Below are positions 1 through 64,000 of a stretch of 64,000 nucleotides of DNA, in pieces. A program made the translations under genes and the position numbers. The DNA comes from Cumulibacter soli. GTDB taxonomy: Bacteria > Actinomycetota > Actinomycetes > Mycobacteriales > Antricoccaceae. Numbering within the stretch: the stretch's first letter is position 1; each line of letters begins with the position of its first letter. Below the pieces are notes generated by a model, which was given only the letters and a program-made list of their open reading frames with translations, did not search any database and was not told the DNA's origin. The stretch spans positions 333,681 through 397,680 of the forward strand of contig NZ_SMSG01000005.1 in NCBI RefSeq assembly GCF_004382795.1, written 5' to 3'.

Positions 1-623
1 CTGAGGGGACTGAACTTCTGGTTCCTGAGGGGACTGAGCCTGGTGATTACACGGTGGTGGGTACCGATGAGAACGGTGCAGAAGCGACTACCGGCATCAT
101 CAAGGTTTATGCTCCCGCGCTCGAAGTAGAAACGCCGGTCGAGGTCGGTCAGTGTGCTGCTACGACTGGTTCGGGGTGGCTGCCTAATAGCGAGGTCACG
201 TTGCAGTTGACTGATGCTGAGGGCAACCCGGTTGGTGATCCGGTGGTGGTGACGACGGATGCTGAGGGCAATTTGCCGGCAGATACGTGTGTCACGGTTC
301 CTGAGGGGACTGAACCTGGTGATTATGCCGTGGTCGGTACCGATGAGAATGGTGCTGAAGTCAGCACGCCGGTCACCGTTGGTGCTGGTTCGGGCGGCTC
401 CGGCGGCTCGGGTGACGATGGCTCCGCGTCCGGTATCGGCGGCGGTAACGGTTCGGGATCGGGTAACCCGATCGACGATCCCTGGAATTCGAACGGGGAC
501 CTTGCCCACACGGGTGTCGATGTTCCGTCGTTGCTGTCTCTGGCATTGCTCTTGATCGTTGCGGGTGGGCTTACGTTCGCCTTCGACGGTCGCCGGCGGA
601 AGCGAGGTGGGGCTCACTTGTAG
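1..623 (+). CDS. Repeat-containing surface protein, C-terminal part, LAxTG sortase signal (5' end outside window)
   Basis: The open frame runs in from the left edge (first full codon at 3) and stops at 623. It contains a modular repeat of about 92 residues: the segment starting VPEGTEPGDY recurs 276 bp later. Each module is rich in Thr, Val, Asp and Gly, which suggests a beta-sandwich stalk. A Gly/Ser linker follows, then LAHTG, a hydrophobic stretch (about SLLSLALLLIVAGG) and a basic tail. This is the three-part sorting signal of cell-wall anchored proteins; LAxTG is the form used by class E sortases of high-GC Gram-positives. The protein is therefore likely exported and covalently attached to peptidoglycan. 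The function of the missing N-terminus is unknown. No sortase gene lies in the window. Confidence 0.85.
   Translation, partial: EGTELLVPEGTEPGDYTVVGTDENGAEATTGIIKVYAPALEVETPVEVGQCAATTGSGWLPNSEVTLQLTDAEGNPVGDPVVVTTDAEGNLPADTCVTVPEGTEPGDYAVVGTDENGAEVSTPVTVGAGSGGSGGSGDDGSASGIGGGNGSGSGNPIDDPWNSNGDLAHTGVDVPSLLSLALLLIVAGGLTFAFDGRRRKRGGAHL
21..400 (+). repeat. 276-bp tandem module in the surface protein gene
   Basis: The stretch from 21 is repeated nearly exactly from 297 (period 276 bp, 92 codons). Immediately upstream there is also a short internal duplication of the PEGTE-coding sequence (3-14 and 27-38). The array probably continues to the left of the window. Near-identical DNA copies favour unequal recombination and copy-number change. 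Confidence 0.7.
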
Positions 624-642
624 CTAGCGGTTACAAGTAAGG

Positions 643-678
643 GGCGGTGGTGGCCTGACGTATCAGGCCACCACCGCC
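643..678 (+). terminator. Rho-independent-type hairpin, perfect 16-bp stem
   Basis: Bases 643-658 are perfectly complementary to 663-678 with a 4-base loop (659-662). The hairpin lies 19 bases after the stop of the surface protein gene. There is no T-run after it, as is common for actinobacterial terminators. It ends just before the next lipoprotein gene. Confidence 0.75.
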
Positions 679-707
679 GCACCATTCTCGTCGATATGTT
701 GGGATTC

Positions 708-2033
708 ATGTCTTTTCGTGCCGCCCGTACTAGCGTTGCTGCAGTCATCATCACGACGGCGTCTCTGCTCGCTGGCTGTGAGGAGCCGGCACAGGAGCCG
801 GCACCAGACTCCTCCGGTAGCTTCGACTGCGATGAGGGCGCACCAATCAGCCAGCAGTTCGATTCAGGATCAGCGTGGGCGATGTGCTGGAGCGTGCACG
901 AAGACTTTGGGCTCGTGCTCTCGGACATCACGTTCACGCCTGCCGGAGGCGAGGCCATCCCCGTCATTGCCTCCCTGTCCATCGCGCAGCTTGAAGTCCC
1001 TTATGACCACGGTGAAACTACTACCGAGGACATCACTGAGGCTGGGTTCGGCGGCGGCCACATGCTGACGCTTACCGACACCCATTGTGTCGGCGAGGTC
1101 CTTGCAGCCGAGATCCCCTACGTCGGGGAGGGGGAAGTCGGCGCTAGTCCTGTCCGGGATGTGCTCTGCTCGGATGTGGTCGACGCAGGTGTCGCATACA
1201 CCTCGAATGACACGGGGCAGACTCAGGCTGCTCGTCGCAGCGAATGGCAACTCTCGACCCTCTCGCGGGTTAGTTGGTACGAGTACATCTCGCTATACAC
1301 CTTCGGTGACGATGGATCTATCCGCCCGTCGCTCGGTGCTACCGGCAACCTATCGCCGGTGGACTACACGGACAGCGATCATGGCTGGCCGGTGGGAGAG
1401 GGCGATGACGACCACGCTGCCAGCCATTCGCACAACGCTGTCTGGCGCATTCATTGGAGCCTCGGCGGCGGCGATCTCGCTGTACAGCAGTATGACGCTT
1501 CGCCAACCGGTGTATACGGGCCCAAGTCGGAGGTGGTTGACGGGTCCCTCGCTGATCTCGATCATCCGACAACAGCCGAGTGGGTCGACCGGCGGTGGTG
1601 GCGAGTATTGGCCCCTGAGATCCTGAACGCCGACGGCCACCCGATCTCCTATCAGATCGATCTCGAGTACACCGATACCTTCACTTTTACCTCTGACGCG
1701 CACACACACGGCAGCGACGCGGGGTACGACGTTGCGTTCACCAACGCCAGCACGTGTGAACTGTTCGCGACGAGTAACCCGGGAGACTGCGGCGATAGCG
1801 TACTTGACTACGTAGCGGATTCGAGTACGGAGCAACTTTCTGATGTGGTCTCTTGGGTCGCGGTTGGGTTCCACCACGTCGCCCGCGATGAGGATCAGGG
1901 CCCCATGGACTCGCACTGGCAGGGGTTCACTTTGTTGCCTCGAGACCTCACTGCACAGCGCATCAATCCGCCAGAGGGGTACGCCGATCTCAACGGTGAA
2001 CCGGGCGAGGCGTGGCAACTGCCAGGGTCTTAA
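708..2033 (+). CDS. Lipoprotein with copper amine oxidase-like catalytic domain
   Basis: Predicted 441-residue lipoprotein with a basic N-region and a lipobox LLAG-C24. The rest resembles the catalytic domain of copper amine oxidases. The LVLSDITF/VPYDHG region, the LTLTDTHCVGE region, Y-E-Y followed by FGDDGSIRP, an H-S-H pair, and GFHHVARDED near the C-terminus occur in family order. By this alignment Y191 is the residue that would become TPQ, D108 the catalytic base, and H240, H242 and H390 (or H389) the copper ligands. The usual Asn before the TPQ tyrosine is Trp here. The N-terminal domains of true amine oxidases are missing (about 650 residues expected). It could be an active small oxidase, a copper binder or a degenerate relative. 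An in-frame ATG at 696 is an alternative start. Confidence 0.6.
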   Translation: MSFRAARTSVAAVIITTASLLAGCEEPAQEPAPDSSGSFDCDEGAPISQQFDSGSAWAMCWSVHEDFGLVLSDITFTPAGGEAIPVIASLSIAQLEVPYDHGETTTEDITEAGFGGGHMLTLTDTHCVGEVLAAEIPYVGEGEVGASPVRDVLCSDVVDAGVAYTSNDTGQTQAARRSEWQLSTLSRVSWYEYISLYTFGDDGSIRPSLGATGNLSPVDYTDSDHGWPVGEGDDDHAASHSHNAVWRIHWSLGGGDLAVQQYDASPTGVYGPKSEVVDGSLADLDHPTTAEWVDRRWWRVLAPEILNADGHPISYQIDLEYTDTFTFTSDAHTHGSDAGYDVAFTNASTCELFATSNPGDCGDSVLDYVADSSTEQLSDVVSWVAVGFHHVARDEDQGPMDSHWQGFTLLPRDLTAQRINPPEGYADLNGEPGEAWQLPGS

Positions 2034-2059
2034 TCAATCGACGGCGGGCCGTCTCGCGG

Positions 2060-3268
2060 TCAGGTGCGATCGCATTCGGAAGCGTAATCGACCAGCGCCG
2101 CCCATCCCTCGGGGCTGAGCGCATATGACGAGACGGTGTCGTTCGTCAGGGACCGCCACGCTGACGGGCGGGCAATGAGCGTCGCTGTGATCGCCGCGAG
2201 CAGCGCCGCCGAACGCCATTCCCCACCGCGTACTGGCGTGAGTTCCTCGCGACTGCCGCGATACGGGCCGCGACGCAGCACCCCATTGACGGCTTCGGCC
2301 GCGATACGGCGCCGTGAGGAACCCGAGTCTGCCGCTCCAGTGAGCGCGAGCAGGAGTTGATGAGTACGGACCTCGGGTATCGAGGCGGGCTGCGGAGCCG
2401 CCTGATCGAACGCTGCGGCCATCAGTGCACCGAGTAGGTCTACTCCGCTGGCTGCAGCATTGGCCGGTTCGACCAGTCGCGGATTCACGTCTATCACCAG
2501 CGGCCCGTCGGAGGTGAGAATCAGGTCGGCGCAGAGCGCACCGTGCCACCGCAACTCGCTACCTATACGGTGCAGCGGCGCAAGGACGTCGTCGCGCGCG
2601 AGACTTCGTTTACGGCTCGCCCCGCCGCCGGATCCCTCCGCGAGACGCTCGTTGGCATGTGCCGCCACTAGTTCGCCGTGGCGCCACACCGACTGCGCCA
2701 TCACCAACTGCCCTGCTGTGGGCTGCTGCATCACCAGTTCTTCGCCGCTGGCGATGCTCGGCAGTTCGGCGCGATTTCTGGCCAGCACCACACCGGTTGA
2801 TCCCGTGGCCACCGGCTGTTTGGCGTAGATCGGGAATCTGTCCCAGGTCTGGATTCCCTCCGCGGTGACGATATGAGTCGCGGGAGTGTCGACGCCGAAC
2901 TCGGCAAGTGTTGCGGCCGCCGAGACCTTGTCCTGCAACTTGCGAAGCGCCGCGAAGGGTGGGACGACTGTACGCACGCCCGAGTCCTCGACGAGGTCGG
3001 CGCACGCGCTCAACGCGGCCGCCTGTTCCTGTGTCGGTAGCAGCACGTCGTACTCGCCATCCTGTGCGATCCTCAGCGCTTCCTGCACCCACGTGATGGG
3101 ATCGCGGCCATACGGCGTAATCCGGTACCGAGTCCCGATCGCGCGGGTCATCGCTGCCAGTCCGAATCCCGTGCCGCCGAGGGTGTCGACTCGATGACCG
3201 CCGGCGTGCAGCAAACCCGCGGTTTGCCGAGACGCCAGGCTAGACCCGTCAGTGAGAAGTATCTTCAT
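2060..3268 (-). CDS. ATP-grasp domain protein (carboxylate-amine ligase-like)
   Basis: 402 residues. The N-terminus (MKILLTDGSS) is a Rossmann-like pre-ATP-grasp domain. The middle carries ATP-grasp features: KLQDKVSAAATLAEFGVDTP, FPIYAKQP with the nucleotide-binding Lys, a Gly-rich loop ATGSTG, and near residue 270 LVIDVNPRLVEPANAA with the Mg-binding Asp/Asn. The family joins a carboxylate to an amine or thiol through an acyl-phosphate. The substrate cannot be told and no partner biosynthetic genes are adjacent. The start lies only 47 bp from the divergent TetR gene, which probably controls it. There is no Shine-Dalgarno, and a -10-like element sits 6 bases upstream of the ATG, so the mRNA may be leaderless. 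Confidence 0.75.
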   Translation of the reverse strand: MKILLTDGSSLASRQTAGLLHAGGHRVDTLGGTGFGLAAMTRAIGTRYRITPYGRDPITWVQEALRIAQDGEYDVLLPTQEQAAALSACADLVEDSGVRTVVPPFAALRKLQDKVSAAATLAEFGVDTPATHIVTAEGIQTWDRFPIYAKQPVATGSTGVVLARNRAELPSIASGEELVMQQPTAGQLVMAQSVWRHGELVAAHANERLAEGSGGGASRKRSLARDDVLAPLHRIGSELRWHGALCADLILTSDGPLVIDVNPRLVEPANAAASGVDLLGALMAAAFDQAAPQPASIPEVRTHQLLLALTGAADSGSSRRRIAAEAVNGVLRRGPYRGSREELTPVRGGEWRSAALLAAITATLIARPSAWRSLTNDTVSSYALSPEGWAALVDYASECDRT

Positions 3269-3274
3269 CGAGTT

Positions 3275-3280
3275 AGTATA
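3275..3280 (-). promoter_or_regulatory. Candidate -10 box for a leaderless ATP-grasp transcript
   Basis: On the minus strand this reads TATACT, 6 bases before the ATG at 3268, which would place the transcription start at the start codon. The AT-rich 47-bp gap between the divergent genes (including the palindrome GTATATAC at 3276-3283) is also the only place a TetR operator could sit. No strong -35 was seen. Confidence 0.4.
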
Positions 3281-3315
3281 TACAGTAAACTTACGATCTT
3301 GACAGGAGAACTTCA

Positions 3316-3867
3316 GTGGCCAGACCAGCGCTCATTGATCGCAGCGCGATTCTCGATGCCGCACTTGGGGTGGCCGACGAGAAGGGGATCGATGCGGTGA
3401 CGATGGGGGCGGTCGCCAGCCGGTTGGGGGTGTCCGCGATGGCTCTGTATCGGCACGTAGGCACTAAATCGGAGTTGCTTGACGGTCTCGTCGAACGATT
3501 GCTCGATGAGATCCCTGGCCAGAAGGGGAAGCTCGCCCCGTCCGCCCAGCTAGCGGCGTACGCCGACGGTGTGCGGACGCTGGCGCGCCGCCATCCGGGC
3601 GCGTTCGTGCTGCTGCTGGCGCGACCTGCGCGGACGGATGGCGCGCGGCGGCGCCGGGACGAGTTGGTCGATCTGTTGCACCGAATGGGCGTGCCCCGAT
3701 CACGCGCGAGACGCCTTGAGCGGCTAATCAGCACGATGGTCCTTGGCTACGCGGCGAGCGAGGTGATCGGTCGATTCGACGCCCACTCACAACATGTGCG
3801 AGACGGGGATTGGCGCGCGTTAGGGGACGCCGTAGATCAGATGATTGACGCTGCGATCTCGCGATGA
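3316..3867 (+). CDS. TetR family transcriptional regulator
   Basis: 183 residues, GTG start, with AGGAGA (3304-3309) as ribosome binding site. The N-terminal 50 residues form a TetR helix-turn-helix: ILDAALGVADEKGIDAVTM, then VASRLGVSAMALYRHVGTKSELL. The C-terminal part resembles the TetR_C class of Tet repressor relatives. It is divergent from the ATP-grasp gene and probably represses it and itself through the short shared promoter. The ligand is unknown. Confidence 0.85.
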   Translation: MARPALIDRSAILDAALGVADEKGIDAVTMGAVASRLGVSAMALYRHVGTKSELLDGLVERLLDEIPGQKGKLAPSAQLAAYADGVRTLARRHPGAFVLLLARPARTDGARRRRDELVDLLHRMGVPRSRARRLERLISTMVLGYAASEVIGRFDAHSQHVRDGDWRALGDAVDQMIDAAISR

Positions 3868-3997
3868 CCACGGGCCTCATGGCGTCGGCAACCGAGCGAG
3901 GGCGTTCAGAGCCGATTCATAGCATCGCCACAGGTTGCGCAAGGGTTCGCCGCCCATGCTTTCGGTATCGATCCAACCGACTGCTTGGAGGACCAAT

Positions 3998-5032
3998 ATG
4001 GCGCGCATTCCCGAGGCCACCTACACACCTGAAGGACCCACCTACGAAGGGCGCCTGCTTGATCGTTCCGATGAGGAAGTGGTCGATCAAGGTGCTCGAT
4101 TCGATATTCAGACCGTGATCACTCGGCGCGGCGTCATCGGTGTCTTCGGCGCTGCTGTTGGCGCGGCCGTCCTATCTGCCTGCACCCCGTCGGACTCCAC
4201 AAGCCGCTCAGCGTCCGGTGGCACATCATCTACCGCGTCGACCTCCGCCGGATCGTCGTCCACCGGGACCTCGGCTGCCGAATCAACGGCGGCGAGCGGA
4301 GGCCTTCCCTCGGGTGAGATCCCGGAAGAGACTGCCGGGCCATACCCGGGCGATGGGTCGAACGGGCCCGATGTGCTCGAGCAGAGCGGAATCGTCCGCT
4401 CAGACATTCGCTCCAGCATCGGTGGCGGTGCGACTGCGGATGGAGTCGGGCTGCAGTTGACCTTGACGGTGCTCAATATGGCCAACGACGACGTTCCATT
4501 CGAGGGCGCCGCGGTCTATGCCTGGCATTGCGATGCGCAGGGGCGCTACTCGATGTACTCCGAGGGGGTCGAGGACGACACGTATCTGCGCGGCGTTCAG
4601 GTCGCGGATGCGGACGGCAACGTGTCGTTCGCATCGATCTTCCCCGGCTGCTATGCCGGCCGCTGGCCGCACATCCATTTCGAGGTATATCCAGATGTCG
4701 ACTCGATCGATGACCCGCAGAACGCTATCGCAACGTCTCAGATCGCGCTCCCGAAAGATAGCTGCGAGGCGGTCTATGCGACCGCGGAGTACGACGGATC
4801 CGCGGACAATCTCTCGCAGGTCAGCTTGGACTCCGACGGCATTTTCGCCTCGGACGGCGGCGAGTTGCAACTCGCGACCGTTAGCGGCGATACGTCCAAC
4901 GGCTACCAGGCCACGCTCACGGTCCGCGTCGACACGAGCACGGAACCCGGTAACGCAGATATGGGTGGCGCTCCGGACGGCGGCACAGGGGCCGGGCCGG
5001 GTGGACAAGGCGCCGGCAGTACACCGAACTAG
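3998..5032 (+). CDS. Tat-exported lipoprotein of the intradiol ring-cleavage dioxygenase family
   Basis: 344 residues from the ATG at 3998, chosen because GGAGG lies at 3987-3991. After an unusually long 41-residue cytoplasmic lead comes a twin-arginine signal (TRRGVIG, R43-R44) and a lipobox LSA-C62, then a Ser/Thr-rich linker to about residue 105. The catalytic domain has ETAGPYP, VYAWHCDAQGRYS and FPGCYAGRWPHIHFEVY. The expected non-haem Fe(III) ligands are Y184, Y219, H225 and H227, all present. Family members split catechol-type rings between the hydroxyls; exported members have few known substrates. tatA, tatC and tatB follow directly, so this looks like a Tat substrate encoded with its exporter. 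Confidence 0.85.
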   Translation: MARIPEATYTPEGPTYEGRLLDRSDEEVVDQGARFDIQTVITRRGVIGVFGAAVGAAVLSACTPSDSTSRSASGGTSSTASTSAGSSSTGTSAAESTAASGGLPSGEIPEETAGPYPGDGSNGPDVLEQSGIVRSDIRSSIGGGATADGVGLQLTLTVLNMANDDVPFEGAAVYAWHCDAQGRYSMYSEGVEDDTYLRGVQVADADGNVSFASIFPGCYAGRWPHIHFEVYPDVDSIDDPQNAIATSQIALPKDSCEAVYATAEYDGSADNLSQVSLDSDGIFASDGGELQLATVSGDTSNGYQATLTVRVDTSTEPGNADMGGAPDGGTGAGPGGQGAGSTPN

Positions 5033-5089
5033 CCGCGGCTCCACGAACGCCAACTCACCAACTAGATCATCTATATACAAAGGAAAAAC

Positions 5090-5368
5090 ATGTTCTCAAA
5101 CCTTACTGGCTGGCATGCAATCATCATTCTGGCCGTCGTCGTGCTGCTTTTCGGGGCTGCCAAACTACCGGCGCTGGCCAAGAGTGTCGGCCAGTCCATG
5201 CGCATCTTGCGCAGCGAGGTCGAGCATTCGACTGAGCCGACGACAGCGGCCCCGAGTGTCGCAGCACCGTCGACAAGAGTGGCCAGCGATGAGTCGGCTA
5301 ACGCATCGTCCAGTGCTGGTGTCGTCAGCGTGAATGCGGCTCCGATTCGCGAAGCGGCTCAGGCATGA
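5090..5368 (+). CDS. tatA: Twin-arginine translocase subunit TatA
   Basis: 92 residues. One N-terminal membrane helix (about residues 7-24), then FGAAKLPALAKSVGQSMRILRSEV, the FG-x-x-KLP hinge and amphipathic helix typical of TatA. An acidic, Ser/Ala-rich tail follows. TatA oligomers form the passage for folded proteins bearing RR signal peptides. The start follows AAAGGAAAAAC. The stop overlaps the tatC start by 4 bases (5365-5368), indicating translational coupling. Confidence 0.93.
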   Translation: MFSNLTGWHAIIILAVVVLLFGAAKLPALAKSVGQSMRILRSEVEHSTEPTTAAPSVAAPSTRVASDESANASSSAGVVSVNAAPIREAAQA

Positions 5369-6162
5369 GCTCCGCGGCCGCGCGTACGGCGATGCCCTGG
5401 GGCGAGCACCTGAGTGAGGCGCGGCGCCGGGCGGTGCGTGCGGCCGCGGCCTTACTTGCTTCGGTGGTGATTGGATACGTCCTCTCGGATGCTGTCATGA
5501 CGCTACTGCGTGAGCCAATCGTGCAGATCGCCGAATCTCGACAAGCCACGTTGAACTACGACACCGTGACCGGCGCATTCAACCTACGAATGCGGATCGC
5601 CCTGTTCTCCGGGTTATTCATCGCCAGCCCGATCCTGATGTACGAGCTGTTCGCGTTCCTGGCGCCGGGTCTGCAGCGCCGCGAACGTCGATACCTTGTC
5701 GGATTCGTAGCAACGGCGGTGCCGTTGTTTCTCGCCGGCGGGCTGGTTGGTCTGAGACTGTTCCCGAACATGGTTGAACTGCTGGTCGGGTTCGCCTCCA
5801 GCGAGGACAGCACCATCCTGCAGGCCTCCGAGTACTTCGACTTCGCGATGCGGATCGCTGTGATGTCGGCGATTGCGTTCGTGCTCCCGGTGCTACTGGT
5901 GATGCTGAACTTCGTCGGCGTCCTAACCGGCGCCGCGATGGTGCGGGCGTGGCGACCTGCGCTGATCGCAATCCTGGTGTTCAGCGCCCTGGCGACCCCG
6001 TCGGCCGATGTGGTGTCGATGGTGCTCATTGCCGGATGCCTTTGCGTACTCACCGCCGCAGCCGCGGTAGTCGGCGTGCTGCATGACCGGGCGTTGGAAC
6101 GACGCGTAGCAGTCGCGCCAGATCCCGACCCTGCTGATATCCGGATTCCAGAGTTTGTCTGA
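5365..6162 (+). CDS. tatC: Sec-independent translocase TatC
   Basis: 265 residues with the TatC opening MPWGEHLSEARRRAVRAAAAL and six predicted membrane helices. Conserved SPILMYELFAFLAPGLQRRERRY and FAMRIAVMSAIAFVLPVLLVML blocks are visible. TatC recognises the twin-arginine signal. It is coupled to tatA (ATGA overlap) and is followed 13 bases later by tatB. The neighbouring dioxygenase-like lipoprotein is the obvious client. Confidence 0.93.
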   Translation: MSSAAARTAMPWGEHLSEARRRAVRAAAALLASVVIGYVLSDAVMTLLREPIVQIAESRQATLNYDTVTGAFNLRMRIALFSGLFIASPILMYELFAFLAPGLQRRERRYLVGFVATAVPLFLAGGLVGLRLFPNMVELLVGFASSEDSTILQASEYFDFAMRIAVMSAIAFVLPVLLVMLNFVGVLTGAAMVRAWRPALIAILVFSALATPSADVVSMVLIAGCLCVLTAAAAVVGVLHDRALERRVAVAPDPDPADIRIPEFV

Positions 6163-6175
6163 ATAGGAGAGACCG

Positions 6176-6808
6176 ATGCTCGGACTGAGCGTGGAAAAGA
6201 TTGTGGTGATCGTTCTCGTCGCCGCGGTCGTGGTAGGCCCCCAGCGGTTGCCTAGATATGTCGAGAAACTGGTCGGATTCGTCAACGGGGCACGCCACCT
6301 AGCGAACGGCGCCCGGGTGCGCGCGGAATCTGCAACCGGAGTGCCTTTCGATGCAACTCGCTGGAACCTCACCCAGTATGACCCGCGGCGGATCATTCGT
6401 GGTGCGCTTGATGAGTCCGACGCCGGTGATCTCGCGCCCATGCAAGCCACAACGGCTGCGGCGTACGACGACGCGGAGAACCCTGGCGCTGGTCGGCGTC
6501 TCATGCCGCCCGAACACGTGATCGCGGGTGCGGCGGACGGCGCCGTGCTGCGCGGGGCGCAGGCAGATCCGTCGGTCGGCGCGTCAGAGGCACAGGCGGT
6601 GTCGCAGCCGGCTGGATACATCATCGCCGGATCGTCGGGTCATCCGCGGCGAATACCGCTCAGCGTGTCACTCAGTTCGGTTGATGGGCAGGGTGACGGT
6701 GAACTGCGTGCCGCCTCCATCGCTAGCGACGCTCACCTGTCCGCCATGAGCGCGCACGATCGCTTCGACGATCGCGGTGCCGAGGCCAGTGCCGCCGTCG
6801 GCACGTGA
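6176..6808 (+). CDS. tatB: Twin-arginine translocase subunit TatB
   Basis: 210 residues. N-terminal helix MLGLSVEKIVVIVLVAAVVVG, then the hinge GPQRLPRYVEKLV and an amphipathic helix, as in TatB. A YDPRRIIRGAL segment matches the conserved region after the helix in actinobacterial TatB. It partners TatC in signal-peptide recognition. GGAGA lies just before the ATG. The last 47 codons (6668-6808) run antisense through the 3' end of the convergent histidine kinase gene, so the true C-terminus may be artefactual or a genuine overlap. Confidence 0.82.
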   Translation: MLGLSVEKIVVIVLVAAVVVGPQRLPRYVEKLVGFVNGARHLANGARVRAESATGVPFDATRWNLTQYDPRRIIRGALDESDAGDLAPMQATTAAAYDDAENPGAGRRLMPPEHVIAGAADGAVLRGAQADPSVGASEAQAVSQPAGYIIAGSSGHPRRIPLSVSLSSVDGQGDGELRAASIASDAHLSAMSAHDRFDDRGAEASAAVGT

Positions 6809-8182
6809 CCGCGCCGAATCGCCGCGAGAGAATCGATCGAAGATATGGGGCAGCAGTTCATGCGAAATACCCGGGCCATCGTCTGCGACCCGGAGCACGG
6901 CGTGCCTGCCATCGGCGGAAGTGAACAGCCGCGTGCTGATGGTCGTGCCGACCGGCGTATGCGTTCCCGCGTTCGCGAGCAAGTTCACCAGCACCTGGCG
7001 GATCCGATCCGGATCGCCAGTCACCTCAAGGTCAGCCGCGTCATCGGAAAGTTCGAGGATCCACGTGTGGTCGGTCGCGGTGATCCGGGCATCGGCGCAG
7101 GCCTCGACAACCAGACCGGCGAGCTGGATGGATTCGGTCCGCAGCGGTACGCCGGAATCCAGGCGGGCCAGGAGCAGGAGGTCATCCACGAGAGCGGTCA
7201 TCCGTACCGACTCGGAGCGGATCCGCTGCACCGAGTGGCTGATTTCCTGAGGGAGGTCAGCGTCTGCGCGGGCAACGAGGTCCGCGTAACCGCGGATGGT
7301 GGTCAGCGGCGTGCGCAGTTCGTGGCTGGCATCGGCGATGAACTGACGCAGACGCTGTTCGCTCTGTTCTCGGATCCGCAGCGATTCTTCGACGTGTTCC
7401 AGGAGGGTGTTCAGGGCTCCGCCCACCTGACCAACTTCCGTGTGTCCGTCGGAATCCGCGGCCGTCACACGTTGCGGAATCACGACGACACCGGAGGTCA
7501 GCGGCGTGTGGGTGACCTTGGCGGCCACACCGGCGACGCGCCGCAGTGGTCGCAGCCCGAGGCTGATGAGCGCGATGGCTACCAGGAGCGCGATGATCAC
7601 CGCGATCACGGCGACGATGACGAAGGTGATGATGGCGTCCCGCACGGTCTGGGTGACCTCATCGAGCGAGTGCGCGGAAATGACAGTGGCTGGCTTGCCC
7701 ATCACCTCGACGGAATCGGCTGCGACTCGATACTCTCCGGCGGCGCCGAGGTCGACGTCCTCGGGTTGATCGGCGGTGCCGGCCGACGCCGTGAGCGCGG
7801 CGATCTCGTCGTCGCTGAGCGCGCGGTCCGTTCCGTCATGCTCAGTCAGTTGAGCGAGCAGTGGAACGTCGTTCACAATCACGAGCGAGATCGAGCCGGG
7901 CTGTGGACCCGGACCGAGGGTGGGCCCTTGGTTCTCGGGTGGTTCCGGCTGGGCGTCGTTCAAGCTTCGTGCCGACGCATCGAGCGCGACGCGCACCTGT
8001 CCGTCCAACCGATCGAGCAGGCTTCGCTGTTGGATTCCCACGCTGACGCCGCCAATAATCGCGACCGCGATGACGATCAAACCGGCGGTCAGCGCGGTGA
8101 GTTGCCACTTCAGTGGCCAGCGGCGGCGGGACGAGGCGGCGATCTGGGCGGCCGAGGTTGCTGGTGCGGGGTCCTTAGTCAT
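6668..8182 (-). CDS. Sensor histidine kinase (OmpR-type partner)
   Basis: 504 residues. Two membrane helices (about 27-50 and 186-210) flank an extracytoplasmic sensor domain, followed by HAMP, HisKA with FIADASHELRTPLTTIRGYA (phospho-His in SHELRTP), and HATPase_c with N-box NLLANAGTHTP, DDGPGI and TGLGTAIVEAI. The usual GLGLAIV box has Thr for Leu. The gene overlaps the upstream response regulator by 8 bases (8175-8182) and forms one operon with it and the ankyrin lipoprotein. The architecture resembles TcrY/MprB-type kinases. The signal is unknown. Confidence 0.93.
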   Translation of the reverse strand: MTKDPAPATSAAQIAASSRRRWPLKWQLTALTAGLIVIAVAIIGGVSVGIQQRSLLDRLDGQVRVALDASARSLNDAQPEPPENQGPTLGPGPQPGSISLVIVNDVPLLAQLTEHDGTDRALSDDEIAALTASAGTADQPEDVDLGAAGEYRVAADSVEVMGKPATVISAHSLDEVTQTVRDAIITFVIVAVIAVIIALLVAIALISLGLRPLRRVAGVAAKVTHTPLTSGVVVIPQRVTAADSDGHTEVGQVGGALNTLLEHVEESLRIREQSEQRLRQFIADASHELRTPLTTIRGYADLVARADADLPQEISHSVQRIRSESVRMTALVDDLLLLARLDSGVPLRTESIQLAGLVVEACADARITATDHTWILELSDDAADLEVTGDPDRIRQVLVNLLANAGTHTPVGTTISTRLFTSADGRHAVLRVADDGPGISHELLPHIFDRFSRGDSARSRADGGTGLGTAIVEAIVRAHGGQVSVASDGGGTQFTVTLPINRTE

Positions 8183-8888
8183 TGGCGGGCCGAATCGAAT
8201 AGCCCGCGCCGCGGAAAGTGTGGATCATCGGCGGGCCGAGCGCGTCGATCTTCTTGCGCAGGTAGGAGATGTAGAGCTCAACGACGCTCGCCCGGCCACC
8301 GAAGTCGTACTCCCACACGCGGTCGAGGATCTGCGTCTTGCTGAGTACGGCGCGGGGGTTCTGCATCAGGTAACGCAGCAGCGCGAACTCGGTGGCGGTC
8401 AGGTCTATCGGCGTCCCCGCGCGCGTGACATCGTGAGTCTGCTCGTCAAGCGTGAGATCTCCGACGACGATGCGCGTGCTGAGCGGGGCGGACTGAACGT
8501 GTCGGCGAATCATGCCGCGCAACCGGACGATGACCTCTTCGAGACTGAACGGTTTTGTGACGTAGTCGTCGCCGCCCGCCTGGAGTCCGGCGATACGGTC
8601 GGCGACGTCATCCTTCGCGGTCAGGAACAGCACAGGTACGTCGTTTCCCTGCTCGCGTAGCCGGCTGACCGTGTGGACGCCGTCCAGTCCAGGCATCATC
8701 ACATCGAGGATCACGATGTCCGGGTCGAATTCGCGTATCGCGCGCAACCCCTCATAACCGTCGCTCGCCGTCCGGGGCTGCCATCCCTCGGTGCGGGCGG
8801 CCATGGCGAGCAGGTCGCTGATCAGCGGATCGTCGTCGACGATCAGTACCCGGATCGGTTCGCCGTCCGGACGAGTGGGCGCGGTCAT
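8175..8888 (-). CDS. OmpR/PhoB family response regulator
   Basis: 237 residues from the ATG at 8888; the frame stays open further upstream, but the family start is here. The receiver domain has the acidic pair VDDD near residue 19, the phospho-acceptor in DIVILDVMMPGLDG, and K in YVTKPFS. The C-terminal winged helix has LTATEFALLRYLMQNPRAVLSK and VVELYISYLRKKID. It regulates promoters in response to the adjacent kinase. The gap to the upstream ankyrin lipoprotein gene is 25 bases. Confidence 0.93.
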   Translation of the reverse strand: MTAPTRPDGEPIRVLIVDDDPLISDLLAMAARTEGWQPRTASDGYEGLRAIREFDPDIVILDVMMPGLDGVHTVSRLREQGNDVPVLFLTAKDDVADRIAGLQAGGDDYVTKPFSLEEVIVRLRGMIRRHVQSAPLSTRIVVGDLTLDEQTHDVTRAGTPIDLTATEFALLRYLMQNPRAVLSKTQILDRVWEYDFGGRASVVELYISYLRKKIDALGPPMIHTFRGAGYSIRPAND

Positions 8889-8913
8889 GCTCCGAAATCT
8901 AACAGCGCCGCCG

Positions 8914-10221
8914 CTATTCGTACCCGGCGATGATCTGAGCGAGTTCGGCGTAGCCGGCCTCTTGCGCCAATTGGCGTGGGGTATTTCCGTTGGCATCGGC
9001 AATTGACGGCTCGGCGTCCGCTTCCAACAGAGCGGTGACGATCTGTTGATACGTCGATCCACCGTCACCGAACACGATCGCTTCCAGCAGCGCTGTCCAT
9101 CCCAGGTCGTTGATGTGGTTGACATCGATGCCTGTCTGAACCACCCACTCGACGTACGCCAGATGGCCGCGTTCACTCGCCGGATGGATCGACAAGCCAC
9201 CGAATCGGTTCTTTATCGCTACATCTGGATTCGCCGGCCGCAGGGCTTCGGCCATCGGCACGCTGCCGGTGACGCCGGTGACCAACCACGGAGTGTCGTG
9301 CCGGTTATCGAGAGCGTCTGGATCGGCGTCCATCGCGACCAGCAGGCGGGCCACGTCGACGCGATCGTACGTCGCGGCGATGAGCAGGGGAGTGCGCTCG
9401 CTGTCGTCGCGCACCTCCAGGTTGGCCCCGGCGCGCAATGCGGCAGCGGCCTGGTCGGCATCCCCGGATTCGGCGGCCGCTAGCAGGGACGCGTCGGGGT
9501 TCGCGATACCGCTCGCTTCCTGCGCGGTGGTCAATGCCGCCGCGATGTCATCGAACCCTTTCGCGGTCGCCATCTGTTGTGGGGTCAGTTGTTCGGTGCC
9601 GGATGCGGTGTCCAGGTCGACGCCGCCTGCGATCAGCACGCGCACCGTATCGAGTGATGCGGCGTCTGCGTCCCCGTACCAGACGGCTTCGTGGATCGCT
9701 TGATAGCCGGACGCGTTCACGTGGTCTTGCTCGATTCCGGCCACCAGGAGCTCCCCGACGATCGTCGCCAGTCCGCGTTCGGCGGCGCGAATCAGCGCGG
9801 TTCCGTAGTAGCTGTCCTTAGCCGCGAGATCCGCACCGTGCTGCAGGGCCAACCTCAGCATCTCTAGCGGTCCTTCGCTGGCCGCGATCAGGAACGCCGA
9901 CTGCTGGGTTTCGTCTTGAGCGTTGACGTCTGCGCCCTGCGCGATGAGCTCCGCGGCAGCCTCGACGTCGCCGTCCCAGGCGGCCTGGCGCAACTGTGCA
10001 TCCATGGCCTGCTGGTCTTGCTTCTTGTTGTTGTCACTGGGGCTGGGGGCTGGCGCACTCGTACTTGCCTCAGACGTGCTCGTCGGTGCGGAGTTTGTCG
10101 GCGCCGAGCTTGAGGTGTCGGTTCGCGGCCCTGATCCGGTATCGGCACCGGCTCCGCAGCCGCTCAGCAGCAGTGCGACGCCGAGGACGAGGGCGCTGAC
10201 TATTCGTGTGTGGGGTGACAT
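8914..10221 (-). CDS. Ankyrin-repeat lipoprotein
   Basis: 435 residues from the ATG at 10221, preceded by GGAGG with 6-base spacing. Signal peptide with lipobox LLSG-C22, then a Ser/Thr/Pro-rich linker to about residue 65, then ankyrin repeats to the C-terminus (units such as DGDVEAAAELIAQGADVNAQD and DDSERTPLLIAATYDRVDVARLLV). It should be anchored on the outer face of the membrane and bind a protein partner. It is first in an apparent operon with a response regulator and kinase, so it may modulate the sensor or be a target of the system. The open frame beyond 10221 is a shadow of the opposite gene. Confidence 0.85.
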   Translation of the reverse strand: MSPHTRIVSALVLGVALLLSGCGAGADTGSGPRTDTSSSAPTNSAPTSTSEASTSAPAPSPSDNNKKQDQQAMDAQLRQAAWDGDVEAAAELIAQGADVNAQDETQQSAFLIAASEGPLEMLRLALQHGADLAAKDSYYGTALIRAAERGLATIVGELLVAGIEQDHVNASGYQAIHEAVWYGDADAASLDTVRVLIAGGVDLDTASGTEQLTPQQMATAKGFDDIAAALTTAQEASGIANPDASLLAAAESGDADQAAAALRAGANLEVRDDSERTPLLIAATYDRVDVARLLVAMDADPDALDNRHDTPWLVTGVTGSVPMAEALRPANPDVAIKNRFGGLSIHPASERGHLAYVEWVVQTGIDVNHINDLGWTALLEAIVFGDGGSTYQQIVTALLEADAEPSIADANGNTPRQLAQEAGYAELAQIIAGYE

Positions 10222-10414
10222 GTGGGCCTCCGGATCGTGATGAGCGCGCGGTGGACCGCCCTCGCGGCGCAGATTGAGACCTCGATACCGATCTTCGTCC
10301 AGTGCGTCGTCGGTATCCATCGTCGGTGGTTTCCGCGTCGCGCACACCGGGCATCGGGTTAACCCGAAATAGCCGATCGGATGATGCGCGCAACCGGATG
10401 CGTTCGTAGGCTGA

Positions 10415-11665
10415 ATGGTCATGGACGTCGCCACGAACGGATCCGCTGTGCAGCAGGCCGATGCGCGACGTCCTGGCGGCGGATTGTTGGGCTCGATCAG
10501 AAACCTCGACCCGTGGCTGCACATCGCGCTCGCTGCGCTGATCGCCAGTTGTACCGCGCGATACGTCTCTCGGCACGGCCTGGACGCAAGCGGCGTCCTG
10601 ATTCTGCTCGGCGCGATCGCGTTGATGGGTGCGTACGCCGTGCGCCCGTTCGCCCGGCGCACGGTATCCGGTTCCCGGGTATGGGTCGGCGTGATCATCG
10701 CGATCTGGGCCGTACTGACGCTCGTCGCGCCGTCCTTCGCATGGACCGCCGTACCGCTGGCCTTCGCGGCGATGCAGGTGCTGCCGTTCCGATATTCGCT
10801 TCCGGTGGTCGTGCTGATGACCGCGGTGGTAAGTTTTGCCTGGCTGCGTATCGTTCCCGAGTTCGACCCCACACTCATCGTCGGACCGGTCGGGATCGCC
10901 CTGGTCACGGTGATGTCGTTCCGTGCACTGGAGCGCGGCTCGTTGCTCCGACAACGTCTGTTGGACGAACTGACCGACGCTCAGGCTGATCTGGCGCTCG
11001 CACAGCGGCGGGCCGGAGCGCTCGCCGAGCGAGCCCGGCTGTCGCGGGAGATCCACGATTCGGTTGGGCAGGGTCTGACCAGCATCAATCTGCACCTACA
11101 AGCCGCGGACCGGGAGTTCGCTGATCGCCCCGACCTGGCCCGCAGTTACGCCCACACGGCGTCACAGACAGCCCGCGAGAGCCTCGACGAGGTACGCCGG
11201 ATCGTCCGCGATCTGGCGCCCGCCGTGCTCGATGACGCCGAGTCGCTCGTGCCGGCGATCCAGCGTGTGGTCGACTCGAAGGCCACCGATATTCCAGTCG
11301 AGATTCACGTGCATGGCGTGGAAACGCCGGTGCCGGTGGCGGTCGCGGGCGCGATCGTGCGCACCGTTCAGGGTGCGCTCGGTAACGTGCTCGAGCACGC
11401 CGGCCAGTGCCGGGTGGCGATCACGTTGACGTACGAACCCGACTCCTTGATCCTCGACGTACGCGATGATGGGCGCGGTTTTACGCCGCAGCGGCGAGGC
11501 TCGCGCGAGGCACGTGGGCATGGACTCGCGGGCATCGCGCGACGCGCTGAATCTCTGGGTGGGTGGGCGAATATCGAGAGCGCGCCGGGTGACGGGACGA
11601 CGCTCACCGTGTGCATCCCGCTCTACGACAGACCATCGGGCACCGCTTCTGAAGGACAGCCGTGA
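10415..11665 (+). CDS. NarL-type sensor histidine kinase
   Basis: 416 residues (ATG at 10415 or 10421). Several membrane helices in the first 175 residues, then a HisKA_3 dimerisation domain with LSREIHDSVGQGLTSINLHL (phospho-His in REIHD) and a short HATPase with DVRDDGRGF and GHGLAGIARRAESLGG. No large extracellular loop is present, so the sensing may be intramembrane or via an absent partner. The stop overlaps the start of the LuxR-type regulator by 4 bases (11662-11665). Confidence 0.92.
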   Translation: MVMDVATNGSAVQQADARRPGGGLLGSIRNLDPWLHIALAALIASCTARYVSRHGLDASGVLILLGAIALMGAYAVRPFARRTVSGSRVWVGVIIAIWAVLTLVAPSFAWTAVPLAFAAMQVLPFRYSLPVVVLMTAVVSFAWLRIVPEFDPTLIVGPVGIALVTVMSFRALERGSLLRQRLLDELTDAQADLALAQRRAGALAERARLSREIHDSVGQGLTSINLHLQAADREFADRPDLARSYAHTASQTARESLDEVRRIVRDLAPAVLDDAESLVPAIQRVVDSKATDIPVEIHVHGVETPVPVAVAGAIVRTVQGALGNVLEHAGQCRVAITLTYEPDSLILDVRDDGRGFTPQRRGSREARGHGLAGIARRAESLGGWANIESAPGDGTTLTVCIPLYDRPSGTASEGQP

Positions 11666-12291
11666 CTGCACTCGCATTAGTTCTCATCGACGATCACCCC
11701 GTGGTGCGCGCCGGGATCCGTGCGCTGCTCGATGCGCAACCAGACTTGAGGGTCGTCGGCGAGGGGGCCAGCCTCGCCGAGGCGATCGACGCGGTGACGG
11801 CGAACCGACCAGACGTCGTCTTGATGGACCTCAACCTTGGTGGTGGAGCTGACGGCGTGGACGCGACTCGCGCGATTCGCGCGCTGCCGGACCCGCCGGC
11901 GGTACTGGTGCTGACGACGTACGACACGGAAGCGGACGTACTCAAGGCGCTCGATGCGGGAGCTGCCGGCTACCTCCTGAAAGACGTCGCACCAGAGGTG
12001 TTGTGGGACGGAATCCGCACCGTCGCCGGCGGCGGAACGGTCTTCGCGGCGTCCGTGGCTGCGCGGCTCATCCGGCGCTCGGCAGATCCGTCACCGGGTA
12101 TCACCGCGCGCGAGGTGCAGGTCCTGGAACTGCTATCGCGGGGATTATCGAACCGGGAGTTGGCGCGCGAGTTGTTGGTCTCCGAGGCCACCGTCAAGTC
12201 GCATCTGTCGCATATCTACGGCAAACTCGGCGTCGACACTCGCGCCGGTGCGGTGACGGCGGCCATCGAGCGCCGCGTCATCCGTACATAG
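11662..12291 (+). CDS. NarL/LuxR family response regulator
   Basis: 209 residues, GTG start. The receiver domain has VLIDDHPVVRAGIRALL, phospho-acceptor in DVVLMDLNLGGG, and K in YLLKDVAP. The C-terminal LuxR helix-turn-helix has ITAREVQVLELLSRGLSNRELARELLVSE and TVKSHLSHIYGKLGV. It is translationally coupled to the kinase immediately upstream and ends 15 bases from the convergent ligase gene. Confidence 0.94.
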   Translation: MTALALVLIDDHPVVRAGIRALLDAQPDLRVVGEGASLAEAIDAVTANRPDVVLMDLNLGGGADGVDATRAIRALPDPPAVLVLTTYDTEADVLKALDAGAAGYLLKDVAPEVLWDGIRTVAGGGTVFAASVAARLIRRSADPSPGITAREVQVLELLSRGLSNRELARELLVSEATVKSHLSHIYGKLGVDTRAGAVTAAIERRVIRT

Positions 12292-12306
12292 TCCGTACCC
12301 GGCTGC

Positions 12307-13890
12307 TCAGGCGAGTTTGCGTAGCTCGTGCTTCTGTACCTTGCCGGTCGCTGTCTTCGGCAGGACGTCGGTCATCACGACGCGCTTCGGCACCTTGTAG
12401 CCGCCGAGGCGTTCCTTGCAATGTGCGATCACGTCTGCCTCCGTCACGTCGGTGCCATCGGTGACGACGAACGCGGTGACGGCCTCGCCCCAGCGTTCGT
12501 CCGGTACGCCGATTACGCCTGCATCCACGATATGTGGGTGTTCCAGGATCATCCGTTCGACTTCCATCGACGACACGTTCTCGCCGCCAGACTTGATCAT
12601 GTCCTTCGAACGGTCGGTGAACCAGATGACGCCGTCTTCGTCCTTATAACCGAGGTCGCCGGTGCGCAGCCATCCGTTCGCGAACACTTCGCTGTTGACG
12701 TCGCCGCGGTTCCAATAGCCAGCCATCACCTGAGCGCCGCGGTAGACGATTTCGCCATGCTCCCCGCGTGGCAGCAGTTCGCCGCCTGGATCGACGATCC
12801 GGGTATCCACGGTGGCGACCGGCGGCCCCCAGGACGCCGTCTTCGTGACCTCGTGCTCGGGCAATTGAAATACCGTCGGAGGTACGCATTCGGTCATCCC
12901 CGAGCCCAGCAGGGCGTAGCCGTTCGGGAATAGTTTCTTGATCCGCCCCACTCGCTCGTCCGGCATTTGGGCCATCGCGTACATGCAGATCCGCACGTCT
13001 TCGAAGGTCTTTCCTTCCGCACGTGGACTCTGCAGCAGCAACTCGTACATGTGCGGCAGCAGCATGATGTGCGTGAGGCGGTCGTTCTTGAGCGAGTCGA
13101 CGAATTGCTCGGGTTCAAAACCCGGCAGGGCGACGACGGTTCCACCGGTGGTCAGCGTCGGCATGGTCAGCACGTTCAGCGCGGTGGTGTGAAACAGCGG
13201 GACGATCACACCGAACACGCTGGGCTCGTTACCCCACTTGTGCCCGAACGTGATCGCAGTGGTCAGGCAGGCGACGACGACCGACACGTGAGCCGTGAGC
13301 ACACCCTTGGGGCGGGACGTCGTACCGCTGGAATACAGACATTGCAGGATGTCCCGGTCGTACACCGGGACCTCGAGCAGTGAGCCGTCGCCGTCCGCCA
13401 GCGAATCCCACGATGTCGTCTGGATGCCGCCGATCGTGCGTTGCTCGCCACCATGCAGCACGATCCGGGTGACTTGCGGGAGTTCGGCGATGATCTGCTC
13501 GAGTATCGCCACGTACGCATCGTCGATCACGATGGTGCCGACCTCGGCGTCGGCGAGGCAGAACCGGATTTCGTCGGGGACCTGAGCGAGGTTGATGGGC
13601 AGGCTGATCAGCGCTGCCTTCGCGCAGCCGTAGTAGGTGGCCATGAACTGCCATGAGTTGCCCATGATGAAACCGACTGGCTCCTGGCGCTGCAGTCCCA
13701 GGTTGAGTAGGCCGCGTCCGATCGCGTTGGCGGTCCGTTCCAGTTCGGCGTACGTCACCGATCCGGTGCCGTCCTTGATCGCTACGCGCTCGCCGAACTG
13801 CTCAGCCGAGCGGGTGAGTTGATCGCCAACGACGCAGCGCCCGGCGAGGTTCAAGTCAAGCGCTGACACTCCGGTTACATCGGGTTTCAT
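12307..13890 (-). CDS. Acyl-CoA ligase (AMP-binding), class I
   Basis: 527 residues of the ANL superfamily, which forms acyl-AMP and then acyl-CoA. The P-loop-like A3 motif is YSSGTTSRPKG (186-196), with Ser in place of the usual Gly before RPKG. GSGMTE, the hinge region TGDLGYKDEDG, DRSKDMIKSGGENVSSMEVE and the catalytic Lys in TATGKVQKHELR are all present. GAGGGAG precedes the start. The substrate cannot be deduced; a carboxylic or aromatic acid is likely. It stands alone, divergent from fumarase. Confidence 0.88.
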   Translation of the reverse strand: MKPDVTGVSALDLNLAGRCVVGDQLTRSAEQFGERVAIKDGTGSVTYAELERTANAIGRGLLNLGLQRQEPVGFIMGNSWQFMATYYGCAKAALISLPINLAQVPDEIRFCLADAEVGTIVIDDAYVAILEQIIAELPQVTRIVLHGGEQRTIGGIQTTSWDSLADGDGSLLEVPVYDRDILQCLYSSGTTSRPKGVLTAHVSVVVACLTTAITFGHKWGNEPSVFGVIVPLFHTTALNVLTMPTLTTGGTVVALPGFEPEQFVDSLKNDRLTHIMLLPHMYELLLQSPRAEGKTFEDVRICMYAMAQMPDERVGRIKKLFPNGYALLGSGMTECVPPTVFQLPEHEVTKTASWGPPVATVDTRIVDPGGELLPRGEHGEIVYRGAQVMAGYWNRGDVNSEVFANGWLRTGDLGYKDEDGVIWFTDRSKDMIKSGGENVSSMEVERMILEHPHIVDAGVIGVPDERWGEAVTAFVVTDGTDVTEADVIAHCKERLGGYKVPKRVVMTDVLPKTATGKVQKHELRKLA

Positions 13891-14051
13891 GAGACTCCCT
13901 CATCGGCTGGCTACTCAGTGATGCTGGCGCCGATTCTCGCCAGCGAGGGTCCCTCCGTCAACCGCCTCGAAAAGGCCGGACTACTTAGGGCACCCTGACT
14001 AACGCGCCACACCGGGTGACTGGCGAGCCAACGGCGAAGTACCGTCGATCC

Positions 14052-15443
14052 ATGACTACGCGCAATGAATCCGACAGCATGGGGCAGATCGAGGTCGCCG
14101 CGGACCGATACTGGGGAGCGCAGACCGAGCGCAGCTTGCACAACTTCGACATCGGACGCGACTCGTTCGTCTGGGGCCGCCCGATCGTCCGTGCGCTGGG
14201 CATCTTGAAGAAGGCTGCCGCCGAGGCGAACGCTGACCTTGACCAACTCCCGACCGATGTCGCGCAGCTGATCTCACGCGCCGCCGACGAGGTCATCGCC
14301 GGCGATCTGGATGACCACTTCCCGCTGGTCGTGTTCCAGACCGGGAGCGGCACGCAGAGCAATATGAACTCGAACGAGGTCATCTCCAATCGCGCCATCG
14401 AACTGGCCGGCGGCGAGATGGGGTCCAAGGCGCCTGTGCACCCGAACGACCACGTGAACCGCGGCCAGTCCAGCAACGACACCTTCCCCACCGCGATGCA
14501 CATCGCCGTCGCACTGGAGTTGCGTGAACGGCTGTACGACGGGGTCTCGACGCTACGCGACACACTCGATGCCAAAGCAAAGCAGTTCGAGGACATCGTC
14601 AAGGTCGGGCGCACTCACCTGCAGGACGCCACCCCCATCACTCTGGGCCAGGAAATCGGCGGTTGGGTCGCTCAGATCGACCACGCGCTGGCCGATGTCC
14701 GTCACGCGGAGAACGGACTGCATCGGCTCGCGATCGGCGGTACGGCGGTCGGTACCGGACTCAATGCGCACCCGCAGTTTGGCGACCTGGCTGCCAAGAA
14801 GATCGCCGAGCAGACCGGTATCCCGTTCACCAGCGCACAGAACAAGTTTGCCGCCCTGGCCGCACATGACGAGCTCGTATCGGTCAGTGCCGCGCTGCGC
14901 ACCCTCGCTGGCGCGCTGTTCAAGATCGCTAACGACGTCCGCTGGCTGGCCTCGGGGCCCCGCAACGGAATCGGCGAAATCGTGATCCCGGAGAACGAAC
15001 CGGGCTCCAGCATCATGCCTGGCAAGGTCAACCCGACTCAGTGCGAGGCGTTGACGATGGTCGGCGCCCGAGTGTTCGGTAACGACGCGACGGTCGCTTT
15101 TGGTGGCAGCCAGGGCAATTTCGAACTCAACGTCTACAAGCCGGTGATGGCGCACGCCGTCCTCGAGTCGATCCGGCTCATCGCCGACGCCTGCATCTCG
15201 TTCAACGATCAGTGCGCCGTCGGAATCGAGCCCAACCGCGAGCGGATCGCGCACAACCTTGAGACGAACCTGATGCAGGTCACCGCGCTCAACCCGCACA
15301 TCGGTTACGACAAGGCCGCGGCGATCGCGAAGAAGGCGCATAAGGAAGGGACGTCATTACGTGAAGCGGCGCTCTCGCTCGGTTACCTCACGGACGAGCA
15401 GTTTGACGAGTGGGTCGTCCCGCTGAACATGACGCATTCCTAG
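14052..15443 (+). CDS. fumC: Fumarate hydratase, class II
   Basis: 463 residues from the ATG at 14052, the usual length; a GTG 36 bases upstream is possible. The protein opens with the class II signature [20 protein letters not shown]. It carries [18 protein letters not shown], the substrate-binding [21 protein letters not shown] and the fumarate lyase signature [11 protein letters not shown] (about residue 318 on). It interconverts fumarate and malate in the TCA cycle with an iron-free tetramer. No operon partner; a strong hairpin follows. Confidence 0.94.
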
Positions 15444-15458
15444 TCTGGATGGAGTTCC

Positions 15459-15502
15459 TGGCGGCAGATGTTGAACCGTACTCGGTGCAACATCTGCCGC
15501 CA
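15459..15502 (+). terminator. Bidirectional terminator hairpin
   Basis: Bases 15459-15473 pair perfectly with 15488-15502 (15 bp). The 14-base loop can extend the stem by four more pairs (15475-15478 with 15483-15486). The hairpin lies between the convergent fumarase and MerR genes and could stop both transcripts. Confidence 0.75.
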
Positions 15503-15563
15503 AACCTATGCGCCCGGTCCCGGCGTGGTGCCTGCGGCGTGATGGATGCACGTCGCATCGCGT

Positions 15564-16550
15564 TCAGCGGCCGTCGCGAGCGCGCAGGAGATACGTAGCG
15601 GTCACGGCAACGTGCCGATCACCGTCGTCGCTGAGCGCGTCGAGCAACGCGCTCGCCGATTCTCCGGGTACGTCGGCGAGCGCCTGGGTCAGTCGCCGAC
15701 GGGCGTGCGAATCCGACGTGTTCAGTGCTCGTTCGATCGCGGCAGTGACCAGTTCGGCGTCGTGCACGGCGATCGAGCCGAGGGCGTCGGCCGCCGCCAC
15801 GTCGTCAGCCCCGACCGTAACCATCCGAGTCAGTGCGCCGATGACGCCGGTTTCGCCGCGGCGCCCGCGCACCAGCGCCGCCTGCCGGTTGACGACCGGA
15901 TCGGCGTTATCTATGGCATCGGCGAGTACGTCGAGTGCGGACGTAGACCCGATCTTCATCAATGCCTCGACCGCTCTGCGCCGTCGTTGCGCAATCGGTG
16001 AATCGAGAGCAGTAGCGAGGATCGGAATCGCATCGTCCGCCCGCCGTGCCAGCGCCCAATCGAGCGCCCCGGCCGCGTTGCGGTCGTGCTCGCCGAGTGC
16101 CGCCTCGGCCAAGGGCGCGACCTGACCGGCCCCGTCATCGATCAGCGCAAAGCGTTGCCGCGCCGACCCGTCGGGCGCGTCGAGTCCACGTAGGAACGCG
16201 ATGGTGCGCACCACCTCGGACCAGTCGGTCGGTTCGACCGACTGCACCCGCTCCAGCCGGCGGAGCAGTTCTTCGTCGCGGGCAATCCGCGACCGGGTGG
16301 CGAGCGCGATCTGCTCGATGAGGTCCCTCGGGTCGAAGGTGAGGTCATCGAGGGCAACGGCCACATCGCGCAGCCCGATGCCCAGCGAGCGGAGCCCCTC
16401 GATGTGGAACAGACGGCGAAGGTCGTCTTCGACGTACTCCCGGTAACCAGTAGCGGTACGCGTGGACGGGGACAGCAGCCCGATGGAGTCGTAGTGACGC
16501 AGCATCCGCACGCTCACGCCGGAACGTTCGGATACCTCCCCGATCAACAT
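15564..16550 (-). CDS. MerR family regulator fused to HEAT repeats
   Basis: 328 residues. The first 110 are a MerR DNA-binding and coiled-coil module: MLIGEVSERSGVSVRMLRHYDSIGLLSPS, then TGYREYVEDDLRRLFHIEGLRSLGIGL. From about residue 150 to the end lie HEAT-like helical repeats (ARRADDAIPILATALD, RRRAVEALMKIGSTSALDVLADAIDNADPVV and similar) in place of the usual short ligand-binding tail. HEAT arrays bind proteins, so the sensor may respond to a protein partner or a peptide. It is second in an operon after another HEAT protein, 61 bases apart, under a MerR-type promoter at 17289-17319. Confidence 0.88.
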   Translation of the reverse strand: MLIGEVSERSGVSVRMLRHYDSIGLLSPSTRTATGYREYVEDDLRRLFHIEGLRSLGIGLRDVAVALDDLTFDPRDLIEQIALATRSRIARDEELLRRLERVQSVEPTDWSEVVRTIAFLRGLDAPDGSARQRFALIDDGAGQVAPLAEAALGEHDRNAAGALDWALARRADDAIPILATALDSPIAQRRRRAVEALMKIGSTSALDVLADAIDNADPVVNRQAALVRGRRGETGVIGALTRMVTVGADDVAAADALGSIAVHDAELVTAAIERALNTSDSHARRRLTQALADVPGESASALLDALSDDGDRHVAVTATYLLRARDGR

Positions 16551-16611
16551 GTATCCACCCTAGGGCTGCTCCGCCGCGGCCGTCTCCTCGATCGCGGCGG
16601 AGCGCTCCGCC

Positions 16612-17268
16612 TCAGATTCCGGGCGCATCGAGCAGTGAGACTGTTCGCTGGGCCTCGGCGATCGCCGCGTCGAAACCTTCATCAGGGTTCGCGACGATGC
16701 GCTCAGTGGCCAGCGCGTGCAACCGGACGGCGTCGTCCCGGCTCGCTTTCGCCCGTTCGATGACGGGTGCGGCGACCTCGCCCAACTCTACGAACGCCCT
16801 GCTCAGACTGAGTTGTACGTCGCGACTGCCGCGACCGAACTGAGTCGCGAGCGTGTCTGCCAGCCGCGCATGCTGATCCGCCCGAACCAGGGCGACCGCG
16901 GTGCGCCAGGCTGCGCGGGCTGTTTCGTCGTCCACATCCGTCAGCAACTCCGTGGTGATCGCCGCAGCGGTCGCCGGGTCGCCAATCTTGGAGATCGTAT
17001 GGATCGCTTGGCTACGTGCCTGCGGTGTGTTCGAGCGCAACTGCGGCAGTACTCGCTCAAGGACGGCTGCCTTGTCGTGGCGGATCAACGCCCAGGTCAA
17101 CATATCGCGCACAAAGAAGTCCGGCTCTACCGCACAGCGATCCACCAGCACCGGAATGTAGGTCTCCTCGGGCTGGGTGCCCGCGGCCAGAGCGGCACGC
17201 AGGCGCGCCGAACTATCGCGAGCGGTCAATGCTCTGGCGAGTCGCTGCGCGCTGTGTAACTGGGTCAC
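16612..17268 (-). CDS. HEAT-repeat protein
   Basis: 218 residues from the GTG at 17268, chosen because GGAGG (plus-strand 17277-17281) lies 8 bases upstream; the frame is open further up but not coding-like. The protein is a run of HEAT-like helical pairs (VEPDFFVRDMLTWALIRHD, PQARSQAIHTISKIGDPATAAAI, RDDAVRLHALATERIVANPDE). Similar annotated proteins are often called HEAT repeat or PBS lyase-like. It is first gene of the operon with the MerR-HEAT regulator and may be its partner or a decoy for the fused domain. No catalytic motif was seen. Confidence 0.82.
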   Translation of the reverse strand: MTQLHSAQRLARALTARDSSARLRAALAAGTQPEETYIPVLVDRCAVEPDFFVRDMLTWALIRHDKAAVLERVLPQLRSNTPQARSQAIHTISKIGDPATAAAITTELLTDVDDETARAAWRTAVALVRADQHARLADTLATQFGRGSRDVQLSLSRAFVELGEVAAPVIERAKASRDDAVRLHALATERIVANPDEGFDAAIAEAQRTVSLLDAPGI

Positions 17269-17288
17269 GTCGATTACCTCCGCGCACC

Positions 17289-17319
17289 ATGAAACGGCCT
17301 GACACCGTGTCAGGGTCAA
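17289..17319 (-). promoter_or_regulatory. MerR-type promoter and operator of the HEAT/MerR-HEAT operon
   Basis: On the minus strand TTGACC (17319-17314) is a -35 and TTTCAT (17294-17289) a weak -10, spaced 19 bases. The spacer is largely filled by a perfect inverted repeat, 8 bp either side of one base (17298-17314). An over-long spacer carrying a dyad is the hallmark of MerR-activated promoters. The predicted start is close to the ribosome binding site at 17281-17277. Confidence 0.78.
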
Positions 17320-17385
17320 GGGATTTTTCGTATCGGTGGGATCTGCCTGCGCACCCGCGCAACGCGACCCGAGAGGATAGGCAGC

Positions 17386-19854
17386 GTGTTTCTTCGACCT
17401 CACCTCGCGCGCGAGCTGCCGTTTGCAGCCGCCACCGATGACCTGGCTGCGGCCGTGCGGGAGAGCCGAGTCGCCGTGGTCGAAGCGCCCCCGGGCACCG
17501 GCAAGACCACCCTTGCACCGCCGATTCTCGCCGACATCGTGAGCGGGCGGGTCGTGGTGACGCAACCGCGCCGGATCGCCGTCCGCGCCGCGGCACGCCG
17601 CCTCGCCGCCCTCACGGACACGGCAGTGGGCGAGCAGATCGGCTTCACCGTGCGCGGCGAGCGGGCAGTGGGTCCACAGACGCGAATAGAAATGGTCACT
17701 CCGGGCGTGCTGCTGCGGCGGCTACTGGCCGATCCGGAACTGAGCGGCGTCGGCGCGGTCATCCTCGACGAAGTGCACGAACGCGGTCTGGATACGGACT
17801 TGCTCGTCGGTGTGCTTCAGGAGGTTCGACAACTTCGCGAGGATCTGGTTCTCGTGCTGATGTCCGCGACCGCAGACGTCGCGGGACTTGCCGAACTCAT
17901 CGGCGAAGGCCACCGGGCGCCGGTCATTGGGGTCGACGCCGAAACTCATCCGCTCACCGAGCGGTGGGCGCCGCCGGACTCGCATCCGCTCGACTCGCGC
18001 GGCGTGCGACCGGAGTTCCTCGAACACGTCGCGCAGACCACGCGGCGTGCGCTGCGGGAGAACCCCGAAGGTGACGCGCTGGTGTTTCTGCCTGGCGTGC
18101 GTGAAGTACGCCGGGTTGCCGAGGCGCTCACCGGTTCGGTGGAGGCCGAAGTTCTCCAACTACACGGACAAATCAAGGCCCGTGAGCAGGACCGTGCGGT
18201 AGGTGAGCGACGGGCGCTGGCGAAACGCCGCGTGGTCGTGTCGACCGCGCTCGCCGAATCGTCTTTGACGGTAGACGGCGTACGCATCGTGGTGGACGCC
18301 GGACTGTCGCGCGAACCCCGCCGGGACGCCGTCCGCGCGATGTCCGGGCTCATCACCGTCCGCTGCGCGCGGTCATCTGCGGACCAGCGCGCAGGTCGCG
18401 CCGCACGTCAGGGGCCGGGCGTCGTCTGGCGCTGTTACGACGAGGCAACGTACGCCACATTGCGGGCGCAGGTCACCCCGGAGGTCGCGAGTGCTGATCT
18501 CACTTCCGCGCTGCTTTCCTTGGCGCGCTGGGGATCTCCGCGCGGGGAAGGACTCGCGTTGCCGACCCCATTGCCACCCGCAGCGGTGGCCTATGGCGAG
18601 GCGGTGCTGCGTTCGCTGGAAGCCGTGGATGCCGAGGGGCGAATTACCGAACGTGGCGATCGGCTAGCCGGATTGCCCCTGTCGCCGCGTTGGGGGCGCG
18701 CGTTGCTCGACGGTGCTCCGCTGGTCGGATCTCGCCGCGCTGCTGAAGTTGTCGCGTGCGCTGAACTGGATCTCGTGCGCGCCGAACCGGACCTACTGAA
18801 AACAATTACGGCATTACGCCGTGGGGCACCGGATGCGCAGCGCTGGGAGCGCGAAGTGGGTCGGCTGCAGCGACTGGTCCGGGCCGAACCGGACAACGAC
18901 ACCGGCGCCGGAATCGTTATCGCCCTCGCGTACCCGGAACGGATCGCTCGTCGTGTGGGCGACACCTACCTCTTCGCGTCGGGAACGCGCGCGGCCGCGC
19001 CCGCTGAGCTGGCGGGCCACGAATGGCTCGCCGTCGCGGACGTTGCTCGAGTAGCAGGCGCACAGGGCCAAGGAACCGGCGCCTCAATTCGCGCAGCCGC
19101 GCCCATCGATCGTGACACCGCGCTGGTGATCGGCGCGTTCACCGAGGAAGTCCGCGGCTCTTTGACCGGTGGTCGACTGTTGGCCAGGCGGGTGCAGGCG
19201 ATCGGCGCGATTGAACTATCGGCCACGCCGATTCCCGCTGCTGCGCTGGGTGCGGCGGCCGTTGAGGACGTCGTACGCCGCGAAGGCCTCGAGGTGATCG
19301 GCTGGTCCGAGCAAGCCGACGCTCTGCGCCGCAGACTCGCGATGCTGCACCGTCACCTCGGCGAACCGTGGCCAGACGTCAGCGATGAGGCGCTGCTGGG
19401 TCGCCTGGATACGTGGCTCACCAGCGATCTGGCGAGCGCAGCCGACACCGGCCGGCTCACCTCAATTGATCTGCTGGAGCCGTTGCGGCGCCTCTTGCCC
19501 TGGCCGGAGGCGAGCAGCCTGGAGGAGTTGGTACCCCAGCGACTGCAGGTGCCGAGCGGAACGCGCGTACGTCTCGACTATCCGCGCGTCGGTGCCGACG
19601 GCCCCGCGGTGTGCGCCGTCCGGCTGCAGGAGATATTTGGCCTCACTGAGTCACCGTCGATCCTTGGCGGTCGGGTGCGATTGCAGTTCCACCTGCTTTC
19701 GCCGGCGCGTCGCCCGGTGGCGATTACCGATGACCTGGCGAGTTTCTGGGCGGGTCCATACGCGCAGGTACGCGCCGAGATGCGCGGCCGCTACCCGAAG
19801 CATGCGTGGCCTGAGGACCCGCTGAGTGCGCCCGCCGTACGCCGTGGGCGGTGA
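17386..19854 (+). CDS. hrpB: ATP-dependent helicase HrpB
   Basis: 822 residues, GTG start, the normal HrpB length. DEAH/DExH helicase domain with Walker A APPGTGKTT (33-41), DEVH at 128-131, SAT motif LMSATAD, and a C-terminal RecA domain with STALAESSLTVDGVRIVVDAG and SADQRAGRAARQGPG. The HA2-like middle and the HrpB C-terminal block FWAGPYAQVRAEMRGRYPKHAWPEDP complete it. It is a putative RNA helicase of uncertain substrate in bacteria. It is divergent from the HEAT/MerR operon and shares its 117-bp control region. Confidence 0.93.
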   Translation: MFLRPHLARELPFAAATDDLAAAVRESRVAVVEAPPGTGKTTLAPPILADIVSGRVVVTQPRRIAVRAAARRLAALTDTAVGEQIGFTVRGERAVGPQTRIEMVTPGVLLRRLLADPELSGVGAVILDEVHERGLDTDLLVGVLQEVRQLREDLVLVLMSATADVAGLAELIGEGHRAPVIGVDAETHPLTERWAPPDSHPLDSRGVRPEFLEHVAQTTRRALRENPEGDALVFLPGVREVRRVAEALTGSVEAEVLQLHGQIKAREQDRAVGERRALAKRRVVVSTALAESSLTVDGVRIVVDAGLSREPRRDAVRAMSGLITVRCARSSADQRAGRAARQGPGVVWRCYDEATYATLRAQVTPEVASADLTSALLSLARWGSPRGEGLALPTPLPPAAVAYGEAVLRSLEAVDAEGRITERGDRLAGLPLSPRWGRALLDGAPLVGSRRAAEVVACAELDLVRAEPDLLKTITALRRGAPDAQRWEREVGRLQRLVRAEPDNDTGAGIVIALAYPERIARRVGDTYLFASGTRAAAPAELAGHEWLAVADVARVAGAQGQGTGASIRAAAPIDRDTALVIGAFTEEVRGSLTGGRLLARRVQAIGAIELSATPIPAAALGAAAVEDVVRREGLEVIGWSEQADALRRRLAMLHRHLGEPWPDVSDEALLGRLDTWLTSDLASAADTGRLTSIDLLEPLRRLLPWPEASSLEELVPQRLQVPSGTRVRLDYPRVGADGPAVCAVRLQEIFGLTESPSILGGRVRLQFHLLSPARRPVAITDDLASFWAGPYAQVRAEMRGRYPKHAWPEDPLSAPAVRRGR

Positions 19855-19883
19855 GCGCATGTCCATTCCCCGCGGTACGTGCT

Positions 19884-19905
19884 AACTTGACACGCACGTC
19901 AACTT
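19884..19905 (+). promoter_or_regulatory. Inverted repeat and -35 element before acyl-CoA dehydrogenase
   Basis: AACTTGAC (19884-19891) and GTCAACTT (19898-19905) form an inverted repeat with 7 of 8 pairs matching and a 6-base spacer. TTGACA (19887-19892) inside it could be a -35. It lies 13 bases upstream of the ATG at 19919, and GGGAGAGG (19908-19915) is the ribosome binding site. The layout suggests a repressor operator of TetR or GntR type; the regulator is unknown. Confidence 0.5.
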
Positions 19906-19918
19906 TTGGGAGAGGTTC

Positions 19919-21064
19919 ATGGAGTTCACCGCCGAGCACAACGCGTTCCGCGAGATGGTCCGTAGCTTTGTCGACAAGGAGCTCACCCCGCACGTCGATG
20001 AGTGGGAGAAGGCCGAAATCTTCCCGGCGCACGAGGTGTTCAAGAAGGCCGGAGATCTCGGCATCCTCGGGATCGAGTACGACCCGGCGTACGGCGGCAT
20101 GGGCCAGGACCACCTCTACACGATGATCGCTGTCGAGGAGATCGGACGGATGCCCTGCGGCGGCGTACCGATGGCGTTCGGCGTTCAGATGATGATGGCT
20201 ACCCCGTCGCTGCACAAGCACGGATCGCCTGAACTGAAGGAGAAGTACCTGCGCCCGGCCATTGCCGGCGACATGGTCACCTCCATCGCGGTCACCGAAC
20301 CGGACGCCGGTTCGGACGTCGCCGCGATCCGCACGCGCGCGGTGAAGGACGGCGACGACTGGGTTATTAATGGCTCGAAGGTCTTCATCACCAGCGGCAC
20401 GCAGTCGGACTGGCTGTGTCTGTTGGCGCGGACGTCGGACGAAGGCGGCTACCGCGGTATGTCGCAGATCATCGTGGAGCGCAATGCCCCCGGGCTCGAG
20501 GTTGCGAAGAAGCTCGAGAAGTACGGTATGCACTCCTCAGATACCGCTCTACTGACCTTCGACGACGTGCGCGTGCCTATCTCGAACACGATCGGCGTGG
20601 AGGGTCGAGGCTTCCAGCAGCAGATGGAGCAGTTCGTCGTCGAGCGGATGTTCGCCTCGTACGGCAAGGCCGAGTCGATGCAGCGTGCGCTGGACAAGAC
20701 CGCGGAGTACCTCAAGCAGCGGATCGTGAAGGGTCGCCCCCTGATCGCCAGCGACTATGTCGCGTACAAACTGGCGGACCTGTCGGCACAGGTTGATGTC
20801 TTCCGGGCTCATGCGAATGCCATGGCAGAGAAGTTCAACCGTGGCGAGGACACGACTCGTGAGGCCACGATTTCGAAGCTCATCGGCGCGCGGCTGGCTC
20901 GAGACGTAGGTGACTGGTGTCTGCAGTTCCACGGCGGGATGGGCTACATGGAAGACTTCTGGGTCGCCCGGTACGTCCGCGACACGCGCCTAGGTTCGAT
21001 CGGTGGCGGTAGCGACGAGACGATGCTGCAGGTGTTGGCGAGAATTGACGGCTTCACGCCGTGA
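19919..21064 (+). CDS. Acyl-CoA dehydrogenase
   Basis: 381 residues, the standard FAD-dependent acyl-CoA dehydrogenase length. Signatures: ITEPDAGSDVAAIRT-like segment (AVTEPDAGSDV), GSKVFITSGTQSDW, and the C-terminal CLQFHGGMGYMEDFWVARYVRDTRLGSIGGGSDE. The family introduces the 2,3-double bond of acyl-CoA and passes electrons to ETF. The Glu in GSDE (normally the C-terminal part of the site) is present; the exact catalytic base needs alignment. It probably works with the acyl-CoA ligases nearby. Confidence 0.92.
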   Translation: MEFTAEHNAFREMVRSFVDKELTPHVDEWEKAEIFPAHEVFKKAGDLGILGIEYDPAYGGMGQDHLYTMIAVEEIGRMPCGGVPMAFGVQMMMATPSLHKHGSPELKEKYLRPAIAGDMVTSIAVTEPDAGSDVAAIRTRAVKDGDDWVINGSKVFITSGTQSDWLCLLARTSDEGGYRGMSQIIVERNAPGLEVAKKLEKYGMHSSDTALLTFDDVRVPISNTIGVEGRGFQQQMEQFVVERMFASYGKAESMQRALDKTAEYLKQRIVKGRPLIASDYVAYKLADLSAQVDVFRAHANAMAEKFNRGEDTTREATISKLIGARLARDVGDWCLQFHGGMGYMEDFWVARYVRDTRLGSIGGGSDETMLQVLARIDGFTP

Positions 21065-21074
21065 CCGTGTCGAT

Positions 21075-21114
21075 GGTGGAACGGATCGGTGCCGCGGCGA
21101 CCGATCCGTTCACC
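21075..21114 (+). terminator. Bidirectional terminator hairpin
   Basis: Bases 21075-21090 pair with 21100-21114 (15 bp with one bulged G) around a 9-base GC-rich loop. It lies between the convergent dehydrogenase and nitronate-monooxygenase-like genes. Confidence 0.65.
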
Positions 21115-21151
21115 GTCGAGGCCTAGTCTTCGCGCTATGGACTTCGGGGCT

Positions 21152-22267
21152 CTAGTCTTCGAGAGCGGACTGCATCGTCGCGTACGAGTCGACCAAGCCA
21201 TCCATGAAGTCCCGCACCACCTCGCGGGCCGGCTTGGCTTGGTTGAGTAGGCCGACGACCTGCCCCACGAAGTACGAATCCAGTTCCTGAGCGCCGGGGA
21301 CGCCTTTCTCCGCCGCGGCGCGGATCCGCCGCCACGCTTCATTTACCAAGATGCCCTGCTGCGGCATGGGCAGTGGGTCAGGATTAGCGGCGTCCGACCA
21401 CGCCTCGTGGTACGCCGTGACCAATTGGCGTGCGGGCTTGCCGGTGCGTGCCCGCGATCGTTCGGTGTCCGAGGACGTCGCCGCCAGGAACTTCTGCTTC
21501 ACCACCGCATCAGTTTCGGCTTCATCGGTAGTCAGCCACACCGACCCTGTCCACGCACCCGCAGCACCAAGTGCCAGGGCCGCGGCCAACTGGCGCCCGG
21601 TCGCGATACCGCCGGCCGCGAGCACCGGAGTCGGGCTCACCGCATCAACCACTTCCGGCGTGAGCACCATCGAGGCGATCTCACCGGTATGTCCGCCGGC
21701 CTCGTACCCCTGCGCGACGATCAGATCGACACCGCGTTCCTGTTGCTTGAGCGCGTGTTCGACCTTCCCGGTCAGTGCCGCAACCGGTACGCCGTGCTGC
21801 TTGCCGCCGTCGATCATGTCCTGCGGTGGTACGCCGAGCGCATTGGCAATGAGCTTGATCGGGTGCGCGAAGGCGACCTCGAGCGCGGCGCTGACTTCGG
21901 ATGGTGCAACGCTGGGCATCGACGCGCTCAGCGTGTACTCGTCGGACTCATCGATGACGCCGTGTGAGCGCAACATGTCTTGTACGAAGGCGATGTGCTG
22001 CGGCGGCACCATAGCCAGCAACTCGTCGGGCGTCTCATCGGTGAACGAGAGTTTCGCCGGCGCGAGAAGGTCGACGCCGTATGGTTTGCCGCCGGTGTGC
22101 TCGTCGAGCCACCGTAGTTCCAGTTCGAGTTGGTCTGGCGTGAACGCGGTCGCGCCGAGGACGCCGATCCCGCCCGCGTTCGTCACCGCGGCAACCACGT
22201 CCCTGCAGTGGCTAAAAGCCGCCAACGGTACGTCGATGCCAAACATCTCGGTCATCGCTGTCTTCAT
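21152..22267 (-). CDS. Nitronate monooxygenase / enoyl-ACP reductase II-like FMN protein
   Basis: About 371 residues from the ATG at 22267 (a GTG three codons earlier is possible). TIM-barrel FMN family: AAVTNAGGIGVLGATAFTPDQLE, VDLIVAQGYEAGGHTGEI with the conserved His of nitronate monooxygenases, and VLAAGGIATGRQLAAALALGAAGAWTGS for phosphate binding. It probably oxidises alkyl nitronates or reduces an unsaturated acyl substrate; the family is commonly over-annotated. It is divergent from an acyl-CoA ligase. Confidence 0.82.
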   Translation of the reverse strand: MKTAMTEMFGIDVPLAAFSHCRDVVAAVTNAGGIGVLGATAFTPDQLELELRWLDEHTGGKPYGVDLLAPAKLSFTDETPDELLAMVPPQHIAFVQDMLRSHGVIDESDEYTLSASMPSVAPSEVSAALEVAFAHPIKLIANALGVPPQDMIDGGKQHGVPVAALTGKVEHALKQQERGVDLIVAQGYEAGGHTGEIASMVLTPEVVDAVSPTPVLAAGGIATGRQLAAALALGAAGAWTGSVWLTTDEAETDAVVKQKFLAATSSDTERSRARTGKPARQLVTAYHEAWSDAANPDPLPMPQQGILVNEAWRRIRAAAEKGVPGAQELDSYFVGQVVGLLNQAKPAREVVRDFMDGLVDSYATMQSALED

Positions 22268-22477
22268 CCGAAACACCCCTACGTACGTAGCTCCTGGTTC
22301 GGCACATCCTTACGCAGCAGTGGCGCCACGCACAATAGCGCTCACGCCGAGCGGCCCAATCTGTCTCCGCGCGCGATCGCTCGAAGACCCGGGAGGATTC
22401 GCTCTTTGCGCCGCGCTAGCCGCGCGTTATGGTCTAGGCCACACCCAACGCTTCACACCGACTCCAGGAGTTGCGAT

Positions 22478-24028
22478 ATGGACAATGGCATCGGCCGCTG
22501 GAACTACAAGCAGGCTTACAACAACCCGAAGCGTACGGCGCTCGTGTATGGCGAGCGTCGCATCACGTACGGCGAGTTGAATGAGCGCACCAATCGGCTC
22601 GCGGATGCGCTCGCGCGGCGCGGTGTGGAGCGCGGCGATCGGGTGTGCATCCTGTCGACGAACTCTGCCGAATTCCTGGAAACGATGTTCGCGGTGGCGA
22701 AACTCGGTGCCGTGTTCGTACCGATAAACTTTCGCCTCGCCGGCCCTGAAGTCGCTTACGTACTGGGCAATGCCCGCCCGAAGGTGTTCTGCTACAGCGG
22801 CAATCTAGCCGCCACCGTTGATGCCGCTCTCGCGCAGGACGGCGTTGGGCAGTTGCAGCTGATCGCCATGGAGACCGCGGACGTCCCTGACGGCCGCGAA
22901 GCGTTCGAGGACGTCCTCGCCAGCGGTTCGCCCGAGCGGGTCGAACGAGACGTCGACCGTGGCGATCTCGCGATGATCATGTACACCTCGGGCACCACCG
23001 GCCGCCCGAAGGGCGCGATGTTGACCCACCACAACATCGAATCGAACAACTACAACATTCTGTCGATGGGACTCGGCGTCAACAGTTACGACATCACGTG
23101 TACGCCGGCGCCGTTGTTCCACATCGGCGGCCTCGCGGTGCATACGCTGCCGCTGCTGTTCATTGGCGGCACGGTCGTCGTGCTACCGACCTTCGATCCC
23201 GCCGGAACCCTGCAGGCGATGCAGGACCACAAGGTCACGGTGCAGTTCCTGGTGCCGGCGATGTGGGCCGCGCTCACTCAGGTGCCGAACTTCGATTCGT
23301 ATGACACGTCGGCGATGCGTTTTGGTATTTCCGGCGGCGCACCATGTCCGATCCCGGTGATTGAGTTCTTCCAGAGCAAGGGATGGGCATTCACCGAGGG
23401 ATTCGGCATGACCGAAACCTGCGCAGGATGTACCGGCCTGGCGATGGAGGACGTCGTCGAGCGCGCCGGTTCGGTCGGCGTACCGGTGCTGCTGGTGGAC
23501 GCGAAAGTCGTCGATGAGGTCGGCGAGCAGGTGCCCGCCGAGGCGGTCGGAGAACTCATCGTGCGCGGCGACAACGTCTTTATCGGGTACTGGGAGATGC
23601 CGGACGCCACCGCCGACGCGATCCGCGACGGCTGGTTCCATACCGGAGACTTGGCGAAGGTCAGCGAGGACGGATTCATCACCCTCGTCGATCGTAAGAA
23701 GGACATGATCATCTCCGGTGGCGAGAACGTGTACCCGATCGAGGTCGAGCAGGTGCTATATCGACATCCCGCGATCGTCGATGTGGCGGTGATCGGCGTA
23801 CCGCACGAGAAGTGGGGAGAGACGGTGAAGGCAATCGTCGTCCCCGCAGCGGATGCGTCGATCAGTGAGGCCGAGGTGATCGCGTTCGCCCGTGAGAATC
23901 TCGCCGCGTTCAAGTGCCCCACATCGATGGAGACCATCGATGAGTTGCCGCGCAACGCGACGGGCAAGATCCTCAAACGCGCGTTGCGTGAGCAGTACAC
24001 CGGTCGTGGCGAGGCCGTCACCCGGTGA
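22478..24028 (+). CDS. Acyl-CoA ligase (AMP-binding), class I
   Basis: 516 residues from the ATG at 22478; CAGGAG sits 7-8 bases upstream. The longer open frame to the left is not coding. A3 motif YTSGTTGRPKG at 169-179, GFGMTETCAG, GWFHTGDLAKVSEDGFI, DRKKDMIISGGENVYPIEVE and catalytic Lys in NATGKILKRALR. It is a canonical fatty or aromatic acid CoA ligase. It is followed after 292 bases by a second ligase on the same strand; the two are different, not a recent duplication. Confidence 0.9.
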   Translation: MDNGIGRWNYKQAYNNPKRTALVYGERRITYGELNERTNRLADALARRGVERGDRVCILSTNSAEFLETMFAVAKLGAVFVPINFRLAGPEVAYVLGNARPKVFCYSGNLAATVDAALAQDGVGQLQLIAMETADVPDGREAFEDVLASGSPERVERDVDRGDLAMIMYTSGTTGRPKGAMLTHHNIESNNYNILSMGLGVNSYDITCTPAPLFHIGGLAVHTLPLLFIGGTVVVLPTFDPAGTLQAMQDHKVTVQFLVPAMWAALTQVPNFDSYDTSAMRFGISGGAPCPIPVIEFFQSKGWAFTEGFGMTETCAGCTGLAMEDVVERAGSVGVPVLLVDAKVVDEVGEQVPAEAVGELIVRGDNVFIGYWEMPDATADAIRDGWFHTGDLAKVSEDGFITLVDRKKDMIISGGENVYPIEVEQVLYRHPAIVDVAVIGVPHEKWGETVKAIVVPAADASISEAEVIAFARENLAAFKCPTSMETIDELPRNATGKILKRALREQYTGRGEAVTR

Positions 24029-24320
24029 TACTCCGATCGCGTTTCGCGACCGGTGGGCTGCGCCGACCGATGCCCGAGCGCCCTGGCCATAGCGGGCGTG
24101 GTCTGGCCGGGAGGAGCGTGGTCCGATCAGGTGCTCGCCGGACCTCCGCCGCCGCCTCGAGGTTCTCCCGCAGCGCGTGGCTGGGGAGATGCGCTTCTGA
24201 TCCGGAAGATGCGCCGACTGGGCGACGCGGGTGCGGCGCGGGGTCGCGACGAGGGCGCGGCCCGAGAGATGTGAGCGCGGCCGGGACACGTCCGCGATAT
24301 CTGACTAAGGGAGAAAACCA
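24029..24320. other. 292-bp gap between two ligase genes, nothing recognised
   Basis: GC-rich sequence with no convincing gene, hairpin or repeat. The end holds AAGGGAG (24307-24313), the ribosome binding site of the GTG start at 24321. Open frames through it lack family resemblance. Confidence 0.5.
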
Positions 24321-25859
24321 GTGACCACCTTCGCCGACCTCCTCACCCAACAGGCGGCCGAACGCGGCACCCGAGTATTTCTGCGCGCCGACTCGGCCGC
24401 GGGCCCGATGACCCCGATGACGTACGCCGAGGTCGAGCAGCGTTCGCGTTCGATCGGTGCCGGTCTACAGCGATTGGGGCTCAGCCGCGGCGACCGCATC
24501 GCGATCGCCGCGCCGAATGAGCTCGAATGGCTCGAATTGTTCTACGGCGCGGTGCGTTCCGGGCTGGTCGTGGTCACGCTCAATACCCGGTACCGCGAGT
24601 CCGAACTGGCGTACATGCTGAATCAGTCGGCTGCAAAGGTCGTCGTTTCCAGCGCGCGTCTTGGCGACTTTGACTATGAGGCGCTGTATGCGCAGTTAGC
24701 CGACCGACTCCCGACCGTGAACCACTACTTCTTCCTCGGTGGCTCAACTGAAGGACGGCGCTTCGCTGATTTGTATGCCGATCCCTCCGATTTCGACGCA
24801 CCGCAGCTTTCCGCTGATGATCCGGCCGTGATCCTGTACACCTCGGGCACCACCGGCCGTCCGAAGGGCGCGACGCTGACGCACAAGTCAATGATCGCTT
24901 CCGGACAGGCACAGCGTGACCACACTGACTTCGGTCCTGAGAATGTCCAGATCTCCTGTATGCCGCTGAACCACGTCGGCGGTATCACCTGCGCCGTTAC
25001 CACCTGCCTGATCGGCGGGGGTGAGTGCGTGATGCTTCCGGCGTACTCGCCAGAGGGTGCACTTGAAGCGATCAGTAACTATGGCGGTACGAACTTCGGC
25101 GGCGTACCGACGATGTGGAAGTTGATGATCGATCACCCGTCGTTCTCCTCGTACGACACGAGCACGATGAGCGAGGCCATCATTGGTGGTTCGAATGCCG
25201 AGCCGACGTTGTGTCGGGAGATTACCGAGGCATTTCCGGGAGTGCGGTTGAGCAACCTCTACGGGCTTTCGGAGTCCTCGGGCGCGGCAGTCCTATCGGC
25301 CGCCGATGACACCGTCGATGAGGTGTCGACGTATATCGGTGTAGCAATTGGTGGAGTCGAGGCCCGGGTAGTGGACGCGAGCGGCGAGCCGCTCGGGGAA
25401 GATGCCGAAGGCGAGCTTCAACTGCGGTGCGATGGTGTGGCAGCGGGCTACTGGGACATGCCTGAGGAGACGGCAGCGACGTTCCTGGCGGATGGCTGGC
25501 TGTCGACCGGTGACATGGCCAGCATCACCGAGGACGGACACATCGCGCTGCGCGGCCGGCTGAAGGAGATGTTTGTTCAGGGCGGATACAACGTCTACCC
25601 CGTTGAGGTGGAGAACCTACTAACCAGTCATCCCGCGGTCGCGATGGCCGCTGGAATCGGCATTGCGGACGATGTACTCGGCGAAGTCGGGCGCTATTTC
25701 ATCCTCAAGCAGGGCGAGGTGAGTCCAGAGGAGCTGATCGACTTCTGCGCGCAACGTCTGGCGAACTACAAGGTTCCGCGGGAGATCGTGTTCGTGGACG
25801 AGATGCCGACGACGCCGTCCGGCAAGATCGCCAAGGCGCAACTTCGCGAGCGCGGATAA
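24321..25859 (+). CDS. Acyl-CoA ligase (AMP-binding), class I
   Basis: 512 residues, GTG start with AAGGGAG 7 bases upstream. A3 motif YTSGTTGRPKG from residue 173, LYGLSESSG, GWLSTGDMASITEDGHI, GRLKEMFVQGGYNVYPVEVE and catalytic Lys in TPSGKIAKAQLR. The protein lacks the usual DRxKD box (it reads GRLKEM), a common variation. Substrate unknown. Same direction as the ligase upstream. Confidence 0.9.
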   Translation: MTTFADLLTQQAAERGTRVFLRADSAAGPMTPMTYAEVEQRSRSIGAGLQRLGLSRGDRIAIAAPNELEWLELFYGAVRSGLVVVTLNTRYRESELAYMLNQSAAKVVVSSARLGDFDYEALYAQLADRLPTVNHYFFLGGSTEGRRFADLYADPSDFDAPQLSADDPAVILYTSGTTGRPKGATLTHKSMIASGQAQRDHTDFGPENVQISCMPLNHVGGITCAVTTCLIGGGECVMLPAYSPEGALEAISNYGGTNFGGVPTMWKLMIDHPSFSSYDTSTMSEAIIGGSNAEPTLCREITEAFPGVRLSNLYGLSESSGAAVLSAADDTVDEVSTYIGVAIGGVEARVVDASGEPLGEDAEGELQLRCDGVAAGYWDMPEETAATFLADGWLSTGDMASITEDGHIALRGRLKEMFVQGGYNVYPVEVENLLTSHPAVAMAAGIGIADDVLGEVGRYFILKQGEVSPEELIDFCAQRLANYKVPREIVFVDEMPTTPSGKIAKAQLRERG

Positions 25860-25986
25860 CGCACCCCCCAGGCGCCCTGAACAGAGTTGCGAGGCTCTCG
25901 CAAGTCGCATTCTGTGGCTTTCGCGTCGCGGGGACAGATCGGGCGGGTTCGTCCTTGTCGCCGACGCACGGTGCGTCACGAGGTCT

Positions 25987-26061
25987 CGCAAATAACGCAG
26001 CGAAATCGGCTAGGCATCGAACTCACGGCGATGCCTAACCAGTTTCGCTGCGTTATTTGCG
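25987..26061 (+). terminator. Long two-part hairpin, terminator or structured element
   Basis: Outer arms 25987-26005 and 26043-26061 are perfectly complementary over 19 bases. An internal mismatch is followed by a second 9-bp stem (26011-26019 with 26029-26037) and a 9-base loop. The outer arms are AT-richer than the surroundings. The element is 127 bases after the ligase stop, and could be a terminator or a mobile palindromic unit. Confidence 0.65.
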
Positions 26062-26098
26062 GGTTCCGACATCGTCGAACGCGGGTAGAAGCCACGGT

Positions 26099-26195
26099 GA
26101 TTCGCACCCCGGCTGGACCGGGGCCGATTCGTATCCGGATGGCCCGGCCGATTCGCACCCCGGCTGGCCACGGGCCGATTCGTTCGATTTCTGCC
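26099..26195 (+). repeat. Degenerate direct repeats of about 25 bp starting GATTCG
   Basis: Units start near 26099, 26125, 26150 and 26176. The first and third share 18 identical bases (26099-26116 and 26150-26167), giving a 51-bp higher-order period. They lie just upstream of the thioesterase gene. No coding role seen. Confidence 0.6.
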
Positions 26196-26271
26196 GATTC
26201 CACGCATCGCCGTGTAGTGGAGCGATGTCGTGTAGTTGTATGGGTGTGAAGCGATCGAGGTAAGGGGCACT

Positions 26272-26745
26272 ATGGAAACGACGGCAGATCCGAGCACGAC
26301 GGATTTCTTCTCCAGCGGCGTGGACATCGCTGAGGGGGAGTGGGCGGGCTGGACGACGCATCCCGGAGGGGATCCATTCGAGGACCACACCGGGCCGTTC
26401 TACCACCGGGTCGTCGACGGCGAAGCCGTGTGTGCGTTTCGCGTCGAAAAGAAGCAGCTCAATGGCGGCAACGCGCTGCACGGCGGGTGTTTTATGACGT
26501 TCGCTGACTTCAGTCTCTTCGTGATCGGGCGGCCCGCGTTGATCGGACAGCGCGCGGTCACCGCGACGTTCAATTGCGAACTCGTCGGTGCCGCCACGGA
26601 GGGACAACTCGTGGAGGCTCGCGGTGAGATCATCAAGGACACCCGCAGCATGGTGTTCATCCGCGGAACGCTCACGGCTGACGGGGAGACGATCATGAGT
26701 TACTCCTCGGCGCTGAAAAAGATTGGCGCGCGCAAACCAAACTAG
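26272..26745 (+). CDS. PaaI-like hotdog-fold thioesterase
   Basis: 157 residues from the ATG at 26272 (purine-rich AGGTAAGGGG upstream). The middle has NGGNALHGGCFMTFADFSLFVIG, the HGG loop and Asp typical of the PaaI/YdiI family, which hydrolyse acyl- or aryl-CoA thioesters. FNCELVGAATEGQLVEARGEI and the final strand VFIRGTLTADGETI complete the hotdog fold. It may recycle CoA when the nearby ligases accumulate dead-end thioesters. Confidence 0.85.
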   Translation: METTADPSTTDFFSSGVDIAEGEWAGWTTHPGGDPFEDHTGPFYHRVVDGEAVCAFRVEKKQLNGGNALHGGCFMTFADFSLFVIGRPALIGQRAVTATFNCELVGAATEGQLVEARGEIIKDTRSMVFIRGTLTADGETIMSYSSALKKIGARKPN

Positions 26746-26856
26746 GCACATTCGCCGGCGTCACTAGCCCTCGTCTCCAGGCGATCGATGCCCGGAGGGA
26801 ACTCAGCGGTCAGGCGGGCGCGGGTCGGCCACCTTCACCGTCCGCGGGTCCCGGCG

Positions 26857-26936
26857 CAGGTCAGCTGCCGGTGCGAGGTTGCGGACGACTGAAGGACCCG
26901 CTTTGGCGCGGCATCAGGTCAGTTGCCGGTGCGAGG
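26857..26936. repeat. 22-bp direct repeat overlapping the 3' end of the IclR gene
   Basis: Bases 26857-26878 and 26915-26936 are identical except for one base. The second copy contains the stop codon and last codons of the IclR gene; the first could be a relic of a local duplication of that gene end. Confidence 0.55.
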
Positions 26937-27698
26937 GTCGGGGAGTTTCGGGGCAGGCGGTCGCGAGGGTCCACCGAGTTGGATGGTCAACCGCTGCGCC
27001 GCATCGACGACCGCTTGCTCAGCGTGGTGCGCTTGCGCGGGCACCTTCTTGCTCGGTATCGACACCCCGATCGCGCCGATCGGGGCTGCGGAGTGATCGA
27101 ACACCGGCGCGGCAGCCCCCCACACCCCTGGCCAGCGATCGCCGGTACCGCTGGCGAAACCACGCGAGGCGACCCGACGTAACTCGGCAACCAGGCCCCG
27201 TCTCGCGGAAAAGTCGAACCCCTTCTTTCCCTGCGTGCTCAGGATCTGTTCGATCTGTTGCGGTGCAAGCCATGCCATGATCGCGTGCCCTGTGGTGGTG
27301 TCCAAGGCCGCGTAATTACCGCCCAGCGGCACGTGCGCGCGCACCGGCTTGCTGGGCTCGGCCTGTGCGGCATAGGTCAGCCGACCTTCCTCGTACGCCG
27401 CGAACACGACCGTCTCGTCGATTTCAAGCACGAGATCACGCAGTATCCGTTGGGTCAGTTCGCCGAATCCAACCGAGTCTTTGACTGCGCACCCGAGCCG
27501 CCACAGCAGCCTCGTCGGTCGCCACTTACGGTCGCCGTCTTGCTCCACATAGCCCTCATCGGCGAGGATCCGCAGTGTGCGCAGCAATGTCGGCGGCGTC
27601 AGCGACGTCAGTCCACTGAGCGTTGTCAACGTCGCCGGTGAATTTTCGCTGACGACGCGCAACACCCGCAGTGCCTTGTTGATCGCACCCTCAGCCAT
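26919..27698 (-). CDS. IclR family transcriptional regulator
   Basis: 259 residues from the ATG at 27698. N-terminal winged helix (INKALRVLRVVSENSPATLTTLSGLTSLTPPTLLRTLRILADEGYVEQD) and a C-terminal effector domain with TTTGHAIMAWLAP, then FASGTGDRWPGVWGAAAPVFDHSAAPIGAIGVSIP. IclR regulators often control degradation of aromatic or carboxylic acids. The start overlaps the 3' end of the broken ligase gene by 8 bases, so the pair was once a ligase-regulator operon. Confidence 0.88.
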   Translation of the reverse strand: MAEGAINKALRVLRVVSENSPATLTTLSGLTSLTPPTLLRTLRILADEGYVEQDGDRKWRPTRLLWRLGCAVKDSVGFGELTQRILRDLVLEIDETVVFAAYEEGRLTYAAQAEPSKPVRAHVPLGGNYAALDTTTGHAIMAWLAPQQIEQILSTQGKKGFDFSARRGLVAELRRVASRGFASGTGDRWPGVWGAAAPVFDHSAAPIGAIGVSIPSKKVPAQAHHAEQAVVDAAQRLTIQLGGPSRPPAPKLPDPRTGN

Positions 27699-28122
27699 GT
27701 GTCGTCTGGGGCGCTTCGCTCCGCAACCGATCGCGCAACTCGCGACGGAGCAGCTTGCCGACCTCGGACCGCGGCACCGCGTCGGTGAACACCAGTTCGC
27801 GCGGCACCTTGAACCCGGCCAGCCGCTCGCGCAGGAACGCCTGCAGGTCATCCGCGCTCAGCTCTGCCGCGGTCACGACTTTCGCGTGCACCCGTTCACC
27901 CCACTCGTCGTCCGGGACGCCGACCACGCACGCGTCGGTCACTAACGGGTGCTCCAGCAGGGCGTGTTCGATCTCTGCCGGATAGATGTTCACGCCTCCG
28001 GAGATGATGAGATCTGCCGCGCGATCTCTCAAGAACAAGAACCCGTCGCCGTCAAGATGGCCGATGTCACCGAGCGTCATCAGTCCGGTTCCGGCTGTGA
28101 ACTCCGACCGGATTTGAAGCAC
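27691..28122 (-). pseudogene. Truncated acyl-CoA ligase, C-terminal domain only
   Basis: About 143 codons match only the end of the AMP-binding family: TLGDIGHLDGDGFLFL, DRAADLIISGGVNIYPAEIE, GVPDDEWGERVHA and the A10 segment EVGKLLRRELR. The N-terminal 350 or so residues with the adenylation site are missing and are not found further upstream on this strand. The fragment could fold as an isolated C-terminal domain but could not activate acids. The break falls near 28110-28200, just before treY. Confidence 0.85.
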
Positions 28123-28274
28123 CTGCGGGTCGGCGTTTCATGCGGTCGAAACCGTAGCCCGCAACTTCAGTTAAACCGAAGAAGATTTCACTGAGCGAAA
28201 AACTCCGGTGTTCGCGCTGGGTGGATCGAGCGTGGGTAGCCTGGTGGTGCCGGTCCGAGTGAAGGAGAAGGCCC

Positions 28275-30578
28275 GTGCGGGTCCCGAAGAGCACGTATCG
28301 ACTGCAACTCTCCAGAGATTTCACGTTGTACGACGCGGCGCGCCAGCTGCCATACCTGGCCGACCTCGGTGTGGACTGGGTCTATCTGTCGCCGATTCTG
28401 CAAGCGGCCGCCGGGTCGTCGCACGGTTACGACGTCGTCGATCATGACCGGATTGACAAGTCCCGCGGTGGCGCAGACGGACTGAGTAAGTTTTCCGCAG
28501 AGGCGCGGAGACACGGACTCGGCATTCTTGTCGACATCGTGCCCAATCACATGGGGATCGCCAATCCAGCGGAAAACCGTGCCTGGTGGGACGTACTGCG
28601 ACACGGCCGAGAATCGGCGTACGCCGACTGGTTCGACATCGATTGGGACGCCGCGGCGCGTGTCCGTATCCCCATCGTGGGCGAGCATGACGTGCTGCCC
28701 GGGGGCGAGATCGCGAACCTGAGCGTGACCGCCGGAGAGCTGCGTTATCACGACCACCGGTTTCCACTCGCCCCCGGAACTGAGGATGAGGTAGATCCGC
28801 AGGCGGCGCATTCGCGTCAGAACTACGAACTGGTCGACTGGCGCCGCGCCGACCGTGAACTCACGTACCGCCGCTTCTTCGGTATTAACAGTCTCGCTGG
28901 GCTGCGCGTTGAGGACCCGCGGGTCTTCGCTGCCACCCACCGCGAGATCGCCCGGTGGTTCGCCGAGGGCCTCGTCGACGGTGTGCGGGTCGACCACCCG
29001 GACGGGCTCCGCGACCCAGCCGACTACCTGACGCGGTTACGGGAACTGACCGGCGGCGCCTACGTCGTCGTGGAAAAGATCCTGGAACCCGCGGAGAGTC
29101 TGCCGCGGTGGGACTGTGCGGGGACGACCGGCTACGACTCGCTCGGCATGATCGACCGCGTACTGGTCGACCCTGCCGGCGAACGACCGTTGACTGACCT
29201 CGCGGACCACCTCGCCGGCGCGCCGGTCGACTGGTCAGAACTGATCCACAGCACCAAACGCGCGATCGCGGATGGCACGCTCGCCGCCGAGGTCGAGCGG
29301 CTGGCGCGTGAGATGCCAGTTGTAGAAACCCCGAGGCACCGTGTGGTGGATGCGCTCGCTGAGTTACTCGCCAGCTTCGGCGTCTACCGCACGTATCTAC
29401 CCGTCGGTTCTGAGCACCTCGACGGTGCGGTCGGTGCCGCGAAACGACGCCGTGCTGATCTGAGCGCCGCGATCGATGAGATCGCCGAGACGCTCGCAGA
29501 TCCGCAGCAGCCGGCGGCCGCGCGATTCCAGCAGACCAGCGGCATGGTGATGGCCAAAGGCGTTGAAGATACGGCGTTCTATCGCTTTTCACGGCTCAGC
29601 AGCCTGAACGAAGTGGGCGGCGACCCGAGCGTCTTCTGTATGAGCGCGGCGGAATTTCACACCGCCATGGCGCACCGGTTGAGCGATTGGCCGCACACGA
29701 TGAATGCGCTGACCACGCACGACACGAAGCGAGGAGAAGACACCAGGGCGCGGATCAACGCTATCTCCGAGCATGCAGCCGACTGGGCCCGGTTGGTGGC
29801 CACACTTTCGCCGCTGGCCCCCGGGCGCGACCGTAGCTTAGGCAACCTCGTCAACCAAGCGATCATCGGCGCCTGGCCCGCCGGCGCCGAGCGGCTTGGG
29901 GCATACGCCATCAAGGCAGCGCGCGAAGCGGCCACGATCACCACGTGGACCGACAATGATGAGCGGTACGAGCGCGCGATTCAGCGGTATATCGACGCAC
30001 TAACCTCACCGGTGCCGATGGTTGCGATCAACGAAATCGTTCAACTGCTGGAAAGTTCGCGGTATGCGAATGCGCTTGGCGCGAAGCTGCTCAACCTCAT
30101 GATCCCCGGCGTACCCGACGTATATCAGGGAACTGAATGCGTTCACATGAGCCTGGTTGACCCGGATAATCGCCGACCGATCGACTGGGAGTCGCTGCAT
30201 GAACTTCGCCGGCGCGCCGAGCATCCGCTGCGCGGTGGCGAGGACCTGGACGTCGCCAAGGTGCGGCTGGTGGGCGAAGCATTGCGATTGCGGCGCGACA
30301 GGCCGGAACTGATCTCGACATATCAACCACTCGAGGCCGTCGGAGACGCGGCCGAGCATCTGCTGGCCTTTGACCGCGGTGGAGTTATCGTCGTTATTAC
30401 TCGATTCCCGGCCAGACTCGTAGCCAACGGAGGCTGGGGGAACACCCGACTGACCCTGCCCGGCGGTCGCTGGAGCGATGCGCTCACCGCGGTGCGCAGA
30501 CCCGGTGGGATCTGCGAGATCGGCGACATATTAGCGAAACTGCCCGTGGCTCTGCTGGTGAGGACGTCTGATGCGTGA
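28275..30578 (+). CDS. treY: Maltooligosyl trehalose synthase
   Basis: 767 residues, GTG start after GAAGGAG. GH13 subfamily opening PKSTYRLQLSRDFTLYDAARQLPYLADLG and SPILQAAAGSSHGYDVVDH. Catalytic regions: GVRVDHPDGLRDP (nucleophile Asp), YVVVEKILEPAESLP (acid/base Glu) and NALTTHDTKRGEDTRARI (third Asp). It turns the reducing-end bond of maltodextrins into an alpha-1,1 bond, giving maltooligosyl trehalose. The last 8 bases overlap treZ. No treX debranching gene is beside it. Confidence 0.95.
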   Translation: MRVPKSTYRLQLSRDFTLYDAARQLPYLADLGVDWVYLSPILQAAAGSSHGYDVVDHDRIDKSRGGADGLSKFSAEARRHGLGILVDIVPNHMGIANPAENRAWWDVLRHGRESAYADWFDIDWDAAARVRIPIVGEHDVLPGGEIANLSVTAGELRYHDHRFPLAPGTEDEVDPQAAHSRQNYELVDWRRADRELTYRRFFGINSLAGLRVEDPRVFAATHREIARWFAEGLVDGVRVDHPDGLRDPADYLTRLRELTGGAYVVVEKILEPAESLPRWDCAGTTGYDSLGMIDRVLVDPAGERPLTDLADHLAGAPVDWSELIHSTKRAIADGTLAAEVERLAREMPVVETPRHRVVDALAELLASFGVYRTYLPVGSEHLDGAVGAAKRRRADLSAAIDEIAETLADPQQPAAARFQQTSGMVMAKGVEDTAFYRFSRLSSLNEVGGDPSVFCMSAAEFHTAMAHRLSDWPHTMNALTTHDTKRGEDTRARINAISEHAADWARLVATLSPLAPGRDRSLGNLVNQAIIGAWPAGAERLGAYAIKAAREAATITTWTDNDERYERAIQRYIDALTSPVPMVAINEIVQLLESSRYANALGAKLLNLMIPGVPDVYQGTECVHMSLVDPDNRRPIDWESLHELRRRAEHPLRGGEDLDVAKVRLVGEALRLRRDRPELISTYQPLEAVGDAAEHLLAFDRGGVIVVITRFPARLVANGGWGNTRLTLPGGRWSDALTAVRRPGGICEIGDILAKLPVALLVRTSDA

Positions 30579-32313
30579 GTACTGGGTATGGGCGCCGAAT
30601 GCCGGACAGGTGCGCCTTGCGGTCGGCGACCAGATCTACGACATGACTGTCGATACCGGCGGTTGGTGGGGTGCGAGCGCGCCGGACGGGGATTACGGAT
30701 TCCTGCTCGACGACGACCCGACGGTACTTCCGGACCCGCGTAGCCGATGCCAGCCGGACGGCGTCCACGGCCGATCACGGTCTTTGGTCGCGACGAATTG
30801 GACGGATCACCAATGGCGCGGCGCACGCGTTGAAGGCGGAGTGATCTACGAACTCCACATCGGCACATTTACGCCCGAGGGAACTCTGGATGCTGCGGCC
30901 GACCGGCTGGATCATCTGCGTTCTATCGGCGTCACGCACGTCGAACTGATGCCCGTCAACGCGTTCAACGGCGTCCATAACTGGGGCTACGACGGTGTCT
31001 GCTGGTACGCCGTCCACGAGGAGTACGGCGGACCGGCTGCGTATCAGCGATTCGTCGATGCCTGCCACGCGCAGGGGCTAGCGGTCGTCCAGGACGTCGT
31101 CTACAACCACTTCGGGCCGAGCGGTAACTACCTGCCGCGGTTCGGTCCCTACCTCAGCAGCGAGGGGCGATCGTCCTGGGGAGAACATGTCAACCTCGCC
31201 GAGTCCGAAGTCCGCCGCTACATCCTCGACAACGTAGCGTTCTGGGTCGAAGAGATGCACGTGGACGCGCTACGCCTGGACGCCGTCCACGCCCTGGTCG
31301 ATGAACCCCCGCACAAGATCCTGGCGGAGATGAGCCAACTGGTCGACGAGATTGAGACCCGCACCGGCCGCGCGATAGAACTGATCGCCGAATCTGACCT
31401 CAACGATCCGGCGATGATCACACCACGACCGGTCGGGCTGGGCATCGACGCGCAATGGAGCGATGACTTCCATCATGCGCTGCACGTTGCGCTGACACGC
31501 GAGACCGACGGTTACTACGCCGATTTCGCGGGAATCGAGGCGATGCGGAAGGTCCTGGCCGGAGGATTCTTCCACGATGGCACGTACTCGTCATTCCGGG
31601 GTAGGGACCACGGGGCCCCGATTGATCCGGCCACGACCGGAGCCTGGCGACTCGTCGTGAGCGCTCAGAACCATGATCAGATCGGCAATCGTGCCCGCGG
31701 CGACCGGATAACCGAGAAACTCGATGAATCCGAACTACTGATCGCTGCGCTCATGCTGTACGCCGGGCCGTTCACCCCGATGCTCTTTATGGGCGAGGAA
31801 TGGGCCGCATCGTCACCGTTCCAGTACTTCACGTCGCACCCCGAGGCCGACCTCGGTGCGGCGGTCGCGCGGGGACGAATCAGCGAGTTCGCACGCATGG
31901 GCTGGGACCACGATTTGGTTCCTAACCCACAAGATCCGCAGACGTTCCAGCGCTCGAAACTTGACTGGTCGGAATGCGGGTTTCGGGGCACGGCGCATCG
32001 CGAATTGGCCCAGGGGGCGCGGCACCGCCGGGTGCTCAATGCCTACCGTGAGCTGGCCGAGCTCCGCGCGGAACTGCCGTCGCTGCGCTCGCGCGAGTTC
32101 GCCCGCGACGCGTGGTGCGACCCGGAGCAGAATCGACTGCGATTCACCCGCGCGGAGGGTGCCGAGTCTGCCGAGGTGCTGGTCAATTTCGGCGTAACGG
32201 AATGGCGCGTTGAGGTGGCCGGTCGCCGTACTCGGTTCGCGACACATCCCGACACGCGAGAGTTGGCCGACACCATCGTCTTGCCCCCGCGCGCGGGGGC
32301 ATTGCTTCTCTAG
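30571..32313 (+). CDS. treZ: Maltooligosyltrehalose trehalohydrolase
   Basis: 580 residues. N-terminal CBM48-like beta domain ([14 protein letters not shown]), GH13 barrel with [16 protein letters not shown], nucleophile in [11 protein letters not shown], acid/base in [11 protein letters not shown] and the third Asp in [14 protein letters not shown]. It releases trehalose from the treY product. Translation is coupled to treY by an 8-base overlap. Together they form the TreYZ route to trehalose, a stress protectant. Confidence 0.95.
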
Positions 32314-32329
32314 CTGCCACGGGTCGCCC

Positions 32330-32464
32330 GACCTGTACGAGACCAGCGCGCCCGGCGTCTTCGCGGTGGGCGATGTCCGTGCGCAGTCCGTCAAGCGGGT
32401 GGCCTCTGCGGTCGGCGAGGGTTCGGTCGCGGTGCAGTTCGTTCACCAGGTGCTGCGTAGCTGA
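32330..32464 (+). pseudogene. C-terminal remnant of a thioredoxin-reductase-like flavoprotein
   Basis: 44 codons to a TGA at 32462-32464 encode the end of a pyridine nucleotide-disulfide oxidoreductase: ETSAPGVFAVGDVR (FAD-contacting GD) followed by SVKRVASAVGEGSVAVQ. The remaining 300 or more residues are absent; upstream sequence is treZ. It is the right-hand partner of the truncated ligase on the other side of treYZ. Confidence 0.82.
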
Positions 32465-32534
32465 TTGCTCTCGACTCGCCGACCGGAGCGCTAGTCTGCT
32501 CTGCAGATAGATGAGCCGAGTTAAGGGTGTTGGA

Positions 32535-33653
32535 ATGAGCGGACCGCTGGACGGCGTACGAATTCTCGACCTAACCCACGTGGTGATGGGACCGTACGCG
32601 ACCCAACTGATGGCCGATCAGGGTGCCGACGTGATCATGATCGAGAGCCCCACCGGACTCGACGCGAATCGTGTTCTGGGCGGAGGACCGCACGAACAAC
32701 TCGCCGGAATGGCGCTGAATATTCTGCGCAACAAGCGATCGGTTGCCCTGGATCTGAAAAGCGACGAAGGGCGCGCCGCGATGCGGAAGCTCATCGCGAC
32801 CGCGGACGTCCTGCTGGCTGCGCTGCGACCCTCCGCTCTCGAACGGCTCGGATTGGACTACGAGTCCGTGCGCGCCATCAAACCCGACCTGATCTATTGC
32901 CAGGCTCAGGGATTCCCGATGGACTCGGAGCAGCGGGACGCCGCGGCGTACGACGATGTCATCCAGGCGGCGTCCGGCATGACCTCGTTAACTCAACGTG
33001 CGTTCGGTAAGCGGTCCTTGGTGCCGACCGTTGTCGCTGACAAGGTGTCGGGGGTGAAGATCGCTCAGGCCGTCTCAGCGGCGCTGTTCCAGCGCGAACG
33101 CACCGGTCAGGGAACACACATTGAGGTCGCGATGACCCGCGCCACCACCGCATTCCTATTGGTTGAACACGCGACGCTTGGCATCACTGAACCGCCGATG
33201 GGCGACTGGGGCTATCAGCGGATCCTGATGCCGGCCCGCGAGCCGCACAAAACTAGCGACGGCTACCTGCACGTGCTGCCGTACACCCCGAAGAACTATG
33301 ACGATCTGTTTGGCACGGTCGACTGGCCCGAGTTGCGGGACCGTTCGCGCTATGAGACGCACGCCGCGATGTCGACGAACGGCGACACGCTGTACCCGGA
33401 CATCAGTCGAGTGCTGGCCACTCGTACAACAGCCGAATGGACGCAGTTCTGCACCGAACACTCAATCCCGGCTGCTGAGGTCCGGGCGATGGAAGACCTC
33501 ATCGCCGAGTTCCCGATCGAGCAGCACCCGGTTGTCGGCGGGTACCGGGTAATCGAGTCCGGCGCCCGATTCAACGGCGAGCGCACCGTCGTACGCCGGC
33601 ACGCGCCGCTGCTTGGCGAACATACCGAGGAAATCCTCGGTTCGCTGGAATAG
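32535..33653 (+). CDS. Family III CoA transferase (CaiB/BaiF type), paralogue 1
   Basis: 372 residues from the ATG at 32535, aligned with its paralogue; an ATG at 32511 is also in frame. Opening GPLDGVRILDLTHVVMGPYATQ, then NKRSVALDLKSDEGR and LIYCQAQGFPMDSEQRDAAAYDDVIQAASG, in which D140 is the expected catalytic Asp forming the glutamyl/aspartyl-CoA intermediate of this family. It moves CoA between carboxylic acids. Highly similar to 35449-36564, with a solute-binding protein gene between. Confidence 0.9.
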   Translation: MSGPLDGVRILDLTHVVMGPYATQLMADQGADVIMIESPTGLDANRVLGGGPHEQLAGMALNILRNKRSVALDLKSDEGRAAMRKLIATADVLLAALRPSALERLGLDYESVRAIKPDLIYCQAQGFPMDSEQRDAAAYDDVIQAASGMTSLTQRAFGKRSLVPTVVADKVSGVKIAQAVSAALFQRERTGQGTHIEVAMTRATTAFLLVEHATLGITEPPMGDWGYQRILMPAREPHKTSDGYLHVLPYTPKNYDDLFGTVDWPELRDRSRYETHAAMSTNGDTLYPDISRVLATRTTAEWTQFCTEHSIPAAEVRAMEDLIAEFPIEQHPVVGGYRVIESGARFNGERTVVRRHAPLLGEHTEEILGSLE

Positions 33654-33775
33654 CGTGGTCGCACGCTCGGCGGCTTCTAACCAGCGAGAAATGTTTGCAT
33701 CCAACGCGGACTGAACCTCAAGATTGCGCAACCGGTTGGGACCTGGACCCAGCCTCGCCGCGGAGGAGAATCCCG

Positions 33776-35356
33776 ATGATGCGCACGTTGCGGACCGTTG
33801 CCACAGTGAGTGGAGCTCTGCTGGTCGTGGGGTGCGGTGCGCCGCCTGAGAAAAACTCATCGGCGTCCGAGGCAGCCGAGTACGGCACGACGATCGACTT
33901 GGCGGACGATTTCGACTCCGAGGGCCACTTCAACTGGGGATACGCTGCGGCGCCGTCAAACTGGGACCCGTCGCAAAGCGCGAGCGGTGGTGACGGAAAC
34001 TTCTATGAACCGGTCTACGACCGGTTGTTGTCCTATCAAGCCGACGGCACCATCGTCGGGATGCTGGCCACGGACTTTGAGGCGTCTGAAGATGGGCTCA
34101 CGCTGACCCTTACCTTGCGCGAGGGCCTGGAGTTCAGCGACGGCACCGCATTCGACGCAGATGCGGTGAAGTTCAATCTCGACCGAAATCGCTCGGCCGA
34201 TAGCCGGCTCGCCGGCGACCTGCATCAGGTCGAATCGGTCGAGGTGGTCGATGAGTACACCCTCGATATCCACGTCACCGGCGCTATCGGTGCGCTCCCC
34301 ACCGCGTTGAGCAGTCGGGCCGGAATGATGGTCTCGCCCGCGGCAGTCGAGGCCGGGACGCTTGAGTCCGAACCAGTTGGGATCGGTGCGTACCTCACCA
34401 CCGAATTCGTCCCGGGGGCCAAGGTGGAGTACGTCGTTTCCCCCGACTACTGGGATCCCGAAGCGCAGCGGGTGGCCTCGATGACGTATTACTACATGCC
34501 CGATGACCAGACTCGGATCAATGCGCTCAAGTCGGGAGAGATCGATGGCGCGAACATCCGCCCCACGGATTTCGGTCCGTTAGCGGACGCCGGTCTGACT
34601 CCGATCGTGCAGGCCAGCGGCCAATATGTGTACATCGCGGTGAATACCTCGAAGGAACCGTTCGGCGACCCTAACGTCCGTAAGGCCATCAATATGGCGA
34701 TAGATCGCGAGGGGATATCGGAAGGAATCTACGACGGGTACTGCACGCCACAAATCCAGCCATTCGCCGAGTCGGGGCCAGGCTACAGCGAGAAAATCGG
34801 TGACGGCCTGGACATCTTCGGGTACGACCCTGCCGAAGCGAAGGACCTCATGGACGCCGCCGGCGTCGACGAGCCGATCGAGATCACCATGATGACACCC
34901 AGCGTGACGGTGTACACCAAGATCGCGGAGGTCGTGCAGGCGCAGCTGTCCGAGATAGGAATCTCCGCCAAGATCGATCCGGTGCCGCCGGCCGAACTCG
35001 TGCAGAGTTTCGCGCTTGAGCAGACAGCCGAATCGATGGTGAGCATTTCGACCAGCATCAACGATCCCGATGTGGTCAACAGCCGGACGCTGGCACCCGG
35101 CGCGCTGTGTAACCCTGGTAAGGCTGAGTATCCCGAACTCATCAAGTGGGGTGACGAAGGAGCGGCGTCCCTGGACGCCGACGAGCGGGCGCCCGCGTAC
35201 GAGAAATACATGGACGCCTGGGTCGAATCGCCGCCGCATCTGATTCCGATTTGCATGGTGCATGCGGCGTCGGCGTATGCGGCGCACGTGTCGGGCGTGC
35301 AGCAGTCGGTCACGGGTGGGCCGAATCTGCGTGGTGTGGCGATTTCCGCCGCGTAG
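33776..35356 (+). CDS. ABC transporter substrate-binding lipoprotein, peptide/solute family 5
   Basis: 526 residues from the ATG at 33776, preceded by GGAGGAGAA. Lipobox VVG-C20. SBP_bac_5 features: VYDRLLSYQADGTIVGMLATDFEASEDGLTLTLTLREGLEFSDGTAFDADAVKFNLDR-like progression (described here in parts), and NVRKAINMAIDREGI. It captures peptides or other small organics for an ABC importer. No permease or ATPase genes are near, so it is an orphan. Its position between two CoA transferase paralogues suggests a small carboxylate ligand. Confidence 0.88.
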   Translation: MMRTLRTVATVSGALLVVGCGAPPEKNSSASEAAEYGTTIDLADDFDSEGHFNWGYAAAPSNWDPSQSASGGDGNFYEPVYDRLLSYQADGTIVGMLATDFEASEDGLTLTLTLREGLEFSDGTAFDADAVKFNLDRNRSADSRLAGDLHQVESVEVVDEYTLDIHVTGAIGALPTALSSRAGMMVSPAAVEAGTLESEPVGIGAYLTTEFVPGAKVEYVVSPDYWDPEAQRVASMTYYYMPDDQTRINALKSGEIDGANIRPTDFGPLADAGLTPIVQASGQYVYIAVNTSKEPFGDPNVRKAINMAIDREGISEGIYDGYCTPQIQPFAESGPGYSEKIGDGLDIFGYDPAEAKDLMDAAGVDEPIEITMMTPSVTVYTKIAEVVQAQLSEIGISAKIDPVPPAELVQSFALEQTAESMVSISTSINDPDVVNSRTLAPGALCNPGKAEYPELIKWGDEGAASLDADERAPAYEKYMDAWVESPPHLIPICMVHAASAYAAHVSGVQQSVTGGPNLRGVAISAA

Positions 35357-35448
35357 GTGGGCTGAGGCTGGGCGCGTCGAGGTCTGAGGTGGCGACGCAG
35401 CGTATCCTCGCTGGGATTAGTTAGCACAGCGAAGGGTAGGACGACGCG

Positions 35449-36564
35449 ATGGCAGGACCACTGGACGGCATCCGCATTCTTGACCTCACCCGGGTGGTGA
35501 TGGGGCCGTACGCGACGCAGATTCTCGCCGATCAGGGTGCTGACGTGATCATGGTCGAGAGCGCTAAACCCGACACCAACCGCTACATGGGCGGGGGTCC
35601 GCACGAGGACCTGTCCGGGGTCGCGCTGAACCTGCTGCGCAACAAGCGGTCGATTGTGCTCGACCTGAAAAGCGATGAGGGCAAGGAAGCAATTCGGGCT
35701 CTGGTGCCGACCTGCGATGTAGTCGTCGCGACCATGCGGCCGAAGGCGCTGGAGAAACTGGGTCTGGACTACGACACCTTGCGCGAGCTCAAACCGGATC
35801 TCGTCTACTGCCAGGCGCAGGGATTCCCGCTTGCATCAGAGAACCGTGACGCCCCGGCGTACGACGACGTCATCCAGGCCGCAACCGGTGTCGCCGACAT
35901 CACCGAGGCCGTGTACGGCGAGGGGTACCTGCTGCCGACCATCTTCGCCGACAAGGTTTCGGGACTTCAGATGAGTCAAGCGATCACCGCCGCGCTGCTC
36001 AAACGCGAACGTACCGGCGCCGGCTCTCACGTAGAGCTCGCGATGAACAGGGCGACGACGTCCTTCCTACTGGTGGAGCACGGTTCGCTAGGAATCACCG
36101 AGCCCCCGATGGGCAAGCCAGGGTACGCCCGGATCATGACTCCGGAGCGCCGTCCGCACCCCACGAAGGACGGCATGATTCACGTGCTGCCGTACACGCC
36201 GAACCATTACGACGACATCTTCGGCACGGTCGATTGGCCCGAATTGAAGGATCGAAGCCGCTACGCCAATCCCGGTAAGGCGCTGCTGAACGGGCCGTCG
36301 CTGTACGCCGATATCCGCCGCGTCATGGCGACACGCACCAGCGCCGAATGGCTCGAGTTCTGTCGTGAGCGTTCGATTCCATCCACCAATGTGGGGCGTT
36401 TGGAGGATCTGGTCGCACAGTTGCCGGTCGTGCAGCACCCGGTCGCCGGGGGATATCGCGTCACGGACACGGGTGCGTACTTCGATGGCGAGGGCGCCGA
36501 GCTTCGTCTGCATGCACCGATGCCAGGTGAGCACAATGACGAGATCCTCGGCCCGGTGCAATAA
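35449..36564 (+). CDS. Family III CoA transferase (CaiB/BaiF type), paralogue 2
   Basis: 371 residues. It parallels the upstream paralogue throughout (GPLDGIRILDLTRVVMGPYATQ, NKRSIVLDLKSDEGK, AYDDVIQAATG with catalytic D139, LGITEPPMG, FGTVDWPEL). The pair clearly arose by duplication, and the solute-binding gene lies between the copies. Differences cluster around residues 150-165, a region that could alter substrate choice. A long hairpin follows the stop. Confidence 0.9.
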   Translation: MAGPLDGIRILDLTRVVMGPYATQILADQGADVIMVESAKPDTNRYMGGGPHEDLSGVALNLLRNKRSIVLDLKSDEGKEAIRALVPTCDVVVATMRPKALEKLGLDYDTLRELKPDLVYCQAQGFPLASENRDAPAYDDVIQAATGVADITEAVYGEGYLLPTIFADKVSGLQMSQAITAALLKRERTGAGSHVELAMNRATTSFLLVEHGSLGITEPPMGKPGYARIMTPERRPHPTKDGMIHVLPYTPNHYDDIFGTVDWPELKDRSRYANPGKALLNGPSLYADIRRVMATRTSAEWLEFCRERSIPSTNVGRLEDLVAQLPVVQHPVAGGYRVTDTGAYFDGEGAELRLHAPMPGEHNDEILGPVQ

Positions 36565-36583
36565 CGCCCCGCAAATGCACCAT

Positions 36584-36638
36584 CTGCGGGGGAGTGAGTA
36601 ACGATAAAGCGCTCGTAGCGTTACTCATTGCCCCGCAG
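36584..36638 (+). terminator. Bidirectional terminator hairpin
   Basis: Two stem blocks pair: 36584-36591 with 36631-36638 and 36595-36603 with 36619-36627, separated by a 3-base internal loop. An alternative hairpin (36567-36573 with 36585-36591) would exclude it. It lies between the convergent CoA transferase and aldo/keto reductase genes. Confidence 0.68.
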
Positions 36639-36705
36639 GTCGCCCGGATCGTGGCAGGTCGCTCCCGCAGGTCGCTCGCAAACCCCAGAGGTCGGGTGAA
36701 GCTCG

Positions 36706-37677
36706 TTAGCGAAAGCCGGCGTTCTCGCGAGGCGAGTAATGCTCCTGCAGTCGACCCACCTCAGTGTCGGACAACTGGATCTGCAATGCCGCGATCGCTT
36801 CGTCCAACTGCGCCGGCTTCGATGCGCCGATGATCGGGGAATCGACCACCGGGCGCGAGCGCACCCAGGCCAGCGCAATCTGCGCCATCGACACGCCTCG
36901 CTCAGCGGCAATATCGGCCACGACCTGGACGATCCGCGCATCGTCATCGCGGTACAGCGTCTTACCGAACTCGTCGGTCTCGGTGCGGTTCGTCGCGGCA
37001 TCCCATGGTCGGGTCAGCCGGCCGCGCGCCAGCGGGCTCCACGGGATGACACCGACACCCATGTCCAGGCACATCGGATGCATCTCCCGCTCCTCTTCGC
37101 GGGCCAACAAGTTGTAGTGGTCCTGCATCGCCATGAACGGCGTCCACCCATTCATCGCGGCGACGTACTGAGCCTTCGCGAACTGCCAGGCGTGCATCGA
37201 GGAGGCGCCGAGGTAACGGACCTTGCCAGAGGACACCAGATCGTGCAGCGCCTCCATGGTTTCCTCGATCGGAGTGTGTCGATCCCAGCGGTGAATCTGA
37301 TACAGATCGATGTAGTCGGTACCCAGGCGCCGAAGCGAGTCCTCGCACTCGGCCATGATCGCCTTGCGTGATAGTCCCGCGCCGTATGGTCCGGGACGCA
37401 TCCGATTGAACACCTTGGTTGCGATGACGACGTCGTCGCGGCGGGCCATATCGTTCAGCGCGCGCCCGACGATCTCCTCAGACGAGCCAAGCGAGTAGAC
37501 GTTCGCGGTGTCGAAGAAGGTGATGCCGGCATCGAGCGCCTGTTTGATCATCGGGCGCGACTGTTCTTCCGGCAACGACCAGGAGTGTGTGCCCTGGTTG
37601 GGGTCGCCGTAGGTCATGCAGCCCAGCGCGATCTCCGAGACGACTAATCCGCTGTCGCCGATTCGTACGTACTCCAT
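36706..37677 (-). CDS. Aldo/keto reductase
   Basis: 323 residues. (beta/alpha)8 NADPH oxidoreductase of the YghZ/Tas-like class: GCMTYGDPNQGTHSW, FFDTANVYSLGSSEEIVGRAL (catalytic Asp and Tyr), VVIATKVF (Lys), LYQIHRWD (His), and SMAQIALAWVRSRPVVDSPIIGASKPAQLDEA at the NADP site. It probably reduces aldehydes or ketones. Same strand as the FMN reductase upstream, separated by a hairpin. Confidence 0.92.
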   Translation of the reverse strand: MEYVRIGDSGLVVSEIALGCMTYGDPNQGTHSWSLPEEQSRPMIKQALDAGITFFDTANVYSLGSSEEIVGRALNDMARRDDVVIATKVFNRMRPGPYGAGLSRKAIMAECEDSLRRLGTDYIDLYQIHRWDRHTPIEETMEALHDLVSSGKVRYLGASSMHAWQFAKAQYVAAMNGWTPFMAMQDHYNLLAREEEREMHPMCLDMGVGVIPWSPLARGRLTRPWDAATNRTETDEFGKTLYRDDDARIVQVVADIAAERGVSMAQIALAWVRSRPVVDSPIIGASKPAQLDEAIAALQIQLSDTEVGRLQEHYSPRENAGFR

Positions 37678-37783
37678 CGTTCTCCTCCCACCGGCGCCGG
37701 TTCGGCGCCCACCGCAGTTGAGTCAACCAGCCCGCGAGGAGTACGTCGACCCCTGCGGATCAGTGATATCGACAGCACCCGAT

Positions 37784-37848
37784 GGTTCGAAACACGCCGA
37801 GATTGACGTGCCTCTATCCATGGCACCACCCGCGGCGTGTTTCGAACC
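37784..37848 (-). terminator. Inverted repeat between FMN reductase and aldo/keto reductase
   Basis: Bases 37784-37799 are perfectly complementary to 37833-37848 (16 bp), with a 33-base loop. The element follows the stop of the FMN reductase gene on the minus strand, and so is a probable terminator; the long loop leaves room for another role. Confidence 0.55.
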
Positions 37849-37860
37849 GAATGCCGAGAA

Positions 37861-38433
37861 CTAGTCGCGCAGTTGGGCCATCACCGGCGCGGTCTTGGCC
37901 AGTTCATCCAGCAACGCGGTCGCTGATTCGGTGACGATGTCCGTGGGCGTGAACGTGGTGCGGTCCTCGCTGACATGCTCGGCGACGTTGGGGATCGATA
38001 CCGTGGCGCTCATCGGGTACATCCGCAGGGTTGTCACGACTTCCTTGAACATCTGCACTGATCGGATACCGGCAGACATTCCGCCGTACGACACGAATCC
38101 GACCGGCTTCATGCCCCATTCGTGCCACAGGTAGTCCAGCGCATTCTTCCCGGCCGCAGGCAGACCGTAGTTGTACTCAGGAGTGACGAGTACGTACGCG
38201 TCTGAACGCGCGATCCGTTGCGCCCACTGCTTGGTGTGCTCATGCTGGTACTGCTGCATGGCCGGATGGTGCGGCTCGTCCAGCAGCGGCAGTTGAATCT
38301 CCGCCAGATCGGCTACCTCGACGTCCAGCCCACCGTGCGCACGGGCAGTCTCGATAAACCAGTCGGCCACTGATTTGCCGACGCGCGTCGGGCGGGTGCT
38401 GCAGACGATGACCTGAAGAACAGGATTCGACAC
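37861..38433 (-). CDS. NADPH-dependent FMN reductase family protein
   Basis: 190 residues of the flavodoxin-like quinone/azo reductase family: VIVCSTRPTRVGKSVADWF for FMN phosphate, and VLVTPEYNYGLPAAGKNALDYLWHEW around the isoalloxazine ring. It likely performs two-electron reduction of quinones, chromate or azo compounds. Single gene; the end is marked by a 16-bp inverted repeat. Confidence 0.9.
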   Translation of the reverse strand: MSNPVLQVIVCSTRPTRVGKSVADWFIETARAHGGLDVEVADLAEIQLPLLDEPHHPAMQQYQHEHTKQWAQRIARSDAYVLVTPEYNYGLPAAGKNALDYLWHEWGMKPVGFVSYGGMSAGIRSVQMFKEVVTTLRMYPMSATVSIPNVAEHVSEDRTTFTPTDIVTESATALLDELAKTAPVMAQLRD

Positions 38434-38484
38434 GGGGCATTCTCCTCGCTAATCGTTTACTGGCCCGAGACTACTCAAGCGCGA

Positions 38485-39336
38485 TTAAAGCGCAGTGCAG
38501 ATCAAGATCGTGGCCAGCGCGAGGGTCGCAATCAACTCCACGATGCCGAGGCGCCCAGGTGCGAGTTGACGCCCGCGCATCGGCCACATCATCGGCATAG
38601 CCAGCGCCCGCGCGGTCATCGCGGCGAAGTATGCCGCCAGCGCCCAACCCAGCCAGCCCGATACCCAGATTCCGGCAGCCGCCACGCATGCCAGATGCCA
38701 GAGCACCGAGGCGACCACATACCCGACACTGCCGCGCTCGCGAATCATTGTCTTGACGTAGAGAACGGTGCCGAAGAAGTATCCGAAGCTGGCCGCGCAC
38801 ACCAGCGCGATGAGGTCGTACGGCGGCGACGACACGCCATCGATGAAGTCGAACAGCCCGTCGGCGTACACCACGGCCGGCATCAGACTGGCGGCCGCGA
38901 CGGTGGCGAGTCCGGACGGGATTGAGCGGTCATCACGTCGGTACGCGAAGTACAACCCGATCAGCAGGATCGGCGCGAACGGCAGCAGCCAGCTGATAAT
39001 CGCCGGCTGTAGCGCGAGCGTGATGACGCCTAGAACGGCGGCCGCGCTGACGTAGGCGCGTACCGGCGGTAGGTAACGCGGCCTACGTCGGGATTTCAGC
39101 CACAGGGAGGTGGCGAAAAAGGCGAGGTACCCGACGAACCACAGCCCGAACAGCGTGATGTCGGCAATGTCGAACCGGCCATCGATCGCGGTAATGACCA
39201 AGCCGACGGCGTACGGCGCAATTAACATCGCCCACGCGCCGTGTTGATTGGGCACCCACCCTGCCGAGCGTTTCGTCGTCGACCGGGTACCGGTGGGTTT
39301 AACGGACGACGAACGATCTACAGGTGGGGCGGACAT
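38485..39336 (-). CDS. YwiC-like membrane protein
   Basis: 283 residues. The signature PNQHGAWAMLIAPY near residue 29 defines the YwiC-like family. About eight predicted membrane helices follow, with a short basic cytoplasmic loop (SRRRPRYLPP). A basic N-terminal tail of 25 residues precedes the domain. The function of the family is unknown; the name is structural only. It is flanked by the reductase and a ligase on the same strand. Confidence 0.85.
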   Translation of the reverse strand: MSAPPVDRSSSVKPTGTRSTTKRSAGWVPNQHGAWAMLIAPYAVGLVITAIDGRFDIADITLFGLWFVGYLAFFATSLWLKSRRRPRYLPPVRAYVSAAAVLGVITLALQPAIISWLLPFAPILLIGLYFAYRRDDRSIPSGLATVAAASLMPAVVYADGLFDFIDGVSSPPYDLIALVCAASFGYFFGTVLYVKTMIRERGSVGYVVASVLWHLACVAAAGIWVSGWLGWALAAYFAAMTARALAMPMMWPMRGRQLAPGRLGIVELIATLALATILICTAL

Positions 39337-39380
39337 GCCCCTATTGTCGTCCGAGGGTCAAGTGCCGGTGTGGTGGTGGA

Positions 39381-40892
39381 TCAGGAGTCGCGTGCGGCCG
39401 AACGCAGTTCGACCTTCCTAATCTTGCCCACTGCCGTTCGCGGCAACTCGTCGATAGCCACGAACGACGAGGGCTGCTTGAACTTCGCCAGCCGTTTGCG
39501 ACACCACTTCGCCAGCGCCGCTTCGTCGAATGACGCGCCTTCGGCGAGGACGACGTACACCACGATCTGCTCGTCACGCATCTCATCGGGAAGTCCGATC
39601 GCGGCGCACTCGAACACCGAGGGGTGCTCGTTCACGACCCGCTCGATCTCGCCCGCGGCCACGTTCTCCCCGGCTCGTTTGATCATGTCCTTGGTGCGAT
39701 CGACGAAGTAGTAGAACCCGTCCGCGTCGCGGCGTGCGACGTCGCCGGTGCGCAGCCAGCCTTGGGCGAATGTTTGCGCCGTCGCCGTCGGGTTGTGCCA
39801 GTATCCGCTCGCGACGCGTTCACCAAGCCGCCCGCCGACTAGGAGTTCCCCTGGCGTTCCGTCCGGGACATCGGCGCCGGTTTCGTCCACGAGGCGCAGT
39901 TGCGCTCCTGGCATCGCCTTGCCCATCGACGACCACCGGCGTTCGGCGGAGACGGGGTTCAGTGTCGGCGGTAGAACCGTCTCGGTCATCCCGTACCCGT
40001 GGATTAGTCGGGTACTGAATCGCCGCTCGAATTCACGCGCCTGATCATCGGTAATCGACTGGGCGAACATGGTCGTGCGGATCCGAGAATGCTTGTCGTG
40101 TCGGCCTTCGGGTTGCGCGAGGATCATCCGTAGCGGCGCGGCGAACAGAGAGGCGAGGGTGGCGCTGTGCCGACGAGCCTGCGCGCCGAATCTGGTCGCG
40201 CTGAAGGCCGGCATGATCGCCAGCGAAGCGCCAATAGTCAGCGCGGACATCGTGCAATAGAACTGCGCATTGCCGTGGAATAGCGGCAGCACGATCAGCC
40301 ACCGATCGTCAACGCCGACGCTGTAGTGCTCCGCGCACGCTCGACCCACCGCGAGGTACGACCCGTTCGTGATCATCACGCCCTTGGGTCGGCTGGTGGT
40401 GCCGGAGGTGTAGAGGATCGTGGCCAGGTCGGTGCCGAGCGCCGGTGTGTGGTGCGTCGGCGTTGCGGCGGCTGCCTTGGTGGCAAATGTCGTGCGTGTC
40501 AACGAGCGGATGCCCGGCCGAAGAGCTTCGTTCACGGTGTCGTACGCGTCATCGTCGGCGATGCTGGCCGATGCGCCGGAGTCGCGGAGGAAGTGCGTCA
40601 ACTCCTCGACGGTGGACTGCGGGTTCGTCGGTACCAGGACCGCGCCGATCGCGTTAGCGCCCAGCCATAGGTCCAAAAACTCCGGGCAGTTGCTGAGGTG
40701 CACATGCACCCGGTCCCCGCGGTGTATGCCGAGTTCGCGCAGTACGGCGCCCGCGCGCAGTGACCGATTCACCTGAGAGGCGTAGGTGACGGTGGTGACC
40801 TTGCCGTCGGCGTCCTCATAGCTGGCGAATGAGCGGGTCGGAAAATGCGACCAACGCTCGAGCAATTGGAACGGTGAGACGGCGTCGGACAC
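39381..40892 (-). CDS. Acyl-CoA ligase (AMP-binding), class I
   Basis: 503 residues from the GTG at 40892, with GGGAG upstream; the frame is open 23 codons further but not family-like. A3 motif YTSGTTSRPKG (161-171) with Ser replacing Gly, as in the ligase at 12307. HGYGMTETVLPP, GWLRTGDVARRDADGF, DRTKDMIKRAGENVAAGEIE and the catalytic Lys in TAVGKIRKVELR. Carnitine/crotonobetaine-CoA ligases have a similar layout, but the substrate is uncertain. Confidence 0.88.
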   Translation of the reverse strand: MSDAVSPFQLLERWSHFPTRSFASYEDADGKVTTVTYASQVNRSLRAGAVLRELGIHRGDRVHVHLSNCPEFLDLWLGANAIGAVLVPTNPQSTVEELTHFLRDSGASASIADDDAYDTVNEALRPGIRSLTRTTFATKAAAATPTHHTPALGTDLATILYTSGTTSRPKGVMITNGSYLAVGRACAEHYSVGVDDRWLIVLPLFHGNAQFYCTMSALTIGASLAIMPAFSATRFGAQARRHSATLASLFAAPLRMILAQPEGRHDKHSRIRTTMFAQSITDDQAREFERRFSTRLIHGYGMTETVLPPTLNPVSAERRWSSMGKAMPGAQLRLVDETGADVPDGTPGELLVGGRLGERVASGYWHNPTATAQTFAQGWLRTGDVARRDADGFYYFVDRTKDMIKRAGENVAAGEIERVVNEHPSVFECAAIGLPDEMRDEQIVVYVVLAEGASFDEAALAKWCRKRLAKFKQPSSFVAIDELPRTAVGKIRKVELRSAARDS

Positions 40893-41021
40893 GGTTACTC
40901 GCTCCCGGGAAGTTCGAAGTCGGCTCCTCAAGACTAATTCGAGAGGGCGACACACCGCCATGAGTGGCGAACGGTCCGCAGCCGCATAGGTCTCGAGCCT
41001 GGACGGACGTGGGAGGGCGTC

Positions 41022-42116
41022 TCAGTCGCCGTCCGCCGCCCGCGACGTCTTGCTCGGGCTCATCGAGTCCGGTGTCGCCTCGTTCGCGCTGATCGAGCCC
41101 GCGCTCGTCGAGCCCGCCCTCATCGAATCTGGTCCCGCCGAATCTGGTCCCGTCGAATCTGGGCGCGGTGAATCTGGGCGCGGTGAATCTGGGCGTGGTG
41201 AACCTGGGCGTGGTGAACCGAGCCAGGCGAGTCGGCGGGCCAATGGGATGAATACGAGTAGGTCGACAAGCATCATCAAGACTCCGGCGAGACGCTGATC
41301 GGCTACCGGCCCGAGGCCCCACGGTGACATGTCTGACGACATCAACGGATAGGGGCTCAGCAATAACGCAAGCCCGAGGATCCCGGACGCGCCTCCGACG
41401 AGAAGGACCGTCCGGGACGCGGCCGGACCAGCTCCGGCGGCACACTGGCCTAAGACGGTGCGAAAGAACAGAAGTCCGGTCACCGCGACGCTCGCTACGA
41501 GCGCCGCCTGGATCGCCCGGTTCGCCATCATCGACTGGTGTACGGCGGGAACGTGCCAGAAGTACAGCACCGCGACATACGCGATACCCGACGCCGCGAT
41601 CAGGTGCCCGCTACCTCGCCGGCTCGGGTTTCGATTCAGCGGCGCGCGTGTAGTGAGCGCGAGTAGAGCCGGTGCGAGCACCATCAGCGCCATCAGTTGA
41701 GCCATCATCGCCAGGTGCGACGCGATCGCCGAATGCCACGACTGCGGTAACAGCGCCAGTCCGGCGACGACGACTGCGGTTGCCAGCCACCAGACGCGCC
41801 ACCGCTCGATCTGTTCGAGGTCCCGCGGCCAGGTGGGTATCGAGCGAGCAAACAGCCAACCTCCGAGGACCATCGCTGCTGACAACAACGCGACGGTGAC
41901 TGCGCCGACGACGTTGGTTGTCGGGTGGGCGCTGTGGCTGGAATCGGCGGGATCAGCAGATCGCCATAGCAGCACGAATCCGGCGGCTAGTCCCGCCGCA
42001 GCCGCGAGCTCCAGGACCGCCATCGCGACGAGCCTGCCAAGTCGCTCGCCGACGAGATCATGCACGGTCGCCGGTGGGTTCGGAGCGCCGGGATCCTGCG
42101 GCCGAGACGCGCTCAC
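41022..42116 (-). CDS. CtaG-like (cytochrome c oxidase assembly factor) membrane protein with repeat tail
   Basis: 364 residues, GTG start. About eight membrane helices. Family cues: SWHSAIASHLAMMAQLMALMVLAPALLAL, YFWHVPAVHQSMMANRA and VADQRLAGVLMMLVDLL, matching the caa3-type CtaG family with conserved His and Trp. CtaG-type proteins help deliver copper to terminal oxidases, but no oxidase gene lies here. The cytoplasmic tail (about 300-345) is built from pentapeptides of the type PRPDS encoded by 15-bp DNA repeats. Last gene of the five-gene operon from 44875. Confidence 0.8.
   Translation of the reverse strand: MSASRPQDPGAPNPPATVHDLVGERLGRLVAMAVLELAAAAGLAAGFVLLWRSADPADSSHSAHPTTNVVGAVTVALLSAAMVLGGWLFARSIPTWPRDLEQIERWRVWWLATAVVVAGLALLPQSWHSAIASHLAMMAQLMALMVLAPALLALTTRAPLNRNPSRRGSGHLIAASGIAYVAVLYFWHVPAVHQSMMANRAIQAALVASVAVTGLLFFRTVLGQCAAGAGPAASRTVLLVGGASGILGLALLLSPYPLMSSDMSPWGLGPVADQRLAGVLMMLVDLLVFIPLARRLAWLGSPRPGSPRPDSPRPDSPRPDSTGPDSAGPDSMRAGSTSAGSISANEATPDSMSPSKTSRAADGD
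41125..41219 (-). repeat. 15-bp tandem repeat array in the CtaG-like gene
   Basis: Seven consecutive units with exact 15-bp period (GAATCT or variant at 41125, 41140, 41155, 41170, 41185, 41200, 41215). It encodes the pentapeptide tail. Being a multiple of three, length change would keep the frame. Confidence 0.8.
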
Positions 42117-42129
42117 AGCACAGCGCTAG

Positions 42130-42285
42130 TTACGCTGCGGCCCGTTCCTCCTGGTGGGGCTCCACGGTCGTTGCGTAGTAGTAGGCCAGCCATGCGGACT
42201 GATCGGGCAATTCCCTTGCCCGGCGTCGTCCGAAGCGTGCCTTGATCGTTTCGAACAGGTACGCCACTATCAAACAGCACGCCAC
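42130..42285 (-). CDS. Small protein, 51 residues, unknown
   Basis: Read directly from the minus strand: GTG at 42285, TAA at 42132-42130, with GAGGAGG 6 bases upstream, a strong ribosome binding site. It starts with a short hydrophobic stretch (VACCLIVAYLF), then a basic helix (KARFGRRRARELPD) and an aromatic segment (SAWLAYYYATT) before an acidic tail. It lies 21 bases after the 38-residue gene and 13 bases before the CtaG-like gene. Spacing, coding bias and the ribosome site support a real gene. Function unknown; possibly a small subunit of the Ldi/CtaG-like complex. Confidence 0.7.
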   Translation of the reverse strand: MACCLIVAYLFETIKARFGRRRARELPDQSAWLAYYYATTVEPHQEERAAA

Positions 42286-42306
42286 GAACACCCTCCTCGC
42301 TCGAGG

Positions 42307-42423
42307 TCACAGCAACGACACGAACTGCCACACACCGGCGCCGAGCAACAACAACGCAACCACAGCATAGATCGCGATGATGGCCGCGGACCCGTCCTTG
42401 CGGGCGCTGGTCTGCTCGGTCAT
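42307..42423 (-). CDS. Small membrane protein, 38 residues, unknown
   Basis: ATG at 42423, stop TGA at 42309-42307. The start overlaps the stop of the linalool-dehydratase-like gene (ATGA, 42420-42423) and GGAGG lies 5 bases upstream, within that gene. The short charged N-terminus (TEQTSARKDG) is followed by one membrane helix filling the rest (from SAAIIAIYAVV to the C-terminus). Translational coupling implies equal production with the enzyme. Function unknown; a single-helix subunit or stabiliser is a reasonable guess. Confidence 0.72.
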   Translation of the reverse strand: MTEQTSARKDGSAAIIAIYAVVALLLLGAGVWQFVSLL

Positions 42424-44618
42424 GACGCCTCCGTCGGCTTGATCAACTGCGTAGTGCGCTCGCTAAGGCGCACCCGGGCCACGCCCGCACCGGTGGCGTC
42501 GGTACGGAACGTCCGTCCCGAGGTCCCGATCTGGTATTCGCGACTGGGCGCCAGCCGCTCGAACGCCAACTCGAACTCACCAGCTCCGGCGGTGGGTTCT
42601 AGCGTGAGGCAGAGAACGTCGTCCCGGCCATTGGCGTAGGTGACCAGAACGTCCGGGTACGGCGCGGAAGCGAGAATGGGACCGCCATACCGCGGGATCC
42701 GCGCACACAGAAAGTCGTCCTGTTTGTACAGTCGCGACCAGCGGGCTTTCGCTGCCGTCGTATTCGCGGCGAGGCTGGCGTGGAACGGCCGATCCGCATC
42801 GGGGCCTAGGAAGTTTGCGGCATCCATACCGCGGACGGCGGCGTCGGCGATGTCGTCCTCACCGTAGAGGCGCGCGAGCTCGCCGATACCGGCGTACACC
42901 ACGGTGTTGTTCGGCGGATAACCAGTTTTCTCCATCGGCGACCACGCGCCCGAGAGGAAGTGGTTGACGCTCGGCGAGCGGGAGAGCAGCCGCGCGAGCC
43001 GACCGCTGGAGGCACCGGGCCGTTGGGCCGGCGGCAATGTCAGCACGTCGTCGGTGATCGGCAGTTTCGCGAACACCGCCGGATTGTCTCCGATGAGGTA
43101 GAGCCTCGCGGCGATCTCCGGCGACATCGTGCGACCCAACCCGACGATGAATTGGTTGCCGTCCATGAACATTGGCGATGTGCCATCGTTCCAGGTCAGT
43201 GAGCCGACATTCACGCCGAGGAACGAATTGAAGTGCCCGTAGTAGTCGCCGTTCGGTTTCATCCACTCGTGATCGAGCGCATCGAGGTAGCGCTGTGAGA
43301 CCGTGTCCCACTCATCGGTGCCGTGCACCGCGGAGAATCCGCGCACCCCGGCGGCGCCCATCTGATTACACACCGAGTAGATCTGGTGTGGCTCGCATGG
43401 CCACCACGACATCGGGGATTCGGCGTACGCGGCGGCACAGTGCCGAGCAATCTCCGGGTAACTGTAAGACCAGGAACGCCCGTCCTCCCAGGTGAACGTG
43501 AGCGAGTCCGGCTCGTCGTAACTCAGGTCGCCGGTCGCGGCCTCATAGTGCGCGATGTGCTTGGCCAGGAACCCGCCGAACATGACGTTCTGAAACTTTG
43601 CGCCGACGACCGGGTCGGGGCTGCGGCGGAAGTTACCCATGAACTCCTCGCCGTACCAGTAACCCCAAACAGCCATCTCCTGAGCCTTGTCGATGACGTT
43701 GCGTTGCGCCTGACCGAGCAGTCCGGGATAGGCGGGTGCGTAATTCGCCTGGAAGTAGGCGAGCGCGTACCCGACCTCGTTGACTTGGTAGCGCAGCGCC
43801 GATGCCTCGACGGCGTCCTCGCCCCAATCCCACCCGTCGAACTCGGCGCGAGGTTGCATGGAAATGCGCAGTAGCCAGCGGATCATGGTGGCATCGACGT
43901 CGTTCACCGGCAGCGGCGGCTGCATCCGCCCGCCGCGCTCGACGACCACCGCGATGGGGTCGAAGTCTTGTACGTGCGGCCGCGCGCTGGGCGGATCGAA
44001 CGAGCGCACGACACGCTCCACGACGTCTGGACTGACGGCGGCCAACGCCGCGTTGCGCGCCTCGCGGCTTTGCAGCGCTCGAAGATGAGAGCGGCGCAGG
44101 TTGATCAGGTGGTGAACGACGTACAACCCGGCGCAGATCAGCACAATCGGGATTGCCCACGGCCACGTCGTTCCGGGGTGCGTGCCGAGGCGGGGTCCGT
44201 CCGCGAGTGCAACCGATCCGATGACGGAGGCCGCGTACACCGCGATGAGGTGGATCATCGAGCCGAACCCGATCCACAGGTTCCAGCTCAGCCAGAACAG
44301 CACCCACGTCAGCACGAACAAGATCGGCCACGCGTCATAAAGGAATCCGGCACCTGGCACCAGCAGCGCGATGCCGCCGGCGTCGGTCCATCGCGTGTTG
44401 CCGAACAGGATGAGGCTCAGCGCGATCACAGTTACCGCGAGCACGGCCAACGCGAACCGTTTGGTGTAATGGCGCCGCGCCGGACCCCAGCGTGGTACCT
44501 CGGGGATCCGCTGGATGGCGGCACGGTCACGTATCAGGCTCCCGGCGGGCGCCGCGGCCGGCACAGGGCTCGAGTCCGAGGGCGGCCGCGACCGCGTGGA
44601 TACCAGCTGATCAACCAC
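42420..44618 (-). CDS. Membrane-anchored linalool dehydratase/isomerase-like protein
   Basis: 732 residues, GTG start with AAGGGAG upstream. Residues 50-172 hold four membrane helices. The C-terminal 500 residues resemble the linalool dehydratase/isomerase (Ldi) family, an (alpha/alpha)6 barrel: KAQEMAVWGYWYGEEFMGNFRRSPDP, YPEIARHCAAAY and SWWPCEPHQIYSVCNQMGAAG. C408 and C417 are nine residues apart, the same spacing as the two active-site cysteines (C171 and C180) of the Castellaniella enzyme. Known Ldi is soluble and periplasmic and interconverts myrcene, linalool and geraniol. This membrane-tethered form and its operon suggest a related isoprenoid or lipid substrate. Other active-site residues need alignment. 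Confidence 0.72.
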   Translation of the reverse strand: MVDQLVSTRSRPPSDSSPVPAAAPAGSLIRDRAAIQRIPEVPRWGPARRHYTKRFALAVLAVTVIALSLILFGNTRWTDAGGIALLVPGAGFLYDAWPILFVLTWVLFWLSWNLWIGFGSMIHLIAVYAASVIGSVALADGPRLGTHPGTTWPWAIPIVLICAGLYVVHHLINLRRSHLRALQSREARNAALAAVSPDVVERVVRSFDPPSARPHVQDFDPIAVVVERGGRMQPPLPVNDVDATMIRWLLRISMQPRAEFDGWDWGEDAVEASALRYQVNEVGYALAYFQANYAPAYPGLLGQAQRNVIDKAQEMAVWGYWYGEEFMGNFRRSPDPVVGAKFQNVMFGGFLAKHIAHYEAATGDLSYDEPDSLTFTWEDGRSWSYSYPEIARHCAAAYAESPMSWWPCEPHQIYSVCNQMGAAGVRGFSAVHGTDEWDTVSQRYLDALDHEWMKPNGDYYGHFNSFLGVNVGSLTWNDGTSPMFMDGNQFIVGLGRTMSPEIAARLYLIGDNPAVFAKLPITDDVLTLPPAQRPGASSGRLARLLSRSPSVNHFLSGAWSPMEKTGYPPNNTVVYAGIGELARLYGEDDIADAAVRGMDAANFLGPDADRPFHASLAANTTAAKARWSRLYKQDDFLCARIPRYGGPILASAPYPDVLVTYANGRDDVLCLTLEPTAGAGEFELAFERLAPSREYQIGTSGRTFRTDATGAGVARVRLSERTTQLIKPTEAS

Positions 44619-44647
44619 GAGCTACTCCCTTGCCTATGTCCGGCACT

Positions 44648-44875
44648 TCAGCCCCACAACCGCTTGCGGCGACGAGCCCAGTGGATGGCCACGGCGTACC
44701 AGGCAAGCAACGCGATCGTGCCGAACCCGAGCGCGACGAGCCACAGGACGTTCGCCGGAGTTGTGCCTACGTCGTAAGTGCTGGCGAAGATCGCGAATGC
44801 GATGGCTAGAACGCCGCTGACGAGGGTGGTGATCCAAGCCGCGCCGGGCTTCGGTGTTCTGATGCTGGGCTCCAT
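44648..44875 (-). CDS. Small two-helix membrane protein, 75 residues
   Basis: ATG at 44875. A charged N-terminus (MEPSIRTPKPG), two membrane helices (about 12-32 and 43-66) joined by a short loop STYDVGTTPAN, and a basic tail (WARRRKRLWG). It precedes the Ldi-like gene by 29 bases on the same strand and is probably the first gene of the five-gene operon. Family not recognised. The frame stays open further upstream, but that part is unlike a protein. Confidence 0.75.
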   Translation of the reverse strand: MEPSIRTPKPGAAWITTLVSGVLAIAFAIFASTYDVGTTPANVLWLVALGFGTIALLAWYAVAIHWARRRKRLWG

Positions 44876-45177
44876 GGCCTGGCGGTACTTCGTTGTCACG
44901 ACAGCAATCCCGTCACCGTGGCGCTTCGCATGAAGGGAAGCGCTTTGCGTGATTGAATCACTCGCGCCAAAACGCGCGCAATACTTCGTCGATCTGCAGA
45001 AGACAAGCGCTCGCACCGGTGGATTCCTTGGTAGCGCTGGATTCCGGGTACAAACCGCGCGAATCTGTGAGGAGATTGGCGTTCCTGCCTTAGACGTGAC
45101 GAGGCCCGATGGCCGCGGCACCGCGAATGCCTGTAATGCCTCAAGGGCGGTGTGAGCGCGGCCGATAACCTGGGTCC
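44876..45177. other. 302-bp divergent control region
   Basis: It separates the Ldi/CtaG-like operon (minus) from the M3 peptidase gene (plus). It contains a perfect 13-base palindrome-like site at 44949-44961 and short stems nearby. No gene was recognised; open frames here look non-coding. Confidence 0.55.
44949..44961. promoter_or_regulatory. Palindrome GTGATT-G-AATCAC, candidate operator
   Basis: A 6-bp inverted repeat around a single base, AT-rich relative to its surroundings, 74 bases upstream of the first gene of the Ldi/CtaG-like operon. The spacing of GTGA and TCAC is five bases, one short of the CRP/GlxR consensus. A GntR-like or other regulator is possible. Confidence 0.4.
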
Positions 45178-47082
45178 ATGACGTTTCAGTTGCCTACGGA
45201 CATACCCATCAATGCGTGGATTGCCCAGCGCACCGCGCAGTCGCTGGCCGCCGGGAGCGACGGCGTCGACAGGCTGAAACGTGAGCCGGGCGGCGCCATC
45301 GACGTCCTGCGCGGGTGGAACGAGGTGTCAATCGCATTGGGCGGTGCCGGCGCAATCGCTGAGACGCTGTCCGAGATGCACCCTGACCCCGTCGTCCGGC
45401 AGGCTGCCGATCAGGCCATCCAAGAGATCGCCACGTTCTCCACCGATCTGGAACTTGATCGCGATCTGTACGAGGTCTTCGCAGCGGCCGACGAGTCCAC
45501 GCTCGATGCTAATGGCGTGCGCCTGCTGCGGAAGATCCGTCAAGACTTCACCCGGGCCGGCGTCGACAAGGACGAGGCGACGCGCGAACGTATCCGCGCA
45601 ATCAACGAGCGGATGGTCGTGCTCAGCCAAGACTTTGGCCGCAATCTGCGTGAGGACGTCCGCAGTATTCGCGTAGCTCCGGCCGTCCTGGAGGGTCTCC
45701 CGTCGGATTGGGTCGCGGCGCACCCCGCAGACGACGACGGCTTCGTCACGGTCACGACCGACTACCCAGACGTCGTTCCCTTTAGTTCCTTCTGCGCGGA
45801 CGCGGATGCGCGCCGTGCGCTTCGCGTGGAGTTCCTGAACCGTGGCTGGCCGCAGAACGACGCCTTGCTACAAGAGCTGTTCGCGCTGCGTCGTGAATAC
45901 GCCGCGTTGGTCGGCTATGACTCGTGGGCCGACTACACCGCAGAGACCAAGATGATCGGCAATGGCGTAGCTATCCTGCAGTTCATCGACAGGATTGCAG
46001 ATGCGGCGCGCGAGTCCGGTGAGCGTGACCGCGCCATTGTGCTGGAACGGCTGCGCCAGGACCGCCCCGAAGCGAGCACCGTGGACGCGGCCGACCTCGC
46101 CTATTACTCCGAACTCGTCCGCAAGGAGCAACTCGACGTCGATGCGCAGTTGGTGCGCACGTACTTCGACTTCGAGAAGGTGCGCGCCGGACTGCTGGAG
46201 GTCACCGGCAGACTATTCGGGCTGCGCTACCAACCGATCGAGGCGAGCACCTGGCACGAAGATGTTGCGTCGTACGACGTGTTTTTTGCTGATACCGACG
46301 CTCAGGTAGGTCGGATCCACCTCGATCTGCATCCCCGCGAGGGTAAGTACAAGCATGCCGCTCAGTTCACCTTGGTCGAGGGAATCGTCGGCCGCCAGCT
46401 CCCGGAGGGCGTGCTGGCCTGCAACTTCAGTCGGGGACTCATGGAGCACGACGACGTCGTGACGCTGTTCCACGAGTTCGGCCACCTGGTGCACCACATC
46501 GTCGGCGGACACACCCCATGGCACCGGTTCTCCGGCGTCGCGACCGAATGGGATTTCGTCGAAGCGCCCAGTCAATTGCTCGAAGAGTGGGCCTGGGACG
46601 CCAGCGTCCTGCAGAGCTTCGCGACCAACGCCACCGGCCAACCCATCCCGACCGACCTCGTCGCGGCCATGCGTAAAGCGGAGGATTTCGGTAAGGGTCT
46701 GCATGCCCGAACGCAGATGTTCTACGCCGCCATGTCGTACTGGTTCCACGTCGAGGAGTACGACGACCTGACGGCTCGGCTGCGTGAGCTGCAAGAGCAG
46801 TACAGCCTGCTGCCGTACATCGATGACACGCATATGCACGCGTCATTCGGACATTTGGACGGCTACTCCTCGGGGTATTACACCTACATGTGGTCGCTGG
46901 TTATCGCGAAGGACCTGTTCAGCGCTTTCGACACCGCGGACTTGTTCGAGCCAACCGTGGCGCGACGTTACCGAGAGCAGATTCTGGCCGCCGGCGGCAC
47001 TCGAGATGCCGCCGACCTGGTGACTGCGTTCCTCGGTCGCCCGTCGTCATTCGCGGCGTTCGAGGCGTGGCTAGCGCTGTAG
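45178..47082 (+). CDS. M3 family zinc metallopeptidase (oligopeptidase)
   Basis: 634 residues. Zinc site H432-E-F-G-H436 in LFHEFGHLVHHIVGGH, with the downstream zinc ligand region FVEAPSQLLEEWAWD, as in thimet oligopeptidase/Dcp. HMHASFGHLDGYSSGYYTYMWSLVIAKDLF near the C-terminus carries substrate-binding His and Tyr. It degrades short cytosolic peptides. No signal peptide. Stands alone and converges with the iron ABC operon. Confidence 0.92.
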   Translation: MTFQLPTDIPINAWIAQRTAQSLAAGSDGVDRLKREPGGAIDVLRGWNEVSIALGGAGAIAETLSEMHPDPVVRQAADQAIQEIATFSTDLELDRDLYEVFAAADESTLDANGVRLLRKIRQDFTRAGVDKDEATRERIRAINERMVVLSQDFGRNLREDVRSIRVAPAVLEGLPSDWVAAHPADDDGFVTVTTDYPDVVPFSSFCADADARRALRVEFLNRGWPQNDALLQELFALRREYAALVGYDSWADYTAETKMIGNGVAILQFIDRIADAARESGERDRAIVLERLRQDRPEASTVDAADLAYYSELVRKEQLDVDAQLVRTYFDFEKVRAGLLEVTGRLFGLRYQPIEASTWHEDVASYDVFFADTDAQVGRIHLDLHPREGKYKHAAQFTLVEGIVGRQLPEGVLACNFSRGLMEHDDVVTLFHEFGHLVHHIVGGHTPWHRFSGVATEWDFVEAPSQLLEEWAWDASVLQSFATNATGQPIPTDLVAAMRKAEDFGKGLHARTQMFYAAMSYWFHVEEYDDLTARLRELQEQYSLLPYIDDTHMHASFGHLDGYSSGYYTYMWSLVIAKDLFSAFDTADLFEPTVARRYREQILAAGGTRDAADLVTAFLGRPSSFAAFEAWLAL

Positions 47083-47119
47083 CGACGTACGACGGGCTGC
47101 TAGGACGTTCGGCAGCCGC

Positions 47120-47962
47120 TCAGGGTTTGGTGATTAGCGGCGGAATACTGCTGAGATCCGGCGGTGGCGCCGGATTCGGGATGATCATCGACGCGCCGCT
47201 GGCTTCGTCAACGACGAGTCGACAGTCGAGACCGAACACGTCCGAAATCAGGTCCGCGGTCAACACCTCTGCCGGTGGGCCGTGAGAAATCACTGTGCCC
47301 GCGCGCATCACGACGAGGTCGTCTGCGTAGTGCGCTGCCTGCTGTAGGTCATGCAGTACGGCGATCACGGTGCGCCCCTGCGCGCGGACCATTTCGCGCA
47401 CGAGTTCTAATAGCGAGTGTTGATGCGCTATGTCGAGGAAGGTTGTCGGCTCGTCAAGCAGCACCACCTCGGTCTGCTGCGCCAGCACCATCGCTACCCA
47501 CACGCGCTGGCGCTGCCCTCCGGAAAGGTCATCGACAAGTCGATCACCGAGATCGGTCATCTCGGTTGCGGCGAGCGCCCCTTCGACGGCGTCGTGATCA
47601 GCCGAACTCCATTGCTTCAACAGGCTCTGGTGTGGGTAACGCCCGCGAGCGACGAGGTCACGCACAGTGATGCCCGACGGTGCGTGCGCGGTCTGTGGGA
47701 GGAGCGCGAGCCGCTTCGCGAAGCCGCGGGCGTTCAGCCCGCGCGCGTTCACGCCGTCCAGCGTGATTTCGCCGTGCGAGGGGTGAAGCAGACGGATCAT
47801 CGTGCGCAGCAGCGTCGATTTACCGCAGCCGTTCGGCCCGACGATCGCGGTGAACCGACCTGGCGCGATATCCAGGGTCATGTCGGGAATGATCTGATTG
47901 CCGTCGAGCGTCACGCGCAGGTCGTGCGCGCTGAGTCTGGCCGCGTGATCGATCGGGATCAT
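47120..47962 (-). CDS. Iron-siderophore ABC transporter ATP-binding protein
   Basis: 280 residues. Walker A VGPNGCGKSTLL, signature LSGGQRQRVWVAMVLAQQTEVVLLDEP (with Walker B), and H-loop VIAVLHDL. FepC/FhuC class. It powers siderophore uptake with the two permeases upstream, overlapping the second by 4 bases. The binding protein is divergent at 50060. Confidence 0.94.
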   Translation of the reverse strand: MIPIDHAARLSAHDLRVTLDGNQIIPDMTLDIAPGRFTAIVGPNGCGKSTLLRTMIRLLHPSHGEITLDGVNARGLNARGFAKRLALLPQTAHAPSGITVRDLVARGRYPHQSLLKQWSSADHDAVEGALAATEMTDLGDRLVDDLSGGQRQRVWVAMVLAQQTEVVLLDEPTTFLDIAHQHSLLELVREMVRAQGRTVIAVLHDLQQAAHYADDLVVMRAGTVISHGPPAEVLTADLISDVFGLDCRLVVDEASGASMIIPNPAPPPDLSSIPPLITKP

Positions 47963-49008
47963 GATTTCCGAGCCTCCTTCGCCAGTAATAACACGAGGTA
48001 GATGCCGCCTATCGTGGTGGTAACCACGCCGACCGGCAGTTGGATGGGATCGAACGTGCGTTGCGCGAGAACATCGGCGACGAGCAGCAGCGCGGCGCCA
48101 GTAAGCGCGGTCGGGAACGGCGTGACCTGTGGTGATCGAGTGATCCGGCGCGCGAGGTGAGGAGCGGCGAGCGCGACGAAAGAAATTGGGCCGGCGATCG
48201 CGGTTGATACCGCGGTGAGCCCGACCGCGACCGCCAGCAGCAGCGGTCGCGTCACGGATAGCCGCAATCCGAGTCCGGCGGCGGCATCATCGCCGAGGTC
48301 GAGCGCTTGCAGTCTGCGAGTCAGTGCAACCGAGCCTGCGACGAGGACGACCAGGGCGATGCCGGCGGGCGCGACCTGAATCCACCGCAGTCCGTTGAGG
48401 TCGCCAGCACCCCACGTGGCTGCGGCCATCGACAGGTCGAGATCGGCCGCACCGATCAGCCAGCGATTCACGGCCGCGAGCATCGCGGACACGCCAAGCC
48501 CGACGAGCACCATGCGTAATCCCGCAGAACCGGAGCGCTGCGAAAGCAGATAGACCGCGCCGGCCGCGACGATGCCCCCGGCCAAGGACGCGCCCGCGAT
48601 GGGGGCGAAACCGGTGGCGCCGCCGTACATCGCCAGCAGCACGCCGGTATACGCGCCGGTGTTGAAACCGATCACATCGGGGGACCCGAGTGGGTTGCGG
48701 GTCAGCGACTGAAAGATCGCGCCGGACAGCGCCAGCGCTCCACCGATCACGATCGCGGCGACGATCCGGGACAGTCGCCACTGAAGTACTACGGTGGCTG
48801 GAAATCCGTCGAGCCCACCGAAGAGCACAGCTAGCGCGTCTGCCGAGGTGAGACCTGCGCCGGGCTGAATGAGCGCTCCGAAACCGACGAGTAGTACCAC
48901 GAGTAGCAGGATCGTGCCGACCGCGACGCTGCGTCGATGTAGACGCAGGCTGACCGGCCCGACACTGACTGGATGAAACACCGGTCGCGAGGGTTTCGTG
49001 GAGGTCAT
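47959..49008 (-). CDS. Iron-siderophore ABC transporter permease (FecCD family)
   Basis: 349 residues with about nine to ten membrane helices. FecCD blocks LALSGAIFQSLTRNPLGSPDVIGFNTGAYTGVLL and GPISFVALAAPHLARRI are clear. It forms half of the membrane channel with the upstream permease. Overlaps it (49005-49008) and the ATPase gene (47959-47962) by 4 bases each. Confidence 0.94.
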   Translation of the reverse strand: MTSTKPSRPVFHPVSVGPVSLRLHRRSVAVGTILLLVVLLVGFGALIQPGAGLTSADALAVLFGGLDGFPATVVLQWRLSRIVAAIVIGGALALSGAIFQSLTRNPLGSPDVIGFNTGAYTGVLLAMYGGATGFAPIAGASLAGGIVAAGAVYLLSQRSGSAGLRMVLVGLGVSAMLAAVNRWLIGAADLDLSMAAATWGAGDLNGLRWIQVAPAGIALVVLVAGSVALTRRLQALDLGDDAAAGLGLRLSVTRPLLLAVAVGLTAVSTAIAGPISFVALAAPHLARRITRSPQVTPFPTALTGAALLLVADVLAQRTFDPIQLPVGVVTTTIGGIYLVLLLAKEARKS

Positions 49009-50015
49009 AGCGCCGCCACCCTCCGTCGCCGCGCGATCGCGATCAGGAATGGCGCGCCGACGAAGGCGACGACTATCCCGGCGGGTAGTTCGCCGGGAAG
49101 TAGGACTCGGCCGAGTACGTCGGCGCCGATGAGCGTGATCGGTGCAATGACCGCCGACAGTACGATTACCCAGCGATTGTCGGGACCGCTGATCCGGCGA
49201 GCGAGATGTGGAACCATCAGCCCGAGGAAGATGATGACACCGGCGGTCGCAGCGACGGAGCCGGCCAGCAGCGTAACAGCGGCGACGGCTAGAATGCGCG
49301 TGGTGCGGACTGACGCCCCCAGGGAGGTGGCGGCCTCCTCACCGAGCGCGATCGCGTTGAGCCCCCGCGCGCATAATGCGGCGAGCACGAGACCGGTTAG
49401 TACGAATCCGCTGATCTGCCAGGTAGGCGTCAGTGTGCCGACGTCCACGATGCCGAGATTCCAGGTGCGCAAGCGATCAAAGGCCTGCGGGTTGAGAAGG
49501 GCTAGGCCTTGGCCGATACCTTCCAGGACGGCAGAGAGTGCGACGCCAGCGAGCACGAGTCGTGCCGGATCGGCGCCGGTGCGACTACGGCCGATGAGAT
49601 ACACGCTGACAGAGGCGACTAATGCTCCGAAGAACGCGAACCAGATGTAGCCGAGAAGTGGCTGGATACCGAAGATCCCGACAGCGAGTACGACGCAGAA
49701 CGCCGCCCCGGCGTTGACGCCGAGCACACCCGGATCGGCAAGCGGATTACGGGTGAGTCCCTGAATTACTGCTCCGGCGACCCCGACGGCAATCCCGGCA
49801 ACCAGCGCGAGCACGGTGCGGGGGATTCGGCCATCCCAGATCGGGGTGTGGTCTGGATTGGTCAAGTCGCGTTGAAATACGGCCTCGAGCACGGTCCCAG
49901 GAGAAAGCGCTCTGGCGCCGATCATCAGACTGAGTACCATGACCGCCAACAGGAGGGCGACGAGGCCGCAGAGCCAAAAGAAGAGACGACCGTGTGAGGT
50001 CGTCGGCTTTTGCAT
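49005..50015 (-). CDS. Iron-siderophore ABC transporter permease (FecCD family)
   Basis: 336 residues. GVAGAVIQGLTRNPLADPGVLGVNAGAAF and GVIIFLGLMVPHLARRISGPDNRW mark the FecCD family. First gene of the minus-strand iron operon, 44 bases from the divergent binding protein gene, with an iron box between. Confidence 0.94.
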   Translation of the reverse strand: MQKPTTSHGRLFFWLCGLVALLLAVMVLSLMIGARALSPGTVLEAVFQRDLTNPDHTPIWDGRIPRTVLALVAGIAVGVAGAVIQGLTRNPLADPGVLGVNAGAAFCVVLAVGIFGIQPLLGYIWFAFFGALVASVSVYLIGRSRTGADPARLVLAGVALSAVLEGIGQGLALLNPQAFDRLRTWNLGIVDVGTLTPTWQISGFVLTGLVLAALCARGLNAIALGEEAATSLGASVRTTRILAVAAVTLLAGSVAATAGVIIFLGLMVPHLARRISGPDNRWVIVLSAVIAPITLIGADVLGRVLLPGELPAGIVVAFVGAPFLIAIARRRRVAAL

Positions 50016-50035
50016 GCGCGAGAGGTTATCACGAG

Positions 50036-50054
50036 CAAAATTAGGCTAACCTAA
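50036..50054. promoter_or_regulatory. IdeR/DtxR-type iron box
   Basis: The 19-base site ends in TTAGGCTAACCTAA (50041-50054) and matches 15 of 19 positions of the TTAGGTTAGGCTAACCTAA consensus; mismatches are at the left end. It lies between the divergent permease and binding protein genes, 5 bases before the ATG at 50060. Fe-bound IdeR would repress both directions when iron is sufficient. Confidence 0.85.
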
Positions 50055-50059
50055 CCGCT

Positions 50060-51094
50060 ATGAATTCAAGGAAGCGCAGCGGTCGGCTGCTCCTACCGAC
50101 CCTTCTCGCACTCGCTTTGTTCGTGAGCGGATGCGCCGGCGGATCGGACGACGCCGACGCGAATAACAATGCCGGCACCGGGAACGACAAGGTGGCCACC
50201 GGCGGCGAGGAGTTCGCAGACGCGGACGCGGAGACCGCCAAACTCGGCTCGGATGCCGCGCCCGGCGAGTTCCCGCGCACCGTGACGCACTCAATGGGGG
50301 AGACCGAGATCCAGGAGAAACCCGAACGCGTCGTCGTCCTGGACACCGGCGAGTTGGACGACGTCCTCACGCTGGGCATCATGCCTGTTGGACTCGTAAC
50401 GACTGAGGGTGCCGATCCCATTGCGCCGTACCTTGCCGACCAGGCAGAGGGCATCGAGTCTGTCGGCACAGTCAACTCGCTCAACTTGGAAAAGATCGCC
50501 GAACTGCAGCCCGACCTGATTCTGGGCTCGCAACTTCGCGCGGACAAGCTCTACGAACAGCTCTCGCAGATCGCGCCGACCGTGTTCTCGATCCGCCCGG
50601 GATTCCCGTGGAAAGAGAACTTCACTCTGGTCGCCGATGCACTGGGTGAGGAAGAGGGCGCCGAAGCTGCGCTCGCCGACTACGACGCCAAGGTAGAGGA
50701 AGTGAAGGCCGCCATTGACGGCGACCCGACCGTCTCCCTCGTCCGTTGGATGCCGGACAAACTGCGGATCTATGGCGACAAGTCGTTCATCGGCGTGATT
50801 CTGAACGACATTGGCCTCGCGCGCCCGGACAACCAGCAGATCGACGAACTTGCCATTGAGATTTCCCCAGAGAACATCGCTGAGGCGGACGCCGACTACA
50901 TCTTCTACAGCAGCTATGGCGATCCCGACGCAACCGGCGAGACTCAGGTCATAGAGGGTGCAGGTTGGAAGGCGCTCGATGGGGTCAAGAATGGGAAGGC
51001 GTTCCGTGTCGACGACGGCGTCTGGTTCCTGGGGCTCGGCCCGACAGGTGCCGACCTCGTCCTAGACCAGCTGAAGGATTACCTCAGCAAGTAG
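50060..51094 (+). CDS. Iron-siderophore-binding lipoprotein
   Basis: 344 residues. Lipobox VSG-C25, Gly/Asn/Asp-rich linker, then a class III periplasmic-binding fold: KPERVVVLDTGELDDVLTLGIMPVGL, LNLEKIAELQPDLILGSQLRADKLYEQLSQIAPTV and a C-terminal GLGPTGADLVLDQLKDYL. It hands a ferric siderophore to the divergent FecCD/ATPase system. An iron box lies in its promoter. Confidence 0.93.
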   Translation: MNSRKRSGRLLLPTLLALALFVSGCAGGSDDADANNNAGTGNDKVATGGEEFADADAETAKLGSDAAPGEFPRTVTHSMGETEIQEKPERVVVLDTGELDDVLTLGIMPVGLVTTEGADPIAPYLADQAEGIESVGTVNSLNLEKIAELQPDLILGSQLRADKLYEQLSQIAPTVFSIRPGFPWKENFTLVADALGEEEGAEAALADYDAKVEEVKAAIDGDPTVSLVRWMPDKLRIYGDKSFIGVILNDIGLARPDNQQIDELAIEISPENIAEADADYIFYSSYGDPDATGETQVIEGAGWKALDGVKNGKAFRVDDGVWFLGLGPTGADLVLDQLKDYLSK

Positions 51095-51149
51095 CGCGAT
51101 AGCCACATATCTGCGGTGTTCGCACACGTGATCGTCACCGGCTATCGCG
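51095..51149 (+). terminator. Inverted repeat after the siderophore-binding gene
   Basis: Bases 51095-51104 pair with 51140-51149 (10 bp) around a 35-base loop, immediately after the stop. Possible terminator; the long loop lowers confidence. Confidence 0.4.
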
Positions 51150-51177
51150 TGTACGGGCACTGCAGATCTATCTATGG

Positions 51178-52437
51178 ATGAGATTTCATCTCGCGATCGA
51201 CGAAGACTTCCCATCCGTGCGGTTAACTCGGCGTATGAACAACGCGCTGGAATCCGAAGAAGAACGGCCCGATCAGTTCGGTCTACCACGCGGGATCATC
51301 ATCCTGCTTGGCCTCGCGTCCGTAGTGGTCGTGGTATTCGGCATGCGTGCGGTCGCCGATATCCTCGCGCCGATCTTCTTGGCGCTGGCGTTGACGATCA
51401 CCGTGTATCCGATGCGCGTCTGGCTTCAGCGGTACGGGGTCCCCTCCTGGCTGGCCACGCTGCTGGTCGTCGTCGGGGTCTATCTGTTGCTCGTGGTGCT
51501 GGTTTTCGCGTTCGTCCTCGGCGTCACCCGGCTTGCGGAACTGTTGCCTGACTACGCCGCGCAGTTCTCCAGCACGCTCGACGACATCACGACGTGGGTC
51601 GGGGGTTTTGGCGTTGGCAGCGATGAAATCCAGGAGGTGTTGGCTAACGTCGATTACGGCTCGCTCGTCGGCATCGTCGGGGACATCGTCAACGGACTTT
51701 TGGGCATCCTGTCGGACCTGATTTTCATCATTGCCCTCCTGCTCTTCATGGGAATTGACAGCGCCAAGTTCACCACTCGGATGGAGCGGGTACGTGGTGG
51801 CCGGGAGCAGGCGCTCACTGCGCTGGGCGCGTTCGCCACAGGCACGCGCAAGTATTTCGCCGTCTCGACCATCTTCGGCGCCATCGTCGCGGTCCTCGAC
51901 TGGCTCGCCTTGGTGATCCTCGACGTCCCGGCGGCGCTGCTGTGGGGCATCTTGGCGTTCATCACCAACTACATCCCGAATATTGGGTTCATCATCGGGT
52001 TGGTGCCGCCGGCATTACTGGCGCTACTGGCGCACGGTCCGGGGACGATGATCGCGGTCATCATCATCTACATTCTGCTGAACTTCATCATCCAGAGTGT
52101 GATTCAGCCGAAGTACATGGGCGACTCGGTCGGCCTGACCACGACCGTGACCTTCCTGTCGCTGATCTTCTGGACCTTTGTGCTCGGCCCGCTGGGCTCG
52201 ATTCTGTCGGTGCCGATGACTCTGCTGGTCAAGGCAACCCTGGTGGACTTCGACCCGCGGAGTCAGTGGCTGCAACTGTTCCTGGGCGATCCGCCCGATC
52301 ACGCCGCGCGCCGGCGGCGCCGACGCGGCACCGGGGTGCGACGAGTGGTGGTGCTGATGCGCCGTCGGCCGAGCGCTGCGGGGGAGATGGACGTCGAGAG
52401 CGCCGAGCCCCGTTCGACACAGCAGGGCGAGACCTGA
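51178..52437 (+). CDS. AI-2E family transporter (PerM-like permease)
   Basis: 419 residues from the ATG at 51178; an ATG at 51235 fits the family equally well, and neither has a ribosome binding site. About eight membrane helices. Conserved PrsW/PerM-type blocks: GILAFITNYIPNIGFIIGLVPPALLALL and QPKYMGDSVGLTTTVTFLSLIFWTFVLGPLGSILSVPMT. Family members move autoinducer-2 or act as Na+/H+ antiporters. A long Arg-rich cytoplasmic tail is unusual. Confidence 0.88.
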   Translation: MRFHLAIDEDFPSVRLTRRMNNALESEEERPDQFGLPRGIIILLGLASVVVVVFGMRAVADILAPIFLALALTITVYPMRVWLQRYGVPSWLATLLVVVGVYLLLVVLVFAFVLGVTRLAELLPDYAAQFSSTLDDITTWVGGFGVGSDEIQEVLANVDYGSLVGIVGDIVNGLLGILSDLIFIIALLLFMGIDSAKFTTRMERVRGGREQALTALGAFATGTRKYFAVSTIFGAIVAVLDWLALVILDVPAALLWGILAFITNYIPNIGFIIGLVPPALLALLAHGPGTMIAVIIIYILLNFIIQSVIQPKYMGDSVGLTTTVTFLSLIFWTFVLGPLGSILSVPMTLLVKATLVDFDPRSQWLQLFLGDPPDHAARRRRRRGTGVRRVVVLMRRRPSAAGEMDVESAEPRSTQQGET

Positions 52438-52541
52438 GCCGCCGGTTACCGCTGGGGTCGGAATCGTTAGGTTTTGGTGGCCGAAACTCGTTAACCCACG
52501 TTTAATGTCATATGACCCACATCTCATTAAGGAGTGACTCC

Positions 52542-54119
52542 GTGTCCCAGCCGTTGTACCCGGGATCGATCGCCGAAACCCCCGACATCCAGCAGGCGCG
52601 ATCCTGGGCGTTCAGCGCCCACTTGACCCGAATGGCGCGCAAGCAGCCCAACAACATCGCGTTCAAGTGTGATGACGAGACGCTGACTTACGGCGAGTTG
52701 GATCATAAGGTCACCCGGTTGGCTAATGCGCTGCGCGGACGGGGCATTGAGCGCGGCGATCGTGTCGCAACGATCAGCATGAACAACCTTGAGCACGTGA
52801 TCACGTTCTGGGCCGCGTGGCGTCTGGGTGCTGTCGTCGTTCCGATGAACTTCCGACTTGCCCCGCCAGAGCTCACGTATCTGATCACCGATTCCGGTGC
52901 GAAGGCTGTCGTCGTGGACGCCGCTTTCGACAACCTTGAGCAGGCGGCGCGTGACGCGGTCGCCGTGCGCCTGGTCATCGGCGGAGAGCCGTCCGACGGC
53001 GCCGAAGACTTCACGGCCTTCCTGGAGTCCGGCAGCGACGTACACGAATACGTGCACGTTGAGGAGAACGAACTCTGCACCATCATGTACACCTCGGGCA
53101 CCACCGGTCTGCCCAAGGGCGCGATGCTGAGCTACAGCAACTTGCTCGCGCAGGTACACAACATCATCGCGATCTTCAAACTCACCGGTCCGGACGAAGT
53201 GAATCTGTGCGGAGTCCCGCTGTTCCACATCGCCGGTATCGGTGGACTACTACCGAACTTCCGCCTCGGTGGACGGACGATCGTCCAGCGCCTCGGCGCG
53301 TTCGATCCGCAGGCAACCCTGGAGTTGATCCGCGACGAAGGGGTGACCCAGGCGTTCCTGGTCCCGACGCAATGGCAGGCGGTGTGCGCCCTGCCGCCGT
53401 TGGACCCGCCGATCACGACGCTGCGGCGGATCTCCTGGGGCGCGGCGCCGACGACCATCGGCATCCTCGAGGGAATGGAACGCACCTTCGGCGGCATCGA
53501 GAATATCGCCGTATTCGGGCAATCGGAGATGTCGCCGGTCACCTGCTCACTGGACGCCAAGGATGCGATCCGCAAGATCGGCTCGGTCGGCCTGCCGATT
53601 CCTGGAGTCGAGGCGCGTGTCGTGGACGCATCGGGGAACGACGTTGCCCAGGGGGAGGTGGGGGAGATCGTCTACCGCGGTCCGAACATGATGCTGGGCT
53701 ACTGGAACCGCCCCGAAGCGACTGCTGAGGCGTTCGCCGGCGGTTGGTTCCATTCCGGCGACCTCGTCCGGCAGGACGAAGAGGGTTTCGTGTACGTCGT
53801 TGACCGGCTCAAGGACATGCTGATCTCCGGTGGTGAAAACATTTATTGCGCCGAGGTCGAAGCTGCCGTCCAATCGCATCCTGACGTGCTGGAAGCCGCC
53901 GTGATCGGCCGCCCGCATGAGAAGTGGGGTGAGATTCCGATCGTGATCGTTGCCGCGAACCCGGGTGCGACTCTTACCGAGCAAGACGTTCTCGACCATG
54001 TCAGCGACAAACTCGCACGCTACAAGCAGCCGAAGGGCGTGCATTTCGTCGATGCGCTGCCGCGCAACGCTTCGGGTAAGGTCACCAAACCCGACCTACG
54101 TAAGGAATTCGGTAAGTAG
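52542..54119 (+). CDS. Acyl-CoA ligase (AMP-binding), class I
   Basis: 525 residues from the GTG at 52542, chosen because AAGGAG lies 7 bases upstream; the in-frame ATG at 52512 lacks a site. A3 motif YTSGTTGLPKG from residue 183, FGQSEMSPVT in place of the usual GMTE box, GWFHSGDLVRQDEEGF, DRLKDMLISGGENIYCAEVE and catalytic Lys in NASGKVTKPDLR. Fatty or aromatic acid CoA ligase. 73 bases before the next ligase, same strand. Confidence 0.9.
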   Translation: MSQPLYPGSIAETPDIQQARSWAFSAHLTRMARKQPNNIAFKCDDETLTYGELDHKVTRLANALRGRGIERGDRVATISMNNLEHVITFWAAWRLGAVVVPMNFRLAPPELTYLITDSGAKAVVVDAAFDNLEQAARDAVAVRLVIGGEPSDGAEDFTAFLESGSDVHEYVHVEENELCTIMYTSGTTGLPKGAMLSYSNLLAQVHNIIAIFKLTGPDEVNLCGVPLFHIAGIGGLLPNFRLGGRTIVQRLGAFDPQATLELIRDEGVTQAFLVPTQWQAVCALPPLDPPITTLRRISWGAAPTTIGILEGMERTFGGIENIAVFGQSEMSPVTCSLDAKDAIRKIGSVGLPIPGVEARVVDASGNDVAQGEVGEIVYRGPNMMLGYWNRPEATAEAFAGGWFHSGDLVRQDEEGFVYVVDRLKDMLISGGENIYCAEVEAAVQSHPDVLEAAVIGRPHEKWGEIPIVIVAANPGATLTEQDVLDHVSDKLARYKQPKGVHFVDALPRNASGKVTKPDLRKEFGK

Positions 54120-54192
54120 TAGTTGCCGGCGCGCGCCGTAATCGCGACGTGCGCCGGCTCCTGTAATCAATATCGAGAAACGGGAGGGTCTC

Positions 54193-55824
54193 ATGGACGG
54201 CCTCATGCAGCGCGTACCGCTGAGCATCGTCGACATCTTCGAGCATGCCGAGCGGATGCACTCACACAAAGAGATCATCACGCGCGGACCCTCGCCGAGC
54301 CGCTACACGTACGGGGACTGGGCGCAACGAGTGCGCCAACTCGGGACCGCGCTGGACCAGCTAGGGCTCAGCGCGGATGCGCGAGTCGGCACGTTCTGCT
54401 GGAATCACGCGCAACACCTCGAACTGTACTTCGCGGCGCCATGTAGTGGACGTGTACTGCACACGTTGAACATCCGCCTGTTCCCCGAACAGTTGGAATA
54501 CATCATCAACCACGCCGACGACGAGGTCATCTTCGCCGACCGCTCGTTGCTCCCACTCTTGCTTCCGATCCTGGAAAAGACGCCGGGGGTCCGTCAGGTC
54601 GTAGTCATCGACGACGGATCCGGACCGGAAATAGTGGACGGCGAAAAGTTCCTCGACTACGAGCAGCTGATCGCGGGACGCGAGCCTGCCCAGTTCACGA
54701 TCGAGGACGAAAATCAGGCCGCGGCGATGTGTTACACCTCCGGTACAACAGGGAATCCGAAGGGCGTGGTGTACTCGCACCGATCGACGTACCTGCACGC
54801 GATGTTGATGACGTCCACCGTCACGATCTCTCTCGCTGAGGACGATCGACCTCTGGTGATCGTGCCGATGTTTCACGCCAACGCGTGGGGTATGCCGTAC
54901 GCGGCGCCGCTTTGTGGCGCGTCGTTGGTATTCCCCGCATCTGACATGTCGCCAGCCGCGAACGCGCAGACCATTCAGGACGAGAAGGTCACCATCGCGA
55001 TGGGTGTGCCCACGATTTGGCAGGGGCTGCTGCCAATCCTCGAGCAATACGACTTGTCGTCGCTGCGAGCGCTGTGCGCCGGTGGCTCAGCCGTGCCTCG
55101 CGGGCTGATCAAGGAGTATCGCGACCGCGCGAATCTGCATATATACCAAGGATGGGGAATGACCGAGACCTCGCCCATTGGCAGCATGGGGAGAGCTGGG
55201 TCCTCTGAGCAGGCCCTGGATCCTGACGCGCAGTTGGACCTCGCGGCCACCGGCGGGTACATCGTCCCGGGGGTCACGGCGCGCATCGTCGAACCAGATA
55301 CCGAGAACGTGCAGCCCTGGGATGACGAAGCAACCGGCGAGTTGCAGATCAAAGGTGCATGGATCGCCTCGGAGTACTACAAGCCGGAAAAGCCAGGGCT
55401 CAGCACCGCGGGTGGGTGGATGCGGACCGGGGATATAGCAGCGATTGGGCCGCGAGGAGTGCTGCGGATCGTCGACCGAACCAAGGATCTGGTGAAGTCG
55501 GGTGGTGAGTGGATTTCGTCCGTCGACGTCGAGAATATTCTGATGGCGCATCCCGACATCAAGGAGGCGGCGATCGTTGGCGTTCCGCACCCAAAGTGGA
55601 CCGAGCGCCCGCTCGCGTGCGTCGTGCTGAAGGACGGCGTCGAAGCGACGGAGGCGAAGAAACAAGAGATTCTAGAGTTCTTGGCGCCACAGATCGCGAA
55701 GTGGTGGCTGCCTGATGCTCTTGAGTTCATTGACGAAGTGCCGAAAACCAGCGTAGGGAAGTTCTCCAAGAAGGATCTGCGGCAGCGCTATGCCGACTAT
55801 GCGCTGCCCGGTTCCGAGGCATGA
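54193..55824 (+). CDS. Medium/long-chain acyl-CoA ligase (AlkK/DmdB-like)
   Basis: 543 residues, GGGAGGG before the ATG. Opening IVDIFEHAERMHSHKEIITRGPS, A3 motif YTSGTTGNPKG from residue 181, QGWGMTETSPIGS, GWMRTGDIAAIGPRGVLRI, DRTKDLVKSGGEWISSVDVENILMAHPDIKEAAI and Lys in TSVGKFSKKDLR. The SGGEWIS variant is typical of the fatty-acid and methylmercaptopropionate ligase branch. The stop overlaps the next gene by 4 bases. Confidence 0.91.
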   Translation: MDGLMQRVPLSIVDIFEHAERMHSHKEIITRGPSPSRYTYGDWAQRVRQLGTALDQLGLSADARVGTFCWNHAQHLELYFAAPCSGRVLHTLNIRLFPEQLEYIINHADDEVIFADRSLLPLLLPILEKTPGVRQVVVIDDGSGPEIVDGEKFLDYEQLIAGREPAQFTIEDENQAAAMCYTSGTTGNPKGVVYSHRSTYLHAMLMTSTVTISLAEDDRPLVIVPMFHANAWGMPYAAPLCGASLVFPASDMSPAANAQTIQDEKVTIAMGVPTIWQGLLPILEQYDLSSLRALCAGGSAVPRGLIKEYRDRANLHIYQGWGMTETSPIGSMGRAGSSEQALDPDAQLDLAATGGYIVPGVTARIVEPDTENVQPWDDEATGELQIKGAWIASEYYKPEKPGLSTAGGWMRTGDIAAIGPRGVLRIVDRTKDLVKSGGEWISSVDVENILMAHPDIKEAAIVGVPHPKWTERPLACVVLKDGVEATEAKKQEILEFLAPQIAKWWLPDALEFIDEVPKTSVGKFSKKDLRQRYADYALPGSEA

Positions 55825-57293
55825 TGCAGCGTAAACGAATCCTGAATAGTGTCGCCCGCCGTGACGAGGCCGCTTACGCGGCGCTCGCCAGCCGCGGTGG
55901 GAGCGGCGCCGATCGAGTGTGGCGCGGGCTATCGCGCGCGGCGGACTACTCGATGATCTGGATCGGCGCTGCGGCTGCGATGCATACCCTCGGTGGACGT
56001 CGAAGCCGTCGAGCGGCCGCGCGCGGACTCGCCACCGTGGCTGTCACCAGCTTGATCACGAACCAAGGGGCGAAGCGACTCAATCATCGCGCTCGGCCCG
56101 ATAGCGGGCTGATTCCGTTGCGTAGGCGGGCATTACGGATGCCGACCTCGGCGTCCTTCCCGTCCGGGCATTCGGCGAGCGCGGCAGCGTTCGCGACCTC
56201 GGTCGCCACGGAGAATCTTCCGCTCGGGGCAGCCGTCGGCGTTCTCGCCGGCGCTGTGGGAATCTCGCGCGTGGGCTCTGGGGCGCACTTTCCCAGCGAT
56301 GTGGTGGCCGGATTTGCGCTCGGCACCGGGATCGCGTTACTGGGAGCCAAGATCGTGCCACCGGTCCTCCCGCTGCCGAACCCCGATGATCACCCGCCGG
56401 TCGAGGACGCGCCCGCGCTGGCCCGTGGCGCCGGGCTCACCGTGATCGCCAACGAAGGATCTGGCGTCGACAAACCTTCAATCGTGCAGGACATCCGTGA
56501 CGGCCTGCCCGAGGCAAAGATCATGACGCTCGGCGAGGATGACGACTTGATCGAACTGGCCGAGCGGGCCATCGTCGACGGCGCGAAGGTGCTTGGCGTC
56601 TGCGGTGGCGATGGCACGGTCGTGGCGCTCGCGAGCGTGGCGATCAAGCACGACGTGCCGCTGGCGGTGTTTCCCGGCGGGACGTTCAATCACTTCGCGA
56701 AGGATGTCCGGCTACCGGAGGTTGCCGACACCGTCCGCGCCCTCGAGGCGGGAACCGTAACGCGTGTCGACGTCGCAACTCTTAACGACGACATCTTCTT
56801 GAATACCGCGAGCATCGGTACCTACCCGGAGTTCGTCACCGAGCGTGAGTCCCTCGAACCGAGGTACGGAAAGCGCGTGGCTGCGCTTATCGCGGCGACG
56901 CGGCTGATGCGGGCGAAACCGCGCACTCGGCTCGTGATCGATGGTGAGGAGATCCCGGCGTTGCTGTTCTTCGTCGGCAATTCGCAATACGAGCCGAGGG
57001 ATTTCGCGCCGGCGATGCGTCCACGTCTGGACGACGGGAAGCTAGACGTGCGGGTGTTGGTGCATCACGGGCGCCTACTCACCGCACGCCTGTTATGGGC
57101 CACCCTGACCGGCACTTTGGAGCGTTCGCGTGCATACCGGCACATGAGCCCGAGTGAACTTGACGTGCGGATCCTCGAGTCGGAGGTCCTGATCTCCCGG
57201 GACGGGGAGGTAGACGCTCCAGTTGAGCGGGTGCGCTTCGGCGTGCGGCCACGGGCCCTGCGGGTCTACCAGCCGGCCGACACCACCTTCTAA
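55821..57293 (+). CDS. PAP2 phosphatase - diacylglycerol kinase fusion
   Basis: 490 residues. The first 190 are a PAP2 phosphatase with all three motifs: K-x6-RP (AKRLNHRARP), SFPSGHSAS and SRVGSGAHFPSDVV. Residues 205-490 are a lipid kinase of the DAGK/LCB5 type with CGGDGTVVALAS and PGGTFNHFAKD. The two opposite chemistries on one chain suggest conversion between diacylglycerol or polyprenol phosphates. The start overlaps the ligase gene, so both may act on the same lipid pool. Confidence 0.93.
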   Translation: MMQRKRILNSVARRDEAAYAALASRGGSGADRVWRGLSRAADYSMIWIGAAAAMHTLGGRRSRRAAARGLATVAVTSLITNQGAKRLNHRARPDSGLIPLRRRALRMPTSASFPSGHSASAAAFATSVATENLPLGAAVGVLAGAVGISRVGSGAHFPSDVVAGFALGTGIALLGAKIVPPVLPLPNPDDHPPVEDAPALARGAGLTVIANEGSGVDKPSIVQDIRDGLPEAKIMTLGEDDDLIELAERAIVDGAKVLGVCGGDGTVVALASVAIKHDVPLAVFPGGTFNHFAKDVRLPEVADTVRALEAGTVTRVDVATLNDDIFLNTASIGTYPEFVTERESLEPRYGKRVAALIAATRLMRAKPRTRLVIDGEEIPALLFFVGNSQYEPRDFAPAMRPRLDDGKLDVRVLVHHGRLLTARLLWATLTGTLERSRAYRHMSPSELDVRILESEVLISRDGEVDAPVERVRFGVRPRALRVYQPADTTF

Positions 57294-57326
57294 TCGCGGG
57301 ACGCCGCGGAGTCAGTGCCGAGCGCT

Positions 57327-58541
57327 CTAGTCTGCTGCTACGTCGCGCGTTGCGCGCCGACGTAGCAGCAGGGCGATCAGCAGACCGATCGCCAGCAGGG
57401 TGATGGTGCTGATCGCGAGCGCGTCCCACCCGCCGTACTGCCACGCGATCCCGGCCAGGGTGCCGAACACCGACGAGCCGAGATAGTAGGTGAACAGGTA
57501 TAGCGCGGACGCCGACCCCGTCGAGCGGCCAACCGCATGCGCGCGCGTCGAGACCCAACCAGCCGCGATGCCGTGTACGACGAAGAAACCGATCGTCAGT
57601 ACAGCCATGCCCACCACGAACGTCCACAACGGCGCCAACATAGTGATCAATACGCCGATCATCGCGATCGCGAATCCGATCGGGACCAGCCGTGGTCGAC
57701 CGATACGCTGCTCGAACCGTCCGGCAACGATCGAACTCACCGAACCGATCGGGTATACCAAGAACACCAATCCGGCGATGCCTGCAGGCAGAAGGTACGG
57801 TGCTGATTCCAGGCGATACCCGGTGATGTTGAAGACGGCAACGAACGCGCCCATGCTCAGCCCGCCGATCGCATACAACCCAACCAATACCGGCTCGCGC
57901 AGCGCGCCCATGAATGCCGACAGGGAGGACCGGACGCTGCTAGGAGCGGGATGGAAGTTTCGGGATTCCGGCAGTGCGAGCAGCACCACCGCAGCGCACA
58001 GCAAGCCGTAGGCGCCGGTGCCCAGCAGCGCCCAATGCCACCCGCCAGCCTGGCTCAACCCGCCGGAGACCAAGCGGCCGGTCATCCCGCCGAGCGCGGT
58101 GCCGCCGACGTAGAGACCGGCGGCGCGGGCAAGCGATGCCGGATGGACTTCCTCCCGCAAATAGGCCATCGCGACTGCCGGAAACCCGGCTAGAGCTAGC
58201 CCGGTGAGGGCGCGCAGCACTAACAGCCATCCCCAGGACCCGGCAGCGGCGGTCGCGGCGGTGATGACCGCGGCCCCGACGAGCGCGGTCCGCATCACCG
58301 TCGTGCGACCGATGACTTCGGAAAGTTGTCCGGCGATCAGCATCCCCACCGCCAGAGCAATGGTCGTCACGCTGACCGACAAGGCGGCCGATGCCGCTGA
58401 CAGGTCGAACTCGCGGGAGAACGACGGCAGCATCGCCTGAGGCGCATACAGCAGACCAAATGACGCGAATGATCCGGCAAACAGCGCGATCGAGACCCGG
58501 CGAAATCCGGGTTCGCCGTGCCGGTAACCGGAAAACGTCAT
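57327..58541 (-). CDS. MFS transporter
   Basis: 404 residues with twelve predicted membrane helices. Opening YHGEPGFRRVSIALFAGSFASFGLLYAPQAMLPSFSREF-type segment, AGQLSEVIGRTTVMRTALVG between helices 2 and 3, and VYPIGSVSSIVAGRFEQRIGRPRLV in the second half. The YnfM/arabinose-efflux-like class is the nearest. Substrate unknown. Divergent from the CitE-like gene. A stem-loop overlaps its last codons. Confidence 0.88.
   Translation of the reverse strand: MTFSGYRHGEPGFRRVSIALFAGSFASFGLLYAPQAMLPSFSREFDLSAASAALSVSVTTIALAVGMLIAGQLSEVIGRTTVMRTALVGAAVITAATAAAGSWGWLLVLRALTGLALAGFPAVAMAYLREEVHPASLARAAGLYVGGTALGGMTGRLVSGGLSQAGGWHWALLGTGAYGLLCAAVVLLALPESRNFHPAPSSVRSSLSAFMGALREPVLVGLYAIGGLSMGAFVAVFNITGYRLESAPYLLPAGIAGLVFLVYPIGSVSSIVAGRFEQRIGRPRLVPIGFAIAMIGVLITMLAPLWTFVVGMAVLTIGFFVVHGIAAGWVSTRAHAVGRSTGSASALYLFTYYLGSSVFGTLAGIAWQYGGWDALAISTITLLAIGLLIALLLRRRATRDVAAD
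57332..57371 (-). terminator. Stem-loop spanning the 3' end of the MFS gene
   Basis: Bases 57332-57345 pair perfectly with 57358-57371 (14 bp) with a 12-base loop, 38 bases after the stop of the fusion gene. Most of the element is inside the last codons of the convergent MFS gene, so it probably terminates the plus-strand operon. Confidence 0.55.
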
Positions 58542-58593
58542 GGTGGGAGACTAGTAAGCGATGCTCACCACCTCGCGAAGGAGGCGCCCACCG

Positions 58594-59412
58594 ATGACCG
58601 CGCTCGCCACGGCTCGCACGCTGCTGTTCGTCCCCGGTAACAAACCGGCCCTGTTCGGTAAGGCCGCTGGATCAGGCGCCGATTGTTATATCGCCGACCT
58701 CGAGGACGCCGTGGCACCCGCGGACAAGGAGCAGGCCCGATCCGCCGCCTTGGACGGGCTCGCTGGCACGCCCGGGCTCATCCGCATCAATGCCGCCGGG
58801 ACCGCCTGGCATGACGACGACCTGCAGGCGATTGCCCTCGCGCCGGGCGTGCAGGGCGTCATGCTGCCGATGGCCGAAGATGTGGACGCCGTCCGTCGGG
58901 TGTCCGATCGGTTGGCAGGCATCCCGTTGGTGCTGCTCGTGGAGACCGCTCGCGGCATCCGCGATGCGGGCATGCTCGCACAGGTTCCCGGGGTCACTCG
59001 GCTGGCATTCGGCAACCTTGATTTCGCCTTGGACGCGGGGATTGAGCCGCGGACGGATGACGAAGACGAGTTGCTGTACGCCCGTTCGGCGCTGACCCTC
59101 GCGGCGCGCGCCGCTGGCTTGCCGGGCCCCGTCGACGGCGTACTTGGGGATTTCAAGAACACCGATCTCCTGCGGCGGCGTACGACGCGGGCATGGGACC
59201 TCGGCTTCCGCGGCAAGTTGTGTATCCACCCGTCGCAGGTAGCCGTGGTGCACGACGCGGTCCGTCCGTCGGAGGACGAGGTTGCCTGGGCGAGCCGGAT
59301 CGTCGACGGTGCCGGTGATCTGGATGGCGCTGCGGTTCAGGTGGACGGTGAAATGGTCGATCGCCCGGTGCTGTTGAAGGCGCAGGACCTGCTCGCGCGC
59401 GCCGTCGTCTGA
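58594..59412 (+). CDS. HpcH/HpaI aldolase / citrate lyase beta-like protein
   Basis: 272 residues from the ATG at 58594, with AAGGAGG 9 bases upstream; an in-frame ATG at 58561 is less likely. CitE-like TIM barrel: RTLLFVPGNKPALFGKAAGSGADCYIADLEDAVAPADKEQAR (given here as the family opening in two parts, RTLLFVPGNKP and ADLEDAV), VETARGIRD with the metal-binding Glu, and FGNLDFALDAGI. It cleaves or forms C-C bonds of acyl-CoA such as malyl- or citramalyl-CoA. The stop overlaps the aminotransferase start by one base (TGATG at 59410-59414). Confidence 0.88.
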   Translation: MTALATARTLLFVPGNKPALFGKAAGSGADCYIADLEDAVAPADKEQARSAALDGLAGTPGLIRINAAGTAWHDDDLQAIALAPGVQGVMLPMAEDVDAVRRVSDRLAGIPLVLLVETARGIRDAGMLAQVPGVTRLAFGNLDFALDAGIEPRTDDEDELLYARSALTLAARAAGLPGPVDGVLGDFKNTDLLRRRTTRAWDLGFRGKLCIHPSQVAVVHDAVRPSEDEVAWASRIVDGAGDLDGAAVQVDGEMVDRPVLLKAQDLLARAVV

Positions 59413-60590
59413 TGACTCGGGTGTCCGTGCGCGGTGACACGCCACCGTTCCACGTCATGGAGATCCTGAAGGCGGTCGCCGTACGGCAGAAGACGCATGG
59501 CGATGTCTGTCTGCTGTGCGTGGGACAGCCGTCAACTCCCGCGCCCGAGGCCGCGCTGGAGCGCGCGAGGCACGCGATGTGCTCGGAGGTGCTCGGCTAC
59601 ACCGAAGCGGTCGGAAATCTTGAACTGCGCGAGGCGATCTGCCAGCACTATCGGGACTGGTACGGCGTCGACGTACTCCCGACGCAGGTCGTGCTGACGA
59701 CCGGATCATCTGCGGCGTTCACCGCGATCTTCCTCGCGGCCTTTGACGTCGGCGACCGGGTCGTCGTGACTCGTCCGGGGTATCCGGCGTACCGGAATTC
59801 GTTGGCTGCGTTGGGATGTGAGGTCATTGACCTGGACTGCGGACCCGAGACCCGGTTCCAGCCAACGGTGGCCATGCTCGAAGCGTTACCGCATAAACCA
59901 GCCGGTCTCGTGTTGGCCAGCCCCGCGAATCCGACCGGCACGGTCGTTCCGGCCGAAGATCTCGCCGACATCTCTCGGTGGTGCGCCGAGAACGACTGCC
60001 TGTTGATCAGCGACGAGATATATCACGGGATCAGCTATGGCGTCTCAGCCCGGACCGCCTGGGAGTTCGGCGATTCCGCGGCAGTCATCGGTTCATTCTC
60101 GAAGTACTTCTCGATGACCGGATGGCGCCTTGGCTGGGCAATCCTGCCCAACGAACTGTTGCGCCCAGTCGAACTACTGCTGGGAAATCTCAACCTTTGC
60201 CCGCCGGCGATCTCGCAGGCGGCCGCACTCGGGGTGTTCACGACCTCGGCGGAGGCCGAGTTACGTGGACACGTGCGGCGGTACGCCGCCAACCGCGACC
60301 TCGTAGTCTCGCGGCTGCCGGACATCGGTGTACACGACGCGACGGCGCCAGATGGAGCGTTCTATGCGTATGCGGATATATCCCACCTCGCTGACGATTC
60401 GCTGACCTGGTGTCGTGATGTTCTCGCCGCTACCGGAGTGGCGATCACGCCCGGAATCGACTTCGCCGCAATCGGGATAGGCGATCCGGCCTTGGACGGC
60501 AACCGGTTTGTGCGGTTCTCGTTTGCCGGCGAGGGCGCCGAGATCACCGAGGCTTTCGACCGGCTCACCAACTACGTCACCGGTGCGTGA
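59412..60590 (+). CDS. PLP-dependent class I/II aminotransferase
   Basis: 392 residues. LGYTEAVGNLELREAICQHYRDWYG, LASPANPTGTVVP, LLISDEIYHGISYG and the PLP-lysine in GSFSKYFSMTGWRLGWAI are typical of the fold-type I aspartate aminotransferase group. A RFSFAGEGAEI segment carries the carboxylate-binding Arg. It is coupled to the CitE-like lyase, so its keto or amino acid could be a precursor or product of that reaction. Confidence 0.91.
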   Translation: MTRVSVRGDTPPFHVMEILKAVAVRQKTHGDVCLLCVGQPSTPAPEAALERARHAMCSEVLGYTEAVGNLELREAICQHYRDWYGVDVLPTQVVLTTGSSAAFTAIFLAAFDVGDRVVVTRPGYPAYRNSLAALGCEVIDLDCGPETRFQPTVAMLEALPHKPAGLVLASPANPTGTVVPAEDLADISRWCAENDCLLISDEIYHGISYGVSARTAWEFGDSAAVIGSFSKYFSMTGWRLGWAILPNELLRPVELLLGNLNLCPPAISQAAALGVFTTSAEAELRGHVRRYAANRDLVVSRLPDIGVHDATAPDGAFYAYADISHLADDSLTWCRDVLAATGVAITPGIDFAAIGIGDPALDGNRFVRFSFAGEGAEITEAFDRLTNYVTGA

Positions 60591-60717
60591 TTGCGTGCGG
60601 CCTCGGCATTAGGCCGCGGATCGATGTGCACTGAGAACAGCTTCGCCGGGACTGGAGGCTGCGTGTCTTCGGTGTCGGCCGCGGCGGTGCTCAACGCGTG
60701 ACTGGGTTCTCGATACG

Positions 60718-63189
60718 ATGAGGCACGTGCTGCCGCCTTCTGCTGACGAACAAGAGAACTTGAGCCCGTCGGACGTGATCACTGCTGATACCGGACTGAC
60801 GTCGGCGCAGGTTGCCGAGCGTACGGCGCAAGGTCTGACGAACGCGGTTGACAGTAGTTCGTCGCGAAGTATCTGGGAAATCGTTAAGGCGAACGTCTTC
60901 ACCCGGTTCAATGCGATCCTTGGCGCACTGTTTGTGCTGATTCTGATCACTGGTTCGTTCGCGGACGGGCTGTTCGGCCTCGTTCTCGTGGTGAACTCCG
61001 GGATCGGGATAGTCCAGGAGTACCTCGCGAAACGCAAACTCGATCGCCTCGCGCTGCTGAACGCGCCCATCACCAAGGTGGTCCGTGACGGCGTAGTGCT
61101 GGAAATCCCTACCGCCGAAGTGGTCCAGGACGATCTGGTCGAGCTTCGCACCGGCGATCAGGTGCCCGCCGACGGTGCGCTCCTGAGTTCCGACGGCTTG
61201 GAGCTGGATGAATCAAACCTCACCGGAGAATCTGACGCTGTCCCAAAAGCGGTCGGCGATGAGGTCCGCTCCGGTACAGCGGTAGTCGCAGGCGCCGGCC
61301 GGTTCGTCGCGTCGGCCGTAGGCCCGAACGCCTACGCCAACAAGATCGCCGCGGAGGCGCGCGTGTTCACCCGCGCCCGCAGCGAAATTCAGGATTCGGT
61401 CAACCAGTTACTGAAGTACATCACCTGGGTGATCGTGATTGCGCTGCCGCTGCAGATCTTTTCGCAGGCGCGGGTGGTCGGCGATCAAGGTTGGCGCGAG
61501 GTAGTGATCCGCTCGACCGGTGGACTGGTCGGATTGGTTCCGGAGGGCCTCGTCCTGCTGACGTCGGTTGCGTTTCTACTCGCCGCGGTTCAACTGACAC
61601 GGCAACAGGTGCTGGTCCAGGAACTGCCCGCTGTCGAGGGACTCGCCAGGGTTGACGTGGTCTGCTTGGACAAGACCGGCACCCTCACCGTCGGAGACAT
61701 TCAGTACGAAGACGTGCACGCCCTTGATGACACGACGGACGAGGAGATTCGCTCCGCGCTCGGTGCGCTCGCAGATGATGCGAACGCAAACGGCACGCTG
61801 AAGGCGGTCTCCGATGCGATCGGTCCGCCCGAGGGGTGGACCCGCTCGGCAACCGTGCCGTTCAATTCGGCGCGTAAGTGGAGTGCCGCATCGTTCAGCG
61901 GGCGCCTAACCTGGGTTCTCGGCGCGCCGGATGTGCTGCTGGCCGAGGACTCGCCAATCCGCGACCGAGTCACCGAACTCGCCCGTACCGGCCGACGGGT
62001 ACTGCTGCTGGCCAGCAGCGCCGCGGCCGTGTTGGAGTCTCCCGAACTTCCGGACGACTTGCGGCCCCGCGCGCTGGTGACGTTGACCGAGCAGGTGCGG
62101 CCGGACGCCGCAGAGACGTTGCAGTATTTCGCCGATCAGGGCGTGACGTGCAAGGTCATTTCCGGGGACAACCCGCAGACGGTGGCCGCGATCGCCAAGA
62201 CCGTGGGGCTTGAGGTCGATCTGGAGACCCTGGACGGGGTCGTTGACGCGCGCACTATCGGTACCGACCCCGATGAACTGCGCGAGATCGCGGATCGTAC
62301 GACGGTGTTCGGACGGGTGTCGCCCGAGCAGAAGCGTGCGTTGGTGCAGGCATTGCAAGCCGACGGGCACGTGGTTGCGATGACCGGCGACGGAGTGAAC
62401 GACGCGCTCGCGCTCAAGGACGCCGATATCGGCGTCGCGATGGGAAACGGCGCGCAGGCAACGAAATCAATCGCCCAACTCGTACTGCTCGACGGCCGGT
62501 TCTCGCACTTGCCCTCGGTGCTGGCCGAGGGGCGCCGGGTCATCGGCAACGTGGAACGCGTGGCGAACCTTTTCGTCGCGAAGAACGTGATGAGCCTGAT
62601 CGCGATCCTCTCTGCAGCGGCGTTCGCGATGCCGTTCCCGTTCTTGCCGCGGCATCTGACCCTGGTGAGTGCAGTGACGATCGGAATTCCCGCATTCTTC
62701 CTCGCGCTCGGACCGAACAAGCGTCGATACGTACCAGGGTTCTTAAAACGCGTCCTGAGGTTCGCCGTGCCTGCCGGCGCGGTCGCCGGACTGGTAGTGC
62801 TCGCGTCGTACCTGTGGGCGAGTCAGTCGTACGGCGTACCAACCGGAGAGTTTGGCGAGCGGTGCGCGGTCACCGCTGATGCTGGCGGCATCACGCATAT
62901 CGCCTGCTGGCAACCGGGCGCCGCAGCAACGGTGTCGCTATTGGTGGTGTTCTTCTGGATCTTGGTGGTGCTCGCTCGGCCATTCCGGGTATGGAAGGCG
63001 GCGTTGATCATCGCGATGATCGTGCTAGCAACACTGGCGTTCGCTATCCCGTTCGGTCGGGAATTCTTCAACTTCGACCTGCCGGCGGCGCTGTTCTGGC
63101 AGTCGCTGCTCGTGGGCCTACTCGGAGCTGTAGCCATCGAGATCATTTACCGGACGGCGCGCGATATGCGCGCCGCGGCCAACGCCTAG
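60718..63189 (+). CDS. ctpE: P-type cation ATPase, CtpE-like
   Basis: 823 residues with about ten membrane helices. Phosphorylation site D318 in CLDKTGTLTVGD, actuator TGES (LDESNLTGESDAVPK), TM4 motif LVPEGLVLLTSVAFLLA, QELPAVEGLARVDVV, and hinge GDGVNDALALKDADIGVAMGNG. The PEGL TM4 and QELPA-x-EGLARVDVV blocks resemble mycobacterial CtpE, a calcium-type transporter. No heavy-metal domain is present. Single gene with no clear regulator. Confidence 0.85.
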   Translation: MRHVLPPSADEQENLSPSDVITADTGLTSAQVAERTAQGLTNAVDSSSSRSIWEIVKANVFTRFNAILGALFVLILITGSFADGLFGLVLVVNSGIGIVQEYLAKRKLDRLALLNAPITKVVRDGVVLEIPTAEVVQDDLVELRTGDQVPADGALLSSDGLELDESNLTGESDAVPKAVGDEVRSGTAVVAGAGRFVASAVGPNAYANKIAAEARVFTRARSEIQDSVNQLLKYITWVIVIALPLQIFSQARVVGDQGWREVVIRSTGGLVGLVPEGLVLLTSVAFLLAAVQLTRQQVLVQELPAVEGLARVDVVCLDKTGTLTVGDIQYEDVHALDDTTDEEIRSALGALADDANANGTLKAVSDAIGPPEGWTRSATVPFNSARKWSAASFSGRLTWVLGAPDVLLAEDSPIRDRVTELARTGRRVLLLASSAAAVLESPELPDDLRPRALVTLTEQVRPDAAETLQYFADQGVTCKVISGDNPQTVAAIAKTVGLEVDLETLDGVVDARTIGTDPDELREIADRTTVFGRVSPEQKRALVQALQADGHVVAMTGDGVNDALALKDADIGVAMGNGAQATKSIAQLVLLDGRFSHLPSVLAEGRRVIGNVERVANLFVAKNVMSLIAILSAAAFAMPFPFLPRHLTLVSAVTIGIPAFFLALGPNKRRYVPGFLKRVLRFAVPAGAVAGLVVLASYLWASQSYGVPTGEFGERCAVTADAGGITHIACWQPGAAATVSLLVVFFWILVVLARPFRVWKAALIIAMIVLATLAFAIPFGREFFNFDLPAALFWQSLLVGLLGAVAIEIIYRTARDMRAAANA

Positions 63190-63290
63190 CGCCCTCGAAT
63201 GGTGGGATGAGCATTGCGCCACCTACGACGGTGCGCGAGGCTTGGGCTACTCGAATCATCTCCCGTTCGAAGAACGCGAAGGAGCCCGCT

Positions 63291-64000
63291 ATGGACCTGG
63301 GAATCGCTGGTAAGACGGCGCTGGTGTGCGCCTCGACCGCAGGGCTGGGTGCAGCGACCGGACGCGCGCTCGCTGCCGAAGGGGTGCGGGTCGTCTTCAG
63401 CGGACGTCGCAAAGAGTTGGCGACGCAGCAGGCCGAGCAGTACGCCGGCTGTGTGGGGATCGAGGCCGATCTGTCGACAGTCGAAGGCGCCAAGAACCTC
63501 GTGGAGGAAGCTGAAGCCGCTGTAGGCCAGATCGACATCCTGGTGCTGAACGGCCCGGGGCCGCGACCGGGCACCGCGACCTCCGTCGACACCGAGGATC
63601 TGCATCACGCGTTCGAGTCGCTGATGGTCGTCCAGCACGCGCTGGTCGAGGACTGCCTGCCGCACATGCGCGATCAAAAGTGGGGTCGAGTGCTGTCCAT
63701 CGCCAGCAGCGGCGTAGTCGCACCGATCACCAGTCTCGCGCTGTCCAGCGTCGGGCGGATGGCACTTGCCGGTTACCTGAAGGCGCTCGCCAACGAGGTG
63801 TCCAAGGACGGCGTAACAGTGAATATGCTGCTGCCGGGGCGCATAGCGACCGACCGACTCAACTCCCTGGACGCCAAGCGCGCCGAAACGACCGGCATGA
63901 CGCTCGAGGAGATCCAGCGTGAGGTTGCGCGGACCATTCCAGTCGGTCGATCCGGCGAACCCGACGAGTACGGCGCGGTCGCGGCGTTTCTGTGCAGCCA
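63291..64000 (+). CDS. SDR oxidoreductase, atypical active site (3' end outside window)
   Basis: At least 236 residues, running off the right edge. ATG at 63291 follows AAGGAG; an in-frame ATG at 63207 is possible. Rossmann opening MDLGIAGKTALVCASTAGLG, where ASTAGLG replaces the classical TGxxxGxG, LVLNGPGPRPG in the NAG region, and catalytic Ser in LSIASSG. By alignment the catalytic Tyr and Lys of YxxxK are S152 and R156 (LALSSVGRMAL). A subgroup annotated as 3-oxoacyl-ACP reductase-like shares this feature, so activity is uncertain. Confidence 0.85.
   Translation, partial: MDLGIAGKTALVCASTAGLGAATGRALAAEGVRVVFSGRRKELATQQAEQYAGCVGIEADLSTVEGAKNLVEEAEAAVGQIDILVLNGPGPRPGTATSVDTEDLHHAFESLMVVQHALVEDCLPHMRDQKWGRVLSIASSGVVAPITSLALSSVGRMALAGYLKALANEVSKDGVTVNMLLPGRIATDRLNSLDAKRAETTGMTLEEIQREVARTIPVGRSGEPDEYGAVAAFLCS

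Follow-up and report, generated by a model that had tools for sequence, protein, structure and literature searches.

Two-cysteine membrane proteins, apparently undescribed, accompany Lis-type enzymes in Cumulibacter soli and many other bacteria

What purpose is served by a row of genes in which a large membrane protein related to the linalool dehydratase/isomerase Ldi is encoded together with three tiny proteins and a CtaG-like one? Such a row, at 41022-44875 of the window (the whole stretch of 64,000 nucleotides of Cumulibacter soli DNA analysed here), consists of five minus-strand ORFs separated by 29, -4 (ATGA), 21 and 13 bases, an arrangement that a first-pass annotation of the same DNA had described correctly (Table 1). 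The row continues past 41022 with an acyl-CoA ligase gene on the same strand, which starts 60 bases beyond the CtaG-like gene and probably belongs to one transcription unit with it. No match to a sigma-70-type promoter was obtained in 40700-45300, a result that says little for Cumulibacter soli.

Table 1. Features of the locus, in positions of the window
Feature	Position	Strand	Basis
P0001, 75 aa, two membrane helices	44648..44875	-	ORF, hydropathy
Lis/Ldi-type enzyme (P0002), 732 aa	42420..44618	-	Pfam Ldi, hydropathy, AlphaFold2 model, fold match
Codon of C408 (catalytic-type, motif CEP)	43395..43397	-	Invariance; aligned with cysteine of solved Ldi
Codon of C417 (catalytic-type, motif CN)	43368..43370	-	Invariance; aligned with cysteine of solved Ldi
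P0003, 38 aa, one membrane helix, overlaps Lis stop (ATGA)	42307..42423	-	ORF, hydropathy
Ribosome-binding sequence GAGGAGG of P0004	42292..42298	-	Read in sequence
P0004, CC protein, 51 aa	42130..42285	-	Leave-one-out profile match; family adjoins Lis
P0005, Caa3_CtaG-like membrane protein, 364 aa	41022..42116	-	PF09678
AMP-dependent acyl-CoA ligase	39381..40961	-	PF00501 3.9e-71
YwiC-like gene	38485-39336		44 bases beyond acyl-CoA ligase

The large enzyme and its probable substrate

The 732-residue protein is composed of four membrane helices, as previously annotated (within residues 55-172 by hydropathy), an Ldi-fold domain (about 234-644) and a C-terminal beta domain (648-728). Its relationship to Ldi, which had been proposed from the letters alone, was confirmed by the Pfam family PF18566, matching residues 276-487 at 2.9e-51 (175.3 bits against a curated cut-off of 26.1; profile positions 1-224 of 318), and by an AlphaFold2 model (pLDDT 84, pTM 0.88) that superposed on the Ldi structure 5i3t with a Z of 29.6 and an rmsd of 3.2 over 334 residues, the best non-Ldi entry reaching a Z of 18.5. 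C408 and C417, at the nine-residue spacing that had been noticed before, are invariant in 50/50 aligned homologues and align with the cysteine pair of the solved Ldi; this catalytic pair comprises the only invariant cysteines among the Lis-type proteins aligned (50 rows), and the motif CEP-x6-CN occurs in 91/91 Ldi proteins counted (motif count and tree used 91 of the 95 Ldi places, leaving out L014, L071, L095 and L098, whose reading frame had been misassigned).

The Ldi of Castellaniella defragrans shares the catalytic-domain fold and the catalytic cysteine pair with the window enzyme but is soluble and periplasmic, and its second cysteine pair forms a capping disulfide (available text of PMC6600392). 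The window enzyme is instead anchored in the membrane by four helices, seen both in the hydropathy profile and in the model, and would not be a soluble protein exported behind a signal peptide; the alignment places no cysteine at the sites of the capping disulfide, namely residues 257-259 (a place extended two residues past the aligned stretch) and 313-315. The first-pass annotation had considered a membrane-bound Ldi to be undescribed, a view that does not hold, because the Lis of Thauera linaloolentis, a homologue of Ldi whose N-terminal part forms four membrane helices, was published in 2016 (available text of PMC4791888). Like the Lis of strain 47Lol (EC 5.4.4.4, under which Lis is one of two enzymes named in the available portions of the literature searched), the window enzyme joins four N-terminal helices to a C-terminal Ldi-like domain with CEP-x6-CN, at about 29% identity. 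The 732-aa protein is thus a divergent Lis-type enzyme and not a new kind of enzyme. A contig scan of genomes with P0002 alone as the query gave no match.

As for the substrate, many of the relatives' genes stand among those of alcohol and aldehyde dehydrogenases and acyl-CoA ligases, in some cases with atu genes, a neighbourhood that indicates a terpene alcohol. The window enzyme would then probably shift the hydroxyl within a tertiary allylic (terpene) alcohol, and the primary alcohol so formed would be broken down by a CoA-dependent route. It is, however, a long-branch member of its family (2.65 changes per column, identity at most 33%), so that its substrate may differ from that of its relatives. 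The earlier suggestion of an undescribed complex acting on an isoprenoid lipid or quinone could draw on this divergence and on the membrane anchoring, both of which allow other substrates, and on a weak hint from Aureimonas, in which a Lis-type gene comes after one for a polyprenyl diphosphate synthase; nevertheless, with an architecture that is that of the published Lis and with so many relatives in catabolic neighbourhoods, we regard that suggestion as very improbable.

A family of small two-cysteine proteins beside Lis

In the available text of PMC4791888, Lis is inactive without reductant and irreversibly inhibited by detergents, and lis expressed alone in E. coli yielded an inactive membrane protein, for which its authors suggested misfolding; the enriched enzyme gave one set of bands at 60-70 kDa and another near 32 kDa, and a small protein goes unmentioned there. 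The window offers a candidate for such a protein. P0004, which lies 134 bases behind Lis on the same strand, begins at a GTG six bases after a good ribosome-binding sequence, and its start (VACCLIVAYLF) runs into a hydrophobic helix and an Arg tail. We define the CC family as small membrane proteins with an M-x-CC or MCPxC start followed by a hydrophobic helix, the dithiol being a CC pair or, in three relatives, CPxC; P0004 has both features and matches the leave-one-out profile of the family with 20.0 bits (E 0.001).

A small M-x-CC or MCPxC ORF adjoins Lis on the same strand in 75/95 genes, distributed over Actinomycetota, Pseudomonadota and Myxococcota (80 of the 124 loci found were kept). 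By a stricter count, 68/95 Lis genes have a CC ORF within 700 nt and none was found there on the opposite strand, against a background of 11 CC ORFs on both strands of the other 1,137 kb, six of which are the CC peptides of loci L013, L014, L021, L077, L091 and L096. This strand and distance count, together with the purifying selection seen in relatives (dN < dS in 9/9 CC pairs compared), leads us to reject chance as the origin of these ORFs. An adjacent CC ORF is missing at 20/95 Lis genes; the genomes of L014, L017, L028, L038, L050, L055 and L086 carry one at a greater distance, and for L051 and L087 a genome search for a CC ORF gave nothing convincing. In L013 a single CC gene is shared by two Lis genes, and the count for L016 rests on an MCPxC ORF. 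The gene tables of Rhodococcus opacus and Aureimonas list no gene at the CC place, and plasmid gene tables are incomplete.

The CC members that were scanned against Pfam and NCBIfam gave no family over cut-off; Cation_ATPase_C for the L011 protein (0.0049) and DLW-39 for an MCPxC peptide (0.0043) fell below it and were taken as noise. The two Thauera papers do not name a CC-type protein in their available text, and neither the CC partner nor the CtaG link is described in the available portions of the open PMC literature (PMC4791888, PMC4847356, PMC6600392 and PMC12455561 included). What is new here is the CC family beside Lis, which appears to be an undescribed group of two-cysteine membrane proteins travelling with Lis in many bacteria, the membrane-anchored Lis architecture itself being already known. 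It also adds proteins whose shortest members (24-60 residues) can be missed by gene callers.

The tie to the enzyme is also visible at the level of whole genomes. Ldi is present in 7/396 actinobacterial genomes, and a separate search of 396 genomes listed under the same handles gave CC matches of full length (E no higher than 0.01) in 3/396, all three Ldi-bearing, although two of these had supplied seeds to the profile and only G153 had not. No full-length CC member was found in the 389 Ldi-free actinobacterial genomes with a profile that misses some true members: it overlooked three (G023, G080 and G217) of the six Ldi genomes with a CC or MCPxC ORF seen by any means, and in some genomes no more than 21 candidates received a score, so that absence elsewhere is weaker than the count suggests. 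Ten weak matches in Ldi-free genomes were inspected singly and none was a small ORF starting M-x-CC. Among genomes that had supplied no seed, Thauera linaloolentis has a CC match (4.8e-9) that shares contig and strand with lis and precedes it by about 8 kb, with atuC-, atuF- and atuE-like genes in the interval, whereas in the window the CC gene is next to Lis and is followed by the CtaG-like gene. Further matches were obtained in Thauera sp. Sel9 (5.2e-9), in Pseudomonas izuensis (7.9e-8), where the Lis gene is about 36 kb distant, and in Steroidobacter (8e-4), directly ahead of atu-like genes.

The first-pass annotation had regarded all three tiny proteins as coupled subunits and expected the five genes to recur together. 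This stands for P0004 and, in some Actinomycetota, for the CtaG-like gene; for P0001 and P0003, phmmer gave no relative in any other locus at E < 0.6, and both were dropped as conserved subunits.

A dithiol partner for Lis and the place of CtaG

We give slightly better than an even chance to the reading in which the CC protein is a membrane-bound dithiol partner of Lis, maintaining or completing an active site that is sensitive to redox state, with CtaG as an accessory acting on copper or thiols. P0004 would be a dedicated partner that most likely binds Lis. Ldi requires two cysteine pairs, one of them oxidised and the other reduced (available text of PMC6600392); the CC protein would most likely either keep the two catalytic cysteines reduced or provide the second pair, which is in-chain in Ldi and missing from Lis. 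The Arg-rich CC tails suggest that the CC cysteines lie within the membrane or across it from the catalytic domain, itself presumably cytoplasmic by the positive-inside rule, and from either position direct thiol exchange with that domain would be awkward. Such a partner, conserved in three phyla, would offer a direct reason for the inactivity of Lis made alone in E. coli (PMC4791888, as available); if true, a set of uncharacterised terpene alcohol isomerases would become open to biocatalysis.

Alternatively, the CC protein could stand outside the enzyme, as a co-transcribed factor for terpene uptake or membrane tolerance, as might befit a small membrane protein of apparent terpene catabolic clusters. 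However, it accompanies membrane Lis more than soluble Ldi: no CC ORF stands near the soluble Ldi in R. erythropolis or in Allorhizobium, genomes G781 and G706 gave no CC match, and in the two soluble exceptions (L011 and L103) the CC protein contains several membrane helices. As an invariant dithiol also better matches a chemical role, we consider an uptake or tolerance function distinctly unlikely.

The CtaG-like protein brings copper into consideration. P0005 exceeds the curated cut-off of Caa3_CtaG (PF09678 at 2.6e-13; 50.4 bits against 27.7), as anticipated in the first reading, and has the conserved His and Met of that oxidase assembly factor, but it is a divergent second copy, the genome carrying a canonical CtaG elsewhere (4.0e-85 against 4.0e-14 for the window copy). 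On the dithiol-partner reading it would probably load or maintain the dithiol site by copper or thiol exchange. A rival reading makes the CC protein a Cu(I) site, with Lis or the small subunit copper-assisted and with copper delivered by CtaG, or by SCO in one relative. It is favoured by the 9/93 loci in which Lis has a CtaG-like gene no more than 3 kb away, one of which, in Mycobacterium innocens, has the CtaG-like protein fused to the CC peptide; by His/Met-rich loops in several of the aligned CtaG proteins, with H137, M141 and H191 invariant in 8/8; and by the CC proteins of 75-145 aa (n=44), with a third cysteine in 37 and an HxxH-like motif in 27. Moreover, when the actinobacterial loci that have a CC protein in the vicinity were compared (26 out of about 32; L014, L015, L017, L023, L051 and L066 left out), CtaG occurred with 9/15 short CC peptides, a group that includes the fusion, and with 0/11 long ones (p 0.0024, relatedness ignored). 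In Allorhizobium, the soluble Ldi-like gene is followed after 10 bases by a SCO1/SenC gene.

Against copper, 84/93 loci lack a CtaG-like gene within 3 kb, the UV-VIS spectrum of enriched Lis showed no cofactor (available text of PMC4791888), though Cu(I) would be silent, and the published Ldi mechanisms are cysteine-based and name no metal in the available text of PMC6600392. We therefore hold the copper reading to be unlikely. Its boldest form, which we think quite improbable, would have Lis as an obligate two-part enzyme in which the CC protein gives a dithiol metal site, most likely for Cu(I) and filled by CtaG in the loci that have it, to which the alkene or the catalytic cysteines would bind, i.e., a copper-dependent terpene alcohol isomerase. 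If true, this would be a chemistry without report for the Ldi/Lis family in the available portions of the literature searched.

SCO was discarded as a general partner because it adjoins the gene only in Allorhizobium, the SCO of L038 being encoded on the opposite strand at a distance of >1 kb. In a model of the CC-CtaG fusion the CC helix had a pLDDT of about 50-60, too low for a docking to be read. A further small protein, absent from the window and carrying the motif WMSIPAWSRWF, is encoded between Lis and CtaG in three loci only (L021, L077 and L091).

A membrane enzyme of the linalool isomerase type

The five minus-strand ORFs at 41022-44875 were read in the sequence with gaps of 29, -4, 21 and 13 bases, as the first-pass annotation had them, and its family assignments were sound for both the 732-aa protein (Pfam Ldi, 2.9e-51) and the 364-aa protein (Pfam Caa3_CtaG, 2.6e-13), while the three small proteins had no family match over the cut-off. 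In an AlphaFold2 model of the 732-aa protein (pLDDT 84, pTM 0.88), residues 234-644 superposed on linalool dehydratase/isomerase (Ldi) with a Z of 29.6 (rmsd 3.2, 334 aligned residues), the next non-Ldi structure entry reaching only 18.5. The annotation had taken a membrane-bound Ldi enzyme to be undescribed. It is of an already known kind, since the plan was published in 2016 for the linalool isomerase (Lis) of Thauera linaloolentis: a homologue of Ldi in which four membrane helices at the N-terminus are followed by a C-terminal domain in the cytosol (PMC4791888). This plan recurs in the window protein, membrane helices N-terminal and Ldi-like domain C-terminal; unlike Castellaniella Ldi, the protein lacks a second cysteine pair. 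The pair singled out in the annotation, C408 and C417, is invariant in 50/50 aligned rows, and the motif C[EQ]P-x6-C[NQ] was present in all 91 Ldi ORFs read in frame.

A scan across GTDB genome contigs yielded 124 relatives, 80 of which were kept, T. linaloolentis itself among them. The Ldi family is rare, occurring in 7/396 actinobacterial genomes and, Thauera counted in, in 3/299 genomes of Thauera's phylum; it is absent from the two other species of the window's genus searched. On the tree the window enzyme has a long branch and sits, with weak support, among proteins of Rhodococcus opacus, Amycolatopsis and Nocardia aurea (support 88/63).

The window also holds six acyl-CoA-ligase-like ORFs in 64 kb, of which one was checked with Pfam and five were judged by eye, as well as CoA-transferase- and acyl-CoA-dehydrogenase-like ORFs.

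Coordinates of features near the operon and in related loci (L, loci around Ldi/Lis relatives, except L134, a stretch of G000; G000, genome of the window)
Feature	Position	Remarks
Acyl-CoA ligase	39381-40961	operon strand, 60 bases beyond operon; Pfam-tested
YwiC-like gene		operon strand, next in row after the ligase
Acyl-CoA-ligase-like ORFs	12307-13890, 22130-24028, 24321-25859, 52512-54119, 54193-55824	by eye
AtuC/AtuF/AtuA-like cluster	G000:C5:310847-316184 (L134:8848-14185)	
WMSIPAWSRWF-type protein	L021:11734-11958, L077:9868-10053, L091:9866-10039	
CtaG C-terminal repeat	41040-41220	
Aureimonas sp. AU20 gene pair	L022:8126-10749	
Allorhizobium ampelinum SCO1/SenC	L024:8403-8903	

Small CC proteins beside the enzyme gene

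The principal new find of the operon is P0004 (51 aa), a small membrane protein in which an M-x-CC start precedes a hydrophobic helix (CC protein). A tiny M-A-C-C ORF adjoins the enzyme gene in R. opacus, Nocardia, Amycolatopsis, Mycobacterium and others. Across the 93 loci searched, an M-x-CC ORF with a hydrophobic helix lies near 71 of the 95 Ldi genes (65 within 700 bases, the others no farther than 1.5 kb away); a further one is truncated at a contig end (L061), and an MCPxC version of 38-40 aa lies 6-20 bases behind the gene in three loci (L016, Nocardia nova and N. coubleae), for a total of 75/95. Under a uniform rule, 68 genes have a same-strand CC-type ORF no more than 700 nt away, the opposite strand has none at that distance, and the remaining 1,137 kb of loci hold only 11 on both strands, six of them CC peptides slightly farther away; the placement is therefore not due to chance. 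Purifying selection was found in 9/9 CC ORF pairs compared, and P0004 was the top match of the window stretch searched with a profile built without it (20.0 bits, E 0.001). No family over the cut-off was found for P0004 and seven other CC proteins in Pfam, nor for nine CC proteins in NCBIfam.

CC proteins range from 24 to 246 aa (319 aa as a CtaG fusion), and among the 44 of 75-145 aa a third cysteine is present in 37 and an HxxH-like motif in 27. Membrane helices are missing from the enzyme of G080, an actinobacterial genome (L011), and of Mycolicibacter nonchromogenicus (L103); there the CC protein has several and its gene overlaps the start of the enzyme gene, as if the CC protein were the membrane anchor. 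R. opacus-type loci alone also encode, between Lis and CtaG, a second small protein, marked by WMSIPAWSRWF (WMGIPTWAKWF in R. opacus).

The tie between CC protein and enzyme across genomes

At the genome level the tie holds, with limits. Ldi and CC profile searches each covered 396 actinobacterial genomes, with identical handles listed. Full-length CC matches (E <=0.01) came from three, all Ldi-bearing, of which two had supplied profile seeds and G153 had not; two further matches, partial and lacking the CC start, fell in other actinobacterial genomes. As for the remaining four Ldi genomes, a CC ORF adjoins the enzyme gene in G023 and G080, G217 has the MCPxC form, and G338 offers just a fragment of Ldi, containing a stop codon and lying on a short contig, so that the profile misses three of six CC-bearing Ldi genomes (G023, G080 and G217). 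Among 101 relatives' genomes, the full-length matches were the window's own genome and G023, both Ldi-bearing. Across the 299 genomes searched from Thauera's phylum, only Thauera gave a convincing match; the other two Ldi genes of that set are of the soluble type, and no CC match was found in their genomes.

In T. linaloolentis the gene for the CC protein (127 aa) shares contig and strand with lis and lies about 8 kb upstream of it, with atuC-, atuF- and atuE-like genes in between; the cluster description places lis downstream of atuCFE and calls intervening genes hypothetical (PMC4847356). In Steroidobacter the CC gene immediately precedes atu-like carboxylase genes. Ten Lis-bearing genomes or records searched whole gave CC matches (E <1e-3) in six, two of those being seed sources, and the MCPxC form in two more; L051 and L087, searched as whole genome or record, gave no convincing CC match.

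A proposed partner, a possible copper site and the substrate

Ldi requires one oxidised cysteine pair, serving as a cap, and one reduced pair for catalysis (PMC6600392). Lis retains the catalytic pair alone. Lis was reported to be inactive before reduction and irreversibly inhibited by detergents, and lis expressed alone in E. coli gave inactive protein, which its authors attribute to possible misfolding (PMC4791888). Because Lis has one cysteine pair, depends on reduction and is inactive alone, and because the CC dithiol is conserved, the CC protein is best read as a redox or structural partner of Lis, to which it would bring a separate membrane dithiol; the detergent inhibition would also fit loss of such a partner.

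The main rival explanation is a copper site loaded by CtaG. A CtaG-like gene lies within 3 kb of Lis in 9/93 loci, all Actinomycetota, with a weaker tenth at 4.2 kb (L048); at about 1.9 CtaG genes per genome in the window's relatives (40 in 21 genomes), some 0.1 neighbours would be expected by chance in about 32 actinobacterial loci. Since the CtaG label requires at least three changes on the tree and the Lis-linked CtaG proteins form two distant groups, the link was gained more than once or frequently lost. The CtaG-like protein of Mycobacterium innocens begins with a CC peptide, and CtaG accompanies short CC peptides in 9/15 cases (fusion counted as short) and long ones in 0/11 (p 0.0024, relatedness ignored). 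The window CtaG-like protein ends in a degenerate repeat of SPRPD-type units, a feature that the seven other CtaG proteins in its alignment lack. In Allorhizobium ampelinum, a soluble Ldi-like gene is followed after 10 bases by a SCO1/SenC gene.

With regard to the substrate, the genome of the window carries a row of AtuC-, AtuF- and AtuA-like genes (45, 39 and 35% identity to Steroidobacter), which may be an acyclic terpene utilisation cluster; it lies outside the window on the operon's contig, some 58-64 kb away from the operon. This cluster and the acyl-CoA ligase in the row fit the breakdown of an acyclic terpene alcohol, without proving it. In Aureimonas sp. AU20, a polyprenyl diphosphate synthase gene stands directly before the Lis-like gene, a hint of a longer isoprenoid in that lineage.
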